Assembly (NCBI RefSeq): GCF_001375535.1
Contig: NZ_LN831197.1
Span: forward strand, 4,242,660-4,306,659
Reading direction: 5' to 3'
DNA: 64,000 nucleotides
Source of the DNA: Bacillus niameyensis
GTDB lineage: Bacteria > Bacillota > Bacilli > Bacillales > Bacillaceae_C
In this document: positions 1-64,000 of the stretch, piece after piece
Position numbering within the stretch: position 1 is the stretch's first letter
Layout: each line of letters starts with the position of its first letter
Translations under genes and position numbers: made by a program
Notes under the pieces: model-generated
Databases searched by the model: none
Told to the model about the DNA's origin: nothing
What the model saw: the letters and a program-made list of their open reading frames with translations, nothing else

Positions 1-692
1 TACATATAAAAGAAGCAGGTTATCAATTAAACGAGGCTGTCATTTCCAATATCTCCTTTTCTATTAATCAAGGAGAATTAATGGGAATGATTGGTTCTAA
101 TGGCGCAGGAAAAAGTACGACGATTAAAGCTATTTTGAATGATCTTCCTTTTATAGAAGGTCAAATTTCTAGGGCGCACGGAAGCCGATATGCTTATATA
201 CCTGAACGACCACTGTTTTATCAAGAATTAACTTTATGGGAGCACTTTGAGTTTGTTTCAGCTGTTGAGGAATTAGGCGAAGAGTATCTAAGTTATGCAA
301 AAGAAATTTTACGGAAATTTCGATTAAGTCAACATTATCATGAGTTTCCGGGTAATTTTTCAAAAGGAATGCAACAAAAAGGAATGCTCGCTCTCGCTCT
401 ATTTACGAAACCAAGTTTATTAATTATAGATGAACCATTTATGGGATTAGATCCTCGTTCTACAAAGCTGTTATTAGACATGCTAGAGGAAGAGAGAAAG
501 AATGGAACTGCAATTTTAATGTGTACTCATATTTTAGATACTGCACAACGGATTTGTGATTCATTCGTAATTGTTGAAAAAGGAAATATAAAAGCGAAAG
601 GTACACTCGAAGAAGTATTATCCCAATGTGGTGCAACTGATAACAGTCTTTATTCGTGCATTACCATGGAGGATGATGAGTATGACGAGTAG
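1..692 (+). CDS. ythP: ABC transporter ATP-binding protein, EcsA/YthP type (5' end outside window)
   Basis: ATPase subunit of a membrane ABC exporter, pairing with the EcsB-type permease that follows. The reading frame is open back to base 3, and the residues there (HIKEAGYQLNEAVISNIS) belong to the beta-sandwich in front of Walker A, so only roughly the first ten residues lie outside the window. The ATG at 81 is internal. Walker A is GSNGAGKST, the signature region is FSKGMQQK, Walker B is LLIIDEPFMGLD and the switch His is in CTHILD. The stop overlaps the next gene, which implies co-translation. In B. subtilis ythP-ythQ sit beside ytjP, as here; the symbol rests on that synteny. The transported substrate is unknown. 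Confidence 0.85.
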   Translation, partial: HIKEAGYQLNEAVISNISFSINQGELMGMIGSNGAGKSTTIKAILNDLPFIEGQISRAHGSRYAYIPERPLFYQELTLWEHFEFVSAVEELGEEYLSYAKEILRKFRLSQHYHEFPGNFSKGMQQKGMLALALFTKPSLLIIDEPFMGLDPRSTKLLLDMLEEERKNGTAILMCTHILDTAQRICDSFVIVEKGNIKAKGTLEEVLSQCGATDNSLYSCITMEDDEYDE

Positions 693-1851
693 GCAACTTT
701 TATGGCAAAGACTTAAACAACATTGGAAAGGGCAATATGGTGTTTTAAAATCTGTCATCGATTGGACAGTTTTCGTTTATTTCGTTATACCTGCAACTGT
801 AATATCATTCTTTGTGTATAAATCATGGTGGACAGAAATTCCGAGTTGGATGGATGGGATTCCTGTTGGCATACTTTTCTTGATTTTCTTTTTCCTTTTA
901 TGGGGCGATCATTTTTTAACTTTTGTACGGGAAGCAGATCGAATTTTTCTTAAAAGGAATGAAAAGCTATTCCTCGGGTTAAAACGAGGAGGAATTATAT
1001 ATTCTTATCTGTTTGAATGCTTGTCAGCCGCAGGCCTTTGTTTGGCGATTGCTCCTTTTTGGTTTCGTCATTTCGATTTGAACATTACTCAGTTGTTATT
1101 ATTTGCATGTCTCTGGGTGTCGCTTAAATGGTTAATAATGGGGATAAAAGGGAAAGTCGATGTTATGATCCGCGGTTGGAGAAGTTTTCTGCGAGGAATT
1201 CCAATCTTTTTAGGGGCTCTTTTAATTTGGCAGTTTAGTTATAGCTTTTTCATTGATCAAGCATACTTACTATGTGTTGCTCTTATTTTCTTTAATAGTT
1301 TCATTTCGATTGCATTAGTACGCCCTCGCTTCACTTCTGTTTATAATTTTGAACGAGATCTCGCAATCGATCAGCTTGAAAAAAGTAAATGGACAGAGGC
1401 GATTTTTAGAATATCAATGGATATAGAAAAGATACCCATTTCTTATTCAAACCGTAAAAGTCCACGTCTTTATTCCCGATCCAACCGGATTTTTAAAAAG
1501 CGCACACCTAAAAATGGATTTTTGGAACTTTTTATTAAAGTAATAACTAGGGATAAACAATATATGTTAAGTTACTTCCAAATTATCGGCTGGACTTCAG
1601 CTGCAGCTTTCTTCTTACCTCCGATCTGGTTGAAAGTAGCGGTTGTCGGTAGTGGGTGTATTTTTCTCCTTAGTTGGATTGGAAATGTCTGGCATAAGGT
1701 GATTGCATCTCCTCCATTTACAAGGAAATATGCAAGTGAAGACGCGTTTTTTGTCGGGAAAAGGAGCGTGACGGCTGTCGCTGTTATTCCATTTCTTTTA
1801 ATTGTTGGTTTAATAACTTACATAAGAATTTATATTTTCTATCAGCTATGA
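682..1851 (+). CDS. ythQ: ABC transporter permease, EcsB/YthQ family
   Basis: Membrane subunit partner of the preceding ATPase. About 389 residues with several hydrophobic segments (for example near residues 30-45, 60-80, 110-165 and 180-230, and a C-terminal group) separated by a basic loop rich in Arg, Lys and Ser around residues 260-290. I chose the ATG at 682 because GGAGG at 668-672 lies 9 bases upstream. Earlier in-frame starts (628, 673, 676) overlap that ribosome site or lack one. The first codons overlap the end of ythP by 11 bases. In B. subtilis EcsB-type permeases affect secretion and proteolysis, but the cargo here cannot be read from sequence. Confidence 0.8.
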   Translation: MTSRQLLWQRLKQHWKGQYGVLKSVIDWTVFVYFVIPATVISFFVYKSWWTEIPSWMDGIPVGILFLIFFFLLWGDHFLTFVREADRIFLKRNEKLFLGLKRGGIIYSYLFECLSAAGLCLAIAPFWFRHFDLNITQLLLFACLWVSLKWLIMGIKGKVDVMIRGWRSFLRGIPIFLGALLIWQFSYSFFIDQAYLLCVALIFFNSFISIALVRPRFTSVYNFERDLAIDQLEKSKWTEAIFRISMDIEKIPISYSNRKSPRLYSRSNRIFKKRTPKNGFLELFIKVITRDKQYMLSYFQIIGWTSAAAFFLPPIWLKVAVVGSGCIFLLSWIGNVWHKVIASPPFTRKYASEDAFFVGKRSVTAVAVIPFLLIVGLITYIRIYIFYQL

Positions 1852-1906
1852 GGAAGATAATAGAGGTACAATATAATAGGATCATTAATCAAAGGAGTAT
1901 GGACTT

Positions 1907-3325
1907 ATGGAAAAAATAGATTGGCAAGTGGAAGTGGAGAGTAGGAAAGAAGAGTTGATTGCTGATTTGCAAGGCTTATTGCAGATCCCGAGTGTTTTAG
2001 ATGAAAAAAATGCCACAGAAGATGCTCCACTTGGTGTCGACGTTAAGCGAGCGCTTGATTACATGTTATCCCTTGGAGAAAAAGATGGCTTTACAACGAA
2101 AAATTCCGGAAATGTTGCAGGACATCTTGAAATGGGCGAAGGAAAGAGATTGATCGGGGTTTTAGGACATGTTGACGTAGTTCCGGCAAGTGATGGTTGG
2201 TCGGTTGATCCATTTTCCGGAACTGTTAAGGATGATAGAGTTTATTCGCGTGGTGCTATCGATGATAAAGGCCCTACGCTTGCGGCATATTACGGAATGA
2301 AAATAGTAAAAGAATTAGGTCTGCCACTAAAGAAGCGAGTACGATTAATTATCGGAACAGATGAAGAAAGTGATTGGCGTTGTGTCGACCACTATTTCCA
2401 GCATGAGGAAATGCCTGATATGGGGTTTGCTCCAGATGCAGATTTTCCAATTATTATTGCCGAAAAAGGAATAGCGGATCTTGAATTAGTGCAAAATTTT
2501 TCTCCTGCTGAAATGAAAAGTTCGGATATAACATTAATTTCATTTACAGCGGGGCTCCGCTACAATATGGTACCTGATTATGCGAAGGCTGTTTTAGATA
2601 TTAAAGCTGGGCATACTGAAATCATCCAATTATTCCAAGATTTCCTTGAACGCCGTGAGGTAACGGGAAACTATTATGTAGAAAGCGGCTACTCAGTATT
2701 AGAATTGGATGGAAAAGCTGCACACGGTTCCGAACCAGAGAAAGGAAAAAATGCCGGATTAATTTTAGCTGAGTTTCTAGCTTTGCTGGAACTAGACCAA
2801 AAAGGCAAAACATATGTTACAACTGCAGGGCAGTTGTTTGCTGATTCCCGTGGTCACGGTATAAATATAGTTTATAGTGACAAAATTTCAGGCGAACTAA
2901 CTGTCAATATTGGAATCCTTTCTTATAACGAGCAGGATGGAGGACGTTTCGGCCTTACAATTCGCTACCCAGTCACATTTAATATGGAAATTGGCAAAGA
3001 AACAATTAAACAGGTCGCAGGAAACGTTGGCTTTACGATTGATAAATTTTCAAATTCTCATCCTCACCATGTTGAAGAGGATAGTGAATTGATTCAAGTT
3101 TTAAAAAATGTGTACGAAAAGCAAATGGGGGAAAAGGCGCAACTTTTAGCGATTGGCGGTGGAACGTATGCCCGCTCTCTTAAAATGGGGGTTGCGTTTG
3201 GAGCTTTATTTCCAGGAAGACCAGACGTTGCTCATCAAAAAGATGAATACATGGAATTGGCTGATTTACTAAAAGCAACGGCTATTTACGCTGAGGCCAT
3301 TTACGAACTGGCAAGTAGGGAGTAA
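1907..3325 (+). CDS. pepV: Dipeptidase PepV (YtjP), M20A metallopeptidase
   Basis: Zinc dipeptidase that hydrolyses dipeptides in the cytoplasm as the last step of peptide use. It has 472 residues, the usual PepV length. Metal-binding motifs are visible: GHVDVVPASDGW (His and Asp ligands), SRGAIDDKGP (bridging Asp) and GTDEESDW (catalytic Glu pair). A dimerisation/lid domain follows, with KAAHGSEPEKGKNAG, and the last ligand region is near AIGGGTYAR. AAAGGAG at 1891-1897 precedes the ATG. It sits between ythQ and dat as in B. subtilis (ytjP). Transcription probably continues into dat, because no hairpin separates them. Confidence 0.92.
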   Translation: MEKIDWQVEVESRKEELIADLQGLLQIPSVLDEKNATEDAPLGVDVKRALDYMLSLGEKDGFTTKNSGNVAGHLEMGEGKRLIGVLGHVDVVPASDGWSVDPFSGTVKDDRVYSRGAIDDKGPTLAAYYGMKIVKELGLPLKKRVRLIIGTDEESDWRCVDHYFQHEEMPDMGFAPDADFPIIIAEKGIADLELVQNFSPAEMKSSDITLISFTAGLRYNMVPDYAKAVLDIKAGHTEIIQLFQDFLERREVTGNYYVESGYSVLELDGKAAHGSEPEKGKNAGLILAEFLALLELDQKGKTYVTTAGQLFADSRGHGINIVYSDKISGELTVNIGILSYNEQDGGRFGLTIRYPVTFNMEIGKETIKQVAGNVGFTIDKFSNSHPHHVEEDSELIQVLKNVYEKQMGEKAQLLAIGGGTYARSLKMGVAFGALFPGRPDVAHQKDEYMELADLLKATAIYAEAIYELASRE

Positions 3326-3369
3326 AATAAGTTCATCAGAATTTCCAGAAAAATAAGGGGATGTGCTTA

Positions 3370-4224
3370 ATGGGTAAAGTAATTATTAATGATCAAATAA
3401 CAGAGCGTTCAGAAGCCGTAATTGATATTGAAGATCGTGGCTATCAATTTGGAGATGGAGTTTACGAAGTAATCCGTATTTATGATGGATCCTTATTTAC
3501 AGCAGAGGAACACTTGAACAGATTTTATCAAAGTGCTGAGAAAATCAAAATGATTGTTCCGTTTGATAAAAAACAATTGCGTGCTTTAGTGGAGCAACTT
3601 GTGAAAGAAAATCAAGTGAAAGACGGATCCCTTTATATGCAATTGACAAGAGGTGCTTCACCTCGTAACCATGTTTTCCCAGGGGAAGAAATTCAACCTG
3701 TTTTGACAGCTTACACGAAAGAGGTACCACGACCAGAAGAAGCAATGGCAAATGGTGTGAAAGCGATCGTTGTCGATGATATTCGCTGGCTTCGCTGTGA
3801 TATAAAAAGTTTAAACCTACTTCCTAATATTTTGGCAAAACAAGAAGCAAGTGAACAAGGCTGCTTTGAAGCTATCCAACACCGTAATGGGTTAGTCACA
3901 GAAGGTTCTTCGTCTAATGCTTATATTATTAAAGACGGAAAAATTCAAACACATCCTGCAACGAACTTGATACTGAACGGTATTACACGCCAAGTAATTG
4001 CAAAACTATGTGCAGAAAATGACATTCCTTTTTCAGAAGAACCGTTCCACATAGATGATCTTTTTAATGCCGATGAAGTTTTTATATCAAGCACAACATC
4101 TGAAGTAATGCCCGTTATTCAAATTGATGAGCAAGTAATCGGGGATGGAAAACCAGGGCGTATTACGAGTCAATTACAATCTCTATTTGTTGCAAAAATT
4201 GAATCTGACAAACATAATAAGTGA
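3370..4224 (+). CDS. dat: D-alanine aminotransferase
   Basis: PLP-dependent fold type IV transaminase that interconverts D-alanine and 2-oxoglutarate with pyruvate and D-glutamate, feeding peptidoglycan precursors. The start at 3370 (MGKVIINDQ) follows AAGGGG at 3353-3360; an ORF start nine bases earlier is poorly placed. The length of 284 residues fits the family. The PLP lysine is K146 in RCDIKSLNLL. Other family signatures are DRGYQFGDGVYEV and the C-terminal FISSTTSEVMPV. A hairpin terminator follows, so pepV-dat may form a small cell-wall and peptide unit. Confidence 0.93.
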   Translation: MGKVIINDQITERSEAVIDIEDRGYQFGDGVYEVIRIYDGSLFTAEEHLNRFYQSAEKIKMIVPFDKKQLRALVEQLVKENQVKDGSLYMQLTRGASPRNHVFPGEEIQPVLTAYTKEVPRPEEAMANGVKAIVVDDIRWLRCDIKSLNLLPNILAKQEASEQGCFEAIQHRNGLVTEGSSSNAYIIKDGKIQTHPATNLILNGITRQVIAKLCAENDIPFSEEPFHIDDLFNADEVFISSTTSEVMPVIQIDEQVIGDGKPGRITSQLQSLFVAKIESDKHNK

Positions 4225-4240
4225 AAGAATGAACTGCATT

Positions 4241-4277
4241 GCCATTAGCGCCCTATGAAACGGGCGCTAATGGCTTT
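4241..4277 (+). terminator. Rho-independent terminator after dat
   Basis: A perfect 13-bp stem (GCCATTAGCGCCC pairing with GGGCGCTAATGGC) around an 8-base loop is followed by only a short T run, so it may act weakly or in both directions. Confidence 0.7.
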
Positions 4278-4339
4278 AAATAGATTTATTTGAAAATCAA
4301 AGGGCAGGATAGGGGAATTGCTTGAAGGGAGTAAAGATC

Positions 4340-4876
4340 ATGACGGCTGCTCATTATTTTTTTGCATTAGCTCTACCAGACGAAACGAAGCAAACTATAT
4401 GGACAATCAGTGAAGAACTTCAATCAGCCCTACCTTTTAAAAAATGGGTTCATCCTGCTGATTACCATATAACGTTAGCCTTTTTAGGCTCTGCAGACGA
4501 ACAGCAGTTGAAAGTCGCTCTTGGTCATGTTGAAGCTTGTTTAAATAACTATACAAACTTTCCAATGCAAATAAGTTTTATCGATTCATTTGGCAGTCGC
4601 ATTTTATGGGCCGGTGTTGAGCCTTCAGATGAATTGAATCAGCTCCAAAAGCAAGTTTATTCAAGTTGTAAATTAGCAGGATTTCAACTTGAAACTCGTC
4701 CATTTACTCCACATATTACACTGGCTCGAAGATGGGGGGACGAACGACTCTTTGATCGGAAAGAGTTATCTGTATATAGGCCGAAGATTGATTTTACGGC
4801 TGTAGAAGTCGTCCTATACCGTACACATCCGGAGCAAACCCCGAAGTATGAAAAGATAAAATCGTTTTATTTTTAA
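4340..4876 (+). CDS. thpR: RNA 2',3'-cyclic phosphodiesterase (2'-5' RNA ligase family)
   Basis: 2H phosphoesterase that opens 2',3'-cyclic phosphate ends of RNA; the family was first named 2'-5' RNA ligase. The two catalytic HxT motifs are DYHITLAFLG near residue 43 and PHITLARR near residue 130, in the usual order. The product from the ATG at 4340 is 178 residues and begins MTAAHYFFALALPDE. GAAGGGAG lies about 8 bases upstream, so I prefer this over the upstream TTG at 4322. It is the ytlP homologue by position. Eleven bases separate it from the next gene, suggesting one operon. Confidence 0.88.
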   Translation: MTAAHYFFALALPDETKQTIWTISEELQSALPFKKWVHPADYHITLAFLGSADEQQLKVALGHVEACLNNYTNFPMQISFIDSFGSRILWAGVEPSDELNQLQKQVYSSCKLAGFQLETRPFTPHITLARRWGDERLFDRKELSVYRPKIDFTAVEVVLYRTHPEQTPKYEKIKSFYF

Positions 4877-4887
4877 GGATGATAGAA

Positions 4888-5832
4888 ATGGCTCAATTGA
4901 TTAAATTACAGGATTATATATCACGTTATGAAACGGACCTATCCAGATATCCTTCCCAGTATATTCGATTAAAAAAGCAACAATGGGAAAAGATTAAGGT
5001 CGCTTGGGAAATGGGAGAACTTGACGTTCACAAACAGCCAATCGTTGAAGAAGTGCCGGAAAAACGCAGTGTCTTTAATAAAATCAAACAGATTTTCAAT
5101 CGTGATGAAGACGACTTTTTAAATAGAGAGTATGAAGAGGCTTTGTTAAGAGGGATGAATGAAGAGGAGTTGGACGTTTCTTTTTCCTTTAATGCAAACA
5201 CGGAGCTAGAGTTAAAACAACAATTTCTCGATCACCTGCTAAAATTTCAGATAAAGTGGGCTAGTTCAACGATCGCAGAAAAGTCTTTTGTTGACTCGCG
5301 TTACTATGAGGATTTACGTTTAAAGCATTTTTTGCAAAGTTTTCCTGATCATACCTTATTGTTGTATGAACCGGTTTTCTTGTTGAAAAAAGCACCTGTT
5401 GAATTTGAGCTATTATTACTAACTCCCACAGATATTTGGTGTCTTGCCTTTTTGGAAGAAGAGGATGCGGTATATATTGGCTCTAATGATCACTTTTGGA
5501 GCATGAAAATAGGAGATCGGGAAACGAAGGTATTAAGTCCAATGATGTCAGCTAACCGAATGGGGAAAATAGTGAAACAACTTTTTACGTTAGCTGGGGT
5601 TGATCTTCCAATTCACAAGGTCATTGTTTCCAGAACAGGCTTTATAGATTATCCGGATGTGCCTAGTGACTTGCAATTCTTAGATAAACGTTCGTATGAA
5701 GAGTGGTTCCAAAAAATTCGGCATGCCCACTCACCCGTTAAAAGGATGCAAATGCAAGCAGCTAAAGTTCTTCTTGACTATTGTCAAACAACTTCCTTTC
5801 GTCGGCCAGAGTGGGAACATGATCGATTATAA
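4888..5832 (+). CDS. ytlQ: Conserved protein of unknown function, YtlQ-like
   Basis: A 314-residue soluble protein without obvious signal peptide or membrane helix. The N-terminal 120 residues are basic and helical (LQDYISRYETDLSRYPSQYI). The middle has a mixed alpha/beta look (TLLLYEPVFLLKKAPVEFELLLL). The C-terminal part, IHKVIVSRTGFIDYPDVPSD, vaguely recalls nuclease-related NERD proteins, but I see no convincing catalytic set. The ATG at 4888 follows AAGGAT; the ATG at 4879 overlaps that site. The name rests on position between ytlP and ytmP; function is unknown. Confidence 0.7.
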   Translation: MAQLIKLQDYISRYETDLSRYPSQYIRLKKQQWEKIKVAWEMGELDVHKQPIVEEVPEKRSVFNKIKQIFNRDEDDFLNREYEEALLRGMNEEELDVSFSFNANTELELKQQFLDHLLKFQIKWASSTIAEKSFVDSRYYEDLRLKHFLQSFPDHTLLLYEPVFLLKKAPVEFELLLLTPTDIWCLAFLEEEDAVYIGSNDHFWSMKIGDRETKVLSPMMSANRMGKIVKQLFTLAGVDLPIHKVIVSRTGFIDYPDVPSDLQFLDKRSYEEWFQKIRHAHSPVKRMQMQAAKVLLDYCQTTSFRRPEWEHDRL

Positions 5833-5894
5833 TGTAAAATGTAGGTATTCTCATAAATCTACTTGACGACAAAAGTCCTTTAACGCTAAAATTT

Positions 5895-5933
5895 AAAAGG
5901 ATGGCTATAGTAGTCGATAGCTGTCTTTTTTAT
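5895..5933 (+). terminator. Terminator after the ytlQ-like gene
   Basis: AAAGGATGGCTAT pairs with ATAGCTGTCTTTT through a continuous stem that includes several G-U pairs, with a T6 tail. Confidence 0.7.
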
Positions 5934-5934
5934 T

Positions 5935-6151
5935 CGAAAAGCGGAAGGCGGCGTTTAGCGACGTACAAGCTTTTATAATAAGGATGAACGGCTAAGGACG
6001 CGCCGTCCTAGCGCAACGCCGTTCTGACCAACATCCTGTTGGCCTGAGATAAAGGAAACACAGTGAGCCGATAGGCGAACTGATGTTGACTTATCGTAGG
6101 AAGAAGCTGAAAGTTTGCTAGTCGTTGCCGCCTGGAGCTAGACAACGAAAG
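5935..6151. repeat. GC-richer intergenic repeat-like element
   Basis: About 215 bases without a credible ORF, clearly richer in G and C than the flanks. The ends are partly complementary (GCGGAAGGCGGCG near 5941, TTGCCGCCTGGAGC near 6124). Inner inverted repeats include AACGGC / GCCGTT and CCAACA-TCC-TGTTGG. It resembles structured intergenic repeats with ends like GCCTGGAGCTAGACA that I associate with several Bacillaceae genomes. Whether it is dispersed in this genome cannot be judged from one copy. It could also be a transcribed structured RNA. Confidence 0.5.
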
Positions 6152-6206
6152 TAACAACTTGAAATGCAATTACTATTTTGTTGACATAATTGAAGGTGAA
6201 ATCAAA

Positions 6207-6986
6207 GTGGAACATTTATTGGGGCAGGATTGGGAAATTGTTTCAGCTGGCGGTGCAACAGGTGAAGCTTTTTTTGCAATCAAAGACGGGCAAAAGCTAT
6301 TTCTCAAACGAAATTCATCTCCATTTTTAGCTGTTTTATCAGCTGAAGGTATTGTTCCAAAATTGATTTGGACAAGAAGAATGGAAAATGGGGATGTCAT
6401 TACTGCCCAGCAATGTTTAATAGGTAGAGAATTTAATGCGGAGGAAATGGCTGGAGATCTTGCTCCCATGTTATTAAAAAAAATACATGAATCACGGCCG
6501 CTTTTAAATATGATGATTCGCATGGAAAAGACCCCTTACGCGCCCACTTCCATGCTCCAAGATATAGAATCCACACTAGACAGAGATTTCTTGGCTCTCC
6601 ACGTTGTAAAAGACGCATTGAATTTCTTGAAAAGCGAGATCGCCCATATTCATTGTGATGAATGGGCGGTTTGCCATGGTGATGTCAATCATAATAATTG
6701 GTTGCTTTCAGAAGAAGGCGAAGTTTATTTGATTGATTGGGACAGTGCTGCGATTGCAGATCCGGCATTAGATTTAGGGCCTTTGCTACATTGGTATATA
6801 CCGAAGAGTGACTGGGTGACTTGGCTGAATCATTATGGTACTGCCTTGACACCAGATTTAGAACTTCGCATGAAATGGTACACGATTGCCCATACCCTTC
6901 AATCAATTCAATGGCACAAGCAAAAGAACCACATGCCGGAGATGAAATATTGGTTGAAGGACTTGGAAAACTTTTACTATGAGTGA
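6207..6986 (+). CDS. ytmP: Phosphotransferase of the aminoglycoside/choline kinase-like superfamily (YtmP)
   Basis: Small-molecule kinase-fold protein of unknown substrate. The catalytic loop is CHGDVNHNNW (Brenner motif, Asp base and Asn) near residue 155, followed by the metal-binding YLIDWDSA. The N-terminal lobe begins GGATGEAFFAIKDGQ and the Lys is in FLKRNSSPF. I place the start at GTG 6207, preceded by GAAGGTG. The upstream ATG at 6159 would add a non-conserved tail and lacks a ribosome site. It is convergent with ytzH, 5 bases apart, as in B. subtilis. Confidence 0.82.
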   Translation: MEHLLGQDWEIVSAGGATGEAFFAIKDGQKLFLKRNSSPFLAVLSAEGIVPKLIWTRRMENGDVITAQQCLIGREFNAEEMAGDLAPMLLKKIHESRPLLNMMIRMEKTPYAPTSMLQDIESTLDRDFLALHVVKDALNFLKSEIAHIHCDEWAVCHGDVNHNNWLLSEEGEVYLIDWDSAAIADPALDLGPLLHWYIPKSDWVTWLNHYGTALTPDLELRMKWYTIAHTLQSIQWHKQKNHMPEMKYWLKDLENFYYE

Positions 6987-6991
6987 GCAGT

Positions 6992-7273
6992 CTAGGAAAA
7001 AGTGTTAATGACTTGAACCCACTGGGAGAGCTGTTCCTGGTGGGCATTTATATGCGAATCAGAATTGGACGAGTTTTTTCCAGATTGTGAATACGAATAG
7101 ATATCATGTAAGAGCGGTTCCATGGCTTGAGGAACTGCATTATTCGCAAGTAAAGACTTGATTAGTCGCTCAACCTGTTCATATTCTGCTACAGAACCAC
7201 AGCAATCTTCTAAATGATTATTTAATATATCTTGCAATAAATTGACTTGATCTTGGTGACTTAAAGACATCAT
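6992..7273 (-). CDS. ytzH: YtzH-like small protein
   Basis: A 93-residue acidic helical protein of unknown function. The start at 7273 (MMSLSHQDQ) follows AGAAGGGA. The longer reading frame up to 7513 runs antisense through the start of trmB and is not credible. Opposite orientation between ytmP and trmB reproduces the B. subtilis arrangement, which is the main support for the name. It is divergent from trmB with about 125 bases of shared promoter space. Confidence 0.7.
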   Translation of the reverse strand: MMSLSHQDQVNLLQDILNNHLEDCCGSVAEYEQVERLIKSLLANNAVPQAMEPLLHDIYSYSQSGKNSSNSDSHINAHQEQLSQWVQVINTFS

Positions 7274-7397
7274 ACTCTTCCCTTCTGTAAGAATGTTGAT
7301 TGTAGTTTGTGCAGATGTTTGGTCTTTATGCGGAGTTAAGTTTTTACGGAAGGTTATTGGTGTTTCAACAAAAGTAAATATAGAGGTGTAAAAAACG

Positions 7398-8036
7398 ATG
7401 CGTGTAAGACATAAACCTTGGGCACGAGAAAGAATTGAACAGCATCCACAATATGTTATTCCTAATCCAGAATCATATATTGGAAAATGGAACAATCTTT
7501 TCGAAAACGACAATCCTATCCATATTGAAGTTGGGACTGGAAAAGGGCGTTTTATTACTGAAATGGCTCGTGTTCATCCAAATATTAATTATATTGGGAT
7601 AGAACTTGCGGAAAGTGTAATTGTTTCTGCCCTTGATAAATTAATTGAAGCAGACTTGCCGAATGTTAAATTATTGAATACGAATGGTGAAGATTTGCGG
7701 AATTTTTTCGCGAAGAATGATGTTCAACGCGTTTATTTAAACTTCTCAGATCCATGGCCGAAGAATCGCCATGAAAAAAGACGTTTGACATATAAAACTT
7801 TCTTGAAAATTTACGAAGATATTCTTATAGATGGCGGAGAGATTCACTTTAAGACCGATAATCGCGGTTTATTTGAATATTCGCTTGTTAGCTTTTCAGA
7901 GTATGGAATGCTGTTGAAGGGTGTTTGGCTTGATCTTCATAAAAGCGAATTTGAAGGTAATATTATGACCGAATATGAAGAGAAGTTTTCTGCAAAGGGC
8001 CAACCGATCTATCGTTGTGAAGTAAAATATTTGTAA
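7398..8036 (+). CDS. trmB: tRNA (guanine-N7-)-methyltransferase
   Basis: SAM-dependent enzyme that makes m7G46 in the tRNA variable loop. It has 212 residues with the class I methyltransferase motif [16 protein letters not shown]. The TrmB hallmarks are [16 protein letters not shown] (catalytic Asp/Arg region) and [14 protein letters not shown]. The N-terminus [13 protein letters not shown] is typical of Firmicute TrmB. GAGGTG lies upstream of ATG 7398. A strong terminator follows immediately. Confidence 0.95.
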
Positions 8037-8068
8037 AAGCACACGTAAGTTTGCGTGTGCTTTTTTTT
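8037..8068 (+). terminator. Terminator after trmB
   Basis: AAGCACACG and CGTGTGCTT form a stem directly after the trmB stop, followed by T8. Confidence 0.9.
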
Positions 8069-8117
8069 GGTAAGTAGCGTCGTAATTGTTAAAATTAATG
8101 GGTACACAAAATAAAAT

Positions 8118-8146
8118 TTCGACAAAATTCGGGGCGTGCCAGGCAC
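8118..8146. repeat. Half copy of a dispersed palindromic repeat
   Basis: These 29 bases match one arm of the palindromes at 12317-12373 and 17997-18054 except for a C in place of A (GCGTGCCAGG for GCGTGACAGG). The matching left arm is absent. It ends four bases before the ribosome binding site of ytnP, so it forms part of that gene's 5' leader. Confidence 0.85.
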
Positions 8147-8166
8147 CCAAGGAGGGGGATCTTTTT

Positions 8167-9045
8167 ATGGAGAGATTAGAATTAGGTAAGCTTACTTTGA
8201 GGTGGTTGAATGGAGGGGATAATTTTCTTGACGGAGGTGCGATGTTTGGAGTAGTGCCAAAACCATTGTGGTCAAGGAAATATCCTGTGAATGAAAAGAA
8301 TCAAATTGAATTGCGCTGTGATCCAATCTTTTTACAAGTGAATGGAAAAAATGTCTTGATTGACACAGGGATTGGAAATGGAAAGTTAACAGAGAAACAA
8401 CTACGTAATTTTGGTGTGACTGAACAATCATGTGTAGAAAGTGATTTGGCAAAAATTGGTTTAACCCCAAATGATATTGATGTTGTTTGTATGACTCATC
8501 TTCATTTTGATCATGCCAGTGGATTGACGAAACCTGTAGATGGCGACTTTGCATCGGTATTTCCGAATGCCGTTATTTACACGTCAGAAGTAGAGTGGGA
8601 TGAGATGCGAAACCCAAATATACGTTCACAGAATACATATTGGAAAGAAAACTGGGAAGCTATTAAGGAGCAGGTTGTAACGTACAAAGAGGAAATTGTC
8701 ATTGAAGATACAATTAAAATGATCCATACAGGGGGCCATAGCAATGGTCATTCAATTATTGTGATTGAAAGTGGTGGCGAGCGGCTAGTTCATATGGCGG
8801 ATCTGATGCCGACTCATGCTCATCAAAATGTGTTATGGGTATTGGCTTATGATGATTATCCGATGGATTCGATTCGCGCCAAACAAAAATGGATTCATTC
8901 CATCATCGAGGCGGGTGATTGGTTTAGTTTTTATCATGATGCTTATTATCGTGCTCTAAAATGGAATGGAAATGGAAAGATCCTTACTTCAGTGAAAAGA
9001 AATCGATCCGATGACGGGACGTTGTTGGGAGAGTTAAGGAAATAG
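8167..9045 (+). CDS. ytnP: Metallo-beta-lactamase fold lactonase, YtnP type
   Basis: Zinc hydrolase of the AHL-lactonase-like branch. B. subtilis YtnP is described as a quorum-quenching lactonase active against a Streptomyces signal; that role here is inferred. It has 292 residues. The metal site is [10 protein letters not shown] (HxHxDH), with further His and Asp ligands in TGGHSNGHS and [14 protein letters not shown] 8167 has GGAGGGGG upstream. The longer upstream frame would translate the repeat at 8118-8146 and is rejected. It follows trmB as in B. subtilis. Confidence 0.85.
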
Positions 9046-9223
9046 AGGCAAAGGTTGCGGAAAAATGCCTTTCACAAGGGTTTGCTCCCCCTTTCCATAG
9101 ACTCTGAATCTTTGATCAATAACAAAAATAATTGTATTCGCTTCATCTATTTAAATAACTATATACAACTTCTGTAATAAGAGTTATATTTAGGAAATGA
9201 GAATTAGATGAAGGTGAAAAGAT

Positions 9224-10213
9224 ATGAATTTACCAAAATTAACAATTGTTGTTCCTTGTTACAATGAGGAAGAAGTTTTTACAACAACCTATGAAAAGTT
9301 AAGAGAAGTTTTACTAGAATTAATGGATGAAAACCTGATCGATGTTAAGAGTCATTTGATGTTTGTGGATGATGGCAGTAAAGACTCAACATGGGATCAA
9401 ATAGCTACAGCGTATGAACAAGACACATGTGTCATCGGTGTAAAGCTGTCAAGAAATTTTGGGCATCAACGTGCATTATTAGCAGGTCTAGAAGAGGCTG
9501 AAAAAATTTCCGATTGTGTCATCTCTATCGATGCTGACCTGCAAGATGACATTCGGGTTATCAAGGATTTTGTTTTAAAATATTCAGAAGGCTATGATGT
9601 CGTTTATGGTGTACGAGATAGCCGAGAAACAGATACCTTTTTCAAAAGATCCACCGCGCTCGGCTTTTATCGTTTAATGGAAAAAATGGGATTACCACTA
9701 GTGAATAACCATGCAGATTATCGTTTATTAAGTAAACGAGCTTTATCTACTTTACTTCAATTTAAGGAAAAGAATCTTTTTTTACGGGGAATGGTTCCTT
9801 TAGTTGGATTTAAGTCGACACAAGTTTACTATGATCGGAAAGAGAGATTTGCTGGTGAATCAAAGTATCCTTTAGCCAAAATGATTTCTTTCGCGCTTGA
9901 TGGGATTACATCTTTCAGTGTTAAACCAATTCGTTTAATATCCGTGATTGGTTTATTATCAGCATTAGTCAGTTTAATTGCTGGTATTTGGGCGTTAGTA
10001 GAAAAGTTTATGTCTGAACCTGTAAGTGGATGGGCGTCTCTCATGATTTCCATTTGGTTTATCGGGGGCTTAATGCTCATGAGTATTGGTCTTATTGGCG
10101 AGTACATTGGAAAAATTTATGAAGAAGTAAAAGATAGACCAAGATTTATTATTGAAGAATCATTGACGAGAGTTATGAACGAACAGGAAGCAATCCAGAA
10201 GGTGATGGAGTAA
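9224..10213 (+). CDS. Family 2 glycosyltransferase making a polyprenyl-phosphate sugar (YkoT/CsbB/GtrB-like)
   Basis: Membrane-bound GT2 that probably transfers a sugar from a nucleotide donor to undecaprenyl phosphate on the cytoplasmic face. The GT-A domain covers residues 1-230, with IVVPCYNEEE, the Asp motif SIDADLQDD and the acceptor region ADYRLLSKRA. Two transmembrane helices follow at about 237-262 and 272-297. The downstream GtrA flippase and the GT-C-like membrane protein complete the classical three-component system. Among B. subtilis sets (CsbB-YfhO, YkcC-YkcB, YkoT-YkoS) the last partner resembles YkoS, so YkoT is the closest guess. AAGGTG precedes ATG 9224. Confidence 0.88.
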   Translation: MNLPKLTIVVPCYNEEEVFTTTYEKLREVLLELMDENLIDVKSHLMFVDDGSKDSTWDQIATAYEQDTCVIGVKLSRNFGHQRALLAGLEEAEKISDCVISIDADLQDDIRVIKDFVLKYSEGYDVVYGVRDSRETDTFFKRSTALGFYRLMEKMGLPLVNNHADYRLLSKRALSTLLQFKEKNLFLRGMVPLVGFKSTQVYYDRKERFAGESKYPLAKMISFALDGITSFSVKPIRLISVIGLLSALVSLIAGIWALVEKFMSEPVSGWASLMISIWFIGGLMLMSIGLIGEYIGKIYEEVKDRPRFIIEESLTRVMNEQEAIQKVME

Positions 10214-10614
10214 TGCTCCGTCATTCTTTTTTGCGTTTTTTACTCGTTGGTGTCATGAATACAATAGTCGGTTTATCGATCATGTACCTTTGCCTAAGTC
10301 TCTTTCATTGGAATTACTGGGTTTCGACATTGATTGGAAATGCTGTCGGTGCGGTCGTTAGTTACTTTTTAAATAAACGCTTCACCTTTCAAAGTCAAGC
10401 TGCTTTTTCCACAAGTGCGTTCCGTTTTGTACTTGTTATCGTAGTCTGCTATTTCGTTTCTTATAAAATAGGCCTAGTAGTAACAGAATGGGGATTGGAA
10501 AAAAGTCTGTTGATACCAATGACATATGTTAACGAGGTCGCAGTGTTGATTGGCAGTGGGTTGTATACAATCACTAATTATCTCGGTCAAAAGTTTTTCG
10601 TATTTAACAAGTAA
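10213..10614 (+). CDS. GtrA family flippase-like membrane protein
   Basis: A 133-residue protein with four predicted helices, characteristic of GtrA/PF04138 proteins that move undecaprenyl-phosphate-linked sugars across the membrane. It contains the typical VGVMNTIVGLSIMY and SYFLNKRFTFQ segments. The ATG overlaps the stop of the glycosyltransferase in a TAATG junction, so translation is coupled. It lies between the GT2 and YkoS-like genes of the same pathway. Confidence 0.88.
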   Translation: MLRHSFLRFLLVGVMNTIVGLSIMYLCLSLFHWNYWVSTLIGNAVGAVVSYFLNKRFTFQSQAAFSTSAFRFVLVIVVCYFVSYKIGLVVTEWGLEKSLLIPMTYVNEVAVLIGSGLYTITNYLGQKFFVFNK

Positions 10615-10633
10615 ACAGATAGGGAGAACATTT

Positions 10634-12310
10634 ATGGTAAGACAAGTTTTTTCGAATAGAAAGCTATTGCTGATCCTTGCCTCCATAATGATTGGAGTGT
10701 GGGTCGCCCCTTATTTTATCTTTGGGCAGGATGCGCATATGCGTGTTCATGATAATCTGGATTCCAATTTGGCATGGTATAAAGTATTAAAAGAAAGTGG
10801 TCAATTATTTGCGCCTAGTGATGTGGCAATCCCTCAAATTATGAATGGGGAATTATCGCGTGATGCATTTTACTCGCAATTTTATGCAATGGTCGCTTTA
10901 TTTATGATGTTTCCGCCTTTAATTGCTTACGGACTAAGTCAACTTATTACAAGAGCACTTGCCTTTTTAGGGATGTATTTATTATTAAAAAAATATGTCA
11001 TGAAAGAGGATGTACCTTTTATTCAAGTAGGTGTCGCTCTTTTATTCGCACTCACACCTTACTGGCCATCTGGGATGTTAAGTATTTTAGGGATGCCATT
11101 AGCACTATGGGCTTTTTTAAACATTCGTAACGGGGAAAAGTCGTGGAAAAACTATTTAATTTTAACGATTTTGCCGTTTCTATCAAGCTTCGTTCTCGGT
11201 TTCTTCTTTTTCTTAACGGCAATCGGAATCTTTTGGGTTGTTGATTTAATTAGAACGAAAAAGTGGAATCTGCGTTTCCTTTTTGCGATCGTTTATATGA
11301 CGATTATCTATTTATTGATTGATTATCGTTTAGTCGGCTCCATGCTAATGCCACATGAACCGACGAACCGAGATGTGTTTGTTGCTTCGAAAAACACTTT
11401 CGGTCGGTCTATTCAATTAATATTTAAAAACTATATCATTGGTCATAATCAGGATCGCTCTGTCCATGAAATTATTATCTTACCACTCGCTCTCATACTA
11501 TTACTTTATATCATCGTGTCGAAGCAGTGGAAAAAGGAAAAATTATTTATTGCTTTACATATTTCTCATTTTCTTTTATCAACTTGGTATGCGTTTTGGT
11601 GGTATGAGGCTTGGCAGCCGTTGAAAGATAAAATAAATATATTAACAACTTTCAATTTTTCACGGTACCATTATTTTAGTGCGATAATTGTCTATGCATT
11701 ATTTGCCCTATCTCTGCTTATTCTATGGCGAAAGGGAAAGTGGGGGCGCTGGATCGCCATTACATGTGCTGCTCTTCAATTTTTGGCGTTGGTTCCTTAT
11801 AATGAGCAAATTGCCTATAAAAATTCACCAAGCTATCGGGAGTTTTTTGCAGAAGCACAATTTACAGAAATAAAGGATTACATTGGTCAACCAGTTGAAG
11901 ATTATCGTGTGGTAAGTATTGGAATACACCCAGATATCGCTCAATATAATGGCATGTATACACTAGATTCATATAATAATATTTACCCATTAACGTATAA
12001 AGATGAATTTCGAGAAATCATAGCGCCTGAGCTTGCGAAGAATAAAAAATTACAGACCTACTATGACGAGTGGGGAGGAAGATGTTATATCTTCGTTGAT
12101 GAACTTGGGAAGAAATATGAGTATTCGAAATACAAAAATAAGAAAGTTGAAAACTTAGAGCTTAATACGGGGCAATTGAAAAAAATGGGTGGAGAGTTCA
12201 TTATTTCAAGTGTAGAAATTGTAAATGCTACGGAAAATAATTTAGCTTTAGAGAAGGAATTCAAGCATCCAGATTCGTTCTGGAATATTTACTTATATAA
12301 AGTGCAGTAA
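10634..12310 (+). CDS. Large membrane protein, YkoS-like (DUF6044), probable GT-C glycosyltransferase
   Basis: A 558-residue protein with roughly ten transmembrane helices in the first 400 residues and a soluble C-terminal domain of about 150 residues. An acidic motif in the first outside loop (RVHDNLDSNLAWYK) fits GT-C enzymes that use polyprenyl-phosphate sugars to modify cell-envelope targets. The start at 10634 follows AGGGAGAA; the ORF extends upstream into gtrA in another frame. It is probably the final transferase of the operon. The acceptor (teichoic acid or a surface protein) is unknown. Confidence 0.8.
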   Translation: MVRQVFSNRKLLLILASIMIGVWVAPYFIFGQDAHMRVHDNLDSNLAWYKVLKESGQLFAPSDVAIPQIMNGELSRDAFYSQFYAMVALFMMFPPLIAYGLSQLITRALAFLGMYLLLKKYVMKEDVPFIQVGVALLFALTPYWPSGMLSILGMPLALWAFLNIRNGEKSWKNYLILTILPFLSSFVLGFFFFLTAIGIFWVVDLIRTKKWNLRFLFAIVYMTIIYLLIDYRLVGSMLMPHEPTNRDVFVASKNTFGRSIQLIFKNYIIGHNQDRSVHEIIILPLALILLLYIIVSKQWKKEKLFIALHISHFLLSTWYAFWWYEAWQPLKDKINILTTFNFSRYHYFSAIIVYALFALSLLILWRKGKWGRWIAITCAALQFLALVPYNEQIAYKNSPSYREFFAEAQFTEIKDYIGQPVEDYRVVSIGIHPDIAQYNGMYTLDSYNNIYPLTYKDEFREIIAPELAKNKKLQTYYDEWGGRCYIFVDELGKKYEYSKYKNKKVENLELNTGQLKKMGGEFIISSVEIVNATENNLALEKEFKHPDSFWNIYLYKVQ

Positions 12311-12316
12311 CTAAAG

Positions 12317-12373
12317 GTGCCTGTCACGCCCCGAATTTTGTCGAATCGACAAAATTCGGGGCGTGACAGGTAC
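12317..12373. repeat. Dispersed palindrome, full copy 1
   Basis: Two 28-base arms around a single A, with one mismatch at the outer end (GTGCC against GGTAC). It lies between the convergent ykoS-like and ytzB genes and could work as a bidirectional terminator. A near-identical copy is at 17997-18054 and a half copy at 8118-8146. Confidence 0.9.
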
Positions 12374-12378
12374 TAAAC

Positions 12379-12690
12379 TTAGAGTGGATATACGTCCAAA
12401 ATACTGCCTGTGAAGGCATCGGCAATAAATTCAAATTGCTGACGTTCTTCATTATGGGTGCGCATAATCCCCCCGCGGTACACCTTTGTTTTTACTGGGT
12501 ACTTTTGATAATCCTCAGGTTTCATTTGCATCCACGAACCATCAATGCTGCCTTCTTTTTTAAAAGTGTTTTTAACATCATCCAATACTTTTTCAGGAGA
12601 AAGCGGCATTTTTTCATCTAAAACTTTGCGAAGACAATAGCCTCCAATTAGGCCGGCAACTGTTCCAGCGAGAAATGATTTCCAATTCAC
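12379..12690 (-). CDS. ytzB: Small PepSY-domain protein, YtzB-like
   Basis: A 103-residue protein with an N-terminal hydrophobic segment (FLAGTVAGLIGGYCL, residues 5-20) that should anchor it in the membrane. A PepSY-like domain follows, with YRGGIMRTHNEERQQFEFIADAFTG. PepSY domains are linked to protease inhibition. The start is GTG 12690, eight bases after GGAGG on the minus strand; an ATG closer to that site is out of frame. In B. subtilis ytzB lies near ytoP and ytpP, consistent with this position. Confidence 0.72.
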   Translation of the reverse strand: MNWKSFLAGTVAGLIGGYCLRKVLDEKMPLSPEKVLDDVKNTFKKEGSIDGSWMQMKPEDYQKYPVKTKVYRGGIMRTHNEERQQFEFIADAFTGSILDVYPL

Positions 12691-12829
12691 AAGTCATACC
12701 TCCAATGTTAATCGGTATTTCTAGTATACAGGAATTGTGTATTTTGAAAAGATTTGGTGAACAAAAAATGTAACCGATTCACAAAACTGTTATAATCTAG
12801 AAAAAGATAAAAATAGGAGAGGAAGTCCA

Positions 12830-14377
12830 ATGAATATAGCACCTGAGAAGCAATTTACGAAGACAGATGATCCCATTTCAATTGAAATACCAATAAAACG
12901 TCCTACAGTTGAGCCTGTAGTCGTTCAAGTAATGGAACATGTAAAGTTTGATCATGCTCATCCGCCTGTTGAAAATGAAGTAACTCTCCCAGAGGGCAAT
13001 TGGGAAAAGGTTATTCTTACGATAACAGGTGATCAAGAAGGCAGACAATTTGATCGAATTATGCATATTTGGGCAGGGAATACTCAAATTTTTGCTGGTT
13101 GCACACCAGAACCGACGAAAGATGGGATTATGTGGAAATTAGAAAAGGATATTACACTCTATCTACCAATACTTTCTGGTAAAAAGACATTTACGACGCA
13201 GCTTGAAAACTATATGGATGAGCTTCATACGGGAATCCCTAATATGTCTTATTATTTGGAGTTTTTCCCATCAGAAGAAAAAGAAATCACTCAAAAATCG
13301 TGGGAAATGAAAATCCCTGATTCTATTATCCCGATTTTAAATGCACCAAAGCCTTATATGATTGAGAAAGATGGCATAATGGACGTGCCTTTGACTCTGC
13401 CAAATGATATGAAGGAACTTTATTTAGATTTATATGTTATTCATCAAAACAAAGACGAATTTTTCTGGTCATTGAATCCAGCATTTCGTGAGGTTGAAAT
13501 TTTCATAGATGATCAACCAGCTGGCGTTGTCTGGCCAGAGCCTATTTTATATACGGGTGGAGTGAATCCTTTACTGTACAGACCTGTAAGTGGACTGCGT
13601 TCCATGAACTTGCCAACATTTATAATAAATTTAACACCTTTTGCTGGCCTTCTAGGCGGCGAGCATAAACTATCCATTCGTGTTGAAAATAATATGAATT
13701 ATTGGTTGATCGGAGGCTCACTTTTCCTTTATCAAAATAATGGAATTCCGACAAAAGGTAAAATTGTAAAAAATACAATGAAATTTCCTAGTCAAGCCTA
13801 TTCTACGAAAACGAGCGTGCTAGATTCGGAGCAAGACATTCTCACTACTGAAGAAGCAAAAATGGCTTATGTAATTGAGGGAGAAATTGAAACTGAAGAG
13901 GGGCTTTTTACATCTAAAATTGAATCTAGTTTGCAATACTCTAATGATAAATCATCGATAGAGTCAGCTAACTGGCAAATAGATCACGGTGCTCAAGTAG
14001 TTACTACAGATGAAACACTTTACAAATCAGAGCAAATAGTGAAAAAACAACATCGTGAGACAACGTATACACTCGATTGTTCCTCCAGTTATATTCGCGA
14101 CAGTGAAAAGAAAGGGATCAGCATGAACTCAAATTTATCGCAAATATTCACGGAGGTTTGTGAGTTTGATAGTTTAGAGCTAGCAAAGCCATACAACAGT
14201 ACATTGCATTTGAATTCACAAGCCTATGCAGTTTTACAACGAATGAACGAAGAAGCAAGTGCTACACATGCCAATACAACTGCTCATATTAATTTCCAAG
14301 ATTCCGCTAATCAGGATTACCAAAAAACAATCATGACCCGCGGCGGAAGAGTTTACTATGTGCACGAAACAAAGTAG
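12830..14377 (+). CDS. Peptide-N-glycosidase A (PNGase A)-like protein
   Basis: A 515-residue protein whose first half matches the plant/fungal PNGase A amidase family (PF12222): a beta-rich domain containing QEGRQFDRIMHIWAGNTQIF, CTPEPTKDGIMWKLEKDIT and the later segment SLNPAFREVEIFIDDQPAG. Such enzymes cleave N-glycans from glycopeptides. No signal peptide is visible (MNIAPEKQFTK), so secretion by the Sec route is not supported and the role is uncertain. A TATAAT at 12791-12796 and AGGAGAGG upstream suggest its own promoter. Family membership rests on motif recognition. Confidence 0.7.
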   Translation: MNIAPEKQFTKTDDPISIEIPIKRPTVEPVVVQVMEHVKFDHAHPPVENEVTLPEGNWEKVILTITGDQEGRQFDRIMHIWAGNTQIFAGCTPEPTKDGIMWKLEKDITLYLPILSGKKTFTTQLENYMDELHTGIPNMSYYLEFFPSEEKEITQKSWEMKIPDSIIPILNAPKPYMIEKDGIMDVPLTLPNDMKELYLDLYVIHQNKDEFFWSLNPAFREVEIFIDDQPAGVVWPEPILYTGGVNPLLYRPVSGLRSMNLPTFIINLTPFAGLLGGEHKLSIRVENNMNYWLIGGSLFLYQNNGIPTKGKIVKNTMKFPSQAYSTKTSVLDSEQDILTTEEAKMAYVIEGEIETEEGLFTSKIESSLQYSNDKSSIESANWQIDHGAQVVTTDETLYKSEQIVKKQHRETTYTLDCSSSYIRDSEKKGISMNSNLSQIFTEVCEFDSLELAKPYNSTLHLNSQAYAVLQRMNEEASATHANTTAHINFQDSANQDYQKTIMTRGGRVYYVHETK

Positions 14378-14416
14378 TAGGGGATTAATCCCCTGCTAAT
14401 CTATTGCAAAAAAGGG

Positions 14417-15226
14417 GTGTTTTCCATTACACAGTTGGAGGAAAAAATCTTATCCATACAAGATTTGACGATGCGCTTTATTGATAAACAAGTTTTGAAT
14501 GGAATCAACCTTGATGTGTACCGCGGTCAAATCATCGGTTATATTGGCCCTAACGGAGCAGGGAAAAGTACGACTTTAAAGATAATGCTAGGTTTAGTTG
14601 ACGGTTATGGTGGAAAGGTAGAAATTTTTGGTCAAGATATAGCGACAAGTGGTCAGGATTACAAAAAAAGAATAGGCTATGTACCGGAAAGTGCAGATCT
14701 ATATGAGAACTTAACACCAGCTGAATATTTAACTTTTATCGGTGAATTGTACGGCTTGCAACGCAATGATGCTGAACAAAAGGCACTAAAACTAATGGAA
14801 GTATTTAATTTAGAGGATGTTTTTCATAAACGAATTTCTTCATTTTCTAAAGGTATGCGGCAAAAAGTATTAATTATTTCGGCTTTACTACACGATCCGG
14901 ATCTCATTTTTCTAGATGAACCTTTAAGTGGTCTTGATGCAAATAGTGTCATTATGATGAAAGATATTATGGAACGGCTTGCGCAAAGCGGCAAAACGAT
15001 ATTCTATTCCTCTCATATAATGGATGTCGTTGAAAAGATTAGCAACCGCATCGTTCTATTAGTGGATGGAAATGTTGCGGCTGATGGTAGTTTTGAGCAA
15101 TTGCAAAAGCAAAGTGAGCAAGGCTCTTTAGAAGAAATTTTTAATAGTTTAACAGGCTATGATCAACATAAAGAATCTGCAAAGAATTTTGTTGCGATCG
15201 TCCAAGGCAGGGTTGAAAATGACTGA
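14417..15226 (+). CDS. ABC transporter ATP-binding protein
   Basis: ATPase of a bacitracin/Ecs-like exporter. Walker A is GPNGAGKST, the signature region is SFSKGMRQK, Walker B is LIFLDEPLSGLD and the switch His is in YSSHIMD. No ATG lies at a plausible position. GTG 14417 overlaps the ribosome site AAGGGGTG (14412-14419). ATT 14426 is the in-frame codon at ideal spacing, and TTG 14435 is another option; the start is therefore unresolved. It overlaps the permease gene by 8 bases. The substrate is unknown. Confidence 0.85.
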   Translation: MFSITQLEEKILSIQDLTMRFIDKQVLNGINLDVYRGQIIGYIGPNGAGKSTTLKIMLGLVDGYGGKVEIFGQDIATSGQDYKKRIGYVPESADLYENLTPAEYLTFIGELYGLQRNDAEQKALKLMEVFNLEDVFHKRISSFSKGMRQKVLIISALLHDPDLIFLDEPLSGLDANSVIMMKDIMERLAQSGKTIFYSSHIMDVVEKISNRIVLLVDGNVAADGSFEQLQKQSEQGSLEEIFNSLTGYDQHKESAKNFVAIVQGRVEND

Positions 15227-16838
15227 GTTTCGTTTTCTAAAATTGCTCGATGTTTTTAAGCCATTTTTTCGAATGGTGAAAGTAGATTATTCCATAATGA
15301 GAAGAATTCTTGAAACGAAACTTCTTATGGATCAAAGACGAACACCGACGATTTTTGCTAATCGGCCAGAATCAAAACAAAAAGGCAATCAGTTTTTAAA
15401 ATCATTGGGAATTTATGCCCTCTATGGTTTGCTGTTGATTATGTTTGTAATAATGAAACAACATTATATGTTTCAAATGAGCATTGTTTTTTCCATTACT
15501 TTATTTTTATTAATGACGACTTTGATTTCAGATTTTTCAACTGTCCTATTAGATGTGAGAGACAAGACTATTTTACATACGAAACCATTGAATTTAAGGA
15601 CAGTCAACGCTGCAAAGCTCATACATATTTCGTATTATATGGCGATGATTACGGGAGCTTTTATTCTAATACCATCAATTGTGATTCTATTTAGACAAGG
15701 GACCTTATTTTTCTTAATCTTTGTATTAGAAATAATACTAGTTATCCTCTTTATCATGACTTTTACTGCACTGATTTATCTGTTTATTTTAAAAGTATTC
15801 GGGAGCGAGCAACTGAAGGATATTATAAATTATGTCCAAATCATCCTTTCGGTTGGAGTGGTCGTCGGTTATCAAGTAGCCATTCGTGCTTTCAATTTTG
15901 TTGACTTACAATTCTCTTATACATTTGAGTGGTGGCACTTTTTCATTCCGCCGATTTGGTTTGCTGCACCATTTGAATTATTAATTAGCCACAATATCGC
16001 TAGCGAATATATTGTTTTATCGATATTAGCCATAGTTATGCCGATAGTTTCACTTTTCGCCTATATATGGCTAATGCCAAGCTTTGAACGTAATTTGCAG
16101 AAATTAATGGGAGAAACTGGTGTTATTAAGAAAAGACATTTGAATCTATGGGAGAAAATCGTTTGTTTTGATGATGAGGAAAAGATGTATTTCCGTTTTG
16201 CATCGTTAATGATGAGCAGAGAGCGGGAGTTTAAGTTAAAAGTTTATCCTCTTCTTGGAATGGCACTAGTTTTTCCGTTTATTTTTGTTATGAACGCCAT
16301 TATGTCTGAGGAAACTCTAATAAATAGTAAGGTTCATTTGAATATTTATTTTAGTACGATTATTGTCGGTACAGTTGTTCATATGATAAAATTCTCCAAA
16401 AACTATAAAGCTGGTTGGATATTCCATGCGATTCCATTAAAATCTGAGAAACGTTTTTATAGTGCGGCATTGAAAGCATTTCTTGTACGATTATATTTGC
16501 CGATTTATCTTATCGTATCGATCATATTTATGGTTATTTTTTCATGGCGAATCTGGCCAGATTTATTGATTGTATTTGTTAGTGCAGTGTTAATGACAGT
16601 TCTTGCATATAAAGTTATTAATAATGAGAGATTTCCGTTTACGAGGCCTGTAGAAAGTGCACAAGAAGGAATAAATTCCTTTAAAGTATTTCTCGTGATT
16701 TTTGTAGCTGGTGCTTTTGCGGGACTTCATTTAATAGTGTTGAGGATTCCGTATGGAATAATTGGCTATTTTATCGTCCTCGTTCTTATAACAGGTGTGC
16801 TTTGGAAATGGACTTTCGGAGTTAAAAAAATGGTTTGA
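15219..16838 (+). CDS. ABC transporter permease
   Basis: A 539-residue integral membrane protein with about ten to twelve hydrophobic segments, forming an exporter with the preceding ATPase. The ATG at 15219 overlaps the ATPase stop and follows AGGCAGGG. A basic cytoplasmic stretch (LLMDQRRTPTIFANRP) precedes the first helix. A soluble insert lies around residues 290-330 (LMGETGVIKKRHLN). No specific family substrate can be read. The pair sits between a PNGase A-like gene and ytoP. Confidence 0.8.
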   Translation: MTEFRFLKLLDVFKPFFRMVKVDYSIMRRILETKLLMDQRRTPTIFANRPESKQKGNQFLKSLGIYALYGLLLIMFVIMKQHYMFQMSIVFSITLFLLMTTLISDFSTVLLDVRDKTILHTKPLNLRTVNAAKLIHISYYMAMITGAFILIPSIVILFRQGTLFFLIFVLEIILVILFIMTFTALIYLFILKVFGSEQLKDIINYVQIILSVGVVVGYQVAIRAFNFVDLQFSYTFEWWHFFIPPIWFAAPFELLISHNIASEYIVLSILAIVMPIVSLFAYIWLMPSFERNLQKLMGETGVIKKRHLNLWEKIVCFDDEEKMYFRFASLMMSREREFKLKVYPLLGMALVFPFIFVMNAIMSEETLINSKVHLNIYFSTIIVGTVVHMIKFSKNYKAGWIFHAIPLKSEKRFYSAALKAFLVRLYLPIYLIVSIIFMVIFSWRIWPDLLIVFVSAVLMTVLAYKVINNERFPFTRPVESAQEGINSFKVFLVIFVAGAFAGLHLIVLRIPYGIIGYFIVLVLITGVLWKWTFGVKKMV

Positions 16839-16880
16839 TCTATATTAATTCGTTAAACTAAAAGGGTAGGAGGTAGGAAA

Positions 16881-17951
16881 ATGAATCAACAAACAATGGA
16901 TTTATTTAAAACATTGACAGAACTTCCCGCTATTGCAGGAAATGAGTATGCTGTCAGAAGTTTTATGAGAGAAGAGTTAAAAAAATATGCTGATGAGGTT
17001 GTCCAAGATCGGCTAGGCGGAATTTTCGGTGTGAAACGCGGGGAAGAAGCAGGGCCAACTATCATGGTCGCTGGACATATGGATGAAGTTGGATTCATGG
17101 TTACCGGAATTACGGATAATGGGATGATCCGTTTTCAACCGATCGGGGGCTGGTGGAATCAAGTTTTACTTGCTCAAAGGGTACATATTGTAACAGAAGC
17201 AACTACAATTGACGGAGTAATCAGTTCGATACCACCCCATTTGTTAACAGATGCACAACGCAGTAAGCCAATGGATATTAAAAACATGTTGATCGATATT
17301 GGTGCAGACGATCGTAAAGATGCTGAAGCAATCGGCATTCGTCCTGGTCAAATGATCGTTCCGGTCTGTCCGTTTACTCCTTTAGCGAATCCAAAGAAAA
17401 TTATGGCGAAAGCATGGGATAATCGGTATGGCTGTGGTTTATCGATTGAGTTGTTGAAGGAGCTACAAGGAGAAGCATTGCCTAACGTTCTTTATTCCGG
17501 AGCAACAGTTCAGGAAGAGGTTGGGCTCCGCGGAGCTGCAACTGCAGCCAATATGATTAACCCGGATATCTTTTTTGCATTAGATGCTAGTCCGGCTAAT
17601 GATGCTTCAGGTGACAAGAATGAATTTGGCCAACTTGGTAAAGGAACATTGCTTCGTATCTTAGACCGCTCAATGGTGACACATAAAGGGATGCGCGAAT
17701 TTATTTTGGATACAGCTGAATCAAATGATATTCCGTATCAATACTTTGTATCTCAAGGTGGAACGGATGCAGGACGAGTTCATACCGCTAATAATGGCGT
17801 CCCGAGTGCAGTCGTTGGGATCTGTTCACGTTATATTCATACATCTTCATCTATTATCCACGTCGATGACTATGCAGCAGCGAAAGAATTGCTCGTTAAG
17901 TTAGTGAAAGCAAGTGATCGTGCAACGGTAGACGCAATTAAACAGAAATAA
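16881..17951 (+). CDS. ytoP: M42 family metallo-aminopeptidase (YtoP)
   Basis: Cobalt/zinc-dependent glutamyl-type aminopeptidase that trims peptides in the cytoplasm, usually as a dodecameric tetrahedral complex. It has 356 residues. Metal ligands and catalytic residues are visible: [10 protein letters not shown] (His, Asp), [10 protein letters not shown] (bridging Asp), [10 protein letters not shown] (catalytic Glu pair), [10 protein letters not shown] (Asp) and RYIHTSSS (His). GGAGG lies upstream of ATG 16881. A terminator follows at once. Position matches ytoP of B. subtilis. Confidence 0.92.
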
Positions 17952-17956
17952 TAGTG

Positions 17957-17988
17957 AAAAAAATGACCCCTTGTGGGTCATTTTTTTA
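17957..17988 (+). terminator. Terminator after ytoP
   Basis: AAAATGACCC and GGGTCATTTT form the stem, with A and T runs on both sides, so it can work in both directions. Confidence 0.9.
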
Positions 17989-17996
17989 TTTATAGT

Positions 17997-18054
17997 GTGC
18001 CTGTCACGCCCCGAGTTTTGTCGAATTCGACAAAACTCGGGGCGTGACAGGCAC
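17997..18054. repeat. Dispersed palindrome, full copy 2 (perfect 58 bp)
   Basis: Two 29-base arms are exactly complementary with no spacer. It is the same sequence as 12317-12373 apart from a G/A change in the middle of each arm (CGAGTTTTG against CGAATTTTG), and both arms changed together. It ends three bases before the first NreC box of the nar operon. Confidence 0.95.
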
Positions 18055-18057
18055 CTT

Positions 18058-18071
18058 TAGGGTTTTCCCTA
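18058..18071 (+). promoter_or_regulatory. NreC binding box 1 upstream of narG
   Basis: TAGGGTTTTCCCTA is an exact match to TAGGG-N4-CCCTA, the NreC target reported in Staphylococcus carnosus. It lies 114 bases upstream of the narG start, in a window that also encodes nreABC. Confidence 0.85.
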
Positions 18072-18078
18072 CTATGAA

Positions 18079-18092
18079 TAGGTGTTTCCCTA
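18079..18092 (+). promoter_or_regulatory. NreC binding box 2 upstream of narG
   Basis: TAGGTGTTTCCCTA matches TAGGG-N4-CCCTA except for one base. Its centre is 21 bases from that of box 1, two helical turns, so two NreC dimers could bind the same DNA face. Confidence 0.78.
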
Positions 18093-18184
18093 ATAGGAAG
18101 TGTTTGCCACTTCTTTGATAATAAGAAGTAAGAAGAATCATCATTTGTTTCTTTAAGCGATGATGGGGGAGGGAAATCTGTCCA

Positions 18185-21100
18185 ATGAAAAAGAAGAAAT
18201 TTGGACTCAAGTTTTTTAAACCGACTGAACGGTATTCGGGAAATTGGTCAATTCTTGAAGAGAAAAGCAGAGAATGGGAAAAAATGTATCGCCAACGTTG
18301 GTCTCATGATAAAGTTGTCCGAACAACTCATGGAGTGAACTGTACGGGATCTTGCAGCTGGAAAGTCTTTGTGAAAAATGGAATTATTACTTGGGAAAAT
18401 CAGCAAATTGATTATCCTTCTTGTGGACCAGATATGCCAGAATTTGAACCAAGGGGTTGTCCGCGCGGAGCGTCATTCTCTTGGTATGAATATAGTCCGT
18501 TGCGGGTGAAATACCCTTATATGCGTGGCCGGTTATGGAGATTTTGGAAACAAGCATTAAAAGAACATGATAATCCAGTTGATGCTTGGGCAAGTATTGT
18601 CGAAAATCCAGAAAAGGCAAAAGCGTACAAACAAGCCCGCGGTAAAGGCGGTCATGTACGTGTATCATGGCAAGATGCTACAAAATTAATATCGGCGCAA
18701 CTTATTTATACGATTAGAAAATATGGCCCTGATCGGATTGCCGGTTTTACACCAATTCCAGCGATGTCGATGATCAGCTATGCATCAGGAGCTCGTTTTA
18801 TTTCGCTTCTTGGTGGAGAAATGCTTAGCTTTTATGATTGGTACGCCGATCTTCCACCTGCATCACCGCAAATTTGGGGAGATCAAACAGATGTACCTGA
18901 ATCATCCGATTGGTACAATGCTGGTTATTTAATTATGTGGGGTTCAAACGTTCCGCTAACAAGGACGCCAGATGCTCATTTTATGACAGAAGTCCGTTAT
19001 AAAGGAACAAAAGTCGTATCAGTTGCTCCAGATTATGCGGAAAATGTTAAGTTTGCCGATAACTGGTTAGCTCCAAATCCTGGAACAGATGCTGCAATTG
19101 CGCAAGCAATGACCCATGTTATCCTAAATGAATTTTATCAAGAACGAAAAGAACCAATGTTTTTGAATTATGCCAAACAATACACTGATATGCCATTTCT
19201 CATCATGTTGGATAAGCATGAGGGAAAGTATAAAGCTGGTCGCTTCCTTCGAGCTAGTGACCTTGGAGATTCATCCCAACATTCCGAATGGAAACCTGTC
19301 ATTTTTGATGAGGCTGCTGATGAAATCATTGTTCCAAACGGCACGATGGGTCAACGTTGGGAAGAAGATAAAAAATGGAACTTGATCCTTGAAAGAGAGG
19401 ATGGCACAGTAATTCAACCAGCTCTTTCGATAGAAGGGCATGATTCCGAGTGGACAGAAATTATTTATCCTTATTTTGATAACGCCGGAAATGGCACATT
19501 TACTAGACCGATCCCAGTAAAAACGATTAAACTCGCTGATGGTTCGGAACGTCTCGTTGCTACTGTCTATGATTTAATGCTTAGTCAATATGGTGTGAAA
19601 AGAATCGGAAGTAAATTGGAAGCGCAAAGTTATGATGATGCCGAGTCCCATTATACTCCAGCATGGCAAGAAAAAGTGACTGGCGTAAAACCAGCACTCG
19701 TCGTTCAAATTGCTCGTGAGTTTGCCCAAAATTCACTTGATACGAAAGGTCGCTCGATGATTATTATGGGGGCAGGGATTAATCACTGGTTTAATAGTGA
19801 TACCATTTATCGGGCGATTTTAAATCTAGTGATCTTAACAGCTTCTCAAGGAGTGAACGGTGGCGGCTGGGCACATTACGTAGGCCAAGAAAAATGTCGT
19901 CCTATCGAAGGTTGGTCAACTGTCGCTTTTGCAAAAGATTGGCAAGGTGCACCAAGACAGCAGAACGCTACATCTTTCTTCTATTTCGCAACTAATCAGT
20001 GGAAATATGAAGAGTTGGGCACAGGATCATTGAAATCGCCGACTGGAGGAAAAATTAAATATGAACATCCAGCTGATTATAATGTTCTAGCTGCACGGCT
20101 CGGTTGGTTGCCATCTTATCCGCAGTTTAATAAAAATAGTCTTATTTTTGCTGAAGAGGCTGCTAAATTAGGCAAAGAATCGAATGAAGAGATTATCGAA
20201 CATGCTGTTGACCAAGTAGTGTCAGGTGAAACGCAGTTTGCAATTGAAGATCCAGATGCTCCAGAAAATTTTCCACGGACACTGTTTGTTTGGCGTTCGA
20301 ATCTAATTTCAAGCTCCGCTAAGGGTCAAGAGTATTTTATGAAACATTTACTTGGCACACATAATGGCCTGCTCTCCTCACCGAATGAGGAGGAAAAACC
20401 TGAGGAAATTAAGTGGCGTGAAGAGGTAGAGGGAAAACTCGATTTACTTGTGGCACTCGATTTTCGGATGACAGCAACTCCATTATATGCGGATATTGTT
20501 TTGCCAGCTGCGACTTGGTATGAAAAAACGGATTTGTCATCGACAGATATGCATCCATTTGTTCATCCATTCAATCCAGCAATTGATCCGCTTTGGGAAT
20601 CACGCTCTGACTGGGATATTTATCGGACCCTTGCGAAGGAATTTTCGGAAATGGCGAAGGATCATTTACCTGGAAAATATAAAGACGTAGTAATCTCGCC
20701 ACTTACACACGATTCAAAAGGTGAAATCGCGCAAGCTCTCGGTGAAGTAAAAGACTGGAAAAAAGGTGAAGTTGATCCGATTCCGGGGAAAACAATGCCG
20801 AACTTCTCAATCGTGGAACGTGATTACACACAGATTTACGATAAATATGTTTCGTTAGGACCTAATGTAGAAACTGGAAAAGTTGGTGCTCATGGAGTTA
20901 GCTTCTCGGTTGCAGAAGAGTATGAAGAGCTGAAAAAAATCAACGGAACTTACTTTGATGAGACGATTAAATCAGGCAAACCAAAATTGCATACTGCACG
21001 TCATGCGGCTGACGCTGTTCTCAATATATCATCTGCAACAAACGGTCGTGTATCACAAAAAGCATGGATCGAAGCAGAAAAAGAACATGGAGTGGAATTA

Positions 21101-21862
21101 AAAGATATTTCTGCCGACCGTGCTGCAGAAAAAATTACTTTCCAAAGTATTACGATTCAACCAAGGGAAGTAATTCCTACCCCGGTTTTTAGCGGGTCGA
21201 ATAAAATGGGCAGACGTTATTCACCTTTTACAACGAATATCGAACGACTTGTCCCATTTCGAACATTGACAGGCCGGCAACATTTCTATGTTGACCATGA
21301 AGTTTTCCTCCAATTTGGAGAGAGTTTACCAGTTTACAAGCCAACATTACCGCCTATGGTATTTGGACCGCGTGATAAGCAAATTGTCGGTGGGCAAGAT
21401 TCTCTTGTGCTTCGTTATTTAACACCACACGGAAAATGGAATATTCATAGCACGTACCAAGATAATTTACACATGTTAACTCTCTTCCGTGGCGGCCCGA
21501 CGGTTTGGATGAGTGATCTAGATGCAAAAGCCCATGATATTCATGATAATGACTGGGTTGAAGTCTATAACCGAAACGGTGTTGTAACAGCTAGAGCAGT
21601 AGTTAGTCATCGGATGCCAAAAGGCACAATGTTCATGTACCATGCGCAAGACAAACATATTAATGTGCCAGGTTCAGAGATTACCGATACACGCGGAGGC
21701 AGTCACAATGCTCCAACGAGAATTCATATGAAGCCGACGCAAATGGTTGGCGGCTATGCCCAGATTAGCTATGGGTTTAACTATTATGGACCAATCGGGA
21801 ACCAACGGGATGAATATGTTGCCGTTCGGAAGATGAAGGAGGTAAATTGGCTTGAAGATTAA
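18185..21862 (+). CDS. narG: Respiratory nitrate reductase alpha subunit NarG
   Basis: Catalytic molybdopterin subunit that reduces nitrate to nitrite with electrons from quinol, on the cytoplasmic side of the membrane complex. It has 1225 residues, the usual length. FS0 cluster ligands are H49, C53, C57 and C92 (HGVNCTGSCSW, RGCPRG). The molybdenum ligand is D222 in WYADLPPASPQIWG, the same number as in E. coli NarG. The C-terminal molybdopterin-dinucleotide domain is intact. GGGGGAGGG precedes ATG 18185. Two NreC boxes lie upstream. It overlaps narH by 11 bases. Confidence 0.97.
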   Translation: MKKKKFGLKFFKPTERYSGNWSILEEKSREWEKMYRQRWSHDKVVRTTHGVNCTGSCSWKVFVKNGIITWENQQIDYPSCGPDMPEFEPRGCPRGASFSWYEYSPLRVKYPYMRGRLWRFWKQALKEHDNPVDAWASIVENPEKAKAYKQARGKGGHVRVSWQDATKLISAQLIYTIRKYGPDRIAGFTPIPAMSMISYASGARFISLLGGEMLSFYDWYADLPPASPQIWGDQTDVPESSDWYNAGYLIMWGSNVPLTRTPDAHFMTEVRYKGTKVVSVAPDYAENVKFADNWLAPNPGTDAAIAQAMTHVILNEFYQERKEPMFLNYAKQYTDMPFLIMLDKHEGKYKAGRFLRASDLGDSSQHSEWKPVIFDEAADEIIVPNGTMGQRWEEDKKWNLILEREDGTVIQPALSIEGHDSEWTEIIYPYFDNAGNGTFTRPIPVKTIKLADGSERLVATVYDLMLSQYGVKRIGSKLEAQSYDDAESHYTPAWQEKVTGVKPALVVQIAREFAQNSLDTKGRSMIIMGAGINHWFNSDTIYRAILNLVILTASQGVNGGGWAHYVGQEKCRPIEGWSTVAFAKDWQGAPRQQNATSFFYFATNQWKYEELGTGSLKSPTGGKIKYEHPADYNVLAARLGWLPSYPQFNKNSLIFAEEAAKLGKESNEEIIEHAVDQVVSGETQFAIEDPDAPENFPRTLFVWRSNLISSSAKGQEYFMKHLLGTHNGLLSSPNEEEKPEEIKWREEVEGKLDLLVALDFRMTATPLYADIVLPAATWYEKTDLSSTDMHPFVHPFNPAIDPLWESRSDWDIYRTLAKEFSEMAKDHLPGKYKDVVISPLTHDSKGEIAQALGEVKDWKKGEVDPIPGKTMPNFSIVERDYTQIYDKYVSLGPNVETGKVGAHGVSFSVAEEYEELKKINGTYFDETIKSGKPKLHTARHAADAVLNISSATNGRVSQKAWIEAEKEHGVELKDISADRAAEKITFQSITIQPREVIPTPVFSGSNKMGRRYSPFTTNIERLVPFRTLTGRQHFYVDHEVFLQFGESLPVYKPTLPPMVFGPRDKQIVGGQDSLVLRYLTPHGKWNIHSTYQDNLHMLTLFRGGPTVWMSDLDAKAHDIHDNDWVEVYNRNGVVTARAVVSHRMPKGTMFMYHAQDKHINVPGSEITDTRGGSHNAPTRIHMKPTQMVGGYAQISYGFNYYGPIGNQRDEYVAVRKMKEVNWLED

Positions 21863-23390
21863 AGCGCAAGTGGCAATGGTGATGAACCTAGATAAATGTA
21901 TTGGCTGCCATACATGCAGCGTTACATGTAAAACGACCTGGACTAATCGTCCGGGTGCAGAATATATGTGGTTTAATAACGTGGAAACAAAGCCTGGAAT
22001 TGGCTATCCACAACGATGGGAAGATCAGGAAAAATATAAAGGCGGTTGGCGCTTAAAAAATGGCAAACTTGAATTAAATTCGGGAAGTAAGCTTGAAAAA
22101 ATTGCGCTCGGGAAGATCTTTTATAATCCTGATATGCCAGAAATGAAAGATTACTATGAACCATGGACATATAACTATGAACATTTAACAAACTCAGGTG
22201 AGAAGAAACATCAGCCAGTAGCACGTCCAAAATCAGCTATTACTGGTGAAAAAATGGATCTTAATTGGGGACCAAACTGGGAAGATGACTTAGCAGGTGC
22301 TCATATTACCGGCCCAACTGATCCTAATATCGAAAAAATTGAGGAAGAGATCAAATTTAATTTTGAAAAAGCCTTTATGATGTATTTGCCACGGCTTTGT
22401 GAACATTGCTTAAATCCAAGCTGTGTCGCCTCTTGTCCTTCAGGTGCGATGTATAAGCGTGATGAAGATGGGATTGTCCTTGTTGACCAGGAATCTTGCC
22501 GTGGTTGGCGTTATTGTATGACTGGTTGCCCATATAAAAAAGTATATTTTAACTGGCAAACGAATAAAGCAGAAAAATGTACATTCTGTTTCCCACGAAT
22601 CGAAGCGGGGCTTCCTACCGTTTGTTCGGAAACATGTACAGGTCGAATTCGTTATTTAGGCGTCTTGCTATATGATGCGGACCGCGTACTTGAAGCAGCC
22701 GCAACACCAGATGAAAAAGATCTTTATAAAGCGCAATGCGATCTATTTCTTGATCCAAACGATCCTGAAGTAATTGAACAGGCAAGAAAAGATGGTATTT
22801 CTGAAGACTGGATAGAAGCAGCACAAAACTCGCCAGTTTATAAACTAGCGATTGAGTATAAATTGGCATTCCCGCTTCATCCAGAATATCGTACGCTGCC
22901 AATGGTTTGGTATGTGCCGCCATTAAGCCCAATAATGAACTATTTTGAAGGAAAAGATTCGATTAAAAATCCGGATGCCATTTTCCCTGCAATTGAAGAA
23001 ATGCGCATTCCGATCCAATATTTAGCGAATTTGCTGACAGCTGGTGATACCGAAACAGTGAAAGAAGCTCTCCAAAGAATGGCAATGATGCGTTCTTACA
23101 TGCGTGCTCTTTCTTCTGGGAAAGAATTTGATGAAAGCCGTTTGGATCGCATTGGCTTAACCGCACATCAAACTCGGGCAATGTATCGTCTCCTTGCTAT
23201 TGCAAAATATGAAGATCGTTTCGTCATCCCAACTTCACATAAAGAAGGGTATATGGATCCATATCGTGCTCAAGGTCAAGAAGGATTTGGATCTGACTGT
23301 GATGGTTGTGGTCCGATTCATGTGACACAAGGTAAGAGTGGTAAAGAAATCTACGAAGAAAATTTCTATGGGGGTATTTGGCGTGATTGA
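21852..23390 (+). CDS. narH: Respiratory nitrate reductase beta subunit NarH
   Basis: Electron-transfer subunit with three [4Fe-4S] clusters and one [3Fe-4S] cluster linking NarI haems to NarG. It has 512 residues. Cysteine groups are CIGCHTCSVTCK, then CEHCLNPSCVASCP, then CRGWRYCMTGCP (Trp replaces a Cys, giving the 3Fe cluster), then KCTFCFPRIEAG. The start is TTG 21852, eight bases after GGAGGT, inside the end of narG. Translation is coupled to both neighbours. Confidence 0.97.
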   Translation: MKIKAQVAMVMNLDKCIGCHTCSVTCKTTWTNRPGAEYMWFNNVETKPGIGYPQRWEDQEKYKGGWRLKNGKLELNSGSKLEKIALGKIFYNPDMPEMKDYYEPWTYNYEHLTNSGEKKHQPVARPKSAITGEKMDLNWGPNWEDDLAGAHITGPTDPNIEKIEEEIKFNFEKAFMMYLPRLCEHCLNPSCVASCPSGAMYKRDEDGIVLVDQESCRGWRYCMTGCPYKKVYFNWQTNKAEKCTFCFPRIEAGLPTVCSETCTGRIRYLGVLLYDADRVLEAAATPDEKDLYKAQCDLFLDPNDPEVIEQARKDGISEDWIEAAQNSPVYKLAIEYKLAFPLHPEYRTLPMVWYVPPLSPIMNYFEGKDSIKNPDAIFPAIEEMRIPIQYLANLLTAGDTETVKEALQRMAMMRSYMRALSSGKEFDESRLDRIGLTAHQTRAMYRLLAIAKYEDRFVIPTSHKEGYMDPYRAQGQEGFGSDCDGCGPIHVTQGKSGKEIYEENFYGGIWRD

Positions 23391-23958
23391 TCTCGAAAAG
23401 TTATATCAACACAAAGATGCTTTTGGATTTTTTGCCCAAATGCTTTCCTATCCTGAAAAGCAGTATTTCCATCCGGCGGTTTTGGAGGAGTCAATAGACT
23501 CTTCCCATCCAGCCTATGCACACATTAAGATATTTTGGGATTTGATTCATGAGTTCAATCTTGATGAAATGGAAGAAATGTACACAGCTACATTTGACTT
23601 TCAAAAAAACTCGGCTCTTTTCATGACCTATTTTAAATATGAAGATGGGAAAGAGCGGGGACAAATGTTGGCAAAATTAAAAGTGATGTATGAAATGTAT
23701 GGACTTGAAATGCCAGCCCACGAGTTATCAGATTACTTGCCACTTATGTGTGAATTTTTATATGCAGCCGAATGGGGAGGGGATCCGCGCTCACCACAAA
23801 GTTTTTCGATCCTATTCGCCGTATTAGAGGATGGAACGTACCATCTATTAAAATCACTTGAAAAAGATAAAAGCCCTTATTTTCACTTAGTGAAAGGTTT
23901 AAGGGAAACTTTGAGAACATGTGTAAAACAGGGGGAAACGACACATGAACATGCTTAG
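23383..23958 (+). CDS. narJ: Nitrate reductase assembly chaperone NarJ
   Basis: Cytoplasmic chaperone needed for insertion of the molybdenum cofactor into NarG before membrane docking. It is an all-alpha protein of the TorD/NarJ type, about 191 residues, with the characteristic PAHELSDYLPLMCEFL. I prefer GTG 23383, eight bases after GGGGGT, overlapping the narH stop. The in-frame ATG at 23368 lacks a ribosome site. It overlaps narI by 14 bases. Confidence 0.9.
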   Translation: MIDLEKLYQHKDAFGFFAQMLSYPEKQYFHPAVLEESIDSSHPAYAHIKIFWDLIHEFNLDEMEEMYTATFDFQKNSALFMTYFKYEDGKERGQMLAKLKVMYEMYGLEMPAHELSDYLPLMCEFLYAAEWGGDPRSPQSFSILFAVLEDGTYHLLKSLEKDKSPYFHLVKGLRETLRTCVKQGETTHEHA

Positions 23959-24631
23959 CCAATTTCTATGGGTAATCCTACCTTACTTATGTATAGCTGT
24001 TTTTATTGTTGGACATATTTTTCGCTATCGCACTGATAAATTCAACTGGACAGCCAAATCCAGTGAATTTATCGAAAAAAAGCAGCTTATGGTAGGAAGT
24101 ATTTTATTCCATCTTGGCATCATTCCCGTTATTTTAGGCCATGTATCTGGTTTAGGGATACCGAAATCTTGGACACAAGCGTTAGGAATCAGTGACCATT
24201 TGTATCATATGGGAGCTTTGTACGGCGGAGGCTTTTTTGGTGTTCTTACACTGGCAGGAATGATTATTTTGACTGCTCGACGTTTTACGATTAAAAGTGT
24301 GAGAAAATTAAGCTCCGCTTCTGATTTAATCGTGAATGTTCTCCTATTATTTATTGTTTTTATGGGGATGTTTTCTACAATTGTCACGAATGTAGTTCAA
24401 CCTGAATTTGATTATCGAGAATCTATTTCGGTATGGTTTCGTGGACTGTTGATCCTCCGTCCAGACGCTTCTTTAATGGCAGATGTCCCTGTTTCTTTTA
24501 AAATTCACGTTCTCTCCGGATTCATCATTTTCGGTTTATGGCCATTCACAAGACTTGTTCACGTTTGGAGCGTTCCATTGAATTACGTAGGAAGAAGTTA
24601 TATTATTTATAGGAAGCATCGCGCGAGTTAA
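23945..24631 (+). CDS. narI: Nitrate reductase gamma subunit NarI
   Basis: Di-haem cytochrome b membrane anchor that oxidises quinol. It has 228 residues and five hydrophobic helices. Likely haem ligands are in HLGIIPVILGH (helix 2) and in FKIHVLSGF and RLVHVWSVP near the C-terminus. GGGGG lies upstream of ATG 23945. It completes the narGHJI operon. About 120 bases separate it from nreA. Confidence 0.94.
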   Translation: MNMLSQFLWVILPYLCIAVFIVGHIFRYRTDKFNWTAKSSEFIEKKQLMVGSILFHLGIIPVILGHVSGLGIPKSWTQALGISDHLYHMGALYGGGFFGVLTLAGMIILTARRFTIKSVRKLSSASDLIVNVLLLFIVFMGMFSTIVTNVVQPEFDYRESISVWFRGLLILRPDASLMADVPVSFKIHVLSGFIIFGLWPFTRLVHVWSVPLNYVGRSYIIYRKHRAS

Positions 24632-24755
24632 CAATAATTCTGGATCTTGGTATTACGGGAAAACTGTCCATAATAACGTAATATAAAGATAAAACCCTGA
24701 ATCAGCAAAAAGTGAGTGAAAAAGATCTGCTTTTAAAACATTGGAGAGAATACGT

Positions 24756-25214
24756 ATGAATGAAAAAAACGCAAACTTCCAAACAAAGATAAACCTCTTG
24801 AAGGAACGTTATCAATTTGACTTTGTCTCATTAGCGCTTACTCAGTCTTTTGAGGATAGTTTTGTTTTGAAATGGAAATTTGCTGCAGGCAATTTAAATC
24901 ATCGCTATAAGCGAATTACATTATTTTCTGGAAAAGGAATAGCGGGGATTGTCTTTAAAACAGGAAAACCTTTACTAATCCAAAACATAAATGAAGAAAT
25001 TTATGGGAAGGATTTATTTAATTATCCGATCATCGTCTCAGAATCGTTAAAGAGTATTGGCGCTATTCCTCTTTGGAAGGATCAACGAGTTGAAGGTGTC
25101 TTGCTAGTTGGTTTTCGAAAGGAAAAGATGGTGACTAGCGAGCATATTGAAAGTTTACAAACGGAAATAGGGGATAATTTCCAACCTTTCTATGGAAAAG
25201 AAAGGATCGTTTAA
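24756..25214 (+). CDS. nreA: Nitrate sensor NreA (GAF domain)
   Basis: Single-GAF-domain nitrate receptor of 152 residues that, in staphylococci, binds nitrate and controls phosphorylation of NreB. Identification rests on length, on the GAF-like pattern (YKRITLFSGKGIAGIVFKTG, SIGAIPLWKDQRVEGVL) and on its place directly before nreB and nreC. ATG 24756 follows GGAGA. The stop overlaps the nreB start (TAATGATG), giving translational coupling. Confidence 0.88.
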   Translation: MNEKNANFQTKINLLKERYQFDFVSLALTQSFEDSFVLKWKFAAGNLNHRYKRITLFSGKGIAGIVFKTGKPLLIQNINEEIYGKDLFNYPIIVSESLKSIGAIPLWKDQRVEGVLLVGFRKEKMVTSEHIESLQTEIGDNFQPFYGKERIV

Positions 25215-26278
25215 TGATGAATTTACCGGAAAATGAAATGATCGACTTATTGAAAAAAATGTATGAGCGAAGTTCGGAAATTATTTTCTTCTTAAATGGA
25301 TATGGAAAAGTGATGGATATGAATCCAGCCGCTCGTAGGATTGTGGATCTTCAAGAGGTTGAACATAAATTTACTCATTCTATTTGTGAGTTTTGCAAAG
25401 GTTATACAAATAATACAGAAGTTAGAACTTGTTTTAACTGTTATTTAAAAAATCCAGAGGAGGATTTTTCCTCTTTTCAAATATTTTTAAAAACCAAAAC
25501 GGATGGGATTCTTCCGTTCGCTGCGAGTTACCAAGTCATTGATGATACGAATGGGATTAGAATATTAATGTTACGGAATTTAACGAAACAATTAAAAACT
25601 CAAGAAGAGCTTTATCAAAATAAAATGACGAAACACATCATTAAGGCGCAGGAAGATGAAAGAAAACGCATTTCCCGTGAACTTCATGATAGCGTGACTC
25701 AGGAATTATTAAATTCTCTCGTTGAACTAAGGCTATTAAAATACTTAAACAATGAAGAAGATAAAATGCAAAAAATAAAGCAAACAGAGAAATCATTGAC
25801 CCGACTATTAGATGATGTACGCAATCTTTCGGTAGAACTTAGACCATCTTCATTAGATGACCTTGGGCTAGAAGCAGCTTTCCGTTCGCATTTTAAATGG
25901 CTTGAGAAAAATTATGGGCTAGTTGTCCATTTTATCGCTGAGCTTAATTCAAAACGCTATGAAAATGAAATTGAAACGGTTATTTACCGTATATGTCAGG
26001 AATCTGTATTCAATGCGTTGAAATATGCACAGGTTGATGAAGTGAATGTCCGACTTTTTGAAGAAAGTGATGTACTTCAATTATTAGTTGAAGACGCTGG
26101 AGTCGGTTTTGATTTAACGGCTGAGGCTAAAGGGACTGGATTAGGTTTATATGGAATGAGAGAGCGGGCTGAGTTCATAAACGGAAAACTAACGATCGTA
26201 TCGGAAATTGGAAAGGGAACGAAGGTGCACCTTCAAGTTCCAGTTGCACCTGAACAAACGAAAGGGCTGATGTCATGA
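25214..26278 (+). CDS. nreB: Oxygen-sensing histidine kinase NreB
   Basis: Cytoplasmic kinase whose PAS domain carries an oxygen-labile [4Fe-4S] cluster. The cysteines C58, C61, C73 and C76 have the exact C-X2-C-X11-C-X2-C spacing of staphylococcal NreB. The dimerisation/phosphorylation domain follows, with H158 in [11 protein letters not shown]. The C-terminal ATPase has EDAGVGF and GTGLGLYGM. It has 354 residues and no membrane helix. Under anaerobiosis it should phosphorylate NreC. The start overlaps nreA and the stop overlaps nreC. Confidence 0.95.
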
Positions 26279-26925
26279 TCAAACTCGTAATAGCAGATGA
26301 TCATGCCGTTGTACGTAGCGGTTTTTCGATGATCTTGAATTACCAACCGGATATGGAAGTAGTCGCAACGGCGGCTGACGGAATTGAAGCATATGCCATG
26401 GTGGGGAAGCATCACCCAGACGTTTTACTCCTAGATTTAAGTATGCCTCCTGGTGAGAGTGGTTTGATTGCAACGGGGAAAATTAGTGAAGATTTCCCTG
26501 AAACGAAGATCCTGATTTTAACGATGTATGATGATGAAGAATATTTGTTCCATGTTCTTAAAAATGGAGCAGCTGGATATATTTTAAAAAATGCTCCGGA
26601 CGAAGAGTTAGTGGCTGCTGTACGAACGGTTTATAGTGGCGGCACATATATTCATCCGAAAATGGCCACTTCTCTCGTTAAGGAATTTATTAAAAAAGAT
26701 GAGGATCAAGTAACAGATGATCCGTTTAAAATTTTATCGAAACGTGAATTGGAAATTTTACCTTTAGTTGCAAAGGGATATGGCAATAAAGAGATTGCCG
26801 AAAAGTTATTTATTTCTGTTAAGACTGTTGAAGCTCATAAGGCTAAAATTATGGAAAAACTTTCATTAAAAAATCGGCCAGAATTAGTAGAATATGCTTT
26901 AAAGAAAAAACTGCTTAATTTCTAA
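26275..26925 (+). CDS. nreC: Response regulator NreC
   Basis: LuxR/NarL-type regulator of 216 residues that activates nitrate respiration genes when phosphorylated. The receiver domain spans residues 1-120, with phospho-acceptor D54 in [10 protein letters not shown]. The HTH domain ([36 protein letters not shown]) is at about 150-210. The ATG overlaps the nreB stop. Matching target boxes occur upstream of narG and narK in this window. Confidence 0.95.
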
Positions 26926-26944
26926 TGAGAAAGGAGGACTATTC

Positions 26945-27472
26945 ATGCCTCCAGGTACAGAATTGCGATTTAAATTGCCAGCTATGCGCATCCTTGAAAA
27001 TGAGCATAATTACTTATCTTATTTGATGACGGAATGGCATGAGATTGTTTTAAACTTTGAAAGAGGTCATTACCGTTTAGAAGAAGCCCGTGATGCTTTA
27101 AAAAAGCTGAGACAACTGCTTGTAGAATTTATTGAACCATTAAAAAACCATACAGATAAAGAGGAAAAATATTTCTTCCCTATGCTTGGACACTATATCG
27201 GCTATGAGCAAGGACCGATTGTATCGATTGAAGAAGAACATAAAGAGATTGACGGTTATATTGGCCACTTTCTCCATCATACTCTGCAAGGTATGGACAA
27301 TTTGTCATTAGAGAGAATGACGGTGATTGTTCGCGATGCAGGAGAAGCCTTCGAGGTGTTAACGGTTCATTTTGTGAAAGAGGAGACTGTTTTATTTCCG
27401 ATGGCAGAGAAGGTTATGAAAGCAGTAGATGAAGAAAAATTATATGAGCAATTAAATACACTAATCGTTTAG
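26945..27472 (+). CDS. Hemerythrin-like HHE domain protein
   Basis: A 175-residue four-helix protein with metal-ligand motifs of the hemerythrin family: ENEHNYL (residue about 21), NHTDKEEKYFFP (about 75), EEEHKEIDGYIGH (about 100) and TVHFVKEETVLFP (about 145). Such di-iron proteins bind oxygen or nitric oxide. Being last in the nre operon, 19 bases after nreC and with AAAGGAGG upstream, it may buffer or sense NO made during nitrate respiration; that is inference. A terminator follows. Confidence 0.82.
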   Translation: MPPGTELRFKLPAMRILENEHNYLSYLMTEWHEIVLNFERGHYRLEEARDALKKLRQLLVEFIEPLKNHTDKEEKYFFPMLGHYIGYEQGPIVSIEEEHKEIDGYIGHFLHHTLQGMDNLSLERMTVIVRDAGEAFEVLTVHFVKEETVLFPMAEKVMKAVDEEKLYEQLNTLIV

Positions 27473-27500
27473 AACACTACCATAGAGGGTAGTGTTTTTT
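27473..27500 (+). terminator. Terminator after the nre operon
   Basis: AACACTACC pairs with GGTAGTGTT around a short loop, followed by a T run. Confidence 0.9.
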
Positions 27501-27535
27501 AGTAGGCGAAGAGAAAGTGCACTGATTCACATATT

Positions 27536-27571
27536 TAGGGAAACCCTTATGCAAAGGAAGGGAACTCCCTA
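27536..27571 (+). promoter_or_regulatory. Pair of NreC boxes upstream of narK
   Basis: TAGGGAAACCCTTA (27536-27549) and AAGGGAACTCCCTA (27558-27571) each match TAGGG-N4-CCCTA with one difference. Their centres are 22 bases apart, close to the 21 at narG. TCACA at 27527-27531 with a weak partner 11 bases before it could be part of an Fnr site, but that is marginal. Confidence 0.75.
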
Positions 27572-27650
27572 ATAAACATAAAACTGACTAACAGCTAAAC
27601 TACGAATAAGGGAATTAAAATAATATGTAGAGAAGGAAAAGGTGGTTGGA

Positions 27651-29171
27651 ATGATTAAGAAGGTTCAATTACCATTACAAACATTGAATTTAGTTGTAGG
27701 TTTTATGGTGTGGGTTATCATATCGGCATTATTGCCATTTATTATCGAAGACATTTCAATCCCAGCAGAGAAATTAGCGATTCTTACAGCGATCCCAGTT
27801 GTCTTAGGATCGATCTTACGTGTTCCACTAGGTTATTATGCTAATATTTTTGGAGCAAGAGTTATTTTTCTTATTAGCTTCATCTTATTGCTATTCCCAG
27901 TTTACTATATTAGTGAAGCATCTAGTTTTACTGATCTTGTAATTGGCGGTTTGTTTTTAGGAATTGCGGGGGCTGTTTTCTCAGTTGGTGTTACGTCATT
28001 GCCCAAATATTTTCCGAAAGAAAAGCATGGTCTTGTTAACGGGATTTACGGAGCGGGAAATATTGGGACAGCGATTACGACATTTGCTGCACCTGTCATT
28101 GCAACGCAAATTGGCTGGTCGCAAACTGTTAAGCTTTATTTAATTTTGTTATTGGTTTTCTGTATTTTAAACTTTTTTATGGGTGATCGGAAAGAAACAA
28201 AAGTGAAGACACCAATGATCGAACAAATTAAAGGTGTCTATAAAAATGAAAAACTATGGTTCTTTTCCCTGTTCTATTTCATTACGTTTGGCTCATTTGT
28301 AGCGTTCACAGTATATTTACCGAACTTCTTAGTCGATTATTTTCAATTGGATAAAGTAGATGCTGGAATGAGGACAGCAGGTTTTATTGCTGTGGCAACG
28401 TTCTTACGCCCAGTAGGCGGATGGCTCGCTGATAAATTCCAGCCGTTGTTCTTGTTGATGGGTGTGTTTCTCACTTACACAGGCGCAGCTATTATTCTTG
28501 CATTTTCACCATCCATTAGATTATATACAGTAGGCTGTATTGCAATCGCGATTTGTGCTGGAATCGGAAATGGTGTTATCTTCAAACTTGTTCCTTTTTA
28601 TTTCAATAAACAGGCTGGTACAGTGAACGGGATTGTTTCCGCATTGGGAGGCCTTGGAGGATTTTTCCCTCCACTATTGCTTGCAGCGATATACTCCATG
28701 ACAGGCCAATATTCGATTGGCTTCATGTTATTATCACAAGTGGCTTTGGTCAGTTTCGTGTTAGTCGTTTGGTTGTATTATATGGATCGTTTAAGCCTAT
28801 CTTCAGAAGTGTTTAACTCAACAGGGCAAGGGATTTTAGTAACAGACCGAAATGGCCAAATTAAAGCAGTTAACCCCACTTTTACTAAGCTTACGGGGTA
28901 TGAAGAAGATGAAGTGGTCAATGAAAAGCCAAGTATACTAAGTTCAGGAAGACATTCTAAGGATTTCTATAAAGAGATGTGGGGAAGTATTAAGGAATTT
29001 GGCGAATGGCAAGGAGAAATTTGGAATCGCCGAAAAAATGGGGAAGAATATTTACAGTGGTTAAATATTAGTGCTGTTAAGGATGACTCGGGAGAAGATG
29101 TGCGATATGTCGGGACGTTTTCGGATATTACTTCCCGTCATGAAAATCGAGAAAAACAAAGCCCGTTATAA
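27651..29171 (+). CDS. narK: Nitrate/nitrite MFS transporter NarK fused to a C-terminal PAS domain
   Basis: The first 385 residues form a twelve-helix NarK/NasA-type major facilitator that should import nitrate or exchange it for nitrite (KVQLPLQTLNLVVG start; nitrate signatures GIAGAVFSVG and GIYGAGNIGTA). After the last helix (VLVVWLYYMDRL) a PAS domain follows at about 392-500: FNSTGQGILVTDRNG, VNPTFTKLTGYEEDEV and the PAC part YVGTFSDITSR. Stand-alone NarK ends near residue 390-400, so this is a real fusion. ATG 27651 is preceded by AAAGGTGG. No stop or frame break separates the domains. Confidence 0.92.
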   Translation: MIKKVQLPLQTLNLVVGFMVWVIISALLPFIIEDISIPAEKLAILTAIPVVLGSILRVPLGYYANIFGARVIFLISFILLLFPVYYISEASSFTDLVIGGLFLGIAGAVFSVGVTSLPKYFPKEKHGLVNGIYGAGNIGTAITTFAAPVIATQIGWSQTVKLYLILLLVFCILNFFMGDRKETKVKTPMIEQIKGVYKNEKLWFFSLFYFITFGSFVAFTVYLPNFLVDYFQLDKVDAGMRTAGFIAVATFLRPVGGWLADKFQPLFLLMGVFLTYTGAAIILAFSPSIRLYTVGCIAIAICAGIGNGVIFKLVPFYFNKQAGTVNGIVSALGGLGGFFPPLLLAAIYSMTGQYSIGFMLLSQVALVSFVLVVWLYYMDRLSLSSEVFNSTGQGILVTDRNGQIKAVNPTFTKLTGYEEDEVVNEKPSILSSGRHSKDFYKEMWGSIKEFGEWQGEIWNRRKNGEEYLQWLNISAVKDDSGEDVRYVGTFSDITSRHENREKQSPL

Positions 29172-29690
29172 TATGAGCGAGATTCGAGATATATGAGTGA
29201 GATTCGGGATATATGAGCGAGATCCGGGATATATGAGTGAGATTCGTGATATATGAGCGAAATTCGGAATATATGAGCGAGATTCGTGATATATGAGCGA
29301 GATTCGAGAAATATGAGCGAGATTCGGGAAATATGAGCGAGATTCGGGAAATATGAGCGAGATCCGGGAAATATGAGTGAGATTCGGAATATATGAGCAA
29401 GATTTGGGATATATGAGCGAGATCCGGGAAATATGAGCGAGATTCGTGATATATGAGCGAGATTCGAAATATATGAGTGAGATTCGGGATATATGAGCGA
29501 GACCCGGGATATATGAGTGAGATTCGAGAAATATGAGTGAGATTCGTGATATATGAGTGAGATTCGAGATATATGAGTGAGATTCGAGAAATATGAGCGA
29601 GATTCGTGATATATGAGTGAGATTCGAGAAATATGAGTGAGATTCGTGATATATGAGCGAGATTCGGGAAATATGAGCGAGATCCGGGAT
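29171..29690. repeat. 20-bp tandem repeat array, about 26 copies
   Basis: The unit ATATGAGCGAGATTCGGGAT repeats head to tail with strict 20-bp spacing. Copies vary mainly at three places: C/T in GAGCGAG/GAGTGAG, TTCGG/TCCGG, and the bases after TTCG (GGG, GTG, GAG, GGA). It begins right at the narK stop and ends 100 bases before moaA. There are no unique spacers, so it is not a CRISPR array. The minus strand stays open in two frames only because the period is not a multiple of three and the unit lacks stops. Confidence 0.97.
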
Positions 29691-29790
29691 CGAAGTATGC
29701 CTGAATTTCAAAATACTTACAATCCATACTGTTTTAGTTTTATTCGCAAGTATGTTGAAATAGAATTGGAGTAAGGGAGAGGAGGAGAGC

Positions 29791-30807
29791 ATGACGAAAC
29801 AATCAATTTATGATCAATTAAAAAGGCCAATGCGAGATTTACGACTTTCTGTGACAGATCGCTGTAATTTTCGGTGTACGTATTGCATGCCAAAAGAAAT
29901 TTTTGGTGATGATTATGCTTTTATGCCTAAAAGTGAATTATTAAGTTTCGAGGAAATGGTTCGGCTTGCTTCCTTATTTGCTTCGCTTGGAGTCAAGAAA
30001 ATCCGATTGACCGGCGGGGAGCCGTTAATGAGAAGGAACCTCCCAGAACTTGTCGGCCAATTGATGCACATAGAAGGTATAGAAGATATTGGTCTTACTA
30101 CAAACGGAATGCTATTAAAAACGTATGCGAAAGATTTATACTCGGCTGGATTAAGAAGGCTGAATGTCAGTTTAGACGCATTAGATCCAGAAGTGTTTGG
30201 GAAGATTAATGGTCGTGGTATTAAGCCTGAATATATTTTAAAAAATATCGATTTTGCACGAGAAATTGGTTTTGAAATAAAAATGAATATGGTTGTGCAA
30301 AAAGGAGTGAATGACCAAGAGATCATCCCAATGGCTCGCTATTTTAAGGATCGCGGGATCACTCTACGTTTCATCGAATTTATGGATGTTGGGAATGACA
30401 ATGGTTGGAGCTTTGAAAAAGTCGTTACGAAAAAAGAGATTTATGAAATGTTAAAAGATGCTTTTGAGCTCGAACCTGTTGATCCTCACTATTTCGGTGA
30501 AGTTGCTAAACTGTATCGTTATTCTGATAATGATGCACAAGTCGGTTTCATTACTTCTGTGTCGGAATCTTTCTGTTCAACGTGTACTCGGGCTCGTTTG
30601 TCATCGGAAGGGAAATTTTATTCTTGCTTATTTGCTTCAAATGGTTTTGATTTTAAAAAGATGTTGCGGGACGGTGCCTCCGACGATGAATTACGGGAAA
30701 AAATTTGTCAGCTGTGGGACCGCAGATCGGACCGTTATTCGGATGAACGGACAGAATGGACAGCCCGGAATAAAAAGAAAATAGGGATGTCTTATATTGG
30801 TGGATAA
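29791..30807 (+). CDS. moaA: GTP 3',8-cyclase MoaA
   Basis: Radical SAM enzyme for the first step of molybdenum cofactor synthesis, GTP to 3',8-cyclo-GTP. It has 338 residues. The N-terminal cluster is C25-X3-C29-X2-C32 ([10 protein letters not shown]). The C-terminal cluster is [18 protein letters not shown]. The protein ends in the conserved Gly-Gly tail (YIGG). GAGGAGGAG precedes ATG 29791. It stands beside the nar block whose NarG needs the cofactor. No other moa or moe gene is present in the window. Confidence 0.96.
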
Positions 30808-30811
30808 GTTC

Positions 30812-30855
30812 AAAAAACGGCGACTCATTGAAATAGGAAATGAGTTGCCGTTTTC
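30812..30855. terminator. Bidirectional terminator after moaA
   Basis: AAAACGGCGACTCATT pairs with AATGAGTTGCCGTTTT (one mismatch) around a 9-base loop, with A and T runs outside. It serves moaA and any minus-strand transcript from the right. Confidence 0.88.
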
Positions 30856-30857
30856 GA

Positions 30858-30959
30858 TTAATATTGAAAAAGATACTCTTCCACAGGCTCAGAAACTTTG
30901 AAACTCATATTTAATCCTTTTATATAAAAGTCAATATAGGGCATATTATTATAAGTCAC
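30858..30959 (-). CDS. Possible small protein of 33 residues
   Basis: A minus-strand frame starts at GTG 30959 and ends at a TAA directly before the bidirectional terminator. AGGAGG lies 11 bases upstream of the GTG. The product reads VTYNNMPYIDFYIKGL, then NMSFKVSEPVEEYLFQY. I do not recognise it. Support comes from the ribosome site and the terminator placement only. An internal ATG at codon 6 is an alternative start. It may be chance. Confidence 0.3.
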   Translation of the reverse strand: MTYNNMPYIDFYIKGLNMSFKVSEPVEEYLFQY

Positions 30960-31027
30960 TATTGAAGCGACCTCCTTTAGTTCGTAAAATGAACAACCTC
31001 CTATCTATATTTTTTCCACCAAGTTTC

Positions 31028-31088
31028 AGTTGCAAATAGGCAATTTTTCGTTGCAACTAGTGGTTTACCTTAGCTCAAGTTGCCTATT
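31028..31088. promoter_or_regulatory. Nested inverted repeats upstream of the aldehyde dehydrogenase gene
   Basis: AGTTGCAA (31028) and TTGCAACT (31051) face each other, and AATAGGCAA (31034) pairs with TTGCCTATT (31080). The two alternative pairings overlap. They could be operator half-sites or an alternative-structure leader. No promoter hexamers stand out. The rest of 30960-31158 holds nothing else I can name. Confidence 0.35.
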
Positions 31089-31158
31089 ATTACGGTATAG
31101 TGATGATTTTTGCTAAAATGAGGAAAATAAATGGTCCAAATAGAAAGGAGTCCAGATC

Positions 31159-32550
31159 ATGGCAAATACGATCCAAGTTAAAAATCCAGCTACAGGTGAA
31201 TTCATTGATGAGGTGAACATTCAAACAGATGCTGAAATAAAAAAGGCCGTACAAAGAGGTCATGAGGCTTTTCAAAAATGGTCCAAAACGAATGCACATG
31301 AACGTTCTCGGTTAATGAGAGCTTGGAGTGATAAAGTTAAGGAAAATAAGGAAGAGCTAGCGAAGCTGATGACCTTAGAAAACGGTAAGCCGTTAAACGA
31401 ATCTCGGGGAGAAATTGATTATTCAACAGATTATTTAGATTGGTATGCGGAGGAAGCTAAGCGAATTTATGGTCGAACGATTCCATCCCATACAGATTCA
31501 AAGCGGCTCATCGTAACAAGAGAGCCTATTGGACTTGTCGCAGCGATTACCCCATGGAATTTTCCAACTGCGATGATGGCCCGGAAAGCAGCGCCTGCAC
31601 TTGCAGCTGGTTGTACATTTATTGTGAAACCTGCTCCAGAAACTCCTTTATCTGGTATGAAATTTATTGATTATGCCTATGAAGTCGGAATTCCAAGAGA
31701 TGTGATCCAATATGTGATCGGTGAGGGAAGTGTTGTTGGAGAAATTTTCACGGGAAGTGAATTTGTCCGAAAAATAACGTTCACTGGATCAACAGCTGTC
31801 GGGAAGTTGTTAATCAAAAACAGTTCTAATAACATTCAGCACGCCACTATGGAATTAGGTGGACATGCACCTTTAATCATTGCTGAAGATGCCGATATCG
31901 AGTTAGCAGCACAGCAAGCGATCGCCACGAAATTCCGAAATGCTGGACAAACATGCGTATGTGCTAATCGAATTATTGTTCATGAAAAGGTGATGGAGCC
32001 ATTCATCGAAAAATTTGTTGCTGGGGTGAAGAAGTTAACAGTTGGCAACGGTTTAGAGGAAGGAACGGATATAGGACCAATCATTAACGAGAAGGGTTAT
32101 ACGAAAATCGTCAAACAAATCGAGGATGCAATTGGAAAAGGAGCAGAAGTACTCGTTGGAAATCAGGTCAATGCTAATCCTGAAAAAGGCTACTTCTTCG
32201 TGTATCCAACCGTATTGAAAAATGTGAAAACAGATATGACGATTATGCATGAAGAAACATTTGGTCCAGTTGCTCCGATCACAAGCTTTAAGAAGATTGA
32301 AGAAGCTGTTGAATTAGCAAACGGGACTCCATATGGATTAGCAGCGTACTTTTTCACAAATGATTATCGAACGGGTGTTTATTTACACGAGCATTTAAAA
32401 TTTGGTATTATCGGATGGAATGATGGTGGCCCCTCTGCAGCTCATGTTCCATTTGGTGGCATGAAGGAGAGCGGTCTAGGTCGTGAAGGTGGTATCGAAG
32501 GGATCGAACCATACCTTGAGACTAAATACATGTCGATTGGCGGTTTGTAG
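31159..32550 (+). CDS. gabD: NAD(P)-dependent aldehyde dehydrogenase, succinate-semialdehyde type
   Basis: A 463-residue aldehyde dehydrogenase oxidising an aldehyde, most likely succinate semialdehyde, to the acid. The Rossmann segment has [20 protein letters not shown]. The cofactor loop is [10 protein letters not shown], the catalytic Glu is in MELGGHAP and the catalytic Cys is in GQTCVCANR. The sequence class fits GabD-like enzymes, but the substrate is inferred. AAAGGAG precedes ATG 31159. No gabT or gabR neighbour is present. Confidence 0.85.
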
Positions 32551-32577
32551 AAGGAAATCGGAAGAAGGTAAGAATAA

Positions 32578-33093
32578 ATGAAAATTGCAGTAGGTTCGAA
32601 AAATCAAGCAAAGTTAAAAGCAGTAGAAACAGTTGTTCAAATGGCTGGAAGAAAAGCAGAGATCATACCTGTGGATGCGCCATCTAATGTAAGTGGAATG
32701 CCCTTTTCTGATGAGGAAACAATGCAGGGAGCGATCAACCGCGCAGAATATTGTGTTCAGCACGAAGATGTCCATTTCGGCATTGGCTTAGAAGGTGGAG
32801 TAACAGAAACATCATCTGGTCTATTTTTAATCAATTGGGGAGCACTTGCTGAAAAGGGGAAAGAGACCATCGTTGCAGGTGGAGCAAGAATTAAGCTTCC
32901 GGAAGAAATTGCTGTACGACTTCGCGCTGGTGAAGAATTAGGTCCCGTTATGGATGACTATTGCCAGCAAGAGAATATTCGCCATAACGAAGGGGCCATT
33001 GGTGTTTTTACCGATGGATTAGTCAACCGAGCCGATATGTTTACTCATATTATGAAATTACTGATCGGGCAACATCGATATTGGACAAAATAA
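32578..33093 (+). CDS. DUF84 / YjjX-type inosine/xanthosine triphosphatase
   Basis: A 171-residue house-cleaning NTPase that hydrolyses non-canonical purine triphosphates such as ITP and XTP. It begins with MKIAVGSKNQAKLKAVE, the phosphate-binding start of the fold. It contains GMPFSDEETMQGAINRA and GIGLEGGVTE, both typical of the family. AAGAAGGT lies upstream. It is 27 bases after gabD and probably co-transcribed with it. Substrate assignment is from the family. Confidence 0.82.
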   Translation: MKIAVGSKNQAKLKAVETVVQMAGRKAEIIPVDAPSNVSGMPFSDEETMQGAINRAEYCVQHEDVHFGIGLEGGVTETSSGLFLINWGALAEKGKETIVAGGARIKLPEEIAVRLRAGEELGPVMDDYCQQENIRHNEGAIGVFTDGLVNRADMFTHIMKLLIGQHRYWTK

Positions 33094-33206
33094 ATTGCAA
33101 TGCATGTATACTCACCTTGAATCTGTACAAGTTCGAGTCAAAAAGCAGAGAAAGTATCCCACAGCGTGAAGTTTTACTTATCCTAAATTGTGTATGCTCC
33201 AGGTAA

Positions 33207-33232
33207 AAAGGGGATCGCTATTGGATCCCCAT
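33207..33232. terminator. Bidirectional terminator between DUF84 gene and ytoQ
   Basis: GGGGATC and GGATCCCC form a stem with a 6-base loop, preceded by A5, between two convergent genes. Confidence 0.7.
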
Positions 33233-33247
33233 TTGTAATACAGATCT

Positions 33248-33688
33248 TTATTCAAAAATATAACTTAATGCTTTAATTGCCTGGTTAACAGATTCTACGG
33301 TTGCATTCGCCTTCCTAGATAACTCTTTTAATGGATGGTGCAGTTCCTCAGGACGAATAATAATTAATGGTTTTCCATTCGCCAATGCTGCACTAGCATC
33401 CATAGCTGTATTCCATTGTCGATACTTTTCACCAAACAAAGCGATAACTAGGTCGGCCTTTTGCATTAACACTTGCGTGCGCAAATTATTAAAGCTAGAA
33501 GCGGCTGCATCACGAAATACGGCATTAGGTTGTTTTCCGAGAATTTCTTCCCCAATTGCATCGGAACGATCATGATCTTCCATTGGGCCGACAAAATCAA
33601 CAGGGAGTTTTAAAGCTTGGGCCTTTTCCTTAATTTCAGTTCGCCACTCACTATGTATCTCTCCTGCTAAATAAACAGTTAATCTCAT
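33248..33688 (-). CDS. ytoQ: YtoQ family protein
   Basis: A 146-residue protein with a Rossmann-like nucleoside deoxyribosyltransferase/TIR-type fold pattern: TVYLAGEIHSEWR at the start, DHDRSDAIGEEILG and KADLVIALFGEKYRQWN. The family is conserved in Bacillaceae and its biochemical role is not established. GGAGGG precedes ATG 33688 on the minus strand. It belongs to the same yto/ytp neighbourhood as ytoP and ytpP in B. subtilis. Confidence 0.8.
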   Translation of the reverse strand: MRLTVYLAGEIHSEWRTEIKEKAQALKLPVDFVGPMEDHDRSDAIGEEILGKQPNAVFRDAAASSFNNLRTQVLMQKADLVIALFGEKYRQWNTAMDASAALANGKPLIIIRPEELHHPLKELSRKANATVESVNQAIKALSYIFE

Positions 33689-33892
33689 CTTACATCCCTC
33701 CTGCTTTGATTTCCTTCATTGTAGCATCAATCCGACTATGTTGCTAAAAACAGCTTTTACACCAAATTAAAACGCAGTATGAATGTTAGATTATCTAAAA
33801 ACTACCATCTAGAAATATCAAACTGGGGTTGTCAATATGTTTTTAGTAGTAGTATGATAGATTCAGGCAGGAGTGTTAGGGGGAAACAATCT

Positions 33893-34405
33893 ATGAAAAA
33901 GGTAATTGCAGGAACTTTGGTTTTATTTTCGATTTTCTTTCTTGCCGCTTGCGGAGCATCTATTGAAAAAGAAAAGGTGAAAGCCGAAGATAGAGCTGAA
34001 AAGGCTTTCAATGCGGATCCAGAAGCGGCAAACGAGGAAGTCCAAGTGCTTCATTTTTATCTGCCGACAGATATGAGTGTGAAGAGTGATAAGCCCAATA
34101 ATATCATTCTAGAGAAAAAGGATCATCCGTACATATTCTTCTATAATCAGAATGAACCTAATAATAGTCAGGCATTATATGACAACATGGTAAATGAAGA
34201 AGAGGGTGCTTTTATCGTCAATAAGACTTTCTCAGACCAGAATCGTTTTGGCTACTTAATGATTACTGGGATCGATGAGGAAACATTTGAAGTGACGGCT
34301 GGTATTGGTGGAATGAAAGTAACGACTGAGTCTAAAACAAAAAATGTTTCAGACGACGCAGAAACAATGATGAAAATCGTAGCTTCTGCTTCCTTGAAAG
34401 AGTGA
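33893..34405 (+). CDS. Putative lipoprotein of unknown function
   Basis: A 170-residue secreted protein with a lipoprotein signal peptide (MKKVIAGTLVLFSIFFLAAC) and lipobox LAAC-G, so it should be anchored to the outer face of the membrane. The mature part is charged and beta-rich, with no motif I recognise. ATG 33893 follows a GGGGG ribosome site; the longer upstream frame would add about 38 residues without one. A terminator follows. Confidence 0.75.
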   Translation: MKKVIAGTLVLFSIFFLAACGASIEKEKVKAEDRAEKAFNADPEAANEEVQVLHFYLPTDMSVKSDKPNNIILEKKDHPYIFFYNQNEPNNSQALYDNMVNEEEGAFIVNKTFSDQNRFGYLMITGIDEETFEVTAGIGGMKVTTESKTKNVSDDAETMMKIVASASLKE

Positions 34406-34446
34406 CAACAAGAGGGAAAATCAATCATTATTCTTATGCTAAAAAC

Positions 34447-34491
34447 GAGCATCCATTCGTCGACGAATCGACTTTTGGGTGTTCTTTTTTT
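34447..34491 (+). terminator. Terminator after the lipoprotein gene
   Basis: GAGCATCCA and TGGGTGTTC pair using G-U pairs. The loop itself contains the palindrome ATTCGTCGACGAAT. T7 follows. Confidence 0.8.
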
Positions 34492-34541
34492 ATGATAAAT
34501 TAGTGCTATTCTTTGCAGATAAAAAGTTTTTTAAAAAAGGA

Positions 34542-34570
34542 TAGACAAATATCGATACTGTCTTTACACT
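34542..34570 (+). promoter_or_regulatory. Sigma-A type promoter before the PTS EIIC-like gene
   Basis: TAGACA and TACACT are separated by 17 bases and lie 34 bases upstream of the gene start. Both hexamers differ from consensus, so strength is uncertain. Confidence 0.5.
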
Positions 34571-34603
34571 AGTTAAGTAGATGGATTGACAGGGGGATAT
34601 ATC

Positions 34604-35623
34604 ATGAAAAATTTCTTGCAAAAAAAAGGAATTCATCTTACAGCAAAAGCTTATTTGATTGATGCCTTAAGTTATATGGCGCTTGGACTTTTTTCATCTT
34701 TAATAATTGGATTAATCATCAAAACTATCGGTCAAGAGGTAAAATGGCCATTGCTTGTTGAAATGGGCGAGTTGGCGATGGGTTTAATGGGGCCGGCCAT
34801 TGGCGCAGCGATCGCAGTAGGTCTTGGAGCACCACCTCTCGTTATCTTTGCAGCAGTTGTGACGGGAGCAGCTGGAGCAGCGCTTGGTGGGGGGCCTGCA
34901 GGAAGTTATGTTGCCGCATTAATTTCAGTAGAAATTGGTAAACTAATAAGTAAAGAAACGAAAGTGGATATTATTGTTACTCCATTTGTGACGATATTCA
35001 CAGGATTTTTAGTTGCTAAATTTATTGGTCCATCACTTGGAAAGTTTTTAACATTATTTGGAAGTTGGATTGTTTGGGCTACTGAACAAAAGCCAATTAT
35101 GATGGGAATCCTCGTAGCAACGTTGATGGGTCTGGCTTTGACAGCTCCTATTTCAAGTGCAGCTATTGCAATCATGTTGGATTTAAGTGGACTTGCGGCA
35201 GGGGCAGCGACAATTGGTTGCTGTGCACAAATGATTGGTTTCGCCGTATCCAGTTACCGTGAAAATAAAATTGGTGGCTTGCTTGCCATTGGGATTGGTA
35301 CGTCAATGCTTCAAGTGCCTAATATTATTCGCTATCCCTTAATCTTAATACCGCCAACTGTGGCTGGAATCATACTGGCTCCTATTGCTACAACGATTTG
35401 GCCTATGACTAGTAATGCTGAAGGTGCTGGTATGGGAACTAGTGGATTTGTCGGCCAAATTATGACATTCCAAACGATGGGTTTTTCATCGACCGTTTTG
35501 ATGCAAGTCGTTGTATTGCATATTATTGCTCCAGCTGTGATAAGCTTACTTATATCAGAGTTTATGAGAAAGCGTGGCTGGATTAAACCAGGCCAAATGC
35601 TAATCAACACGGGAGGGAAATAA
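34604..35623 (+). CDS. PTS EIIC-like membrane transporter (PTS_EIIC_2 family)
   Basis: A 339-residue protein with about eight to ten very hydrophobic, glycine- and alanine-rich helices, for example GAAGAALGGGPAGSYVAAL and TAPISSAAIAIMLDLSGLAA. It resembles the stand-alone PTS_EIIC_2 group (PF13303), which lacks attached EIIA or EIIB domains. None of these partners is encoded nearby, so real PTS function is uncertain. ATG 34604 follows AGGGGGA. It is followed one base later by the thioredoxin-like gene. Confidence 0.75.
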   Translation: MKNFLQKKGIHLTAKAYLIDALSYMALGLFSSLIIGLIIKTIGQEVKWPLLVEMGELAMGLMGPAIGAAIAVGLGAPPLVIFAAVVTGAAGAALGGGPAGSYVAALISVEIGKLISKETKVDIIVTPFVTIFTGFLVAKFIGPSLGKFLTLFGSWIVWATEQKPIMMGILVATLMGLALTAPISSAAIAIMLDLSGLAAGAATIGCCAQMIGFAVSSYRENKIGGLLAIGIGTSMLQVPNIIRYPLILIPPTVAGIILAPIATTIWPMTSNAEGAGMGTSGFVGQIMTFQTMGFSSTVLMQVVVLHIIAPAVISLLISEFMRKRGWIKPGQMLINTGGK

Positions 35624-35624
35624 G

Positions 35625-35942
35625 ATGGAAAAATTGCAGTCAAAAGAACAATTTGAACAATTAAAGAATGAAGAAAGAGCCATCTTCATGTTTTCGGCGG
35701 ACTGGTGTTCTGATTGCCGCTTTATCGATCCGTTCTTACCAAGGCTAGAGGCAGATTATCCAGAATATATATTTACTTACGTTGATCGTGATCAGTTCAT
35801 TGATTTGTGTGGGGAACTAGATATTTTCGGTATTCCAAGCTTCATTGCCTATCATGACGGTGAAGAAGCTGGTCGTTTTGTCAGCAAGGACCGTAAAACG
35901 TTAGAGGAAATTGAAGATTTTATAAACGGATTATCTGAATAA
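35625..35942 (+). CDS. ytpP: Thioredoxin-like protein YtpP
   Basis: A 105-residue thioredoxin fold protein with active site WCSDC in SADWCSDCRF, and the cis-Pro in FGIPSFIAY. It lacks a signal peptide, so it acts in the cytoplasm. The active site differs from WCGPC of classical thioredoxin, suggesting a different redox potential or partner. GGGAGGG lies at the end of the previous gene. The ytpP name comes from sequence and neighbourhood. Confidence 0.85.
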   Translation: MEKLQSKEQFEQLKNEERAIFMFSADWCSDCRFIDPFLPRLEADYPEYIFTYVDRDQFIDLCGELDIFGIPSFIAYHDGEEAGRFVSKDRKTLEEIEDFINGLSE

Positions 35943-35947
35943 TGATA

Positions 35948-35981
35948 AAGAAGGTTACTCTTAAGGGGTAACCTTCTTTTA
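35948..35981 (+). terminator. Terminator after ytpP
   Basis: AGAAGGTTACTC pairs with GGGTAACCTTCT (one mismatch) around a short loop, then TTTTATT. Confidence 0.9.
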
Positions 35982-36124
35982 TTAAGAATACACTAGGATT
36001 ATAAGAAAACCGGCCCTTCATGAGCAGAAAAGTGTTCAAAGCTATGAAATCATTAGATAATGTTTTTAAAGATTTGCGAGGTAAAATAATTTTTGAAATT
36101 TGTTAGGCAGGGGAAATGTACAGT

Positions 36125-38470
36125 ATGAATAAAACGTTAGTAAATAATCCAGAAGAGTGCTACCGACAGGCAGAGCTGAAAGCTGCACATTATTTTCAAT
36201 CCCTTTATGTGCAAGTTGAGCAACAAGCACATAATCTCCATCTTACGAAAGACTTCAGAATCTGGAAACGCCATCATACTCGTTACCTATCTTTCATTTC
36301 GCAAAAAAAGAAAACCAAATCTCAAGTTTACGATCATTATATTCAATGGCTTATTTCCTCCAACCAACTTGATCCATTTTTGGATCGCAGCATCTCCTAT
36401 ATTTTCCTACGTGATCTTGGACATTCTTTGGATTCACAGTACACGCAAACAAGAATTGCCAATGTTAGCGCCTATTTAAGAAAACAATTGACTAATAAAG
36501 AGAAAAAACAGGATTATCTTAGTATGGCCGGGTTGTACCGGATAGCTCAGAAGGAAGCTATTGAATCTACTATTATCTGGCTAATAGGTAAATTAAGGAC
36601 GGTAACTGCTAATATTCCGGATAAAATGGACGCCGAAGAGAGTAAACGAAAGCTGATTAAAGTCATTGCTGGAGTTGTTATGCAAATTGTTGAGGAAATG
36701 GAAGAGGGAATATCGGCGAGTGAACGGGCAAAAAAGTTAGATAAAGCCATTCGACTTGGCTATTCCTATGGATTAACTTATGCGTTCATTGACGATCTTC
36801 TTGATTCTAATGTTTTATCAGCTCAAGAGAAAAGGCGGTATTCTGATTTAATTCGCAGTTCATTAATTACCGGAGTAGTTCCAGAATTTGGGGAATGGAC
36901 TAGTGAAAACATGGAATTAATGCAATTTGTTCATTCAGAACTTAAAAGTGCATTTGAGTATATTAAGGCTCAACCTGAGGTCAATCAGCATTTTTTCGAG
37001 CAATCTTATGTGTTTTTCCAATCTCAGGAAATAGACCGAGCCAAAAAATTAACCGATCCCCATTATACGAATGAAGAGTTATATTTGCCAGTTATTTTAA
37101 AATCATCCTACTCAAGATTAATTGTCAGATCATTAATTAATACTCCACAAGATAAGGAAGCAGATGATCGAATTTTCTTTTATGGCTTATATAATCAGTT
37201 AGCCGACGATTTTGCAGATATGTTTGATGACCTGCAGGAGGGGAGAGTTACTCCTTATACATATTATCTTCAATATCAAAATGAACGATCTGACCTTCTT
37301 AATCCTTTTGAATTATACTTAGCTGTTATTTCTCATTTGATTCACGACGTTTATCACTCAAATGAAAAAACTCGAGAAGTTATTCTCGCTAGGCTCATAA
37401 ATGGTCTAAGACGATATAAAGAGCGAGTAGGAGCTAAAGAATACAACGAGGTTATGAGACAGTTTGCCACTAGAAATAAAAAATTCAATCGGAATCTCCA
37501 GAAGGTTATTCAAAAAACTGATAATGTCGAATTTCTTGATAAAATTTTGCGTGACCATATATTAACGCATTTGAAAAATGAACAGAAGGAACAGGAATCT
37601 TTTTTTAAGACGATCAAAACAGCACGGAATGAAATTAATACTTTCCTAAGCTTACCAAGTAACGATCATTCTCTGAAACAATCTCTTATTGATGCAGCAA
37701 ATTATAGTTTAAGAGGAGACGGTAAGCGAATTAGACCGATTGTAACTTGGGTAGTCGGTGTGAATGAATATGATTTAGATAAGAAAGCGATAGTTCCGCT
37801 TTTAAAATCATTGGAATATATGCATACAGCATCTTTAATTTTTGATGACTTGCCTTCGCAAGATAATGCATTCTTACGAAGAGGACGTCCGACTTTACAT
37901 GAAGTATATAATGTTGCCACAGCAGAATTAACAGGATTGTTTTTAACTCAAAAAGCAATTGAGGAACAAGCATCCTTAGAGCAATTTAATCCGAAAATGG
38001 TACTAAAACTGATTCAATACTCTGCTCAGACAACTGCTGAAATGTGTAAAGGCCAAGCGATGGATTTAGAGTCTAAAGGGAAACAGTTGACATTGGAACA
38101 ATTAAAGATGTTATGCTTTTATAAAACGGGAATTGCTTTTGAAGCATCCCTTTTAATGCCTGCCATTCTTGCTCAAGCTAATGATTTAGAAATTGAAGCT
38201 TTAAAAAAATTCGCTTATCATACAGGCATTGCATTTCAAATTAAGGATGACCTTCTTGATGTGGAAGGTGATCAAGGCTTACTTGGAAAACCAATTCGCC
38301 AAGATATGAAAAATAATAGTTCTACTTTTGTAACCATTCTCGGTATGGATTCTGCCAGAAGAGCGATGTGGGATCAATACTGCTTAGCAATTGAAGCGTT
38401 GGAAGCAGTACCGCGCAACACAGATTTTTTGAAGCATTTAATCAATTATATCGTGAATCGCGATCATTAA
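36125..38470 (+). CDS. Two-domain class I terpenoid enzyme: N-terminal synthase-like domain and C-terminal polyprenyl diphosphate synthase
   Basis: A 781-residue protein. The C-terminal 280 residues are a polyprenyl synthetase: GDGKRIRP, first Asp motif DDLPSQD (about 574-580), GQAMDLE, second Asp motif DDLLD (about 708-712). The N-terminal 480 residues are all-helical and also carry Asp-rich motifs, FIDDLLDS (about 222-229) and ADDFADMFDDLQEG (about 360-373), placed like metal sites of a second class I fold. The likely product is a prenyl diphosphate passed to the first domain. ATG 36125 fits the ribosome site better than ATG 36116. No terpene-modifying enzyme is adjacent except possibly the next gene. 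Confidence 0.8.
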   Translation: MNKTLVNNPEECYRQAELKAAHYFQSLYVQVEQQAHNLHLTKDFRIWKRHHTRYLSFISQKKKTKSQVYDHYIQWLISSNQLDPFLDRSISYIFLRDLGHSLDSQYTQTRIANVSAYLRKQLTNKEKKQDYLSMAGLYRIAQKEAIESTIIWLIGKLRTVTANIPDKMDAEESKRKLIKVIAGVVMQIVEEMEEGISASERAKKLDKAIRLGYSYGLTYAFIDDLLDSNVLSAQEKRRYSDLIRSSLITGVVPEFGEWTSENMELMQFVHSELKSAFEYIKAQPEVNQHFFEQSYVFFQSQEIDRAKKLTDPHYTNEELYLPVILKSSYSRLIVRSLINTPQDKEADDRIFFYGLYNQLADDFADMFDDLQEGRVTPYTYYLQYQNERSDLLNPFELYLAVISHLIHDVYHSNEKTREVILARLINGLRRYKERVGAKEYNEVMRQFATRNKKFNRNLQKVIQKTDNVEFLDKILRDHILTHLKNEQKEQESFFKTIKTARNEINTFLSLPSNDHSLKQSLIDAANYSLRGDGKRIRPIVTWVVGVNEYDLDKKAIVPLLKSLEYMHTASLIFDDLPSQDNAFLRRGRPTLHEVYNVATAELTGLFLTQKAIEEQASLEQFNPKMVLKLIQYSAQTTAEMCKGQAMDLESKGKQLTLEQLKMLCFYKTGIAFEASLLMPAILAQANDLEIEALKKFAYHTGIAFQIKDDLLDVEGDQGLLGKPIRQDMKNNSSTFVTILGMDSARRAMWDQYCLAIEALEAVPRNTDFLKHLINYIVNRDH

Positions 38471-38499
38471 GATTAGTACTAATAATGGGGGGATAATGT

Positions 38500-39558
38500 A
38501 TGGAAATTGGGATCAGCACGTTTGTTGAGACAACACCTGATGTTGAAACAGGGAAGGTCGTCAGCCATGCCGAGCGGATTCGTGAAGTGGTAGAGGAGAT
38601 TGTTCTTGCGGATCAAGTAGGGCTAGATGTATTTGGAGTGGGGGAACATCATCGTTTAGATTATGCGTCATCAGCTCCAGCAGTCATTTTAGCGGCAGCT
38701 GCCTCTCAGACAGAGCGGATTCGACTAACAAGTGCAGTAACAGTTCTTTCATCAGATGATCCAGTGCGGGTCTTTCAGGATTTTGCCACAGTGGATGCGA
38801 TTTCGAATGGCCGTGCCGAAATTATGGCAGGACGGGGTTCTTTTATCGAGTCATTTCCGTTATTCGGTTACGACTTACAAGACTATAATGAGCTATTCGA
38901 TGAAAAATTAGATTTGCTATTAAAAATTCGTGATTCTGAAAAAGTGACTTGGTCGGGAAAACATCGCCCAGCTATTCAAAATCTCGGTGTCTACCCGCGT
39001 CCTGTTCAAAATCCGTTACCAGTATGGATTGGAAGTGGGGGTACACCTGAATCAGTGGCTAGAGCCGGATTCTTAGGATTACCACTTGTTTTAGCCATCA
39101 TTGGAGGACAACCACTTCGCTTTGCGCCTCTCGTACAGCTTTATAAAAGAGCTGCTGCAAAAGCGGGACATGATCCTTCTAAATTGACAGTTGCTTCTCA
39201 TTCGCACGGTTTTATCGCAGAAACGACAGAAAGCGCAGCAGAAAAATTTTTCCCATCTACTCAACAAGTGATGAATCAATTAGGCCGTGAACGTGGCTGG
39301 GGGCCATACAGTCGTTCCACATTTGATGCAGCCCGGAGTTTTGAAGGAGCCTTATATGTTGGGGATCCAAAGACAGTAGCAGATAAAATTATTCATCTCC
39401 GAAAAAATGTAGGGATCACTCGCTTTATGCTTCACGTCCCAGTTGGCTCCATGCCTCATAATGACGTAATGAGAGCGATCGAGTTATTAGGGAAAGAAGT
39501 TGCCCCTATTGTTAGAAAAGAAGTTTTAGAATGGGAACAGAATAATAAACAATCATGA
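38500..39558 (+). CDS. LLM class flavin-dependent oxidoreductase
   Basis: A 352-residue luciferase-like monooxygenase of the TIM-barrel LLM family, using FMN or F420. It shows [28 protein letters not shown] and [19 protein letters not shown], all typical. GGGGGG is upstream of ATG 38500. It starts 29 bases after the terpenoid gene and may be in one operon with it. The substrate is unknown; terpene oxidation would be speculation. A terminator follows. Confidence 0.85.
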
Positions 39559-39572
39559 CCAATAGTTAATAA

Positions 39573-39601
39573 TAAGTGGGAGATGAATCTCTCACTTTTT
39601 G
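39573..39601 (+). terminator. Terminator after the LLM oxidoreductase gene
   Basis: AGTGGGAGA and TCTCTCACT pair (one mismatch) with a short loop, then T5. Confidence 0.85.
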
Positions 39602-39687
39602 ATTGGATTTTTTTATGGCAATAATACAATAAAAGGGAATGGATCATAATGTTGAAAGTCTGATAGTTTTCATTATTTATTGATGAT

Positions 39688-39725
39688 AAAACCAGCTAAT
39701 CTCTGAAAAGGTATTAGCTGGTTTC
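39688..39725. terminator. Hairpin downstream of the minus-strand kinase gene
   Basis: AAACCAGCTAAT pairs with ATTAGCTGGTTT around a 12-base loop. It lies between convergent transcripts, 160 bases past the stop of the gene at 39883. The remaining 280-base gap shows no other feature. Confidence 0.7.
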
Positions 39726-39882
39726 TCGTATAAGATGATAATGATAATTTGCAGTTAATAGGGTAGAGAGTACAACTAGCAGGTTTAGTAAAACAAGAAG
39801 AATATATTACTATTCTTTTAATCGCCTAATCTGCGAAATTACATTTACACTAAAATATCCCTTAGTGATAACGATTTCGATA

Positions 39883-40857
39883 TCATTGGATGGAATGCTT
39901 CTCACACCAATCCCTTAAAAACTGCAGGTTCGTGTTGAAATAATTATCATCTTGCCAACTGCCCCAAATATGTGAATTAGCGGTATGGAGCCCCATCAGC
40001 CATATTTCCCTAATCGCTATAAATAAAGGGATCGCTTTAAGATCGTATTCAGATAGTGCATTGATCTGTTGATATGATTCAATGAAAGTGTTCCATTGAT
40101 CATTTTCAAAATGTTCCTTTCCTCTACCTCTCACCTTTGCCCATAAAAAGACCGAAACATCATAGGCCCTCCACCCAAAACCACCACAATCAAAGTCGAA
40201 ATGGATTAAAGATTTCTCATGAAAATGAACGTTCCCTCCATGAAGATCACCGTGACACACACCCCATTCCAGTTGTGATGAGATCTCATCTATACGGCTC
40301 CACAGTAGTTGCGATAAAGTTTCTAAGTAATCCATGTCCTCGGGTCTGTGGGATAAGGAAGCCCGAATTGATTCTATAGGCTGCTTAAGCAGATGAGGTA
40401 AATCAATCTCGAACCGATCATGCTCGCATTGAAATTCATTCAAGGCCTGATGCATCTTGGCGACTTGTTCGCCATATAAAGCGCACTGCTCTTTTTGGTC
40501 CGAATACCCTCCTTCAGCAAAAGTAAACAAAACTGCGAAACGCTGTCCTTCAGGGGCAACTATTCCAAAGAGGTACTCTCCGTCCTTTCTTATCACCGGA
40601 ACAGAGACTGGTATATCCATCTTATCCAAATGATTTAGCATCTCAACTTCGAAAGCGATGTCATTTTTGTCCCGCCAATGCGATTTGTAAATCCGAAGTA
40701 TATATTTTCCGCTTGTTGTGATTAATTTGTAAGTGTCATTTAGACCAGTCTGGAGAAAACGGCATTCCAATACGTCTCCGATTTCATATAAATCATTAAT
40801 GGTATGTAATAACGCTTCGGAAGAAATTATTGAATGATTAATTGGAAGATTCAGCAT
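39883..40857 (-). CDS. Phosphotransferase enzyme family protein (SrkA/APH-like)
   Basis: A 324-residue kinase-fold protein. The N-lobe has TGLNDTYKL and YILRIYKS. The catalytic loop is CHGDLHGGNVHF, and the metal motif is IHFDFDCGGFGWRAYD. These mark the aminoglycoside/choline/homoserine kinase superfamily, closest in look to SrkA-type stress kinases, but a resistance enzyme cannot be excluded. The AAGGGG site lies upstream of ATG 40857. It is a single gene with no partner nearby. Confidence 0.78.
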   Translation of the reverse strand: MLNLPINHSIISSEALLHTINDLYEIGDVLECRFLQTGLNDTYKLITTSGKYILRIYKSHWRDKNDIAFEVEMLNHLDKMDIPVSVPVIRKDGEYLFGIVAPEGQRFAVLFTFAEGGYSDQKEQCALYGEQVAKMHQALNEFQCEHDRFEIDLPHLLKQPIESIRASLSHRPEDMDYLETLSQLLWSRIDEISSQLEWGVCHGDLHGGNVHFHEKSLIHFDFDCGGFGWRAYDVSVFLWAKVRGRGKEHFENDQWNTFIESYQQINALSEYDLKAIPLFIAIREIWLMGLHTANSHIWGSWQDDNYFNTNLQFLRDWCEKHSIQ

Positions 40858-40984
40858 ATCTTATTCCCCTTATATCCCAGATATATTTACATGTTTGTAT
40901 TCTGTTTCTACATTATCTATTGGCACATTATACCATTAAAAAGAAGCGTTAGCCCACTTTGAGCCAACACTTTTTCGAATCCGA

Positions 40985-42013
40985 TCATGTGAAATACTCT
41001 AATTTCGCATCAGGGAAAAATTTGTACATGTATTTATAAAGATGATCCTTAATATCTTGTTCTTCTTCTTTTTGATAAATGTATTTTCCAATGCCATATT
41101 TGCCCCATTTATATCGCCTTTTTTCCTCATCAAGCTCCAGTTTTGTCATTGGGTAGTTTTTTTGGATGACTCTTTTAGCAGGCTTTGTGAAACGATGTTG
41201 GATAAATTCAAATGTGATATCCTTTCTCGCATCTTCGGGAAGTTCCTCATCTAAACGTTCAAATAAATGATAATAACCTTCTTCCCAGCCTTCATGCAGA
41301 TAAATGGGTGCGACAATAAACCCAAGGGGATAACCAGCTCTAGCCACTTTTCCGGCGGCTTCAATTCTTTTTGCTAAAGGTGAGGTACCAGGTTCAAAAT
41401 ATTTTATAACATAATCAGCATTCACACTGAAACGGAATCTCGTTTTGCCATTATGTTTGGCATCGAGTAAGTGATCGACATGATGGAACTTCGTGACAAA
41501 TCGCAGCTTCCCAAATTCTGATTCACCAAAATGTTCAATCGCACGCTTTAACGTGTGGGTTAAATGATCGATTCCCACTATATCCGATGTACAAGAAGCC
41601 TCAAATCTCGTGAACTCTGGTGCGCGTTCTTCCATATATTGATCGGCTGCTGCTAAAATTTCATCGACATTCACATAGGTACGGATATAAGGCTTGTTGC
41701 CCATCGTTGTTTGTAAATAACAATAATGGCAATGCCCCATACAACCCGTCGCAAAAGGGATGGCGTATTCAGCTGAAGGCTTCGATGTATCAAATTTTAA
41801 TGTTTTCCGAATACCTACAACTAATGTTGATTTAGCGACCCGATATTTTTGAAAGTCATTTTCCCCGGGGAGATTTCTCACCTGATTGTGTGAGGTGGTG
41901 TATCGGATTTCCACATCTGTATCTTTAAACTTGTCCAGCAATTGCTTTCCCAATGGATAATCTAATGCGTCTGGTTCGAAATAAACAAGTTTAGGCGTAA
42001 ATGGTCCTCTCAT
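40985..42013 (-). CDS. splB: Spore photoproduct lyase
   Basis: Radical SAM enzyme that reverses the spore photoproduct thymine dimer during germination. It has 342 residues. The cluster cysteines are C91, C95 and C98 in CMGHCHYC. The hydrogen-donor cysteine is C141 in FEASCTSDIVG, the same number as in B. subtilis. The start overlaps the splA stop (ATGA), so the two are co-translated. Presence of this gene is strong evidence for an endospore former. Confidence 0.96.
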   Translation of the reverse strand: MRGPFTPKLVYFEPDALDYPLGKQLLDKFKDTDVEIRYTTSHNQVRNLPGENDFQKYRVAKSTLVVGIRKTLKFDTSKPSAEYAIPFATGCMGHCHYCYLQTTMGNKPYIRTYVNVDEILAAADQYMEERAPEFTRFEASCTSDIVGIDHLTHTLKRAIEHFGESEFGKLRFVTKFHHVDHLLDAKHNGKTRFRFSVNADYVIKYFEPGTSPLAKRIEAAGKVARAGYPLGFIVAPIYLHEGWEEGYYHLFERLDEELPEDARKDITFEFIQHRFTKPAKRVIQKNYPMTKLELDEEKRRYKWGKYGIGKYIYQKEEEQDIKDHLYKYMYKFFPDAKLEYFT

Positions 42014-42273
42014 TCCATTCTCCCTTCAAGATGATCGCCATAGTAATATTCATACGCTTCATTCGCTTCTTTTTCAGTTGCATACACTGCCATATCACTT
42101 GAAAGCGGATAATAATTTTCATATAAAAATATCGCCAATTCTTCCGGATTTTCTGGATTATTTACTACAGCGGCCGATTGGATATTGGCAACGTCCTGAG
42201 TGTGGGGATTGCGGTAAAACACATAAACAATATCTCCAGGACGGTACGGCAAATTTTCATTAAAAAGTTCCAT
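42010..42273 (-). CDS. splA: Spl operon regulator SplA
   Basis: An 87-residue TRAP-like protein that represses the spl operon in B. subtilis. The core YRPGDIVYVFYRNPHTQDVA is characteristic. I chose ATG 42273 (MELFNENLPYR) because AGGTGAT precedes it; the frame extends 8 codons further but without a ribosome site. It is transcribed ahead of splB. Sigma-G control is expected from B. subtilis, although I could not pick out a convincing promoter. Confidence 0.85.
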   Translation of the reverse strand: MELFNENLPYRPGDIVYVFYRNPHTQDVANIQSAAVVNNPENPEELAIFLYENYYPLSSDMAVYATEKEANEAYEYYYGDHLEGRME

Positions 42274-42457
42274 TTGATCACCTATTTTAATCATCATTAT
42301 TAAGATTGTGCCTTTAAAAATGAAAAATATGTTGATTATCGGAGAGGGATTTGTTGGTTAACACAGCATTATTACATGAAATACGTTACGAGAAGCTCTC
42401 GCGAACACTTTGCCTATGCATTTTGCATACCGTATCGAAGAGGGGAGAGAGGCTGAG

Positions 42458-43402
42458 ATGATTTCCATTGGGGTACTTGTGCAACAAATGTTCATTCTTT
42501 ATGGTATGGCGTTTATCGGTTGGATCGCGAGAAAAACAAATGTTTTAAATGAACATACAAACCAAGTGTTAACACAGCTTATTCTTTATTTCACTTTACC
42601 AGCACTTATTTTGTTTTCATTAGATATTCCGTTTTCATTCTCATTAATGAAAGAATTTGTATGGCTTGTGGCGATGTCAGTATATATCCTTACCATTTCG
42701 ATTTTTCTTGCCAATAGAATGCGAAAACGTTCCTCTTTGCTAGACTCGCAAAAAAGTGCGTACGAAGGGATTATATTATTTGGTAACCAAGGTTTTATCG
42801 GCTTTGCGATCATTTTTATTCTATTGGGAGAAGAAGGGGTCGTTTATTTAACGATGTTTAACCTATGTTACTTCATTCTTATTTGGACATATGGCATCTA
42901 TTTATTTAGTAAAAATAAAGGCAGCATCCGCTGGAAAAACATCTGGTTCAATCCAGGAACAGTGTCAACACTTATTGGAATTATCCTCTTTTTACTTCCA
43001 ATCCATTTTCCAACAACGATCTCTACTGGGCTTGAAATGGTTGGGAAGATGACCATTCCACTCTCCATGATGATAATTGGCAGCTTTATTTCAGATATCC
43101 CGTGGAAGAACCTAATGGTATCGTTGAAAGATAGTTCCCTATGGAAAGTAGCGATTGCTAAGTTATTAATAATCCCATTGTTGCTACTCCCCTTTACCTT
43201 TTTGTCTGTCCCGTTTACTTTACTTATTGTGGCTGTGATTGTATCGGGCATGCCTTCCGCACCCACGATGTCTCTTTATGCCCAAAAGTACGGGGGAGAT
43301 GCTCACTATGCCTCTTTAGGCGTCCTAATGACAACATTGCTTTGCATTGTAACGGTTCCGTTTCTTTATTTTGTTTTACATTATACAAATGGGCTATTTT
43401 AA
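42458..43402 (+). CDS. AEC family transporter
   Basis: A 314-residue auxin-efflux-carrier-type secondary transporter with ten helices in two inverted halves: GMAFIGWIARKTNVL at the start, the central GMVGKMTIPLSMMIIGSF-like segment, and VSGMPSAPTMSLYAQKY near the end. Bacterial members export or import organic acids. ATG 42458 is preceded by purine-rich GGGGAGAGAGG. The last 9 bases overlap the end of uvsE on the other strand. The substrate is unknown. Confidence 0.82.
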   Translation: MISIGVLVQQMFILYGMAFIGWIARKTNVLNEHTNQVLTQLILYFTLPALILFSLDIPFSFSLMKEFVWLVAMSVYILTISIFLANRMRKRSSLLDSQKSAYEGIILFGNQGFIGFAIIFILLGEEGVVYLTMFNLCYFILIWTYGIYLFSKNKGSIRWKNIWFNPGTVSTLIGIILFLLPIHFPTTISTGLEMVGKMTIPLSMMIIGSFISDIPWKNLMVSLKDSSLWKVAIAKLLIIPLLLLPFTFLSVPFTLLIVAVIVSGMPSAPTMSLYAQKYGGDAHYASLGVLMTTLLCIVTVPFLYFVLHYTNGLF

Positions 43403-44359
43403 AAGGAAAGAGGAGCCATCGATAATTTCGACATCCTGCCTTGTTTTGATCTCTCTCATTAATTGGAAAAGGGCTTCATCCTTTTTCTTCGCTTCAATCA
43501 TACAATCAATCTGCGGAAGACTATCTTTAATCTTATTTAAAAAGTCAAAAAACATATCACAATCAACATAGTTCGCGTGATGACGAAAATGTTTCTCGTC
43601 TTTTGGACTAGAGATATGCATTTTCGGAGGAAGCGGCGAATGTTTCCACGTTTGTAGTACTCGGGTCCAATGTAGTTCCCAATTCGGATTCTGATGGTGA
43701 GCGAGATGGTGATGATAATCAAATACGAGCGGGATATCCAATTTCTCGCATAAATAAAGCGTATCTTCAAAAGTGAAGGAAGTATCATCATTTTCAAGCA
43801 TAATCATGTTTTGAATGGCACGGGGAACGATCATCCAGTTTTCGATATAACGTTCGAGCGATGTCTCCGTATTATGATAATTACCGCCTACATGCATGAC
43901 GCAGCGATGAGTTGAATTGATTCCCATTCCTTTAAGTAAACGATAATGTAACTTTAATGTTTCTAGTGAGTTTTTTAATACATGTTTTTTCTCAGAATTG
44001 AGAAGAACAAAGTGATCGGGATGAAAATCGATCCGAATTTGGTGTTCTTTTGCATAGTCACCCATTTTTCTTAAAGGTTCTTTAAGAGGTAACATATAAT
44101 CCCAATCTAACAACTCTTCGTGGTTCGCTAATGGAATAATACGGGAAGTAAGTCGATAAAAGTGAATCTCAGAAGCAGTGCAATGTTTTAACAGACGCAA
44201 CGTATTTTCGATATTTTGTAGAGCAATTCGTTCTAATTTTCGTAGAGCAGCTTCCCGATCGGCTATTTTTTGAAATTGAGCAAAGGTCATTGTTTTTGAT
44301 GGGGATGCGTTTTGTAACTCCATACTCATCGCAACAAAACCGAGACGAACAATCGTCAT
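43394..44359 (-). CDS. uvsE: UV DNA damage endonuclease UvsE
   Basis: TIM-barrel nuclease that nicks DNA 5' of UV photoproducts, starting an alternative excision repair. It has 321 residues with typical segments IVRLGFVAMSM, YRLTSRIIPLANHE, MHVGGNYHNTE and FDYHHHLAHHQN, which include metal ligands. ATG 44359 gives the normal UvsE N-terminus; a TTG frame start further upstream lacks support. It ends inside the AEC gene by 9 bases. Together with splAB it makes a UV-repair cluster. Confidence 0.93.
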   Translation of the reverse strand: MTIVRLGFVAMSMELQNASPSKTMTFAQFQKIADREAALRKLERIALQNIENTLRLLKHCTASEIHFYRLTSRIIPLANHEELLDWDYMLPLKEPLRKMGDYAKEHQIRIDFHPDHFVLLNSEKKHVLKNSLETLKLHYRLLKGMGINSTHRCVMHVGGNYHNTETSLERYIENWMIVPRAIQNMIMLENDDTSFTFEDTLYLCEKLDIPLVFDYHHHLAHHQNPNWELHWTRVLQTWKHSPLPPKMHISSPKDEKHFRHHANYVDCDMFFDFLNKIKDSLPQIDCMIEAKKKDEALFQLMREIKTRQDVEIIDGSSFLLK

Positions 44360-44461
44360 ATGGACACCACATTTCAAGATATTCGTTTTAAAAAATAGGA
44401 TGGACAAGCTTCTGATTATTATGCGGGTAGGGTTGTCAGAAGAAAGGCCGCCATTTTGATC

Positions 44462-44511
44462 AAAAATCCGAAGGTAGTACCAAATTACTTGGTTCTACCT
44501 TCGGATTTTTT
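44462..44511. terminator. Strong bidirectional terminator
   Basis: AAAAATCCGAAGGTAGTACC pairs with GGTTCTACCTTCGGATTTTT (one mismatch), with A and T tails. The stop codon of the ferritin-like gene lies within the stem, so the last codons (KIRR-stop) double as terminator. Confidence 0.93.
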
Positions 44512-44962
44512 GAAGAAAAGATAAAAACCAAACCGCGTGATTTTGTTCATCTGCGGCGGCACGACGAAATCTTTCCTTGATAAAAGGGTCTTTTGCTTTA
44601 TCGGCGATATCCAAATAAAAATCGACTGTTTCTTGCTCATCTTTAAAAGCCCATTCCAGTGCGGTTACGTAGTGATCGGGACATTGCTTCGGATTTGCGT
44701 AAGTGGGTTGCCTGCCTGATAACTTTGCATATATTTTACTGAATTCTTCCAAATGCCGTCTTTCATCATTTCGTATTTCAAGGATTATATTCCGTTCCTC
44801 TCGGGCAGGGGCAATTCTTGCTAATTGTTCATAACAAACAATCGCTTGATACTCTCCATTAATAGCCTTTTGAATATCATCAATGATCGGTGCATCAGGG
44901 AGTAATCGATAAACATCATCATAAGAGGGAACATAATGATAATAATATTGACCGTAATTCAT
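44495..44962 (-). CDS. Ferritin-like domain protein
   Basis: A 155-residue protein with a four-helix ferritin/rubrerythrin-like fold: AINGEYQAIVCYEQLAR, EIRNDERRHLEEF, AFKDEQETVDFYLDIA and AAADEQNHAVWFL give the repeated Glu and ExxH di-iron ligands. The N-terminus is Tyr-rich (MNYGQYYYHYVPSYDD), recalling some spore-coat associated ferritin-like proteins; a coat role is only a guess. ATG 44962 follows GGAGG by 6 bases. It reads into a terminator that contains its stop. Confidence 0.8.
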   Translation of the reverse strand: MNYGQYYYHYVPSYDDVYRLLPDAPIIDDIQKAINGEYQAIVCYEQLARIAPAREERNIILEIRNDERRHLEEFSKIYAKLSGRQPTYANPKQCPDHYVTALEWAFKDEQETVDFYLDIADKAKDPFIKERFRRAAADEQNHAVWFLSFLQKIRR

Positions 44963-45096
44963 CACTTACCTCCTCGTTTAAACAGTGGTAATGTATCATA
45001 TGTTTGATCGAATCGAGAGGTGTGTCATGGCCTAGGTAGGAAAAGGGATTCTTTTTTGCTACACTATTCAATAAAAAACACGAAAAGGAAAATACT

Positions 45097-45576
45097 ATGA
45101 AAATTACTATTATCTCTGTTGGAAAACTAAAGGAAAAATATCTGAAACAGGGGATTCAAGAATACCTGAAGCGATTAAGCGCCTATGCGAAAGTTGAGAT
45201 TGTCGAAGTAGCAGACGAAAAAGCTCCCGAAAATTTAAATGAAGCAGATATGGAAATCGTAAAGAAGAAAGAGGGAGAACGGATCCTATCCCATCTTTCC
45301 CAAGACACCTATGTCATCACATTAGAAATTAACGGAAAAATGCTCACATCCGAACAACTCGCCGCCAAAATCGACGAACTCGCAACCTACGGAAAAAGTA
45401 AAATTGCCTTCATTATCGGCGGCTCACTTGGCCTAAGTGAAGAGGTTCAGAATCGAAGTGACTACGCCTTATCATTTTCTAAAATGACATTTCCACATCA
45501 GTTAATGAGGTTGATTTTGTTGGAGCAAGTGTATCGGGGGTTTAGGATTATTAGGGGGGAACCGTATCATAAATAG
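45097..45576 (+). CDS. rlmH: 23S rRNA (pseudouridine1915-N3)-methyltransferase RlmH
   Basis: SPOUT methyltransferase acting on pseudouridine 1915 of 23S rRNA. It has 159 residues and is complete. It shows the trefoil knot motif [13 protein letters not shown] and the conserved C-terminus [11 protein letters not shown]. The last 18 bases are the insertion site of the island that follows, and the gene stays intact after insertion, as orfX/rlmH does in staphylococci with SCC elements. AAAAGGAAAA precedes ATG 45097. Confidence 0.97.
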
Positions 45577-47232
45577 AGGCAAAAATTGTTGCAGATAAGG
45601 TGGTATTTTGTTGTCGAAAACGGGTATTGGTTGTGAAAATGCATCTTCCGTATCCGTTTCACGATACAACATGTGGATAAGTGTAAAGGTCTTGGATATA
45701 TTGACCTCCGTAAAGTCAAAATCAAGCTCAATTTTATTAACTGATCGTGAGCGTTCCTTTAATTGCTTAATCGTAATTTTTTTAATAAGTAATTGTAACA
45801 ACTGTTTTCCATTTTCCCTTGAAGCATTCCTATATACGTTCAGGAATTTTTCTAAGAGGGATTCTATGATTTCAGGTTGTATGATCTTTGTATCGGTAGA
45901 GCCTATTTGTACTGTAATCTCATTTTTTCTCTGGTCTAACTCGCCTTTTTCATTAGAAATCTTCTGCAACCTTTCCTGTAAGATACCCGTTGGAAGGGTG
46001 TTCTTTTCAAATGCTTCCATGTAACGATCTTGAAGTGATTCTATTTCGGACAACCTTTTTTCGATTTGCTCCAATTCTTTATTGAGTTGATTCAAGGAAT
46101 CGACGGAATGTGAATTTTTATCTTGAAGCGATTTATATAGCCACCTTTTATTGGATAGGAAAGTTTCAATTTTATTGATGACTTTATCTTCTGCTTCATA
46201 CGCTTTTATTGAGTTTGCCTTACATGCAGATGATCCTTTATTGTGGAAATTACCACATACATAATAGCGATGCCTACATTTTGTTCCATCTTTTCGTGTA
46301 TATGTAGTAATAGAAGGAACCATGCCTTTACCACAATCAGGACAACGCAGAAGACTGCTAAGTAAAAATGGTTCATGTGATTGACGCTGTTTGAATGATT
46401 TACTTTTTCTCCTTGCTTGTACAACACTCCACAGTTCGTCTGAAACTATGGCTTCATGCTGACCTTCAACAAGTATAGGATTGGGGTTTTTACCTTTTCT
46501 CCGCTTCGTATCCCAATTTTCAACCTTTAACCAACTTATTTTACCGTTATAGATAACGTTATCTAAGATAGTTTCCACACCATTAATAGAAAAGTGGCAG
46601 TTACGTTTTGTCCTATATCCTGCTTTATTTAAGTGATTAGCAATTGCCTTTAAACCTTTACCACTGGCATACAATTGAAAGATAAGTTGTATCACCTTAG
46701 CTTCATTTTGGTTAATTACAAGCTCCTTTTCGATAGTGTCATAGCCAAAAACAACACCGCCATTCCAAGAACCCTCTAATGCCCTCTGTTTCATTCCGAG
46801 TTTTACGTTTTCTGATAATGTGTTACGCTCCATTTCTGCAATGGAAGCCATTAGTTGAACGACTAAACGACCAATAGGGCTACCTGTATCAAAGTTTTCC
46901 GAGTATGAAATGAACTTTACCCCATAATCCTCAAACTTATCCAAAAGTGTGAGTGTATCTAACATATTTCGGGAAAGTCGTGAGATCTTCCATACAAGAA
47001 CTGCTTGAAACTTATCTTTTTCAACATCGGCAACCAGTCTTTGCATAGCAGGACGCCCTTTAATGTTCTTTCCAGAAATCCCTTCATCAACATATTCTTC
47101 CGCTACTTGCCATCCATACAATTGTGTATATTGACGTAGGGTCTGTAACTGAGCGGAAATACTATAGCCCTCCGCCGCTTGTTCTTCTGTCGAAACCCGA
47201 CAATAAATTGCCACACGTTTTATTTCACCCAT
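45502..47232 (-). CDS. Large serine recombinase 1
   Basis: Site-specific recombinase of the large serine (resolvase/invertase catalytic) class, here 576 residues. The catalytic domain covers residues 1-150, with Ser14 in [11 protein letters not shown] and [11 protein letters not shown]. The recombinase domain follows, with a zinc ribbon (CPDCGKG ... [15 protein letters not shown]) and a coiled coil at about 380-450. The start at 47232 follows AAGGGAG. The last 25 codons are read from the antisense of rlmH across attL, so the C-terminus depends on insertion. It presumably integrates and excises the island. Confidence 0.9.
45559..45585 (+). other. Left attachment site of the SCC-like island (attL)
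   Basis: GAACCGTATCATAAATAG at the rlmH end differs at a single defined position from the SCC site pattern GARGCNTATCATAARTRR. It is directly joined to AGAGGCAAAAA (45575-45585), which is the reverse complement of TTTTTGCCTCT found just inside the boundary copies at 55438 and 56696. Direct repeats outside and inverted repeats inside are the architecture of SCC termini. Confidence 0.8.
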
Positions 47233-47301
47233 ATATCTTTCTCCCTTCATTGATAGTTTAGTATGAAAATAAAAAAAGAGAAAGGATATGCTCCTTTCCC
47301 T

Positions 47302-48783
47302 TTAGGCGGTTCGATTCAAATGGCTTATATGACTTAAATCAAACTTAAATTTAACCTCTTTAATGGTTCTTTCTTTTGATGTGGTGCCTTGCGTTACATG
47401 AATGCTGTCAATAAAAGAGTGTAGAACCCTTTTCTTATCCTCATCAGACATAATTTCAAAAAACATCTCCAATTTTTCGATTGCGATTGCAACACTATCA
47501 CCTATATCAGGCTTTTGTCGCTGTTCTAGCTGTTTTTCTAGCGTCCTGAGAAATTGGATAAGTTCACTTTCTTCCTTTTGTACATCCTTCATTTGCTGTC
47601 TAAAGGTTACTTCGTCAATAACATCATCACTTCTCCAGGATATAACATCGCTTTTTTTCTTTGACAAGCGTTTCAGTTCTTTTTTCATCGTTTTTATTTT
47701 ATCTTCAATGGGTTCTACTTCACTAGAAATATCGGCAAGGGTGGTGTTTGTGATGAGAGTTGTGAGGTTCAATGATTTTAAAGTATGGAAAAAGTGATTG
47801 AATACGAATTGCTCAGCGTATTCTTTAACAACGAGGTTGGACGAACAAGCACATTTACCACTGTTTTTATTTCTACTGCATTGGTAGTATTTATATTTCT
47901 TGCTACTGTTCCCTTGAACCATTGGAGCCCCGCATTCCGGACATTTGATAAGACCCGATAGAGGATAGGTTCCGGGATGGAGCTTTTCTGGCATATAACT
48001 TTTAAGTTGAAGTACCTTCTGTGTTTGATTCCAAAGGTTGTCATCAATAATCCTTGTATGATTTCCCTTCCGATAGCTTCCCCTCCACTTGATTTCGCCA
48101 ATATATATTCTGTTGTTTAAAATTGTTTTAATGGCGGTGATAGTCCAATGCCTTCCGTTTTTCGTCCTGATCCTTTGTTCATTAAGGTTTGCAGCAATTT
48201 TTCGGTATCCCCATTGATTAATGGCGTATTTTTTAAAGATATATTTTATTACCTTTGCTTCATCTGGATTCAATTTAAGCTCTTTGTTTTCGGTGTTATA
48301 GCCATATACCTTTCCGCCATTGAAGTTTCCTTTATCTGCGTTCTTTTCCATGCCAGAGGATGTACGAAGTTTGATCATATCCCTTTCAAGCTCCGCAACA
48401 AGCGACATGAATTGGTAGAGTAGTTTTGCATTTTTGTCTCGGGTATCAATATTGTCAGCAATACAAATTAAGTTTTTTTCTGCCTGTGTAATTCTTTTAT
48501 AGATGTACAAGGCATCAAGGTTGTCTCTGGAAATACGATCCGATTTGAAAACCACCACATAATCAATGTTTTCATCTTTATCGAAAACATGTGAATACAT
48601 TTGCTTAAATTCCTTTCTGTCTCTGATATTTTCGGCAGAGTATGCTCCTTCATCATAAATGTGAACGAGTGTTAATTGGTTGTTTTTACAGTACTTTTCT
48701 ATTTCCTCTTTTTGTTTTTCGATAGATGTGTTGTCTAATTGTTTATCTGTACTGACACGCACATATCCAATAGCTCTCGGCAT
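47302..48783 (-). CDS. Large serine recombinase 2
   Basis: A second large serine recombinase of 493 residues, different from the first. Catalytic Ser11 is in GYVRVSTDKQ, and FKSDRISRDNLDAL follows. The zinc ribbon is CPECGAP ... YYQCSRNKNSGKCAC. A coiled coil with many Lys and Glu lies at about 350-420. AAGGAGGAG precedes ATG 48783. It lies upstream of recombinase 1 in the same direction, 69 bases apart, an arrangement comparable to ccrA-ccrB of SCC elements. I cannot place it within the Ccr subfamilies from sequence alone. Confidence 0.92.
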   Translation of the reverse strand: MPRAIGYVRVSTDKQLDNTSIEKQKEEIEKYCKNNQLTLVHIYDEGAYSAENIRDRKEFKQMYSHVFDKDENIDYVVVFKSDRISRDNLDALYIYKRITQAEKNLICIADNIDTRDKNAKLLYQFMSLVAELERDMIKLRTSSGMEKNADKGNFNGGKVYGYNTENKELKLNPDEAKVIKYIFKKYAINQWGYRKIAANLNEQRIRTKNGRHWTITAIKTILNNRIYIGEIKWRGSYRKGNHTRIIDDNLWNQTQKVLQLKSYMPEKLHPGTYPLSGLIKCPECGAPMVQGNSSKKYKYYQCSRNKNSGKCACSSNLVVKEYAEQFVFNHFFHTLKSLNLTTLITNTTLADISSEVEPIEDKIKTMKKELKRLSKKKSDVISWRSDDVIDEVTFRQQMKDVQKEESELIQFLRTLEKQLEQRQKPDIGDSVAIAIEKLEMFFEIMSDEDKKRVLHSFIDSIHVTQGTTSKERTIKEVKFKFDLSHISHLNRTA

Positions 48784-48797
48784 GGATAATCTCCTCC

Positions 48798-48959
48798 TTA
48801 GTTTGGAATGATTGTTTTTTCAATTTCAGATTCATATTTTAGGAACATCTCAGACATTAAGTTTATGAAACTCTTAGCTCTTACCTTGTCGAGTTCCTTT
48901 TCAGTCAATAATTGTTGTTCGAATTCATGATTGTAATCAAGTGAGGGGGATTTCTTCAT
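48798..48959 (-). CDS. Small protein of 53 residues upstream of the recombinases
   Basis: A minus-strand frame with ATG 48959 (AAAGGAAC 11 bases upstream), highly charged and helical: MKKSPSLDYNHEFEQQ at the start and MSEMFLKYESEIEK later. Its stop overlaps the ribosome site of recombinase 2 (TAAGGAGGAG), which points to an operon of three genes. I do not recognise it. Its position suggests a recombinase cofactor such as a directionality factor; that is inference. Confidence 0.55.
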   Translation of the reverse strand: MKKSPSLDYNHEFEQQLLTEKELDKVRAKSFINLMSEMFLKYESEIEKTIIPN

Positions 48960-49333
48960 AGACTCGGTTCCTTTCGTAGATGAGGTGTTTTTCGTGGGAT
49001 AGGGTATAATTGCTACCCTGTGTTTTTAACTTTAACGGACTATCAAATCAAAGTCCAAAAAATAAGGTTCTACCTTAAAAAGTTTATTTAGGGTAATAGA
49101 TAAATTTCTATTCCATTAGGAAACTTGGAAGGAGTCTATTATTCTGTATACCTGCTCCACTTAATGGATAAACAGTAAACTAGAAAGTACAGATTAGGCT
49201 CTTAGCTTTTTAGTGTGCAATTTTATTTACTCCGTTGAAATTAATTCATTCAAATATAAGCGAATGTCCTTTGTCGGCCAACATAATCCAGATGTTAAAA
49301 TGCGAACCCTACCGTCAAGATCCAGATTAAAGC

Positions 49334-49378
49334 AAAGCTACCGACTGAAAGGTTAATTCCGTGAGTCGGTAGCTTTTT
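49334..49378 (+). terminator. Orphan terminator
   Basis: A 13-bp stem with AAAGCTACCGACT on the left arm and T5 after the right arm. No ORF precedes it within 350 bases on the plus strand. Confidence 0.75.
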
Positions 49379-49385
49379 CTACGCT

Positions 49386-49406
49386 AATTTACCCATTGGG
49401 TAAATT
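49386..49406. promoter_or_regulatory. Operator-like palindrome
   Basis: AATTTACCCA and TGGGTAAATT flank a single T. It lies 180 bases upstream of the AIPR-like gene and directly after the orphan terminator. Confidence 0.45.
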
Positions 49407-49586
49407 TACATGAAATGGGGGATTTATCAATAACTATGCAAACCCGCATTATACAAGGTTTTTTCATCTCTCTTTTTACCATTGACTATAAACAATAGTT
49501 TGAAAATTTACACAACTGGTGTTAATCTAGTGATGTTGATTTCGAAATACAAGTATTATCTAATTCTATAGAAGGAGCAAAGAAAA

Positions 49587-50687
49587 ATGAAAGAAGACTT
49601 AATGTCAGTTACAATTGATGCTGATTTAAGAGAATATATGGTCAACAATAAAAAGATTCTCATGGGATTTGTTTCAGGTAAGGCACTACGGGAAAAGAAT
49701 AATGATATTCCCAACAAGCCGAATACCAGGGATTTCATGGGTAATGATAATAAATATGTCCCAGAAATGAAGAAAACACTTCGTAATAAGCCTGAGTTAT
49801 TTGTCTATATGAATAATGGAATTCATATAATAGCAGAATCATATATCAGAAATGAAGATGGAACAACAAAGGTATTTTTCAAAAGGGGACAGGGTGTTTA
49901 CAATGGAATACACACTGAGAATGTCCAAGAAACGGAAGGTAAATCTAATAGTTATGTGATTCTAGTTATCTATTTTGATGTACCGGAAGAGGAAATCGTG
50001 GACATTATTGTTGCAAAAAATTCAAGTACACCAACGAAGGAGATAAGCCGTGGGGAAAAGCTAGAACGCTATAATTGGGTAAAAAAGATTTTACCTGATT
50101 ATCCGATTAAATATAAAGAAAGTGATAAGTACGACTTGGATATTGCCACAGTTTTGCATATAGCGGGTATTTTTCAGGTGAATGATCGGACAAGTCAATT
50201 TGTCAATAAGGATTACAGAAAGTTTCAGAGCTATCTACGCAATAAAGGTGACATCGTGAAAAAACACAATGATGGCAAGATCAATTTGGAAAGAACTCGT
50301 TATATATTAAAGGAGCTTATTGATCTTTACCTGTTTATCCGATCAGATGAAGAATGTATTGTGAGTGTAAAAAGGAATTTGAAAAAGACAGGTTGGCTTC
50401 GCAAAGGGGTTATTACTGATTCTTTGATGTTTAACATCCTTAATGCGTTTAATTTTGCGGTTTATGTACCAAAAACGCTCTATCCATGCTTTAAAAAGAA
50501 CTATGACATCGAACGTTTGAAAGATTTAACGAAAATATCATTTCCTCAAATTGTAAACCAATTGCAATCCTATGAAGATGAGGGGTTAAAGGTATCGGAA
50601 ATCTCACGGGAAAAGAACATCTACCAAGAGATACAAAATATTATGTTGACGGCAGACTTGGAACAAAATCTAATCCCTGTTGAATAG
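49587..50687 (+). CDS. AIPR-like abortive infection protein
   Basis: A 366-residue cytoplasmic protein. NNGIHIIAESY (about residue 77) and VYNGIHTENVQE (about 110) correspond in spacing to the NxGI and NGxQT motifs of AIPR (abortive infection phage resistance, PF10592) proteins. KNSSTPTKEISRGEKLERYNW resembles the following helical part. Family placement is by pattern only. GAAGGAG lies upstream of ATG 49587. It is the first plus-strand gene of the island after the recombinases. A phage-defence role is inferred. Confidence 0.5.
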   Translation: MKEDLMSVTIDADLREYMVNNKKILMGFVSGKALREKNNDIPNKPNTRDFMGNDNKYVPEMKKTLRNKPELFVYMNNGIHIIAESYIRNEDGTTKVFFKRGQGVYNGIHTENVQETEGKSNSYVILVIYFDVPEEEIVDIIVAKNSSTPTKEISRGEKLERYNWVKKILPDYPIKYKESDKYDLDIATVLHIAGIFQVNDRTSQFVNKDYRKFQSYLRNKGDIVKKHNDGKINLERTRYILKELIDLYLFIRSDEECIVSVKRNLKKTGWLRKGVITDSLMFNILNAFNFAVYVPKTLYPCFKKNYDIERLKDLTKISFPQIVNQLQSYEDEGLKVSEISREKNIYQEIQNIMLTADLEQNLIPVE

Positions 50688-50735
50688 AAGGATATGAAAA
50701 TTGTTTTAAAAACTCACGTGAAAGGAAAGAAGAAA

Positions 50736-50870
50736 ATGAAGACACTAAGTATGGCTCATCCAAATGAAGATTTTCTCCCAGAAGAGGAAGCCCAATTTGT
50801 AATAAATTCCGCACGTATTATTTTGAGATATATTGACAGTAAAATGAATCGAGCTAGTTTAACAGAGTGA
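50736..50870 (+). CDS. Small protein of 44 residues
   Basis: ATG 50736 is preceded by AAAGGAAAGAAG and opens a 44-codon frame, MKTLSMAHPNEDFLPEEEAQ followed by a helix-like FVINSARIILRYIDSKMNRA. It fills the gap between two larger genes in the same direction. It is not recognised. It could be a small antitoxin-like or regulatory partner, but nothing in the sequence proves it. Confidence 0.45.
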   Translation: MKTLSMAHPNEDFLPEEEAQFVINSARIILRYIDSKMNRASLTE

Positions 50871-50958
50871 AAGTGATTACTAATGACTAATGGGGCAAGT
50901 AACCTATCCATGGACCTATGGATTTTGTGTTGATTTATAAGGGGGGAGGAGATTACTT

Positions 50959-51789
50959 TTGAGTAAAGATAAAAGAAAAGATATACAAGAAACAGGTAAA
51001 GGGCTTGTACTTGATACTGTATTAAGTGTAGGGAGTGAGACTGCTGCAGAGATTGCAAAAGAATCAATTACTAGCATATTTGGGGATCTTCTGGTTGACA
51101 CCGCAAGTTCTCTTCTTCCTGGTATTTCAGGAGCAGTCCAGGGATATAAGCGTGTCCGCTTCGAAAGAAACATAACTGCTTTTACAGAGCAATTATATTC
51201 TAATATTGATACGATACGGGTGAACATAGAAAGCAAGAATAATGAGCAAAAAGAAAAAATTGATCAATTGTTTAATATTGTCTTGGACTATGTTATTGAT
51301 GAACAGCAAGAAGACAAGATTGAATACATGGTGAATGGATTTTTAAACTTAACAAATCATGAACAAGTATCAGATGATTTTGTCCTTACGTATTATGATG
51401 TTCTTAAAGAATTGAGAATGGTAGATATATCAGTACTTAGATTAATGTACAATTCACGTTATATAATTGCCAACGACACCACTGAGACATTTCGGGATAT
51501 TATGGAAAGGCATGGACTTAGCTACGAGCAATACCAATCAGTGAGACGAAACCTTCAAAGAATAGGTTTGCTCATAACAAAGACAGATCTAAATATAACT
51601 GATGATCTTGAAGAAATAGTTAAGAAATTCAAGGAGATATACGCATACTTAGACAAAGCAACCAATCCTAAATATACACGATCTCTTCCAAAGTTAAGGC
51701 TACCAAAATTAAAATCCAAGGAGAACCTGGAGCTGTCCAAGTTTGGAAAGGATTTTGTTAGGTTTTTCATTAGTAAAGAAGATGATTAA
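50959..51789 (+). CDS. Unknown island protein with glycine/alanine-rich N-terminal region
   Basis: A 276-residue protein beginning at TTG 50959, 6 bases after GGAGGAG. Residues 12-65 are an amphipathic, small-residue-rich stretch (GLVLDTVLSVGSETAAE, TASSLLPGISGAVQGY) that could insert into membranes. The middle is acidic and helical. Residues 155-205 look like a winged helix (SVLRLMYNSRY, YEQYQSVRRNLQRIGLL). The C-terminus is Lys-rich. I know no family. It stands between AIPR-like and AlbA_2-like genes, and a defence or toxin function is possible. Confidence 0.7.
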   Translation: MSKDKRKDIQETGKGLVLDTVLSVGSETAAEIAKESITSIFGDLLVDTASSLLPGISGAVQGYKRVRFERNITAFTEQLYSNIDTIRVNIESKNNEQKEKIDQLFNIVLDYVIDEQQEDKIEYMVNGFLNLTNHEQVSDDFVLTYYDVLKELRMVDISVLRLMYNSRYIIANDTTETFRDIMERHGLSYEQYQSVRRNLQRIGLLITKTDLNITDDLEEIVKKFKEIYAYLDKATNPKYTRSLPKLRLPKLKSKENLELSKFGKDFVRFFISKEDD

Positions 51790-51906
51790 TACTACAACTT
51801 TTTACCATGCCTATATTGGGGTTAGACCCGATAAGTTGAAGTTGCAATTTCATACAAAAGCATAATGAAAGTCAGTCAATAGATATAAAAACTGTAGGTG
51901 AACATA

Positions 51907-53052
51907 TTGGTATCGCTCAAAGAGAAAATTAATGAATTAATTAGTAGAAAATATGAAGGGAATTATTGGGATTATAAGCAACAATATCATAAAAACAGAG
52001 CAGATTTGTTACACGATATTATCTGTTTGGCCAATAACACCGAGAATCGAGATGCTTATCTTATTTTTGGAATAACAGATGATGGAAGAATCCAGGGCGT
52101 AGAAGATGATCCAAATAGAAAAAACCAAGAAAATTTCATTTCATTTTTAAGAGATAAGGATTTTGAGGGTGGATATAGACCAGTTGTTGAATATAATAGT
52201 ATTGAATTAGAAAGCCATAGTATTGATGTCTTAATTATCAAGCAAAGTAATCGGACACCATATTTTTTAACAAAATACTTTAGCGATGGTAAGAAAAAAG
52301 TGAGAGCATATCATATTTATTCGAGGATTATGGATACAAATACACCTAAAGATAAATCAGCTGATGAAAGGGTTGTAGAGAATTTATGGAAAAGAAGATT
52401 CGGACTTCTTCCATTGCCAATAGACAGATTAAAGCATTCCCTATCGGATAAGAAAAATTGGACAAAAAAAGAATCTGTTAGTTATTATAACCCATCCCCC
52501 GAATTTACTATTGAACAAATAGATGATTATGAAAATCGGTATCAAAATACGAATCGAGAATTCTATTCTTATTATCAAATGAATTCTTCTACTTCATATG
52601 AAACACTTCATTGCAAATATTATATGACGGTTTTATTCGAGTGTCAGTCTGTTGTCCTGGATAGTGGAAGGTATATTGCACCGGTTCCTAACTGGGGATT
52701 TATTCCATTAGATAAATATCATCGAGAAAAACTATCTTATAAATATTATGTTAAAGGTTCGCTGAAATATCATTTAAATATTTTTTTATTTGATGAAGAT
52801 AATGAAGAAGCAAGAATTGCGAGAGATAGACTTATGGAATTAGTTCTATTATACAATTCGGAAAGGGAAAAAGAACTATTTGAATCCTATATTAGGGGAA
52901 ATATTACTGATATTACCCAGGATTTAGAAGAAATGAAAAGAAGTAATTTAGTTTTTGAAACTGTAGATGAACATATTAGGAATGTTGAGAATAAAAGAAT
53001 TCATACGGGGATATTGCTTAACAGGGAATTACTGAACTTCAGAAGGCAGTAA
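51907..53052 (+). CDS. AlbA_2/Schlafen-like domain protein
   Basis: A 381-residue protein. The N-terminal 130 residues match the AlbA_2 (PF04326) domain of Schlafen-like proteins: WDYKQQYHKNRADLLHDIIC, then LANNTENRDAYLIFGITDDG and IQGVEDDPNRKNQ. Such domains bind nucleic acid and are frequent in defence islands. The rest is acidic and Tyr-rich with no recognised domain. TTG 51907 is spaced 6 bases after AGGTG, while GTG 51898 is part of that site. The gene ends before boundary copy R1. Confidence 0.75.
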   Translation: MVSLKEKINELISRKYEGNYWDYKQQYHKNRADLLHDIICLANNTENRDAYLIFGITDDGRIQGVEDDPNRKNQENFISFLRDKDFEGGYRPVVEYNSIELESHSIDVLIIKQSNRTPYFLTKYFSDGKKKVRAYHIYSRIMDTNTPKDKSADERVVENLWKRRFGLLPLPIDRLKHSLSDKKNWTKKESVSYYNPSPEFTIEQIDDYENRYQNTNREFYSYYQMNSSTSYETLHCKYYMTVLFECQSVVLDSGRYIAPVPNWGFIPLDKYHREKLSYKYYVKGSLKYHLNIFLFDEDNEEARIARDRLMELVLLYNSEREKELFESYIRGNITDITQDLEEMKRSNLVFETVDEHIRNVENKRIHTGILLNRELLNFRRQ

Positions 53053-53099
53053 TCATATCACTTATGAATAACGGCTAAATATTGGGATTAGATTTAGGA

Positions 53100-53157
53100 A
53101 AACAGCACTGAGATTTTATCCCAATGCTGTTTTTTGCCCCTTAAATCACTACGGTGA
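53100..53157 (+). repeat. Cassette boundary copy R1
   Basis: A hairpin terminator (AACAGCA / TGCTGTT, T6) continues into TTTTTTGCCCCTTAAATCAC and ends with the palindromic TCACTACGGTGA. The same block, with substitutions, is at R2 and R3. The rlmH-like direct repeat that follows R2 and R3 is not clearly preserved here; GGGAATATCCC stands in its place. Confidence 0.85.
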
Positions 53158-53277
53158 CGGGAATATCCCAGAGAGGACATTCTATTGAGTATTTAAATAC
53201 TTATTATTTGATTTTGTATCTTTATGAATGTACTTTTGATAATATAATAAGATATAACTACTTTAGGGGAGATAAAT

Positions 53278-53778
53278 ATGGCTGATTACGGAAAAGTATT
53301 GAAAATGAATGAAATAAACGGCTTCGCTGTATCCCTATGCCTTCTTGATGACTTAGGACGAACAAGTTCCTATAGTCAAATCATGCAGGAAAAATATAAG
53401 AATGGTTATACTCAGGTGATTATTAATTCTTATCTCATGTTAAAAATTGCAGAACAAATGCTTAGAGATGGTTGGACGTTACTTTCCATATTTATCGATG
53501 ATCCTAGCGTTGACGAGGAAACTAAAAGAGAGGTAAGCTCTCTTGTTGAAGGTATAAAAAAGAATCCACTAAACTTTATTAAGTTGAGTGAGTATTTAGA
53601 ATGGGCTTTAGAAGATGGATCTATTTTTATAGATAAAGTTACAATGGCAAAAAAAATTAAAGAAAGATATAAAACTTGCGAATTGTATTCTAATGGAGTT
53701 CTTTTTGGTGATGCCAAACAATTGGTCTTTTCTGAATATATTCAAGAAATAATAGAGGATTATCTAAATGCGGGATAA
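53278..53778 (+). CDS. Unknown protein, first gene of a three-gene island operon
   Basis: A 166-residue soluble, helical, acidic protein (MADYGKVLKMNEINGF). It contains QVIINSYLMLKIAEQMLRDG and ends in an acidic helix. No catalytic motif stands out. AGGGGAG precedes ATG 53278. The stop overlaps the next ATG by 11 bases, so the three genes are translated together. It is the first gene after boundary R1. I do not recognise the family. Confidence 0.7.
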   Translation: MADYGKVLKMNEINGFAVSLCLLDDLGRTSSYSQIMQEKYKNGYTQVIINSYLMLKIAEQMLRDGWTLLSIFIDDPSVDEETKREVSSLVEGIKKNPLNFIKLSEYLEWALEDGSIFIDKVTMAKKIKERYKTCELYSNGVLFGDAKQLVFSEYIQEIIEDYLNAG

Positions 53779-54370
53779 ACTTCAGTCTGATATTTTTAAA
53801 ACGTTATCTACAGCCTTCTTCGCTGCAATATCGTATTTTTTTGCGGAACTTTTCCAAATTAGTACCCTGATATTTAAATTTTCTGATACCAAGTGGCACG
53901 TCACTGCAAGTGTTGCAATTTATACAGCGGTTTTAAATAGTTTTCTATTGTATGCCCTTTCAAAGAGGACAAGTGTACAGGTGGTTATTATTGAAAGAAA
54001 AGATAAATCAGATAAAATACGTTTGGATGATAAACCAAGAGCGACTGAGGTAAGAATAAATCTAAATGGAAATTTAAATAAAATAAAAAATAATGTAGAA
54101 ATTATTTTTCCTCAATGGATAGACGTTATGGCAAAAGGATCTCCAGATTTGAAGCAAAGTGAAAATGACTCCCAAAAGTATTTAATTGATTTATCTGATA
54201 TTGTTCACAATAGTGAAATTGAGGTTGGCATATATTACTTCGATATTACTATAAAACCTATTTATGAAGAATCAGGAAGGAAAGGAGAGGTTCTTGCAAA
54301 GGTCAATGGTAATAAATTTAGATATGCTAAAAATGTAAAAAAGTTAACGGTTCATTATAGTATAGAATAG
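53768..54370 (+). CDS. Unknown membrane protein with two N-terminal helices
   Basis: A 200-residue protein. Two hydrophobic helices (about 10-35, TLSTAFFAAISYFFAELF; about 45-65, ASVAIYTAVLNSFLLYAL) are followed by a beta-rich domain of 130 residues containing EVRINLNGNLNKIKNN and IEVGIYYFDITIKP. A two-helix membrane domain attached to a soluble sensor-like domain is the layout of many membrane-disrupting defence effectors. That is analogy, not homology. It is embedded in a tight operon. Confidence 0.7.
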   Translation: MRDKLQSDIFKTLSTAFFAAISYFFAELFQISTLIFKFSDTKWHVTASVAIYTAVLNSFLLYALSKRTSVQVVIIERKDKSDKIRLDDKPRATEVRINLNGNLNKIKNNVEIIFPQWIDVMAKGSPDLKQSENDSQKYLIDLSDIVHNSEIEVGIYYFDITIKPIYEESGRKGEVLAKVNGNKFRYAKNVKKLTVHYSIE

Positions 54371-54382
54371 GAGTGTGATATA

Positions 54383-55327
54383 TTGTTTAGTAAGTATATT
54401 GATAATTCAATAAATGAAGACAAATCTTTTTTGACAATGGATGATATTTTAACCAACATTCTAAAGTTTGAAGAATGGAAAACTGTTGAAACTGACCCAT
54501 TTACCCAGCAACCCTTGAATTATGAAATTACTAAAGTATATGATGAAAATCAGAAAATAGAGATTAAGAACACAGAGTTTACCTTTAATTACATTAAATA
54601 TTCTTATGATACCGTTATTTCTGGTCAGGAAACTAACCCCATTTCTGCAGAACGATTAAAATCTACTTCCGGTGCAATTGTAATTTATACAGATGGAATA
54701 CGCACTCAATATCTTGTTGATAGGGCAAGGGGACCGGCTGCTTTAAGAATTTTACGTGTAATTAACAATTCCGATAAAAATAAAATCATTGAAGCACAAT
54801 CGTTCAATATTACAGAGGACTTTTTTATTTGGCTGATATCAAGATTTATGAACGGGAATAGAATAATAGATGAGGAAAACTCATTAAGTATTAGTAGAAT
54901 AATAGGCTTTAGAGGAGAGGGAAGTCAAAAACAGGCAGTGCTTTCTGGCTCTGGTAATGAAGTGATGAATCTACTAAGCTCACTATCTTTTTTAATTGAA
55001 ATGGATGTTATGACTGAGATTGAGGTTCGAATATTATGTGGTTCAGAAACCTTTGAGATAAGACTTTACTCAATAAATTCCCAACTAGATATATTAGTTG
55101 AAAACTATGTAGGCGAATATATGATGTTACAGAATGAAGAAAAGGACCCAAGAGTTTTATTGAATACATTTATTGATATAATTCCAAGCATAATGAATGC
55201 TTACAACGAAGAAGTTGATAATGGTAATTGGACTAAGAATAGTAAAAGGGAGTTTACATTAGGTCTAGTCGATTCTGTGAAGGAAAAACTTGATCTTTTA
55301 TATCCATCCCAAGGCACAGAGAATTAA
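54383..55327 (+). CDS. Unknown protein, third gene of the island operon
   Basis: A 314-residue soluble protein starting at TTG 54383, nine bases after AGGAG. The middle is beta-rich (FTFNYIKYSYDTVISG, GAIVIYTDGIRTQYLVD). GFRGEGSQKQAVLSGSGNEV at about 175-194 may be a ligand loop. A repeated beta pattern follows (MTEIEVRILCGSETFEIRLY). No family is recognised. It probably works with the small helical protein and the two-helix membrane protein. The operon ends in the R2 terminator. Confidence 0.7.
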   Translation: MFSKYIDNSINEDKSFLTMDDILTNILKFEEWKTVETDPFTQQPLNYEITKVYDENQKIEIKNTEFTFNYIKYSYDTVISGQETNPISAERLKSTSGAIVIYTDGIRTQYLVDRARGPAALRILRVINNSDKNKIIEAQSFNITEDFFIWLISRFMNGNRIIDEENSLSISRIIGFRGEGSQKQAVLSGSGNEVMNLLSSLSFLIEMDVMTEIEVRILCGSETFEIRLYSINSQLDILVENYVGEYMMLQNEEKDPRVLLNTFIDIIPSIMNAYNEEVDNGNWTKNSKREFTLGLVDSVKEKLDLLYPSQGTEN

Positions 55328-55406
55328 TATTTCTATCTGCACTGGTTTGATTGTATTAGTGAAGACCAATGCTTTCACGTACATAATCAAATAAATATTA
55401 TCTATT

Positions 55407-55484
55407 AAAATAGGCATCGGTACTTCACCAATGCCTATTTTTTGCCTCTTAAATCACCACGGTGAATCATAATATCATAAATAG
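55407..55484 (+). repeat. Cassette boundary copy R2 with rlmH-like direct repeat
   Basis: The terminator stem AATAGGCAT / ATGCCTATT with T6 runs into TTTTTTGCCTCTTAAATC, the palindrome TCACCACGGTGA, then TATCATAAATAG (55473-55484). The last 12 bases are identical to the rlmH end. The stem differs from R1 and R3 on both arms in a compensating way, so the hairpin itself is conserved. Confidence 0.88.
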
Positions 55485-55929
55485 TAATGTTCTAAAAAAG
55501 GTCTGACAAGGATTTTATATAAGGTGGGCTATTTAATGATGAACAAAACAGAATAGAACACTAAGAGGCAGTTGTTATAAAACGCCTTTTGTATTCTTAG
55601 CTTCAATGATGATATAGGTAATTTATTTTAGATCTTGAACCTCGAAAAATTTTTTGGGGGTAGAACATAAGAATTTTGATTTGGATAGTGATAAGTTGTA
55701 ATATTACTATACAGAGAGAAACAACATTTCTTTTTTCATCCATCTATCCTTCGTTCATGTTTTTCATTTCAAGGTTCAACCTCAATTAAATAGGATTATG
55801 AGAACCCACCTAAACAATGTTAATCCACAAAGTTCCTTATAATCAGAGGGAATTGCATAAAATGAAGCTGGTATAGTAAGGAAAAGAATAAGTTACTTTC
55901 TAAATTCCACATTTAAAGGAGAAAAGAAA
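55485..55929. other. Non-coding start of cassette 3
   Basis: About 445 AT-rich bases before the gene at 55930. An imperfect hairpin lies at about 55560-55606 (CTAAGAGGC ... GCC ... TCTTAG). I see no credible ORF and no clear promoter. Confidence 0.5.
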
Positions 55930-56349
55930 ATGAAAAAACAGTATGGTAGACAACTAGAAGAAACTATTGATTTGGCGATGAGGTTATATCAACTTCCTTC
56001 AATCATTAAAGAGGGTCATGAAGAACTTGAGCATGTGAATGAATGTGAATACTTTAAAAAAGCTGATGGAACATATTTAAGGGGTTATCCAGTCCATTCT
56101 ACAACGCATCTCATTGAAAAGGGAGCAGAAAGAGAATTGACTTTCAGTAAAGAAATTTACTTAACTGAAAATGGGACTTTACAAAAGTTTTATTCCTATT
56201 CTGAATGGCCTTATTGTGAAAGCTGCAAGAAAACCCATTCCTACATACATCGTGAAATAGCAAAAGATCAGACCCTTACTGAAAATGAACTCGAAAAAGT
56301 AGAGGGATTTATCACTAATTCATTTTCCTTCAACAAAAAATCCGCATAG
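55930..56349 (+). CDS. Unknown small protein with a CxxC motif
   Basis: A 139-residue protein and the only gene between boundaries R2 and R3. It has an N-terminal helix (YGRQLEETIDLAMRLYQL). A middle region follows with CEYFKKADGTYLRGYP, then WPYCESCKKTHSYIH, which could bind zinc together with nearby His. AAAGGAG precedes ATG 55930 at good spacing, and a terminator follows at 56421. It is not recognised. As a single-gene cassette in a defence-like array it may be a stand-alone defence or anti-defence protein. Confidence 0.7.
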   Translation: MKKQYGRQLEETIDLAMRLYQLPSIIKEGHEELEHVNECEYFKKADGTYLRGYPVHSTTHLIEKGAERELTFSKEIYLTENGTLQKFYSYSEWPYCESCKKTHSYIHREIAKDQTLTENELEKVEGFITNSFSFNKKSA

Positions 56350-56420
56350 TTACCCCTTCCATTTGGTTAACCACATAGGCTATGTAAATCCCATGAATTG
56401 TCACTTTTTGAGCTACTTGA

Positions 56421-56455
56421 AGAACCTTAGACCAGCTTTCTAAGGTTCTTTTTAA
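56421..56455 (+). terminator. Terminator of cassette 3
   Basis: AGAACCTTAGA pairs with TCTAAGGTTCT, followed by T5. Confidence 0.9.
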
Positions 56456-56664
56456 TTGCAAAAGATGTGAGTAGGACAAAAGATACAGGAAAAAAACCAT
56501 ACCTGTTTATTGCTAGAAAAATTATCATTTTACGCAAATTTTACGCATAAATTTATAAAACCTTATTAAATCAATACTTTGACTGCATCTTCGACCCCGA
56601 CCACCGGTATCTAACTCCTCGCTATGCGAAAACGGTAGTATGTTTCGACAATAAATTAAATAGG
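56456..56664. other. Non-coding stretch with a GC-richer patch
   Basis: Contains two TTTTACGCA copies near 56530-56550 and a GC-richer patch at about 56582-56640 (TTCGACCCCGACCACCGG) that differs sharply from the AT-rich surroundings. It has no start codon in a useful frame. It may be the relic of another insertion. Confidence 0.4.
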
Positions 56665-56740
56665 AAACAGCATTGAAAGTTAAATCCCAATGCTGTTTTT
56701 TTGCCTCTTAAATAACCACGGTGAACCATATCATAAGTAA
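56665..56740 (+). repeat. Cassette boundary copy R3 with SCC-type direct repeat
   Basis: The terminator stem AACAGCATTG / CAATGCTGTT with T7 runs into TTTTTTGCCTCTTAAAT, then CCACGGTGAA, then GAACCATATCATAAGTAA (56723-56740). The last 18 bases match the rlmH end at 15 positions. They also match the staphylococcal pattern GARGCNTATCATAARTRR at all but one defined position. This is the best candidate for a right attachment site. Confidence 0.88.
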
Positions 56741-56789
56741 CTGCAACCCATTAATATAATGATAATTGAATAAAATTTAAAAAATATTG

Positions 56790-56832
56790 AAGTAATAGCT
56801 CAATTATTCAAGTGGGGCTATTACTTCTTTTA
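56790..56832 (+). terminator. Hairpin upstream of gajA
   Basis: AAGTAATAGC pairs with GCTATTACTT and is followed by CTTTT, just before a TATAAT at 56846-56851 that may be the -10 box of gajA. It may insulate the cassette from read-through. Confidence 0.65.
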
Positions 56833-56904
56833 ATTTTATTGGTGTTATAATAGTAAAAAGGGAAAATTTCCAAATTTAAAACTATTAAATGAAGGGGAAT
56901 ACTA

Positions 56905-58668
56905 ATGGAGCTTAAAAGCCTAACCGTAGAAAATTTTCGTAACTTTGGCAAAATAAATATTGATTTAACAAATCAAAATGTTGTATTTGGAATGAACGAT
57001 GTAGGTAAAACAAATTTACTATTTGCTATTAGATTCCTACTAGATAGAGATATTCGTAAAAATGGTTTCAAGGAGTCTGATTACTTTAAAAATGAAAAAG
57101 AAAGAGTTATAAAAATAACATTAGGTATAAACCTATCAGATCGCTTAACTAGTGAAGATTCGCAGCACATTATAGCTAAGGTTGGTAGGGCAAGATCGAG
57201 TAATGAATTGGATAATTTCTATTTTCAAGTAAAAGGTACCTATGATAATAGTGAAGGAGTAGGCATTCCTATAATTTATTGGGGGAGTAATATAAATAAT
57301 TTAGAAGAAATCCCGCAAAATGGTATCTATAGCAATCTTGATAATTTATTTAAGATTGTTTACGTTGATCCGACAATAGACTTAGAAAAAACCTTTTCAA
57401 AAAATAGAAATAAGCTATTTGATCAAAATAAGCTGGATGAGTATGACATTACCATATCCAATGAGATTAAAGACTTAGGAATGGAAATGAATAAAAAAAT
57501 AAGTAGTATGGGGGTTATTCAATCTTTTCAAGATACTATTACAGAGGAATATAGAAAGTTAAAGAAAGAAAAAATAACTATTGAAATGAAATCAGAAATT
57601 ACCATTAATGGTTATTTTGGCAATTTAATTCCTTATATCAAAAGAGAAGATGATGATAATATCTATCCTACATCAGGAGATGGAAGAAAGAAAATATTAG
57701 CTTATTCCTTAATAAATCATCTTATTCAAGCACAGGAAGGTAATAAAATAATTATTTATTTAGTTGAGGAACCAGAAAATAGTTTACATAGGTCTATGCA
57801 AATTGCTTTATCCAAACAACTTTTTAATTCTAAGGTATATAATTATTTCTTTTTATCAACCCACTCTTCTGAACTATTGTATGAAATGGATAATGCTTCA
57901 CTAATTCGAATTTATTCAGAAGATTGGATAGGATGTGAATCATATATTTATAATGTTAATGAAGAGTATAAGAATGTAAAAAAGGAACTTAATAGAGCAT
58001 TGTCGACGGCTTTATTCTCTGAGAAAGTACTATTAATAGAAGGTCCTTCAGAAAAAGTATTGTTTGAAAAAATTTTAGAAGAGGTATACCCAACATATGA
58101 GTTAGATGGAGGTTACCTATTAGATGTAAATGGAATAAAGTTTAAACCTTATGTAGAAGTATTAAAAGGTTTAAATATAACCCCAATAGTAAAAACAGAT
58201 AATGATTTAAAAGCAAAAAGGGGTAATGCAACAACTTTTGATTTAATAGGAATCACGAGATGTTTAAAACTCATAGAAACTGAGGAAGACGAAACAATAG
58301 ACCCTGTTGAAATAGATTACTTTTATGAAAATGAGCAAGGTAAAAGGGTTTGGACAAATAGAGGGAAAAACCAAATGATTAAGGATAAAAAGCTAGAACT
58401 ATATGAAGATTTTAAAGAAAGCATAAAGCATTTTAAAGATAATAATATATATTTATCAAAAATTGATTTAGAACATGATTTATATGAAGTTATTGGTGAC
58501 AGAATGGAAGAAATTTTGGGATCAAACCCTATAGACTATCTTCAAGATCATAAATTACTTAATATGATTGAATTAACTAATGAGTTAACGAAAGGGGATT
58601 GTATAAAAATAATAAAGCATCCTCTATTTGAATCGTTAAGAAAGTTGGTGCCATATGAAATTGATTGA
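56905..58668 (+). CDS. gajA: Gabija endonuclease GajA (OLD-family ATPase-TOPRIM)
   Basis: Nicking endonuclease of the Gabija antiphage system, controlled by nucleotides. It has 587 residues. The N-terminal ATPase has Walker A GMNDVGKT (29-36) and Walker B IIYLVEEPENS (about 283-292). The C-terminal TOPRIM begins at VLLIEGPSEK, where E379 is the catalytic Glu; as I recall, that is the number reported in Bacillus cereus GajA. NITPIVKTDND forms the next acidic motif. AAGGGG precedes ATG 56905. It overlaps gajB by 14 bases. GajA appears intact, but its partner is split. Confidence 0.9.
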   Translation: MELKSLTVENFRNFGKINIDLTNQNVVFGMNDVGKTNLLFAIRFLLDRDIRKNGFKESDYFKNEKERVIKITLGINLSDRLTSEDSQHIIAKVGRARSSNELDNFYFQVKGTYDNSEGVGIPIIYWGSNINNLEEIPQNGIYSNLDNLFKIVYVDPTIDLEKTFSKNRNKLFDQNKLDEYDITISNEIKDLGMEMNKKISSMGVIQSFQDTITEEYRKLKKEKITIEMKSEITINGYFGNLIPYIKREDDDNIYPTSGDGRKKILAYSLINHLIQAQEGNKIIIYLVEEPENSLHRSMQIALSKQLFNSKVYNYFFLSTHSSELLYEMDNASLIRIYSEDWIGCESYIYNVNEEYKNVKKELNRALSTALFSEKVLLIEGPSEKVLFEKILEEVYPTYELDGGYLLDVNGIKFKPYVEVLKGLNITPIVKTDNDLKAKRGNATTFDLIGITRCLKLIETEEDETIDPVEIDYFYENEQGKRVWTNRGKNQMIKDKKLELYEDFKESIKHFKDNNIYLSKIDLEHDLYEVIGDRMEEILGSNPIDYLQDHKLLNMIELTNELTKGDCIKIIKHPLFESLRKLVPYEID

Positions 58669-59902
58669 TCAAGATGAGAGAAGTGAAATACTAGAAAACA
58701 GTGGTGATATAGTGGTTTCAGCTAGTGCAGGCTCTGGTAAAACCACAATTATGGTAAAGAAAATGGGAATAGAGCTCGAAAAAATAAAGGATCACCGAAC
58801 GATAGGAGCAATAACATTTACTGTAAAAGCAACCGAGGAAATTAAAAAAAAGGCAGGAAAAAATATTAAGAAACCCTTTGTTGTAATGACCAATGATTCT
58901 TTTATTGAGAGTGAGATAATAAGACCTTTTATTAAAGATGCATTTGGTAAAGATTACGGAAATGATTATTCTGTTGAATATGGTAATAAATATCAGTTTG
59001 ATAAATATTCATCTGGATTAAAGCAGTTAAAAAACAAAAATATTTTAGGTAGTTTTGACGATAACAAACTTAATTTTAATTTTAAGGTTGCTCATGATAT
59101 TTTAGATAAATCAAAAGCTGCACAGGAATATATTAAAGCAAAATATTCTTGGATTTTTATAGATGAATACCAAGATTCTGATAGAGACATGCACCGTTTC
59201 TTTATGAAGTTAAAAAACGAATTGAAAATTAAACTATTTATTGTTGGTGATTCAAAACAGGCAATATATTTGTGGCGTGGAGCTATGAGTAACATATTTA
59301 AATTATTAGATGATGAAAATTTTAGTTTTTATGAACTTGTAACCAATTTCCGTTGTGATAAAGAAATTGAAAACTATGCAAATTTATTTCATAATCCAAA
59401 ATACTATATGCATTTTGATAAAAACGTAGAGAATGTAGTTATTAAAAACTTTAACAACTTTAATAGTTTTTATGAGCGAAGGGATTTTGTAGGTTTTGTA
59501 GATAAATTCAAAGATCTTATCTTTGAAAAGACTCTTGACCTCGATAAAGAAGTAACAATTATTGCAAATTATAACAATGATGCTAATAAGATAACTGAAT
59601 TATTAAACCTTGAGGGGTTTAATTTCGTATTTATTCCCAAAACGCCAATTGATGAGGGTATTCCAAATGGGAACTTATTAAAGGAACTTGCATTATATTC
59701 GAAGAATTCAACTTACACAATCTATGATTTTTTAGAAAATACTCATATTGATGCAAGAATCCGCACGAGATTTGAAGTTAATAGTATTATAGGGAAACTA
59801 AAAAAAGATAAAAATTTAGTTCCTGACATAGTTGAGGAAGTAGTTTCGGACTTAGCTAATTATCTAGGACTATCAATAGGTGTAACCGTCAAGTACAATT
59901 AA
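58655..59902 (+). pseudogene. gajB: gajB, 5' part, UvrD-like helicase interrupted by IS21
   Basis: Helicase subunit of Gabija. This fragment holds Walker A SASAGSGKTT (residues 22-31), motif Ia AITFTVKATEEI, Walker B WIFIDEYQDSD, motif III GDSKQAIYLWRGA and part of domain 2. True gajB sequence stops at 59880; the last seven codons and the stop come from the insertion element. Motifs V and VI are missing here and appear at 62399-62750. Joining 59880 to 62399 restores one frame of 525 residues. As it stands the product should not be a working helicase. Confidence 0.9.
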
Positions 59903-59940
59903 ACAGTTTTCCCCAATTAAGACTCAACAGTTAACCGAAA

Positions 59941-60714
59941 TTAAGATTCAACACCTGTTTCTATAAATAAGGCCTGTCTATATTTCATTCTGATGCTATC
60001 TTGGTGTTCATCAAATGTAATGACTTCGCTTCTATGGAGGAGGCGATCTAAGATCGCCGTTGTTAATGTAGTATCTCCCAAGAATTTCCCCCATTCACCT
60101 GGTCCCTTATTAGACGTTAATATGAATGCTGTTTTGTCATACATATCATAAATAAACTGAAAGAAGAGCTGCGCATCCTGTGTTTCATAAGCCATATACA
60201 TGATGTCGTCAATGATAATCAAATCCGATAAAGTAATTCGTTTGTACCTTGTTCTAGATTTATTGATATACTCTCTGGTCTTAAGTATATAAATAAGGCG
60301 ATCCATTGAGATAAAGGAAACTTGATATCCTTGGTTAACCGCATGAATGCCCAGTCCAGTTGAGAGATGCGTTTTCCCCACTCCAGGTGGTCCCATCATA
60401 ATTAGTGTGAAACGTTCTTCAATCCAAGACAGTTCTTTGAGTACATTCAGTTGCTTCTCACCAATCGCAGATTGCTCTTCTAAGTTAAATTGATCTAATG
60501 TTAATTCTTGCGGAAACTCTGCCCATTTCATTAACTTGGCACGATTCTTTTCTTCGCGACAATTTAATTCATATCCGAGTACCTGATCTATAAATTCATA
60601 GTAGGTCCAACCTTTTGACTCTGCTTCCCTAAGCATATTCGGTAGTTCTTTTGCCGTTTCTGCTAATCTAAGTGTTCTGCATTTCTGTTGGATCTCATTA
60701 TAGGAATTTGTCAT
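59941..60714 (-). CDS. istB: IS21 helper ATPase IstB
   Basis: A 257-residue AAA+ ATPase related to DnaC that directs target choice for the IstA transposase. Walker A is GPPGVGKTHLS and Walker B is DLIIIDDIMYM. The ATG at 60714 lies one base after the istA stop and uses GGAGGT at the end of istA. The length and motif set are complete. Confidence 0.95.
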   Translation of the reverse strand: MTNSYNEIQQKCRTLRLAETAKELPNMLREAESKGWTYYEFIDQVLGYELNCREEKNRAKLMKWAEFPQELTLDQFNLEEQSAIGEKQLNVLKELSWIEERFTLIMMGPPGVGKTHLSTGLGIHAVNQGYQVSFISMDRLIYILKTREYINKSRTRYKRITLSDLIIIDDIMYMAYETQDAQLFFQFIYDMYDKTAFILTSNKGPGEWGKFLGDTTLTTAILDRLLHRSEVITFDEHQDSIRMKYRQALFIETGVES

Positions 60715-60715
60715 C

Positions 60716-62287
60716 TTATCTACCTCCTTGGAGCACGTGGAGATAGATATCCTGAGTTCGTTCAGGAGCTATTAGCTCCTCATATTTCTCATTGATCAGT
60801 TCTTTTTTTGGTAAATCTCTACTTTCCTGAATCTCCATTGAAATCGCAATATCTCTTAAATCATTTGCGCTGGTTAATTCTAACCTTTTCATTTCTTTTA
60901 CCGCATTTTTGATATGACGCGGATATTGCTCTGCGGCTTTAAGGACCACTTTAAATTGTTCAATAGAATGCCTTGGATAGTGCTCTTGTAAAGTTTTGAT
61001 AAGCCAAGTGGATATTTCTGTATCAGCTAGTTGTTTAGTGACTTGTTCCGCCAGCTTATCTCTCTTTGATTGTGACCGTTGTCGATGTTTGGGATCTGTT
61101 ATAACTTCTCCTTTTTCTTTCGATAATGTGTGTAATGCAATTGGACTACCGTTTCGCTCGAGGGCAATGCTTAATATTTCTCCCTTAACAGAGACATAAG
61201 CGATGTTCTCCTTACCATTTTGAAAGGTTCCTAACGGAACACTATACCGATTCCCATCAAAACGAATAATATTGTCTTTATGGATTGTTCTTGTTATATT
61301 TATAGATGAGATATTTTCGAAAATATATTCACCATTGACCTTTTGAAGATGCTGCTTTTCGAGGGCGTGCACTTCGAAAGGTCTTTTCTTTGTATTATGA
61401 TGAACTTTATAATTACCTGTTCTTTTTAACCATTTCAAAGATGAATGTTGCCATGTGCCTAAGTCCTTGAAAATGCGATGTTTCGTAAAATTATTCTTCA
61501 CAAATTTTATTACTTGCTCAATTTTTCCTTTCGACTCTGGATCGCTTTTTCTGCACAGATAAATCTTAAATTTTCTAGTTTGATGATATTTAGTAAAGGA
61601 TTCCGTAAGGATTAAATCTCCTGCATTCTCGCTAACCGCCAATAAACGATCTTGGTCATACACTATCTCCTCTGTCATTCCTCCAAAGTATCTAAATGCA
61701 TTTTCCTGCATTCTAATCAAGTCAGTTGTTCGAAGAGGCCGATCCATCCACTCTACATATTTGAATCTTGAGTGGGATAAGATAAATCCGGCCACATATA
61801 ATTTCTTTTTCTGCCCTGTCTCTGTGTAAACAAAGGTTTCTCCAAAATCAACCTGCATTTGCTTTCCCATCGGAAGTTCTTCAACTGTGCCATACATTCG
61901 TTCTATTGTTTCTTTAGGAATTTGATACTTGTCTCTTAAGTCATTTACATAGTTTCGTACCGTATTTTCAGCAACTGATTTTATATTATATTTCTCTTGT
62001 AACCAATCATAAATTTGAGCACTTGTTAAGTCTGGATGTTCCTTTAACCATGCCAATATGTCATCTTGGTAGGGATCTAGTTTCTTTGATCGTGTTTGTA
62101 ACGAATCAATAAACCCAGCAAATTCCTCCGGAGTCATCCCTAAATATTCAATTACTCTATTTCTAGATATTTTTAACCTTCTTGCAATTTTACTGTTTGA
62201 GAACCCCATATTCTTCAAACGATGTATTTCTTGGTAAACCATCCACTTTTCCACTTCCTGTTCTCTCCCTTTCGACATACTCTGCAT
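60716..62287 (-). CDS. istA: IS21 transposase IstA
   Basis: DDE transposase of 523 residues. The N-terminal HTH (MGFSNSKIARRLKISRNRV) is at about 31-50. Catalytic acidic residues are in QVDFGETF, VYDQDRLL and DPESKGKIEQ. A C-terminal beta-barrel region follows (RFDGNRYSVPLG). The start is ATG 62287 or 62278, and neither has a clear ribosome site. It is followed directly by istB. Confidence 0.95.
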   Translation of the reverse strand: MQSMSKGREQEVEKWMVYQEIHRLKNMGFSNSKIARRLKISRNRVIEYLGMTPEEFAGFIDSLQTRSKKLDPYQDDILAWLKEHPDLTSAQIYDWLQEKYNIKSVAENTVRNYVNDLRDKYQIPKETIERMYGTVEELPMGKQMQVDFGETFVYTETGQKKKLYVAGFILSHSRFKYVEWMDRPLRTTDLIRMQENAFRYFGGMTEEIVYDQDRLLAVSENAGDLILTESFTKYHQTRKFKIYLCRKSDPESKGKIEQVIKFVKNNFTKHRIFKDLGTWQHSSLKWLKRTGNYKVHHNTKKRPFEVHALEKQHLQKVNGEYIFENISSINITRTIHKDNIIRFDGNRYSVPLGTFQNGKENIAYVSVKGEILSIALERNGSPIALHTLSKEKGEVITDPKHRQRSQSKRDKLAEQVTKQLADTEISTWLIKTLQEHYPRHSIEQFKVVLKAAEQYPRHIKNAVKEMKRLELTSANDLRDIAISMEIQESRDLPKKELINEKYEELIAPERTQDIYLHVLQGGR

Positions 62288-62393
62288 AAGTATACCGAAA
62301 GGAATAATAAACTAGTAAACTGTTTAATCTTATTTGTAGAAATCTGTTTACCCTTATTTGTGGAAAACTGTTGAGTCTAGTTTAGCAGTTACA

Positions 62394-62750
62394 ATAGGAG
62401 AAGATGAAGTTGAAAAGTTCTGTGAGAGTATATGTAATAATAAATATGATATGGCTTTCAAATTAATAGAATCAAAGCATAAAGTAATGACAGTTTTTGC
62501 TTCAAAGGGATTAGAGTTTGACCAAGTAATAAGTTTTGCACGTTATTACAAAATTTATAATGATGAAAATTTACAAAACCACTATGTATGTATCACACGA
62601 GCTAAAGAAAAGTTTATTATGTTCATTGATGATGAAGTATACTATGCTCATGTTTTAGATGTAGCAGATAGGAACGGTATAAATGATACTAATAAGTTAG
62701 TTAAATATGAAGAAAGTGAAGAAAAAGGTAAAATTACTAGCTTTAATTAA
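62394..62750 (+). pseudogene. gajB: gajB, 3' part
   Basis: The C-terminal piece of the UvrD-like helicase, starting with the target duplication. It contains motif V VMTVFASKGLEFDQVISF and motif VI YVCITRAKEKFIMF, both essential for SF1 helicases, and reads on to a natural stop at 62750. There is no start signal of its own; an open frame extends back to 62358 only through the IS end. It is in frame with the 5' part after exact removal of the IS and one target copy. Confidence 0.9.
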
Positions 62751-62985
62751 AGGAGCAATAAAGTAGTATATACTTATCCACATAATATTTTAGAATTTGT
62801 TTGTGTAAACAATGGTGATAGTTTGTAGATTTTGATGAGAAGCAAGAAAATCTACCTCTTGCTTTCTTTGAAGTGTTATATTTTTTTATGGGAGGAGCAC
62901 ATTTCTTATTTCTTATCATAATTTAAAAACGCCAACATATTGGTAATATCACCAATATGATGGCGTTTAACTATTTCATAGCAGC
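62751..62985. other. Non-coding end of the island, candidate distal junction
   Basis: TATCATAA at 62914-62921 is the core of the rlmH direct repeat but without the flanking bases, so it is only a weak candidate for the distal end. A strong bidirectional terminator follows. No ORF is seen. Confidence 0.4.
62925..62969. terminator. Bidirectional terminator
   Basis: AACGCCAACATATTGGT pairs with ACCAATATGATGGCGTT with one mismatch around AATATC. A and T runs lie outside. It ends the minus-strand phosphatase gene. Confidence 0.9.
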
Positions 62986-63744
62986 TTAAATAGCTTCAAG
63001 GTAATAATCTCTTAGTCGAGCAATTTCCGTTTCATCGATGCCGAATTCCTCTTTGAAATATGCTTCATACGTGGGATAGACTTCTTTAATGCGATCGAAA
63101 ACTGTCTGTATATAAATTGCTTCTACACCAGCCATTTTCCAAAAAACGTCTTTATATTCAGCCATTTGTTCTTTCATTTTAGTAAACCAGATTGGTGGCT
63201 TTTTAGCTGTCGAATCATTTGTTAAGAGATATTCTTCAATAATTGCTTCTTCTGATACGCCAAGCAATAAGTAAATTAAAGCTGCACCGACACCTGTACG
63301 GTCCTTTCCTGCTGTACAGTGGTGTACTAATGGAACTTGTTGATCACGAATACACGCTAGTAGTGCTTTATATGGTTCATTTTCAAATAACATGTCCGCA
63401 TAGAAATGACCAAGGGCATTTTCGCGTGTCCACATTGGATTTTTCAGCATATCTTCCAGCGATGTTGAGCTGTGGTCTAAATTTGTATTTGCAGGTACTC
63501 GAATGTTGGTAACACCTTCAATTGTTGGACTTTTGACTGTGCTTGCTTCGTGGTCATCTCGATAATCAAAAATCACTTGAATGCCCATGTCTTTCAAACG
63601 GGCAAGATCAGCATTTGTTGCATGACCTAGTTCACCACACCGATATAGCAAGCCTTTTTTCACACGACGACCATCTTTCGTTACTTGACCACCCATATCA
63701 CGAAAATTATAAATTTGTTCAAACGTCTCCAAAAGTTGTGTCAT
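62986..63744 (-). CDS. Tyrosine/serine protein phosphatase (Y_phosphatase3 type)
   Basis: A 252-residue cysteine phosphatase. The P-loop is HHCTAGKDRTGVG, with nucleophile Cys and the Lys-Asp variant typical of the PF13350 group that includes Listeria LipA. The N-terminal NFRDMGG and YRCGELGHATNADLARL are also typical. The substrate could be phosphotyrosine proteins or phosphoinositides. GGAGG precedes ATG 63744 on the minus strand. It follows a phnC remnant in the same direction. Confidence 0.88.
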   Translation of the reverse strand: MTQLLETFEQIYNFRDMGGQVTKDGRRVKKGLLYRCGELGHATNADLARLKDMGIQVIFDYRDDHEASTVKSPTIEGVTNIRVPANTNLDHSSTSLEDMLKNPMWTRENALGHFYADMLFENEPYKALLACIRDQQVPLVHHCTAGKDRTGVGAALIYLLLGVSEEAIIEEYLLTNDSTAKKPPIWFTKMKEQMAEYKDVFWKMAGVEAIYIQTVFDRIKEVYPTYEAYFKEEFGIDETEIARLRDYYLEAI

Positions 63745-63755
63745 TGTTTTCCTCC

Positions 63756-63943
63756 TTAGCTTGCTAGTAGCTCGTCTTCTTTTCCTTCATATAAACGTAC
63801 GATTAACTCATCTGTTAACTCTTCTGGTTCGCCATCAAAAAGTATTTGCCCTTTTTGAATAGCAATAATGCACGTCGCATATTTTTTTGCCACATCAACT
63901 TGGGTAAGTTAACTAAACATCTTACTTTACTTAATCGACGCAT
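63756..63943 (-). pseudogene. phnC: phnC remnant (phosphonate ABC transporter ATPase)
   Basis: The final frame reads QVDVAKKYATCIIAIQKG, then FDGEPEELTDEL, ending in DELLAS; this is the C-terminus of a PhnC-type ATPase. Walker A, signature and Walker B are missing. A start with GAGAGGTGAG and ATG 63943 (MRRLSKVRCLVNL) enters in another frame, and VNL would align just before QVDVA. An internal deletion plus a frameshift explains this. The gene upstream lies outside the window. Confidence 0.75.
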
Positions 63944-64000
63944 AGTCTCACCTCTCTCTATCATAACACTAAATTAGCTAACTCTCCCTTCTCATTACAG

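Follow-up and report, generated by a model that had tools for sequence, protein, structure and literature searches.

Terminator-linked modules beside rlmH in Bacillus niameyensis as probable distal attachment sites of SCC-like elements

In a 64,000-nt stretch of the Bacillus niameyensis genome (the window, to which all coordinates refer), an island next to rlmH contains three copies of one module, R1 to R3. These modules are very probably the distal attachment sites (attR) of integrative elements that resemble the staphylococcal cassette chromosome (SCC), target rlmH, and have piled up beside it. Each copy consists of a hairpin, TTTTTTGCCYCTTAAAT, and ACGGTGA (53100-53157, 55408-55485, and 56664-56746). 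The layout is that of a 25-bp half-site with an outer motif, TTTTTGCCTC, then a GA at the putative crossover, followed by a copy of the rlmH tail, which is clear in R3, degenerate and alignable with a gap in R2, and absent from R1. The first-pass annotation, which had described hairpin, shared motif, and ACGGTGA at all three places, was right about the module; the direct repeat that it assigned to both R2 and R3 is plain in R3, but in R2 it needs the gap. Since the right half is lost from R1 and degenerate in R2, two of the three copies are probably inactive. The 22 nt after GA in R3 are identical to those after GA at the rlmH end of another genome (G007; the window's own is G000), and on this match R3 is the likely chromosome junction.

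Table 1. Features of the island by position in the window; attachment-site entries are candidates.
Feature	Position	Strand	Basis
rlmH, target gene; 3' end is the predicted integration site	45097..45576	+	NCBIfam RlmH above cut-off
Left attachment site: GA crossover (45559-45560) and element half-site ACCGTATCATAAATAGAGGCAAAAA	45559..45585	+	
ccr1, Ccr-like large serine recombinase, 582 aa	45502..47250	-	PF00239, PF07508, PF13408
ccr2, second Ccr-like large serine recombinase, 493 aa	47302..48783	-	PF00239, PF07508, PF13408
AIPR-family gene, cargo	49587..50687	+	PF10592 above cut-off
Block 1: Abi_alpha-like gene, PDC-S50 (Schlafen AlbA_2) gene, R1	50930..53157	+	
R1 terminator-like hairpin	53100..53132	+	folding
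R1 half-site (25 bp) and GA, without right half (rlmH tail)	53131..53157	+	
Block 2: three uncharacterised genes (166, 200, 314 aa) and R2 with degenerate rlmH tail	53179..55485	+	
R2 terminator-like hairpin	55408..55440	+	folding
R2 half-site, GA (55464-55465), degenerate rlmH tail	55439..55485	+	
Uncharacterised gene, 139 aa, between R2 and R3	55930..56349	+	
R3 terminator-like hairpin	56664..56699	+	folding
R3 half-site, GA (56723-56724), rlmH tail ACCATATCATAAGTAACTGCAA	56698..56746	+	

The gene for rlmH has a single match in this genome. A mirrored left end, GAGGCAAAAA (45576-45585), which the first-pass annotation lacked, overlaps its stop codon and adjoins the two Ccr-like large serine recombinase genes; the ccr1 ORF, on the opposite strand, extends into the 3' end of rlmH. 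Both recombinases have Resolvase, Recombinase, and zinc-ribbon domains in that order, all above Pfam cut-offs. Their best NCBIfam match is CcrB, with 384.5 bits for ccr1 (NF047343) and 184.6 bits for ccr2, both under the 900-bit cut-off. Membership in ccrA/B or ccrC, as in SCC, is therefore not assigned, and we call the recombinases Ccr-like and the element SCC-like. Two other hallmarks of SCC are present. The left end (45559) lies inside the rlmH 3' end with a tail copy at R3, and there are direct repeats (GAACCRTATCATAARTA at rlmH and R3) as well as inverted ones (TTTTTGCCTC and GAGGCAAAAA, mirrored). The mirrored decamers occupy positions -25..-16 and +16..+25 relative to GA. Judged by geometry alone, this is the arrangement of an attP half-site, with 25 bp, an outer zinc-ribbon motif, and a central dinucleotide. 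The accessible text of one paper describes, for a serine integrase, a half-site of 25 bp whose zinc-ribbon contacts lie on the outside (PMC3783163), and that of another states that CcrAB requires a GA dinucleotide (PMC10581047). Homology of the ccr1 end extends to G063, in which a sequence other than rlmH lies upstream. Twelve of 16 alignments begin exactly at GA; of the remaining four, one starts 10 to 14 nt before GA and three inside the gene end.

In R1, R2, and R3, the hairpin stops right where the T-run begins, with minimum free energies of -11.0, -14.9, and -13.8 and z-scores of -2.8, -5.9, and -4.8, respectively. As the first-pass annotation had noted, the stem arms of R2 and R3 differ and each pairs. 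The pattern is general: a hairpin was found at 52 of 65 sites, compared with 22.6% of 340 control TTTGCC sites, and stems are unrelated in sequence between sites. This retention of structure over unrelated sequences supports the earlier proposal that structure is selected. The other 13 sites lack a qualifying hairpin. By class, hairpins accompany 27 of 32 type-1 sites, 2 of 10 type-2 sites, and 2 of 11 others, among which are two ends of the rlmH gene itself. The gene immediately upstream points at the module at R1, R2, and R3, and an upstream ORF does so at 50 of 58 scorable sites, so the copies close left-to-right gene groups, as previously claimed. No Rfam family matched the module at the gathering threshold, and at E values up to 1 the interval 52900-57000 gave one chance-level match, outside the module. 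We found no report of a fused terminator and attachment site in a literature search that was thin in subscription papers.

Within the window, the pattern TTTTTTGCCNCTTAAATNACNACGGTGA (up to 3 mismatches) had three matches, all exact and on the + strand (53130, 55438, and 56697), compared with none in 100 shuffles. At the same stringency, the whole 4.68-Mb genome contains the module only as R1, R2, and R3. The module is present in 62 named contig stretches. Sites of this kind occur in at most 167 of 397 genomes, an upper bound because the rlmH tail itself matches with one mismatch in some genomes (among the matches listed); a reversed-pattern control matched 3 genomes. In other module searches, control patterns matched 2 of 34 genomes at 3 mismatches in one case and none in another. 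At 59 of 65 sites, GA is followed by an ungapped rlmH-tail copy that differs at no more than 3 of 15 positions, whereas no ungapped tail is recognisable at six, R1 and R2 included. In L. lenta (G011), the module leads straight into a second left end of the same type. No ccr1 relative was detected at E 1e-30 in 14 of 45 site-bearing genomes.

We compared 54 sites in 41 genomes for linkage to rlmH, counting only the 28 on the same contig because rlmH lay on a different contig for 25. Of these 28, 26 were located 1.7 to 43.2 kb 3' of rlmH and on its strand. Distant sites lie 477 kb (G005), 929 kb (G298), and about 1.4 Mb (G008) from rlmH. The expectation that copies always sit near rlmH thus holds for 26 of 28 same-contig sites and fails for two, with G008 among the exceptions. 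Together with the Ccr-like pair beside rlmH, the linked sites uphold the proposed connection of the boundary to rlmH and serine recombinases. These data also bear on the idea that the module is an ordinary dispersed terminator repeat with no tie to mobility. Every copy is indeed a hairpin with a T-run after a gene, but the 25-bp half-site continues the module, and this, the rlmH tails, and the linkage to rlmH count against such a repeat. We rejected this idea, to which we give practically no credence, on the genome-wide count: all three copies are in the island, and the scatter that the first-pass annotation had named as decisive against itself was not seen in this genome.

We propose that the Ccr-like pair, if active, would integrate an element into the rlmH 3' end. 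The circular form would carry the attachment site TTTTTGCCTCTTAAATAACYACGGT-GA-ACCGTATCATAAATAGAGGCAAAAA, in which two half-sites of 25 bp each, their outer decamers (the presumed zinc-ribbon contacts) mirroring each other, flank a GA crossover. After integration, one half-site would stay by rlmH, and the other, joined to the old rlmH tail, would come to lie at the far end. There its T-run could also provide the U-tract for the terminator of the cargo operon. Repeated insertion at one place, after which recombinase regions were presumably lost and some sites decayed, would yield the series R1, R2, and R3.

Homologous blocks end at the sites in three pairs of genomes. Block 1, in which the Abi_alpha Pfam match is below cut-off, has 90.2% identity to a block in L. 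panacisoli (G012), and the match stops exactly at the same GA. Block 2 has 83.4% identity to a block in a member of another family (G175), which ends 18 to 21 nt beyond GA, at the end of the rlmH tail. In the third pair (G340 and G379), 4595 nt are shared at 99.3% identity and end 6 nt beyond GA. Counting the genome of the window, 7 of 397 have matches to the last gene of block 2, and G175 alone is close. For the 139-aa gene between R2 and R3, searches of Pfam, NCBIfam, PADLOC, and PHROGs at E 0.001 gave nothing. Could R1 to R3 be duplicates of one ancestral right end, copied by unequal or homologous recombination, rather than three arrivals? The stems of R1 and R3 are similar, and similar modules could recombine. 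However, the R2 stem is different, block 2 recurs with a similar R2-type stem in another family, and block 1 recurs with R1 in L. panacisoli. The ends therefore travel with their gene groups, and we regard duplication as highly improbable. To the right of R3, a blastn search with 20 kb near the window's right end gave just two matches, both to one 0.7-kb stretch of G016, which is thus a repeat, and gave no tie between the R3 flank and a conserved gene of the chromosome. Gabija genes in this region are unaccounted for by the SCC-like element model.

Integron cassette arrays are serial gene units, each capped by a recombination site, and are moved by tyrosine recombinases, their hallmarks being the integrase IntI with attI and attC sites. 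The first-pass annotation had read the island as successive capture of cassettes with a similar logic. An array of this kind would consist of small recombinase-less cassettes (operon, attachment site, and terminator) captured and shuffled singly in trans by nearby serine recombinases. We examined 50 inter-site segments, a nonrandom set from regions picked for module presence or close kinship, which includes rlmH-to-first-site segments and a doubtful 417-bp segment in G151 and omits a fifth G020 site present in another site listing. No ccr1/ccr2-like gene longer than 500 nt was detected in 34 (median, 3.5 kb), compared with 16 that have one (median, 18.8 kb). The series in G020, G003, and G006 include three, four, and seven segments of the former kind, and some segments hold apparently whole functional units for spore germination, nucleoside uptake, or restriction.

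These segments favour such an array, but other observations weigh against it. The left limits of blocks 1 and 2 coincide with no attachment site, and no further site was found upstream of their relatives, searched to rlmH in G012 (21.7 kb) and to the contig start in G175 (12.6 kb). When the fetched regions were aligned all against all with blastn (plus strand, minimum block length 500 nt, rlmH-proximal pairs skipped), no block with sites at both limits was found, and a spore-germination block that G003 and G020 have in common is not bounded by sites in both genomes. Short ccr1 remnants are present in at least two of the 34 (G082 and G259), and because the queries were ccr1 and ccr2 only, other recombinases could be missed. 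Published composites of the Bacillus group are read as tandem islands in the accessible text of PMC10061031. We therefore consider single-cassette movement in trans unlikely. Successive capture is largely supported, but the integron-like part of the claim stands only in part because the shared blocks lack a site at the left limit. For R1 to R3 themselves, an array of singly captured cassettes is not supported, and we prefer tandem SCC-like elements with internal loss. A broader version is similarly doubtful: that the rlmH 3' end of Bacillales is a general cassette array of small recombinase-less defence and metabolic units, moved in trans by a few Ccr-like recombinases, in which the outer motif (TTTTTGCCTC or AAACCTCATT) sets the specificity class and one class doubles as operon terminator, making it a serine-recombinase counterpart of the integron. 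Compared with integrons, the two adjacent recombinases in the window are of the serine type, the site has attP/attB-like geometry around GA, and the hairpin is terminator-like and variable.

Among the closest known systems are SCC and composite SCC islands. As far as the accessible descriptions go, they share with the window the rlmH 3'-end target, Ccr-type large serine recombinases, tandem composites, degenerate inverted repeats with the final codons of rlmH, and the GA crossover. Besides its sub-cut-off recombinases, the window differs in having the far attachment site fused to a terminator-like hairpin and a ccr1 ORF that enters rlmH. Composite SCC-like islands 3' of rlmH have already been described in Bacillus and relatives (PMC10061031), with large serine recombinases, rlmH-end repeats, tandem composites, and genetic-conflict genes. 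The accessible part of that description contains no attachment-site anatomy or terminator. The Enterococcus cassette chromosome (PMC6222049) likewise has an rlmH target, ccrAB, and attachment sites of about 50 bp with inverted repeats, and multiple attR sites occur in 16 of 32 elements; no terminator appears in the portion of the paper available.

Our results provide a sequence definition of the ends of a widespread group of elements that target rlmH outside the genus Staphylococcus. With it, a pattern search can mark out such islands together with their defence genes. The anatomy of the far end suggests that the outer contact of a recombinase and the terminator of its cargo share one T-run. 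Whether small recombinase-less units move in trans at rlmH is now a question in checkable form. In many bacilli, the elements piled up beside rlmH look like carriers of defence and other genes.

The three modules proposed by the first-pass annotation, each a terminator-like hairpin followed by a T-run half-site and ACGGTGA (R1 to R3), are real. The core pattern, searched with up to 3 mismatches, had exact matches at 53130, 55438, and 56697, the only ones in the window, and none in 100 shuffles. At the same tolerance there was no further copy in the 4.68-Mb genome, which argues against an ordinary terminator repeat scattered genome-wide. A hairpin precedes each copy, its 3' arm continuing into the T-run, and the stem sequence of R2 is unlike that of R3 with pairing intact in both, as claimed. 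Of the rlmH-like repeat reported at R2 and R3, R3 carries the last-codon copy directly after ACGGTGA and R2 only a degenerate version.

Features of the rlmH-linked island and its surroundings (window positions)
Feature	Position	Remark
Bacillaceae-1 RNA	5976-6042	Rfam RF01690
rlmH	45097-45576	3' end, GGGGGGAACCGTATCATAAATAGAGGCAAAAATT
ccr1	45502-47250	large serine recombinase; adjoins rlmH
ccr2	47302-48783	large serine recombinase; beside rlmH
Block 1	50930-53157	gene group and R1
R1	53100-53157	
Block 2	53179-55485	three-gene group and R2
Three-gene group	53278-55327	166, 200, and 314 aa; no family match above cut-off
R2	55408-55485	
Stretch between R2 and R3	56520-56615	about 90 nt align to dispersed positions in several relatives; possibly what is left of another element
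R3	56664-56746	
GajA, GajB	56905-59902 and 62358-62750	Gabija-type pair (PADLOC), right of R3; helicase gene interrupted by IS21 element
istA/istB	59941-62287	IS21 element

Combined, the left end at rlmH and the right end form a symmetric site centered on the dinucleotide GA. Its left 25 bp terminate in the outer decamer TTTTTGCCTC and its right 25 bp in the mirror, GAGGCAAAAA. As read from the sequence, this geometry matches that of a large-serine-recombinase attP, in which the zinc ribbon occupies the outer part of a 25-bp half-site (PMC3783163). GA is also the dinucleotide stated to be required by CcrAB at rlmH (PMC10581047). The best NCBIfam model for both recombinases was CcrB; because the scores (384.5 and 184.6 bits) fall below the 900-bit cut-off, we term them Ccr-like. 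The ccr1 open reading frame (ORF) is antisense to rlmH and overlaps it by about 70 nt (45502-45576), an overlap about equal in several relatives. Its final residues are encoded by rlmH and would therefore differ in the circular form of the element.

Alignments place the predicted crossover at GA. Block 1 matched Lederbergia panacisoli at 90.2% identity in an alignment that stops at GA, compared to 75.6% for the recombinase ends of these genomes. Block 2 was 83.4% identical to a genome from another family (G175), the match running 18-21 nt beyond GA, to the end of the rlmH tail. A 4,595-nt stretch common to two further genomes (G340 and G379; 99.3% identity) has its right limit 6 nt beyond GA. 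When the ccr1 end was compared with G063, whose upstream DNA is not rlmH, 12 of 16 alignments began exactly at GA; one began 10-14 nt before it and three began 86-619 nt inside. In L. lenta, the module passes straight into a second left end of the same type. At one locus of G063 (L188, C22), a ccr1 element has its left end fused at GA to DNA other than an rlmH end, suggesting that a secondary site may have been used. At another locus (L124, G151), the 25 nt right of the rlmH-tail copy are identical at rlmH and past a module 10.3 kb away (oriented positions 1075 and 11414), resembling a tandem pair of elements that share a left end.

Scanning named genomes for exact matches returned 62 stretches bearing the module, in records of Lederbergia, Gracilibacillus, Rossellomorea, Virgibacillus, Oceanobacillus, Lysinibacillus, Aneurinibacillus, and further bacilli, with outlying labels for one Paenibacillus strain (two stretches) and Pseudomonas (one). 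The site including GAACC (≤2 mismatches) was present in 41 of 397 whole genomes of the order and 27 of 135 genera (control pattern, 0 matches), while a shorter pattern (≤3 mismatches) matched 10 of 34 genomes of the family (control, 2). A ccr1 relative (E ≤ 1e-30) was found in 31 of the 45 genomes having a site. The proposed tie to rlmH largely held: among 54 order-wide sites, 28 share a contig with rlmH, and 26 of these are on the rlmH strand at distances of 1.7-43.2 kb in the 3' direction. However, the other two are 477 and 929 kb away, and a site from the family scan (G008) is about 1.4 Mb away. Another 25 order-wide sites are on a different contig, and one is in a genome without an rlmH match.

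Together with the window copies, the named stretches form a set of 65 sites. An ungapped rlmH-tail copy was present at 59 when ≤3 of 15 positions could differ and at 55 when ≤1 could; the six outside the wider limit include R1 and R2. Hairpins (MFE ≤ -6, ending within 6 nt of TTTGCC) were found at 52 of the 65 sites versus 22.6% of 340 further TTTGCC occurrences at these loci (median z, -4.3), and their stems fall into several mutually unrelated sequences. A second site class at the rlmH locus (type 2), with outer motif AAACCTCATT, mostly lacks the hairpin, which lay within 8 nt at 27/32 type-1, 2/10 type-2, and 2/11 other sites (two of these 11 being rlmH ends). Series of 1.2-14.5-kb segments without a detected ccr1/2-like gene occur 3' of rlmH at L175 (G020), L178 (G003), and L192-L193 (G006), bounded by the second end class (AAACCTCATT / AATGAGGTTT, at equal distance from GA) mixed with unclassified ends. 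Because 5' A-tracts accompany 30 of the 52 hairpins (versus 14% of far-upstream 10-mers), some may terminate transcription in both directions. At 50 of the 58 sites that have an upstream ORF, the nearest one is directed at the module (ending a median of 130 nt before it at those 50), consistent with the claim that modules close left-to-right gene groups; downstream ORFs had no clear bias (31 versus 24). We infer a double role for the T-run, as U-tract of the terminator and outer contact of the recombinase. In our search of the literature on terminators at SCC attachment sites, no fusion of a terminator to such a site was described.

R3 is probably the junction with the chromosome, since its tail, ACCATATCATAAGTAACTGCAA, equals the sequence after GA at the rlmH end in G007. 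There, the next 19 kb hold no second site; such sites occur elsewhere in that genome. In block 2, the last gene of the three-gene group has its sole close relative among the 397 genomes in G175, where it carries the same end module. Our guess is that the group is an undescribed defense system.

The first-pass annotation had read R1 to R3 as an integron-like array of captured cassettes. In its favor, segments in which no recombinase was detected are frequent: 34 of 50 segments between neighboring sites in chosen regions (median, 3.5 kb) had no ccr1/ccr2-like match of >500 nt, although two hold short ccr1 remnants and other recombinases could be missed, whereas 16 had one (median, 18.8 kb). Likewise, among 52 ORFs from seven loci holding such segments (49 scanned, three short ones omitted), no serine recombinase was among the 25 of 79 Pfam families listed, which include spore germination, nucleoside hydrolase, transport, restriction-type, and Schlafen-helicase families; PADLOC returned 14 families. 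Against this bold alternative, none of the DNA blocks shared among the compared regions was bounded by sites on both sides, and blocks 1 and 2 have no site at their left limits. We favor elements arranged in tandem, with internal loss. Some of the SCC-like islands already described 3' of rlmH, in Bacillus and others, are tandem composites that hold several rlmH-end repeats, and most of the published islands carry genetic-conflict genes (PMC10061031). Multiple attR sites are described for 16 of 32 Enterococcus cassette chromosomes (PMC6222049).
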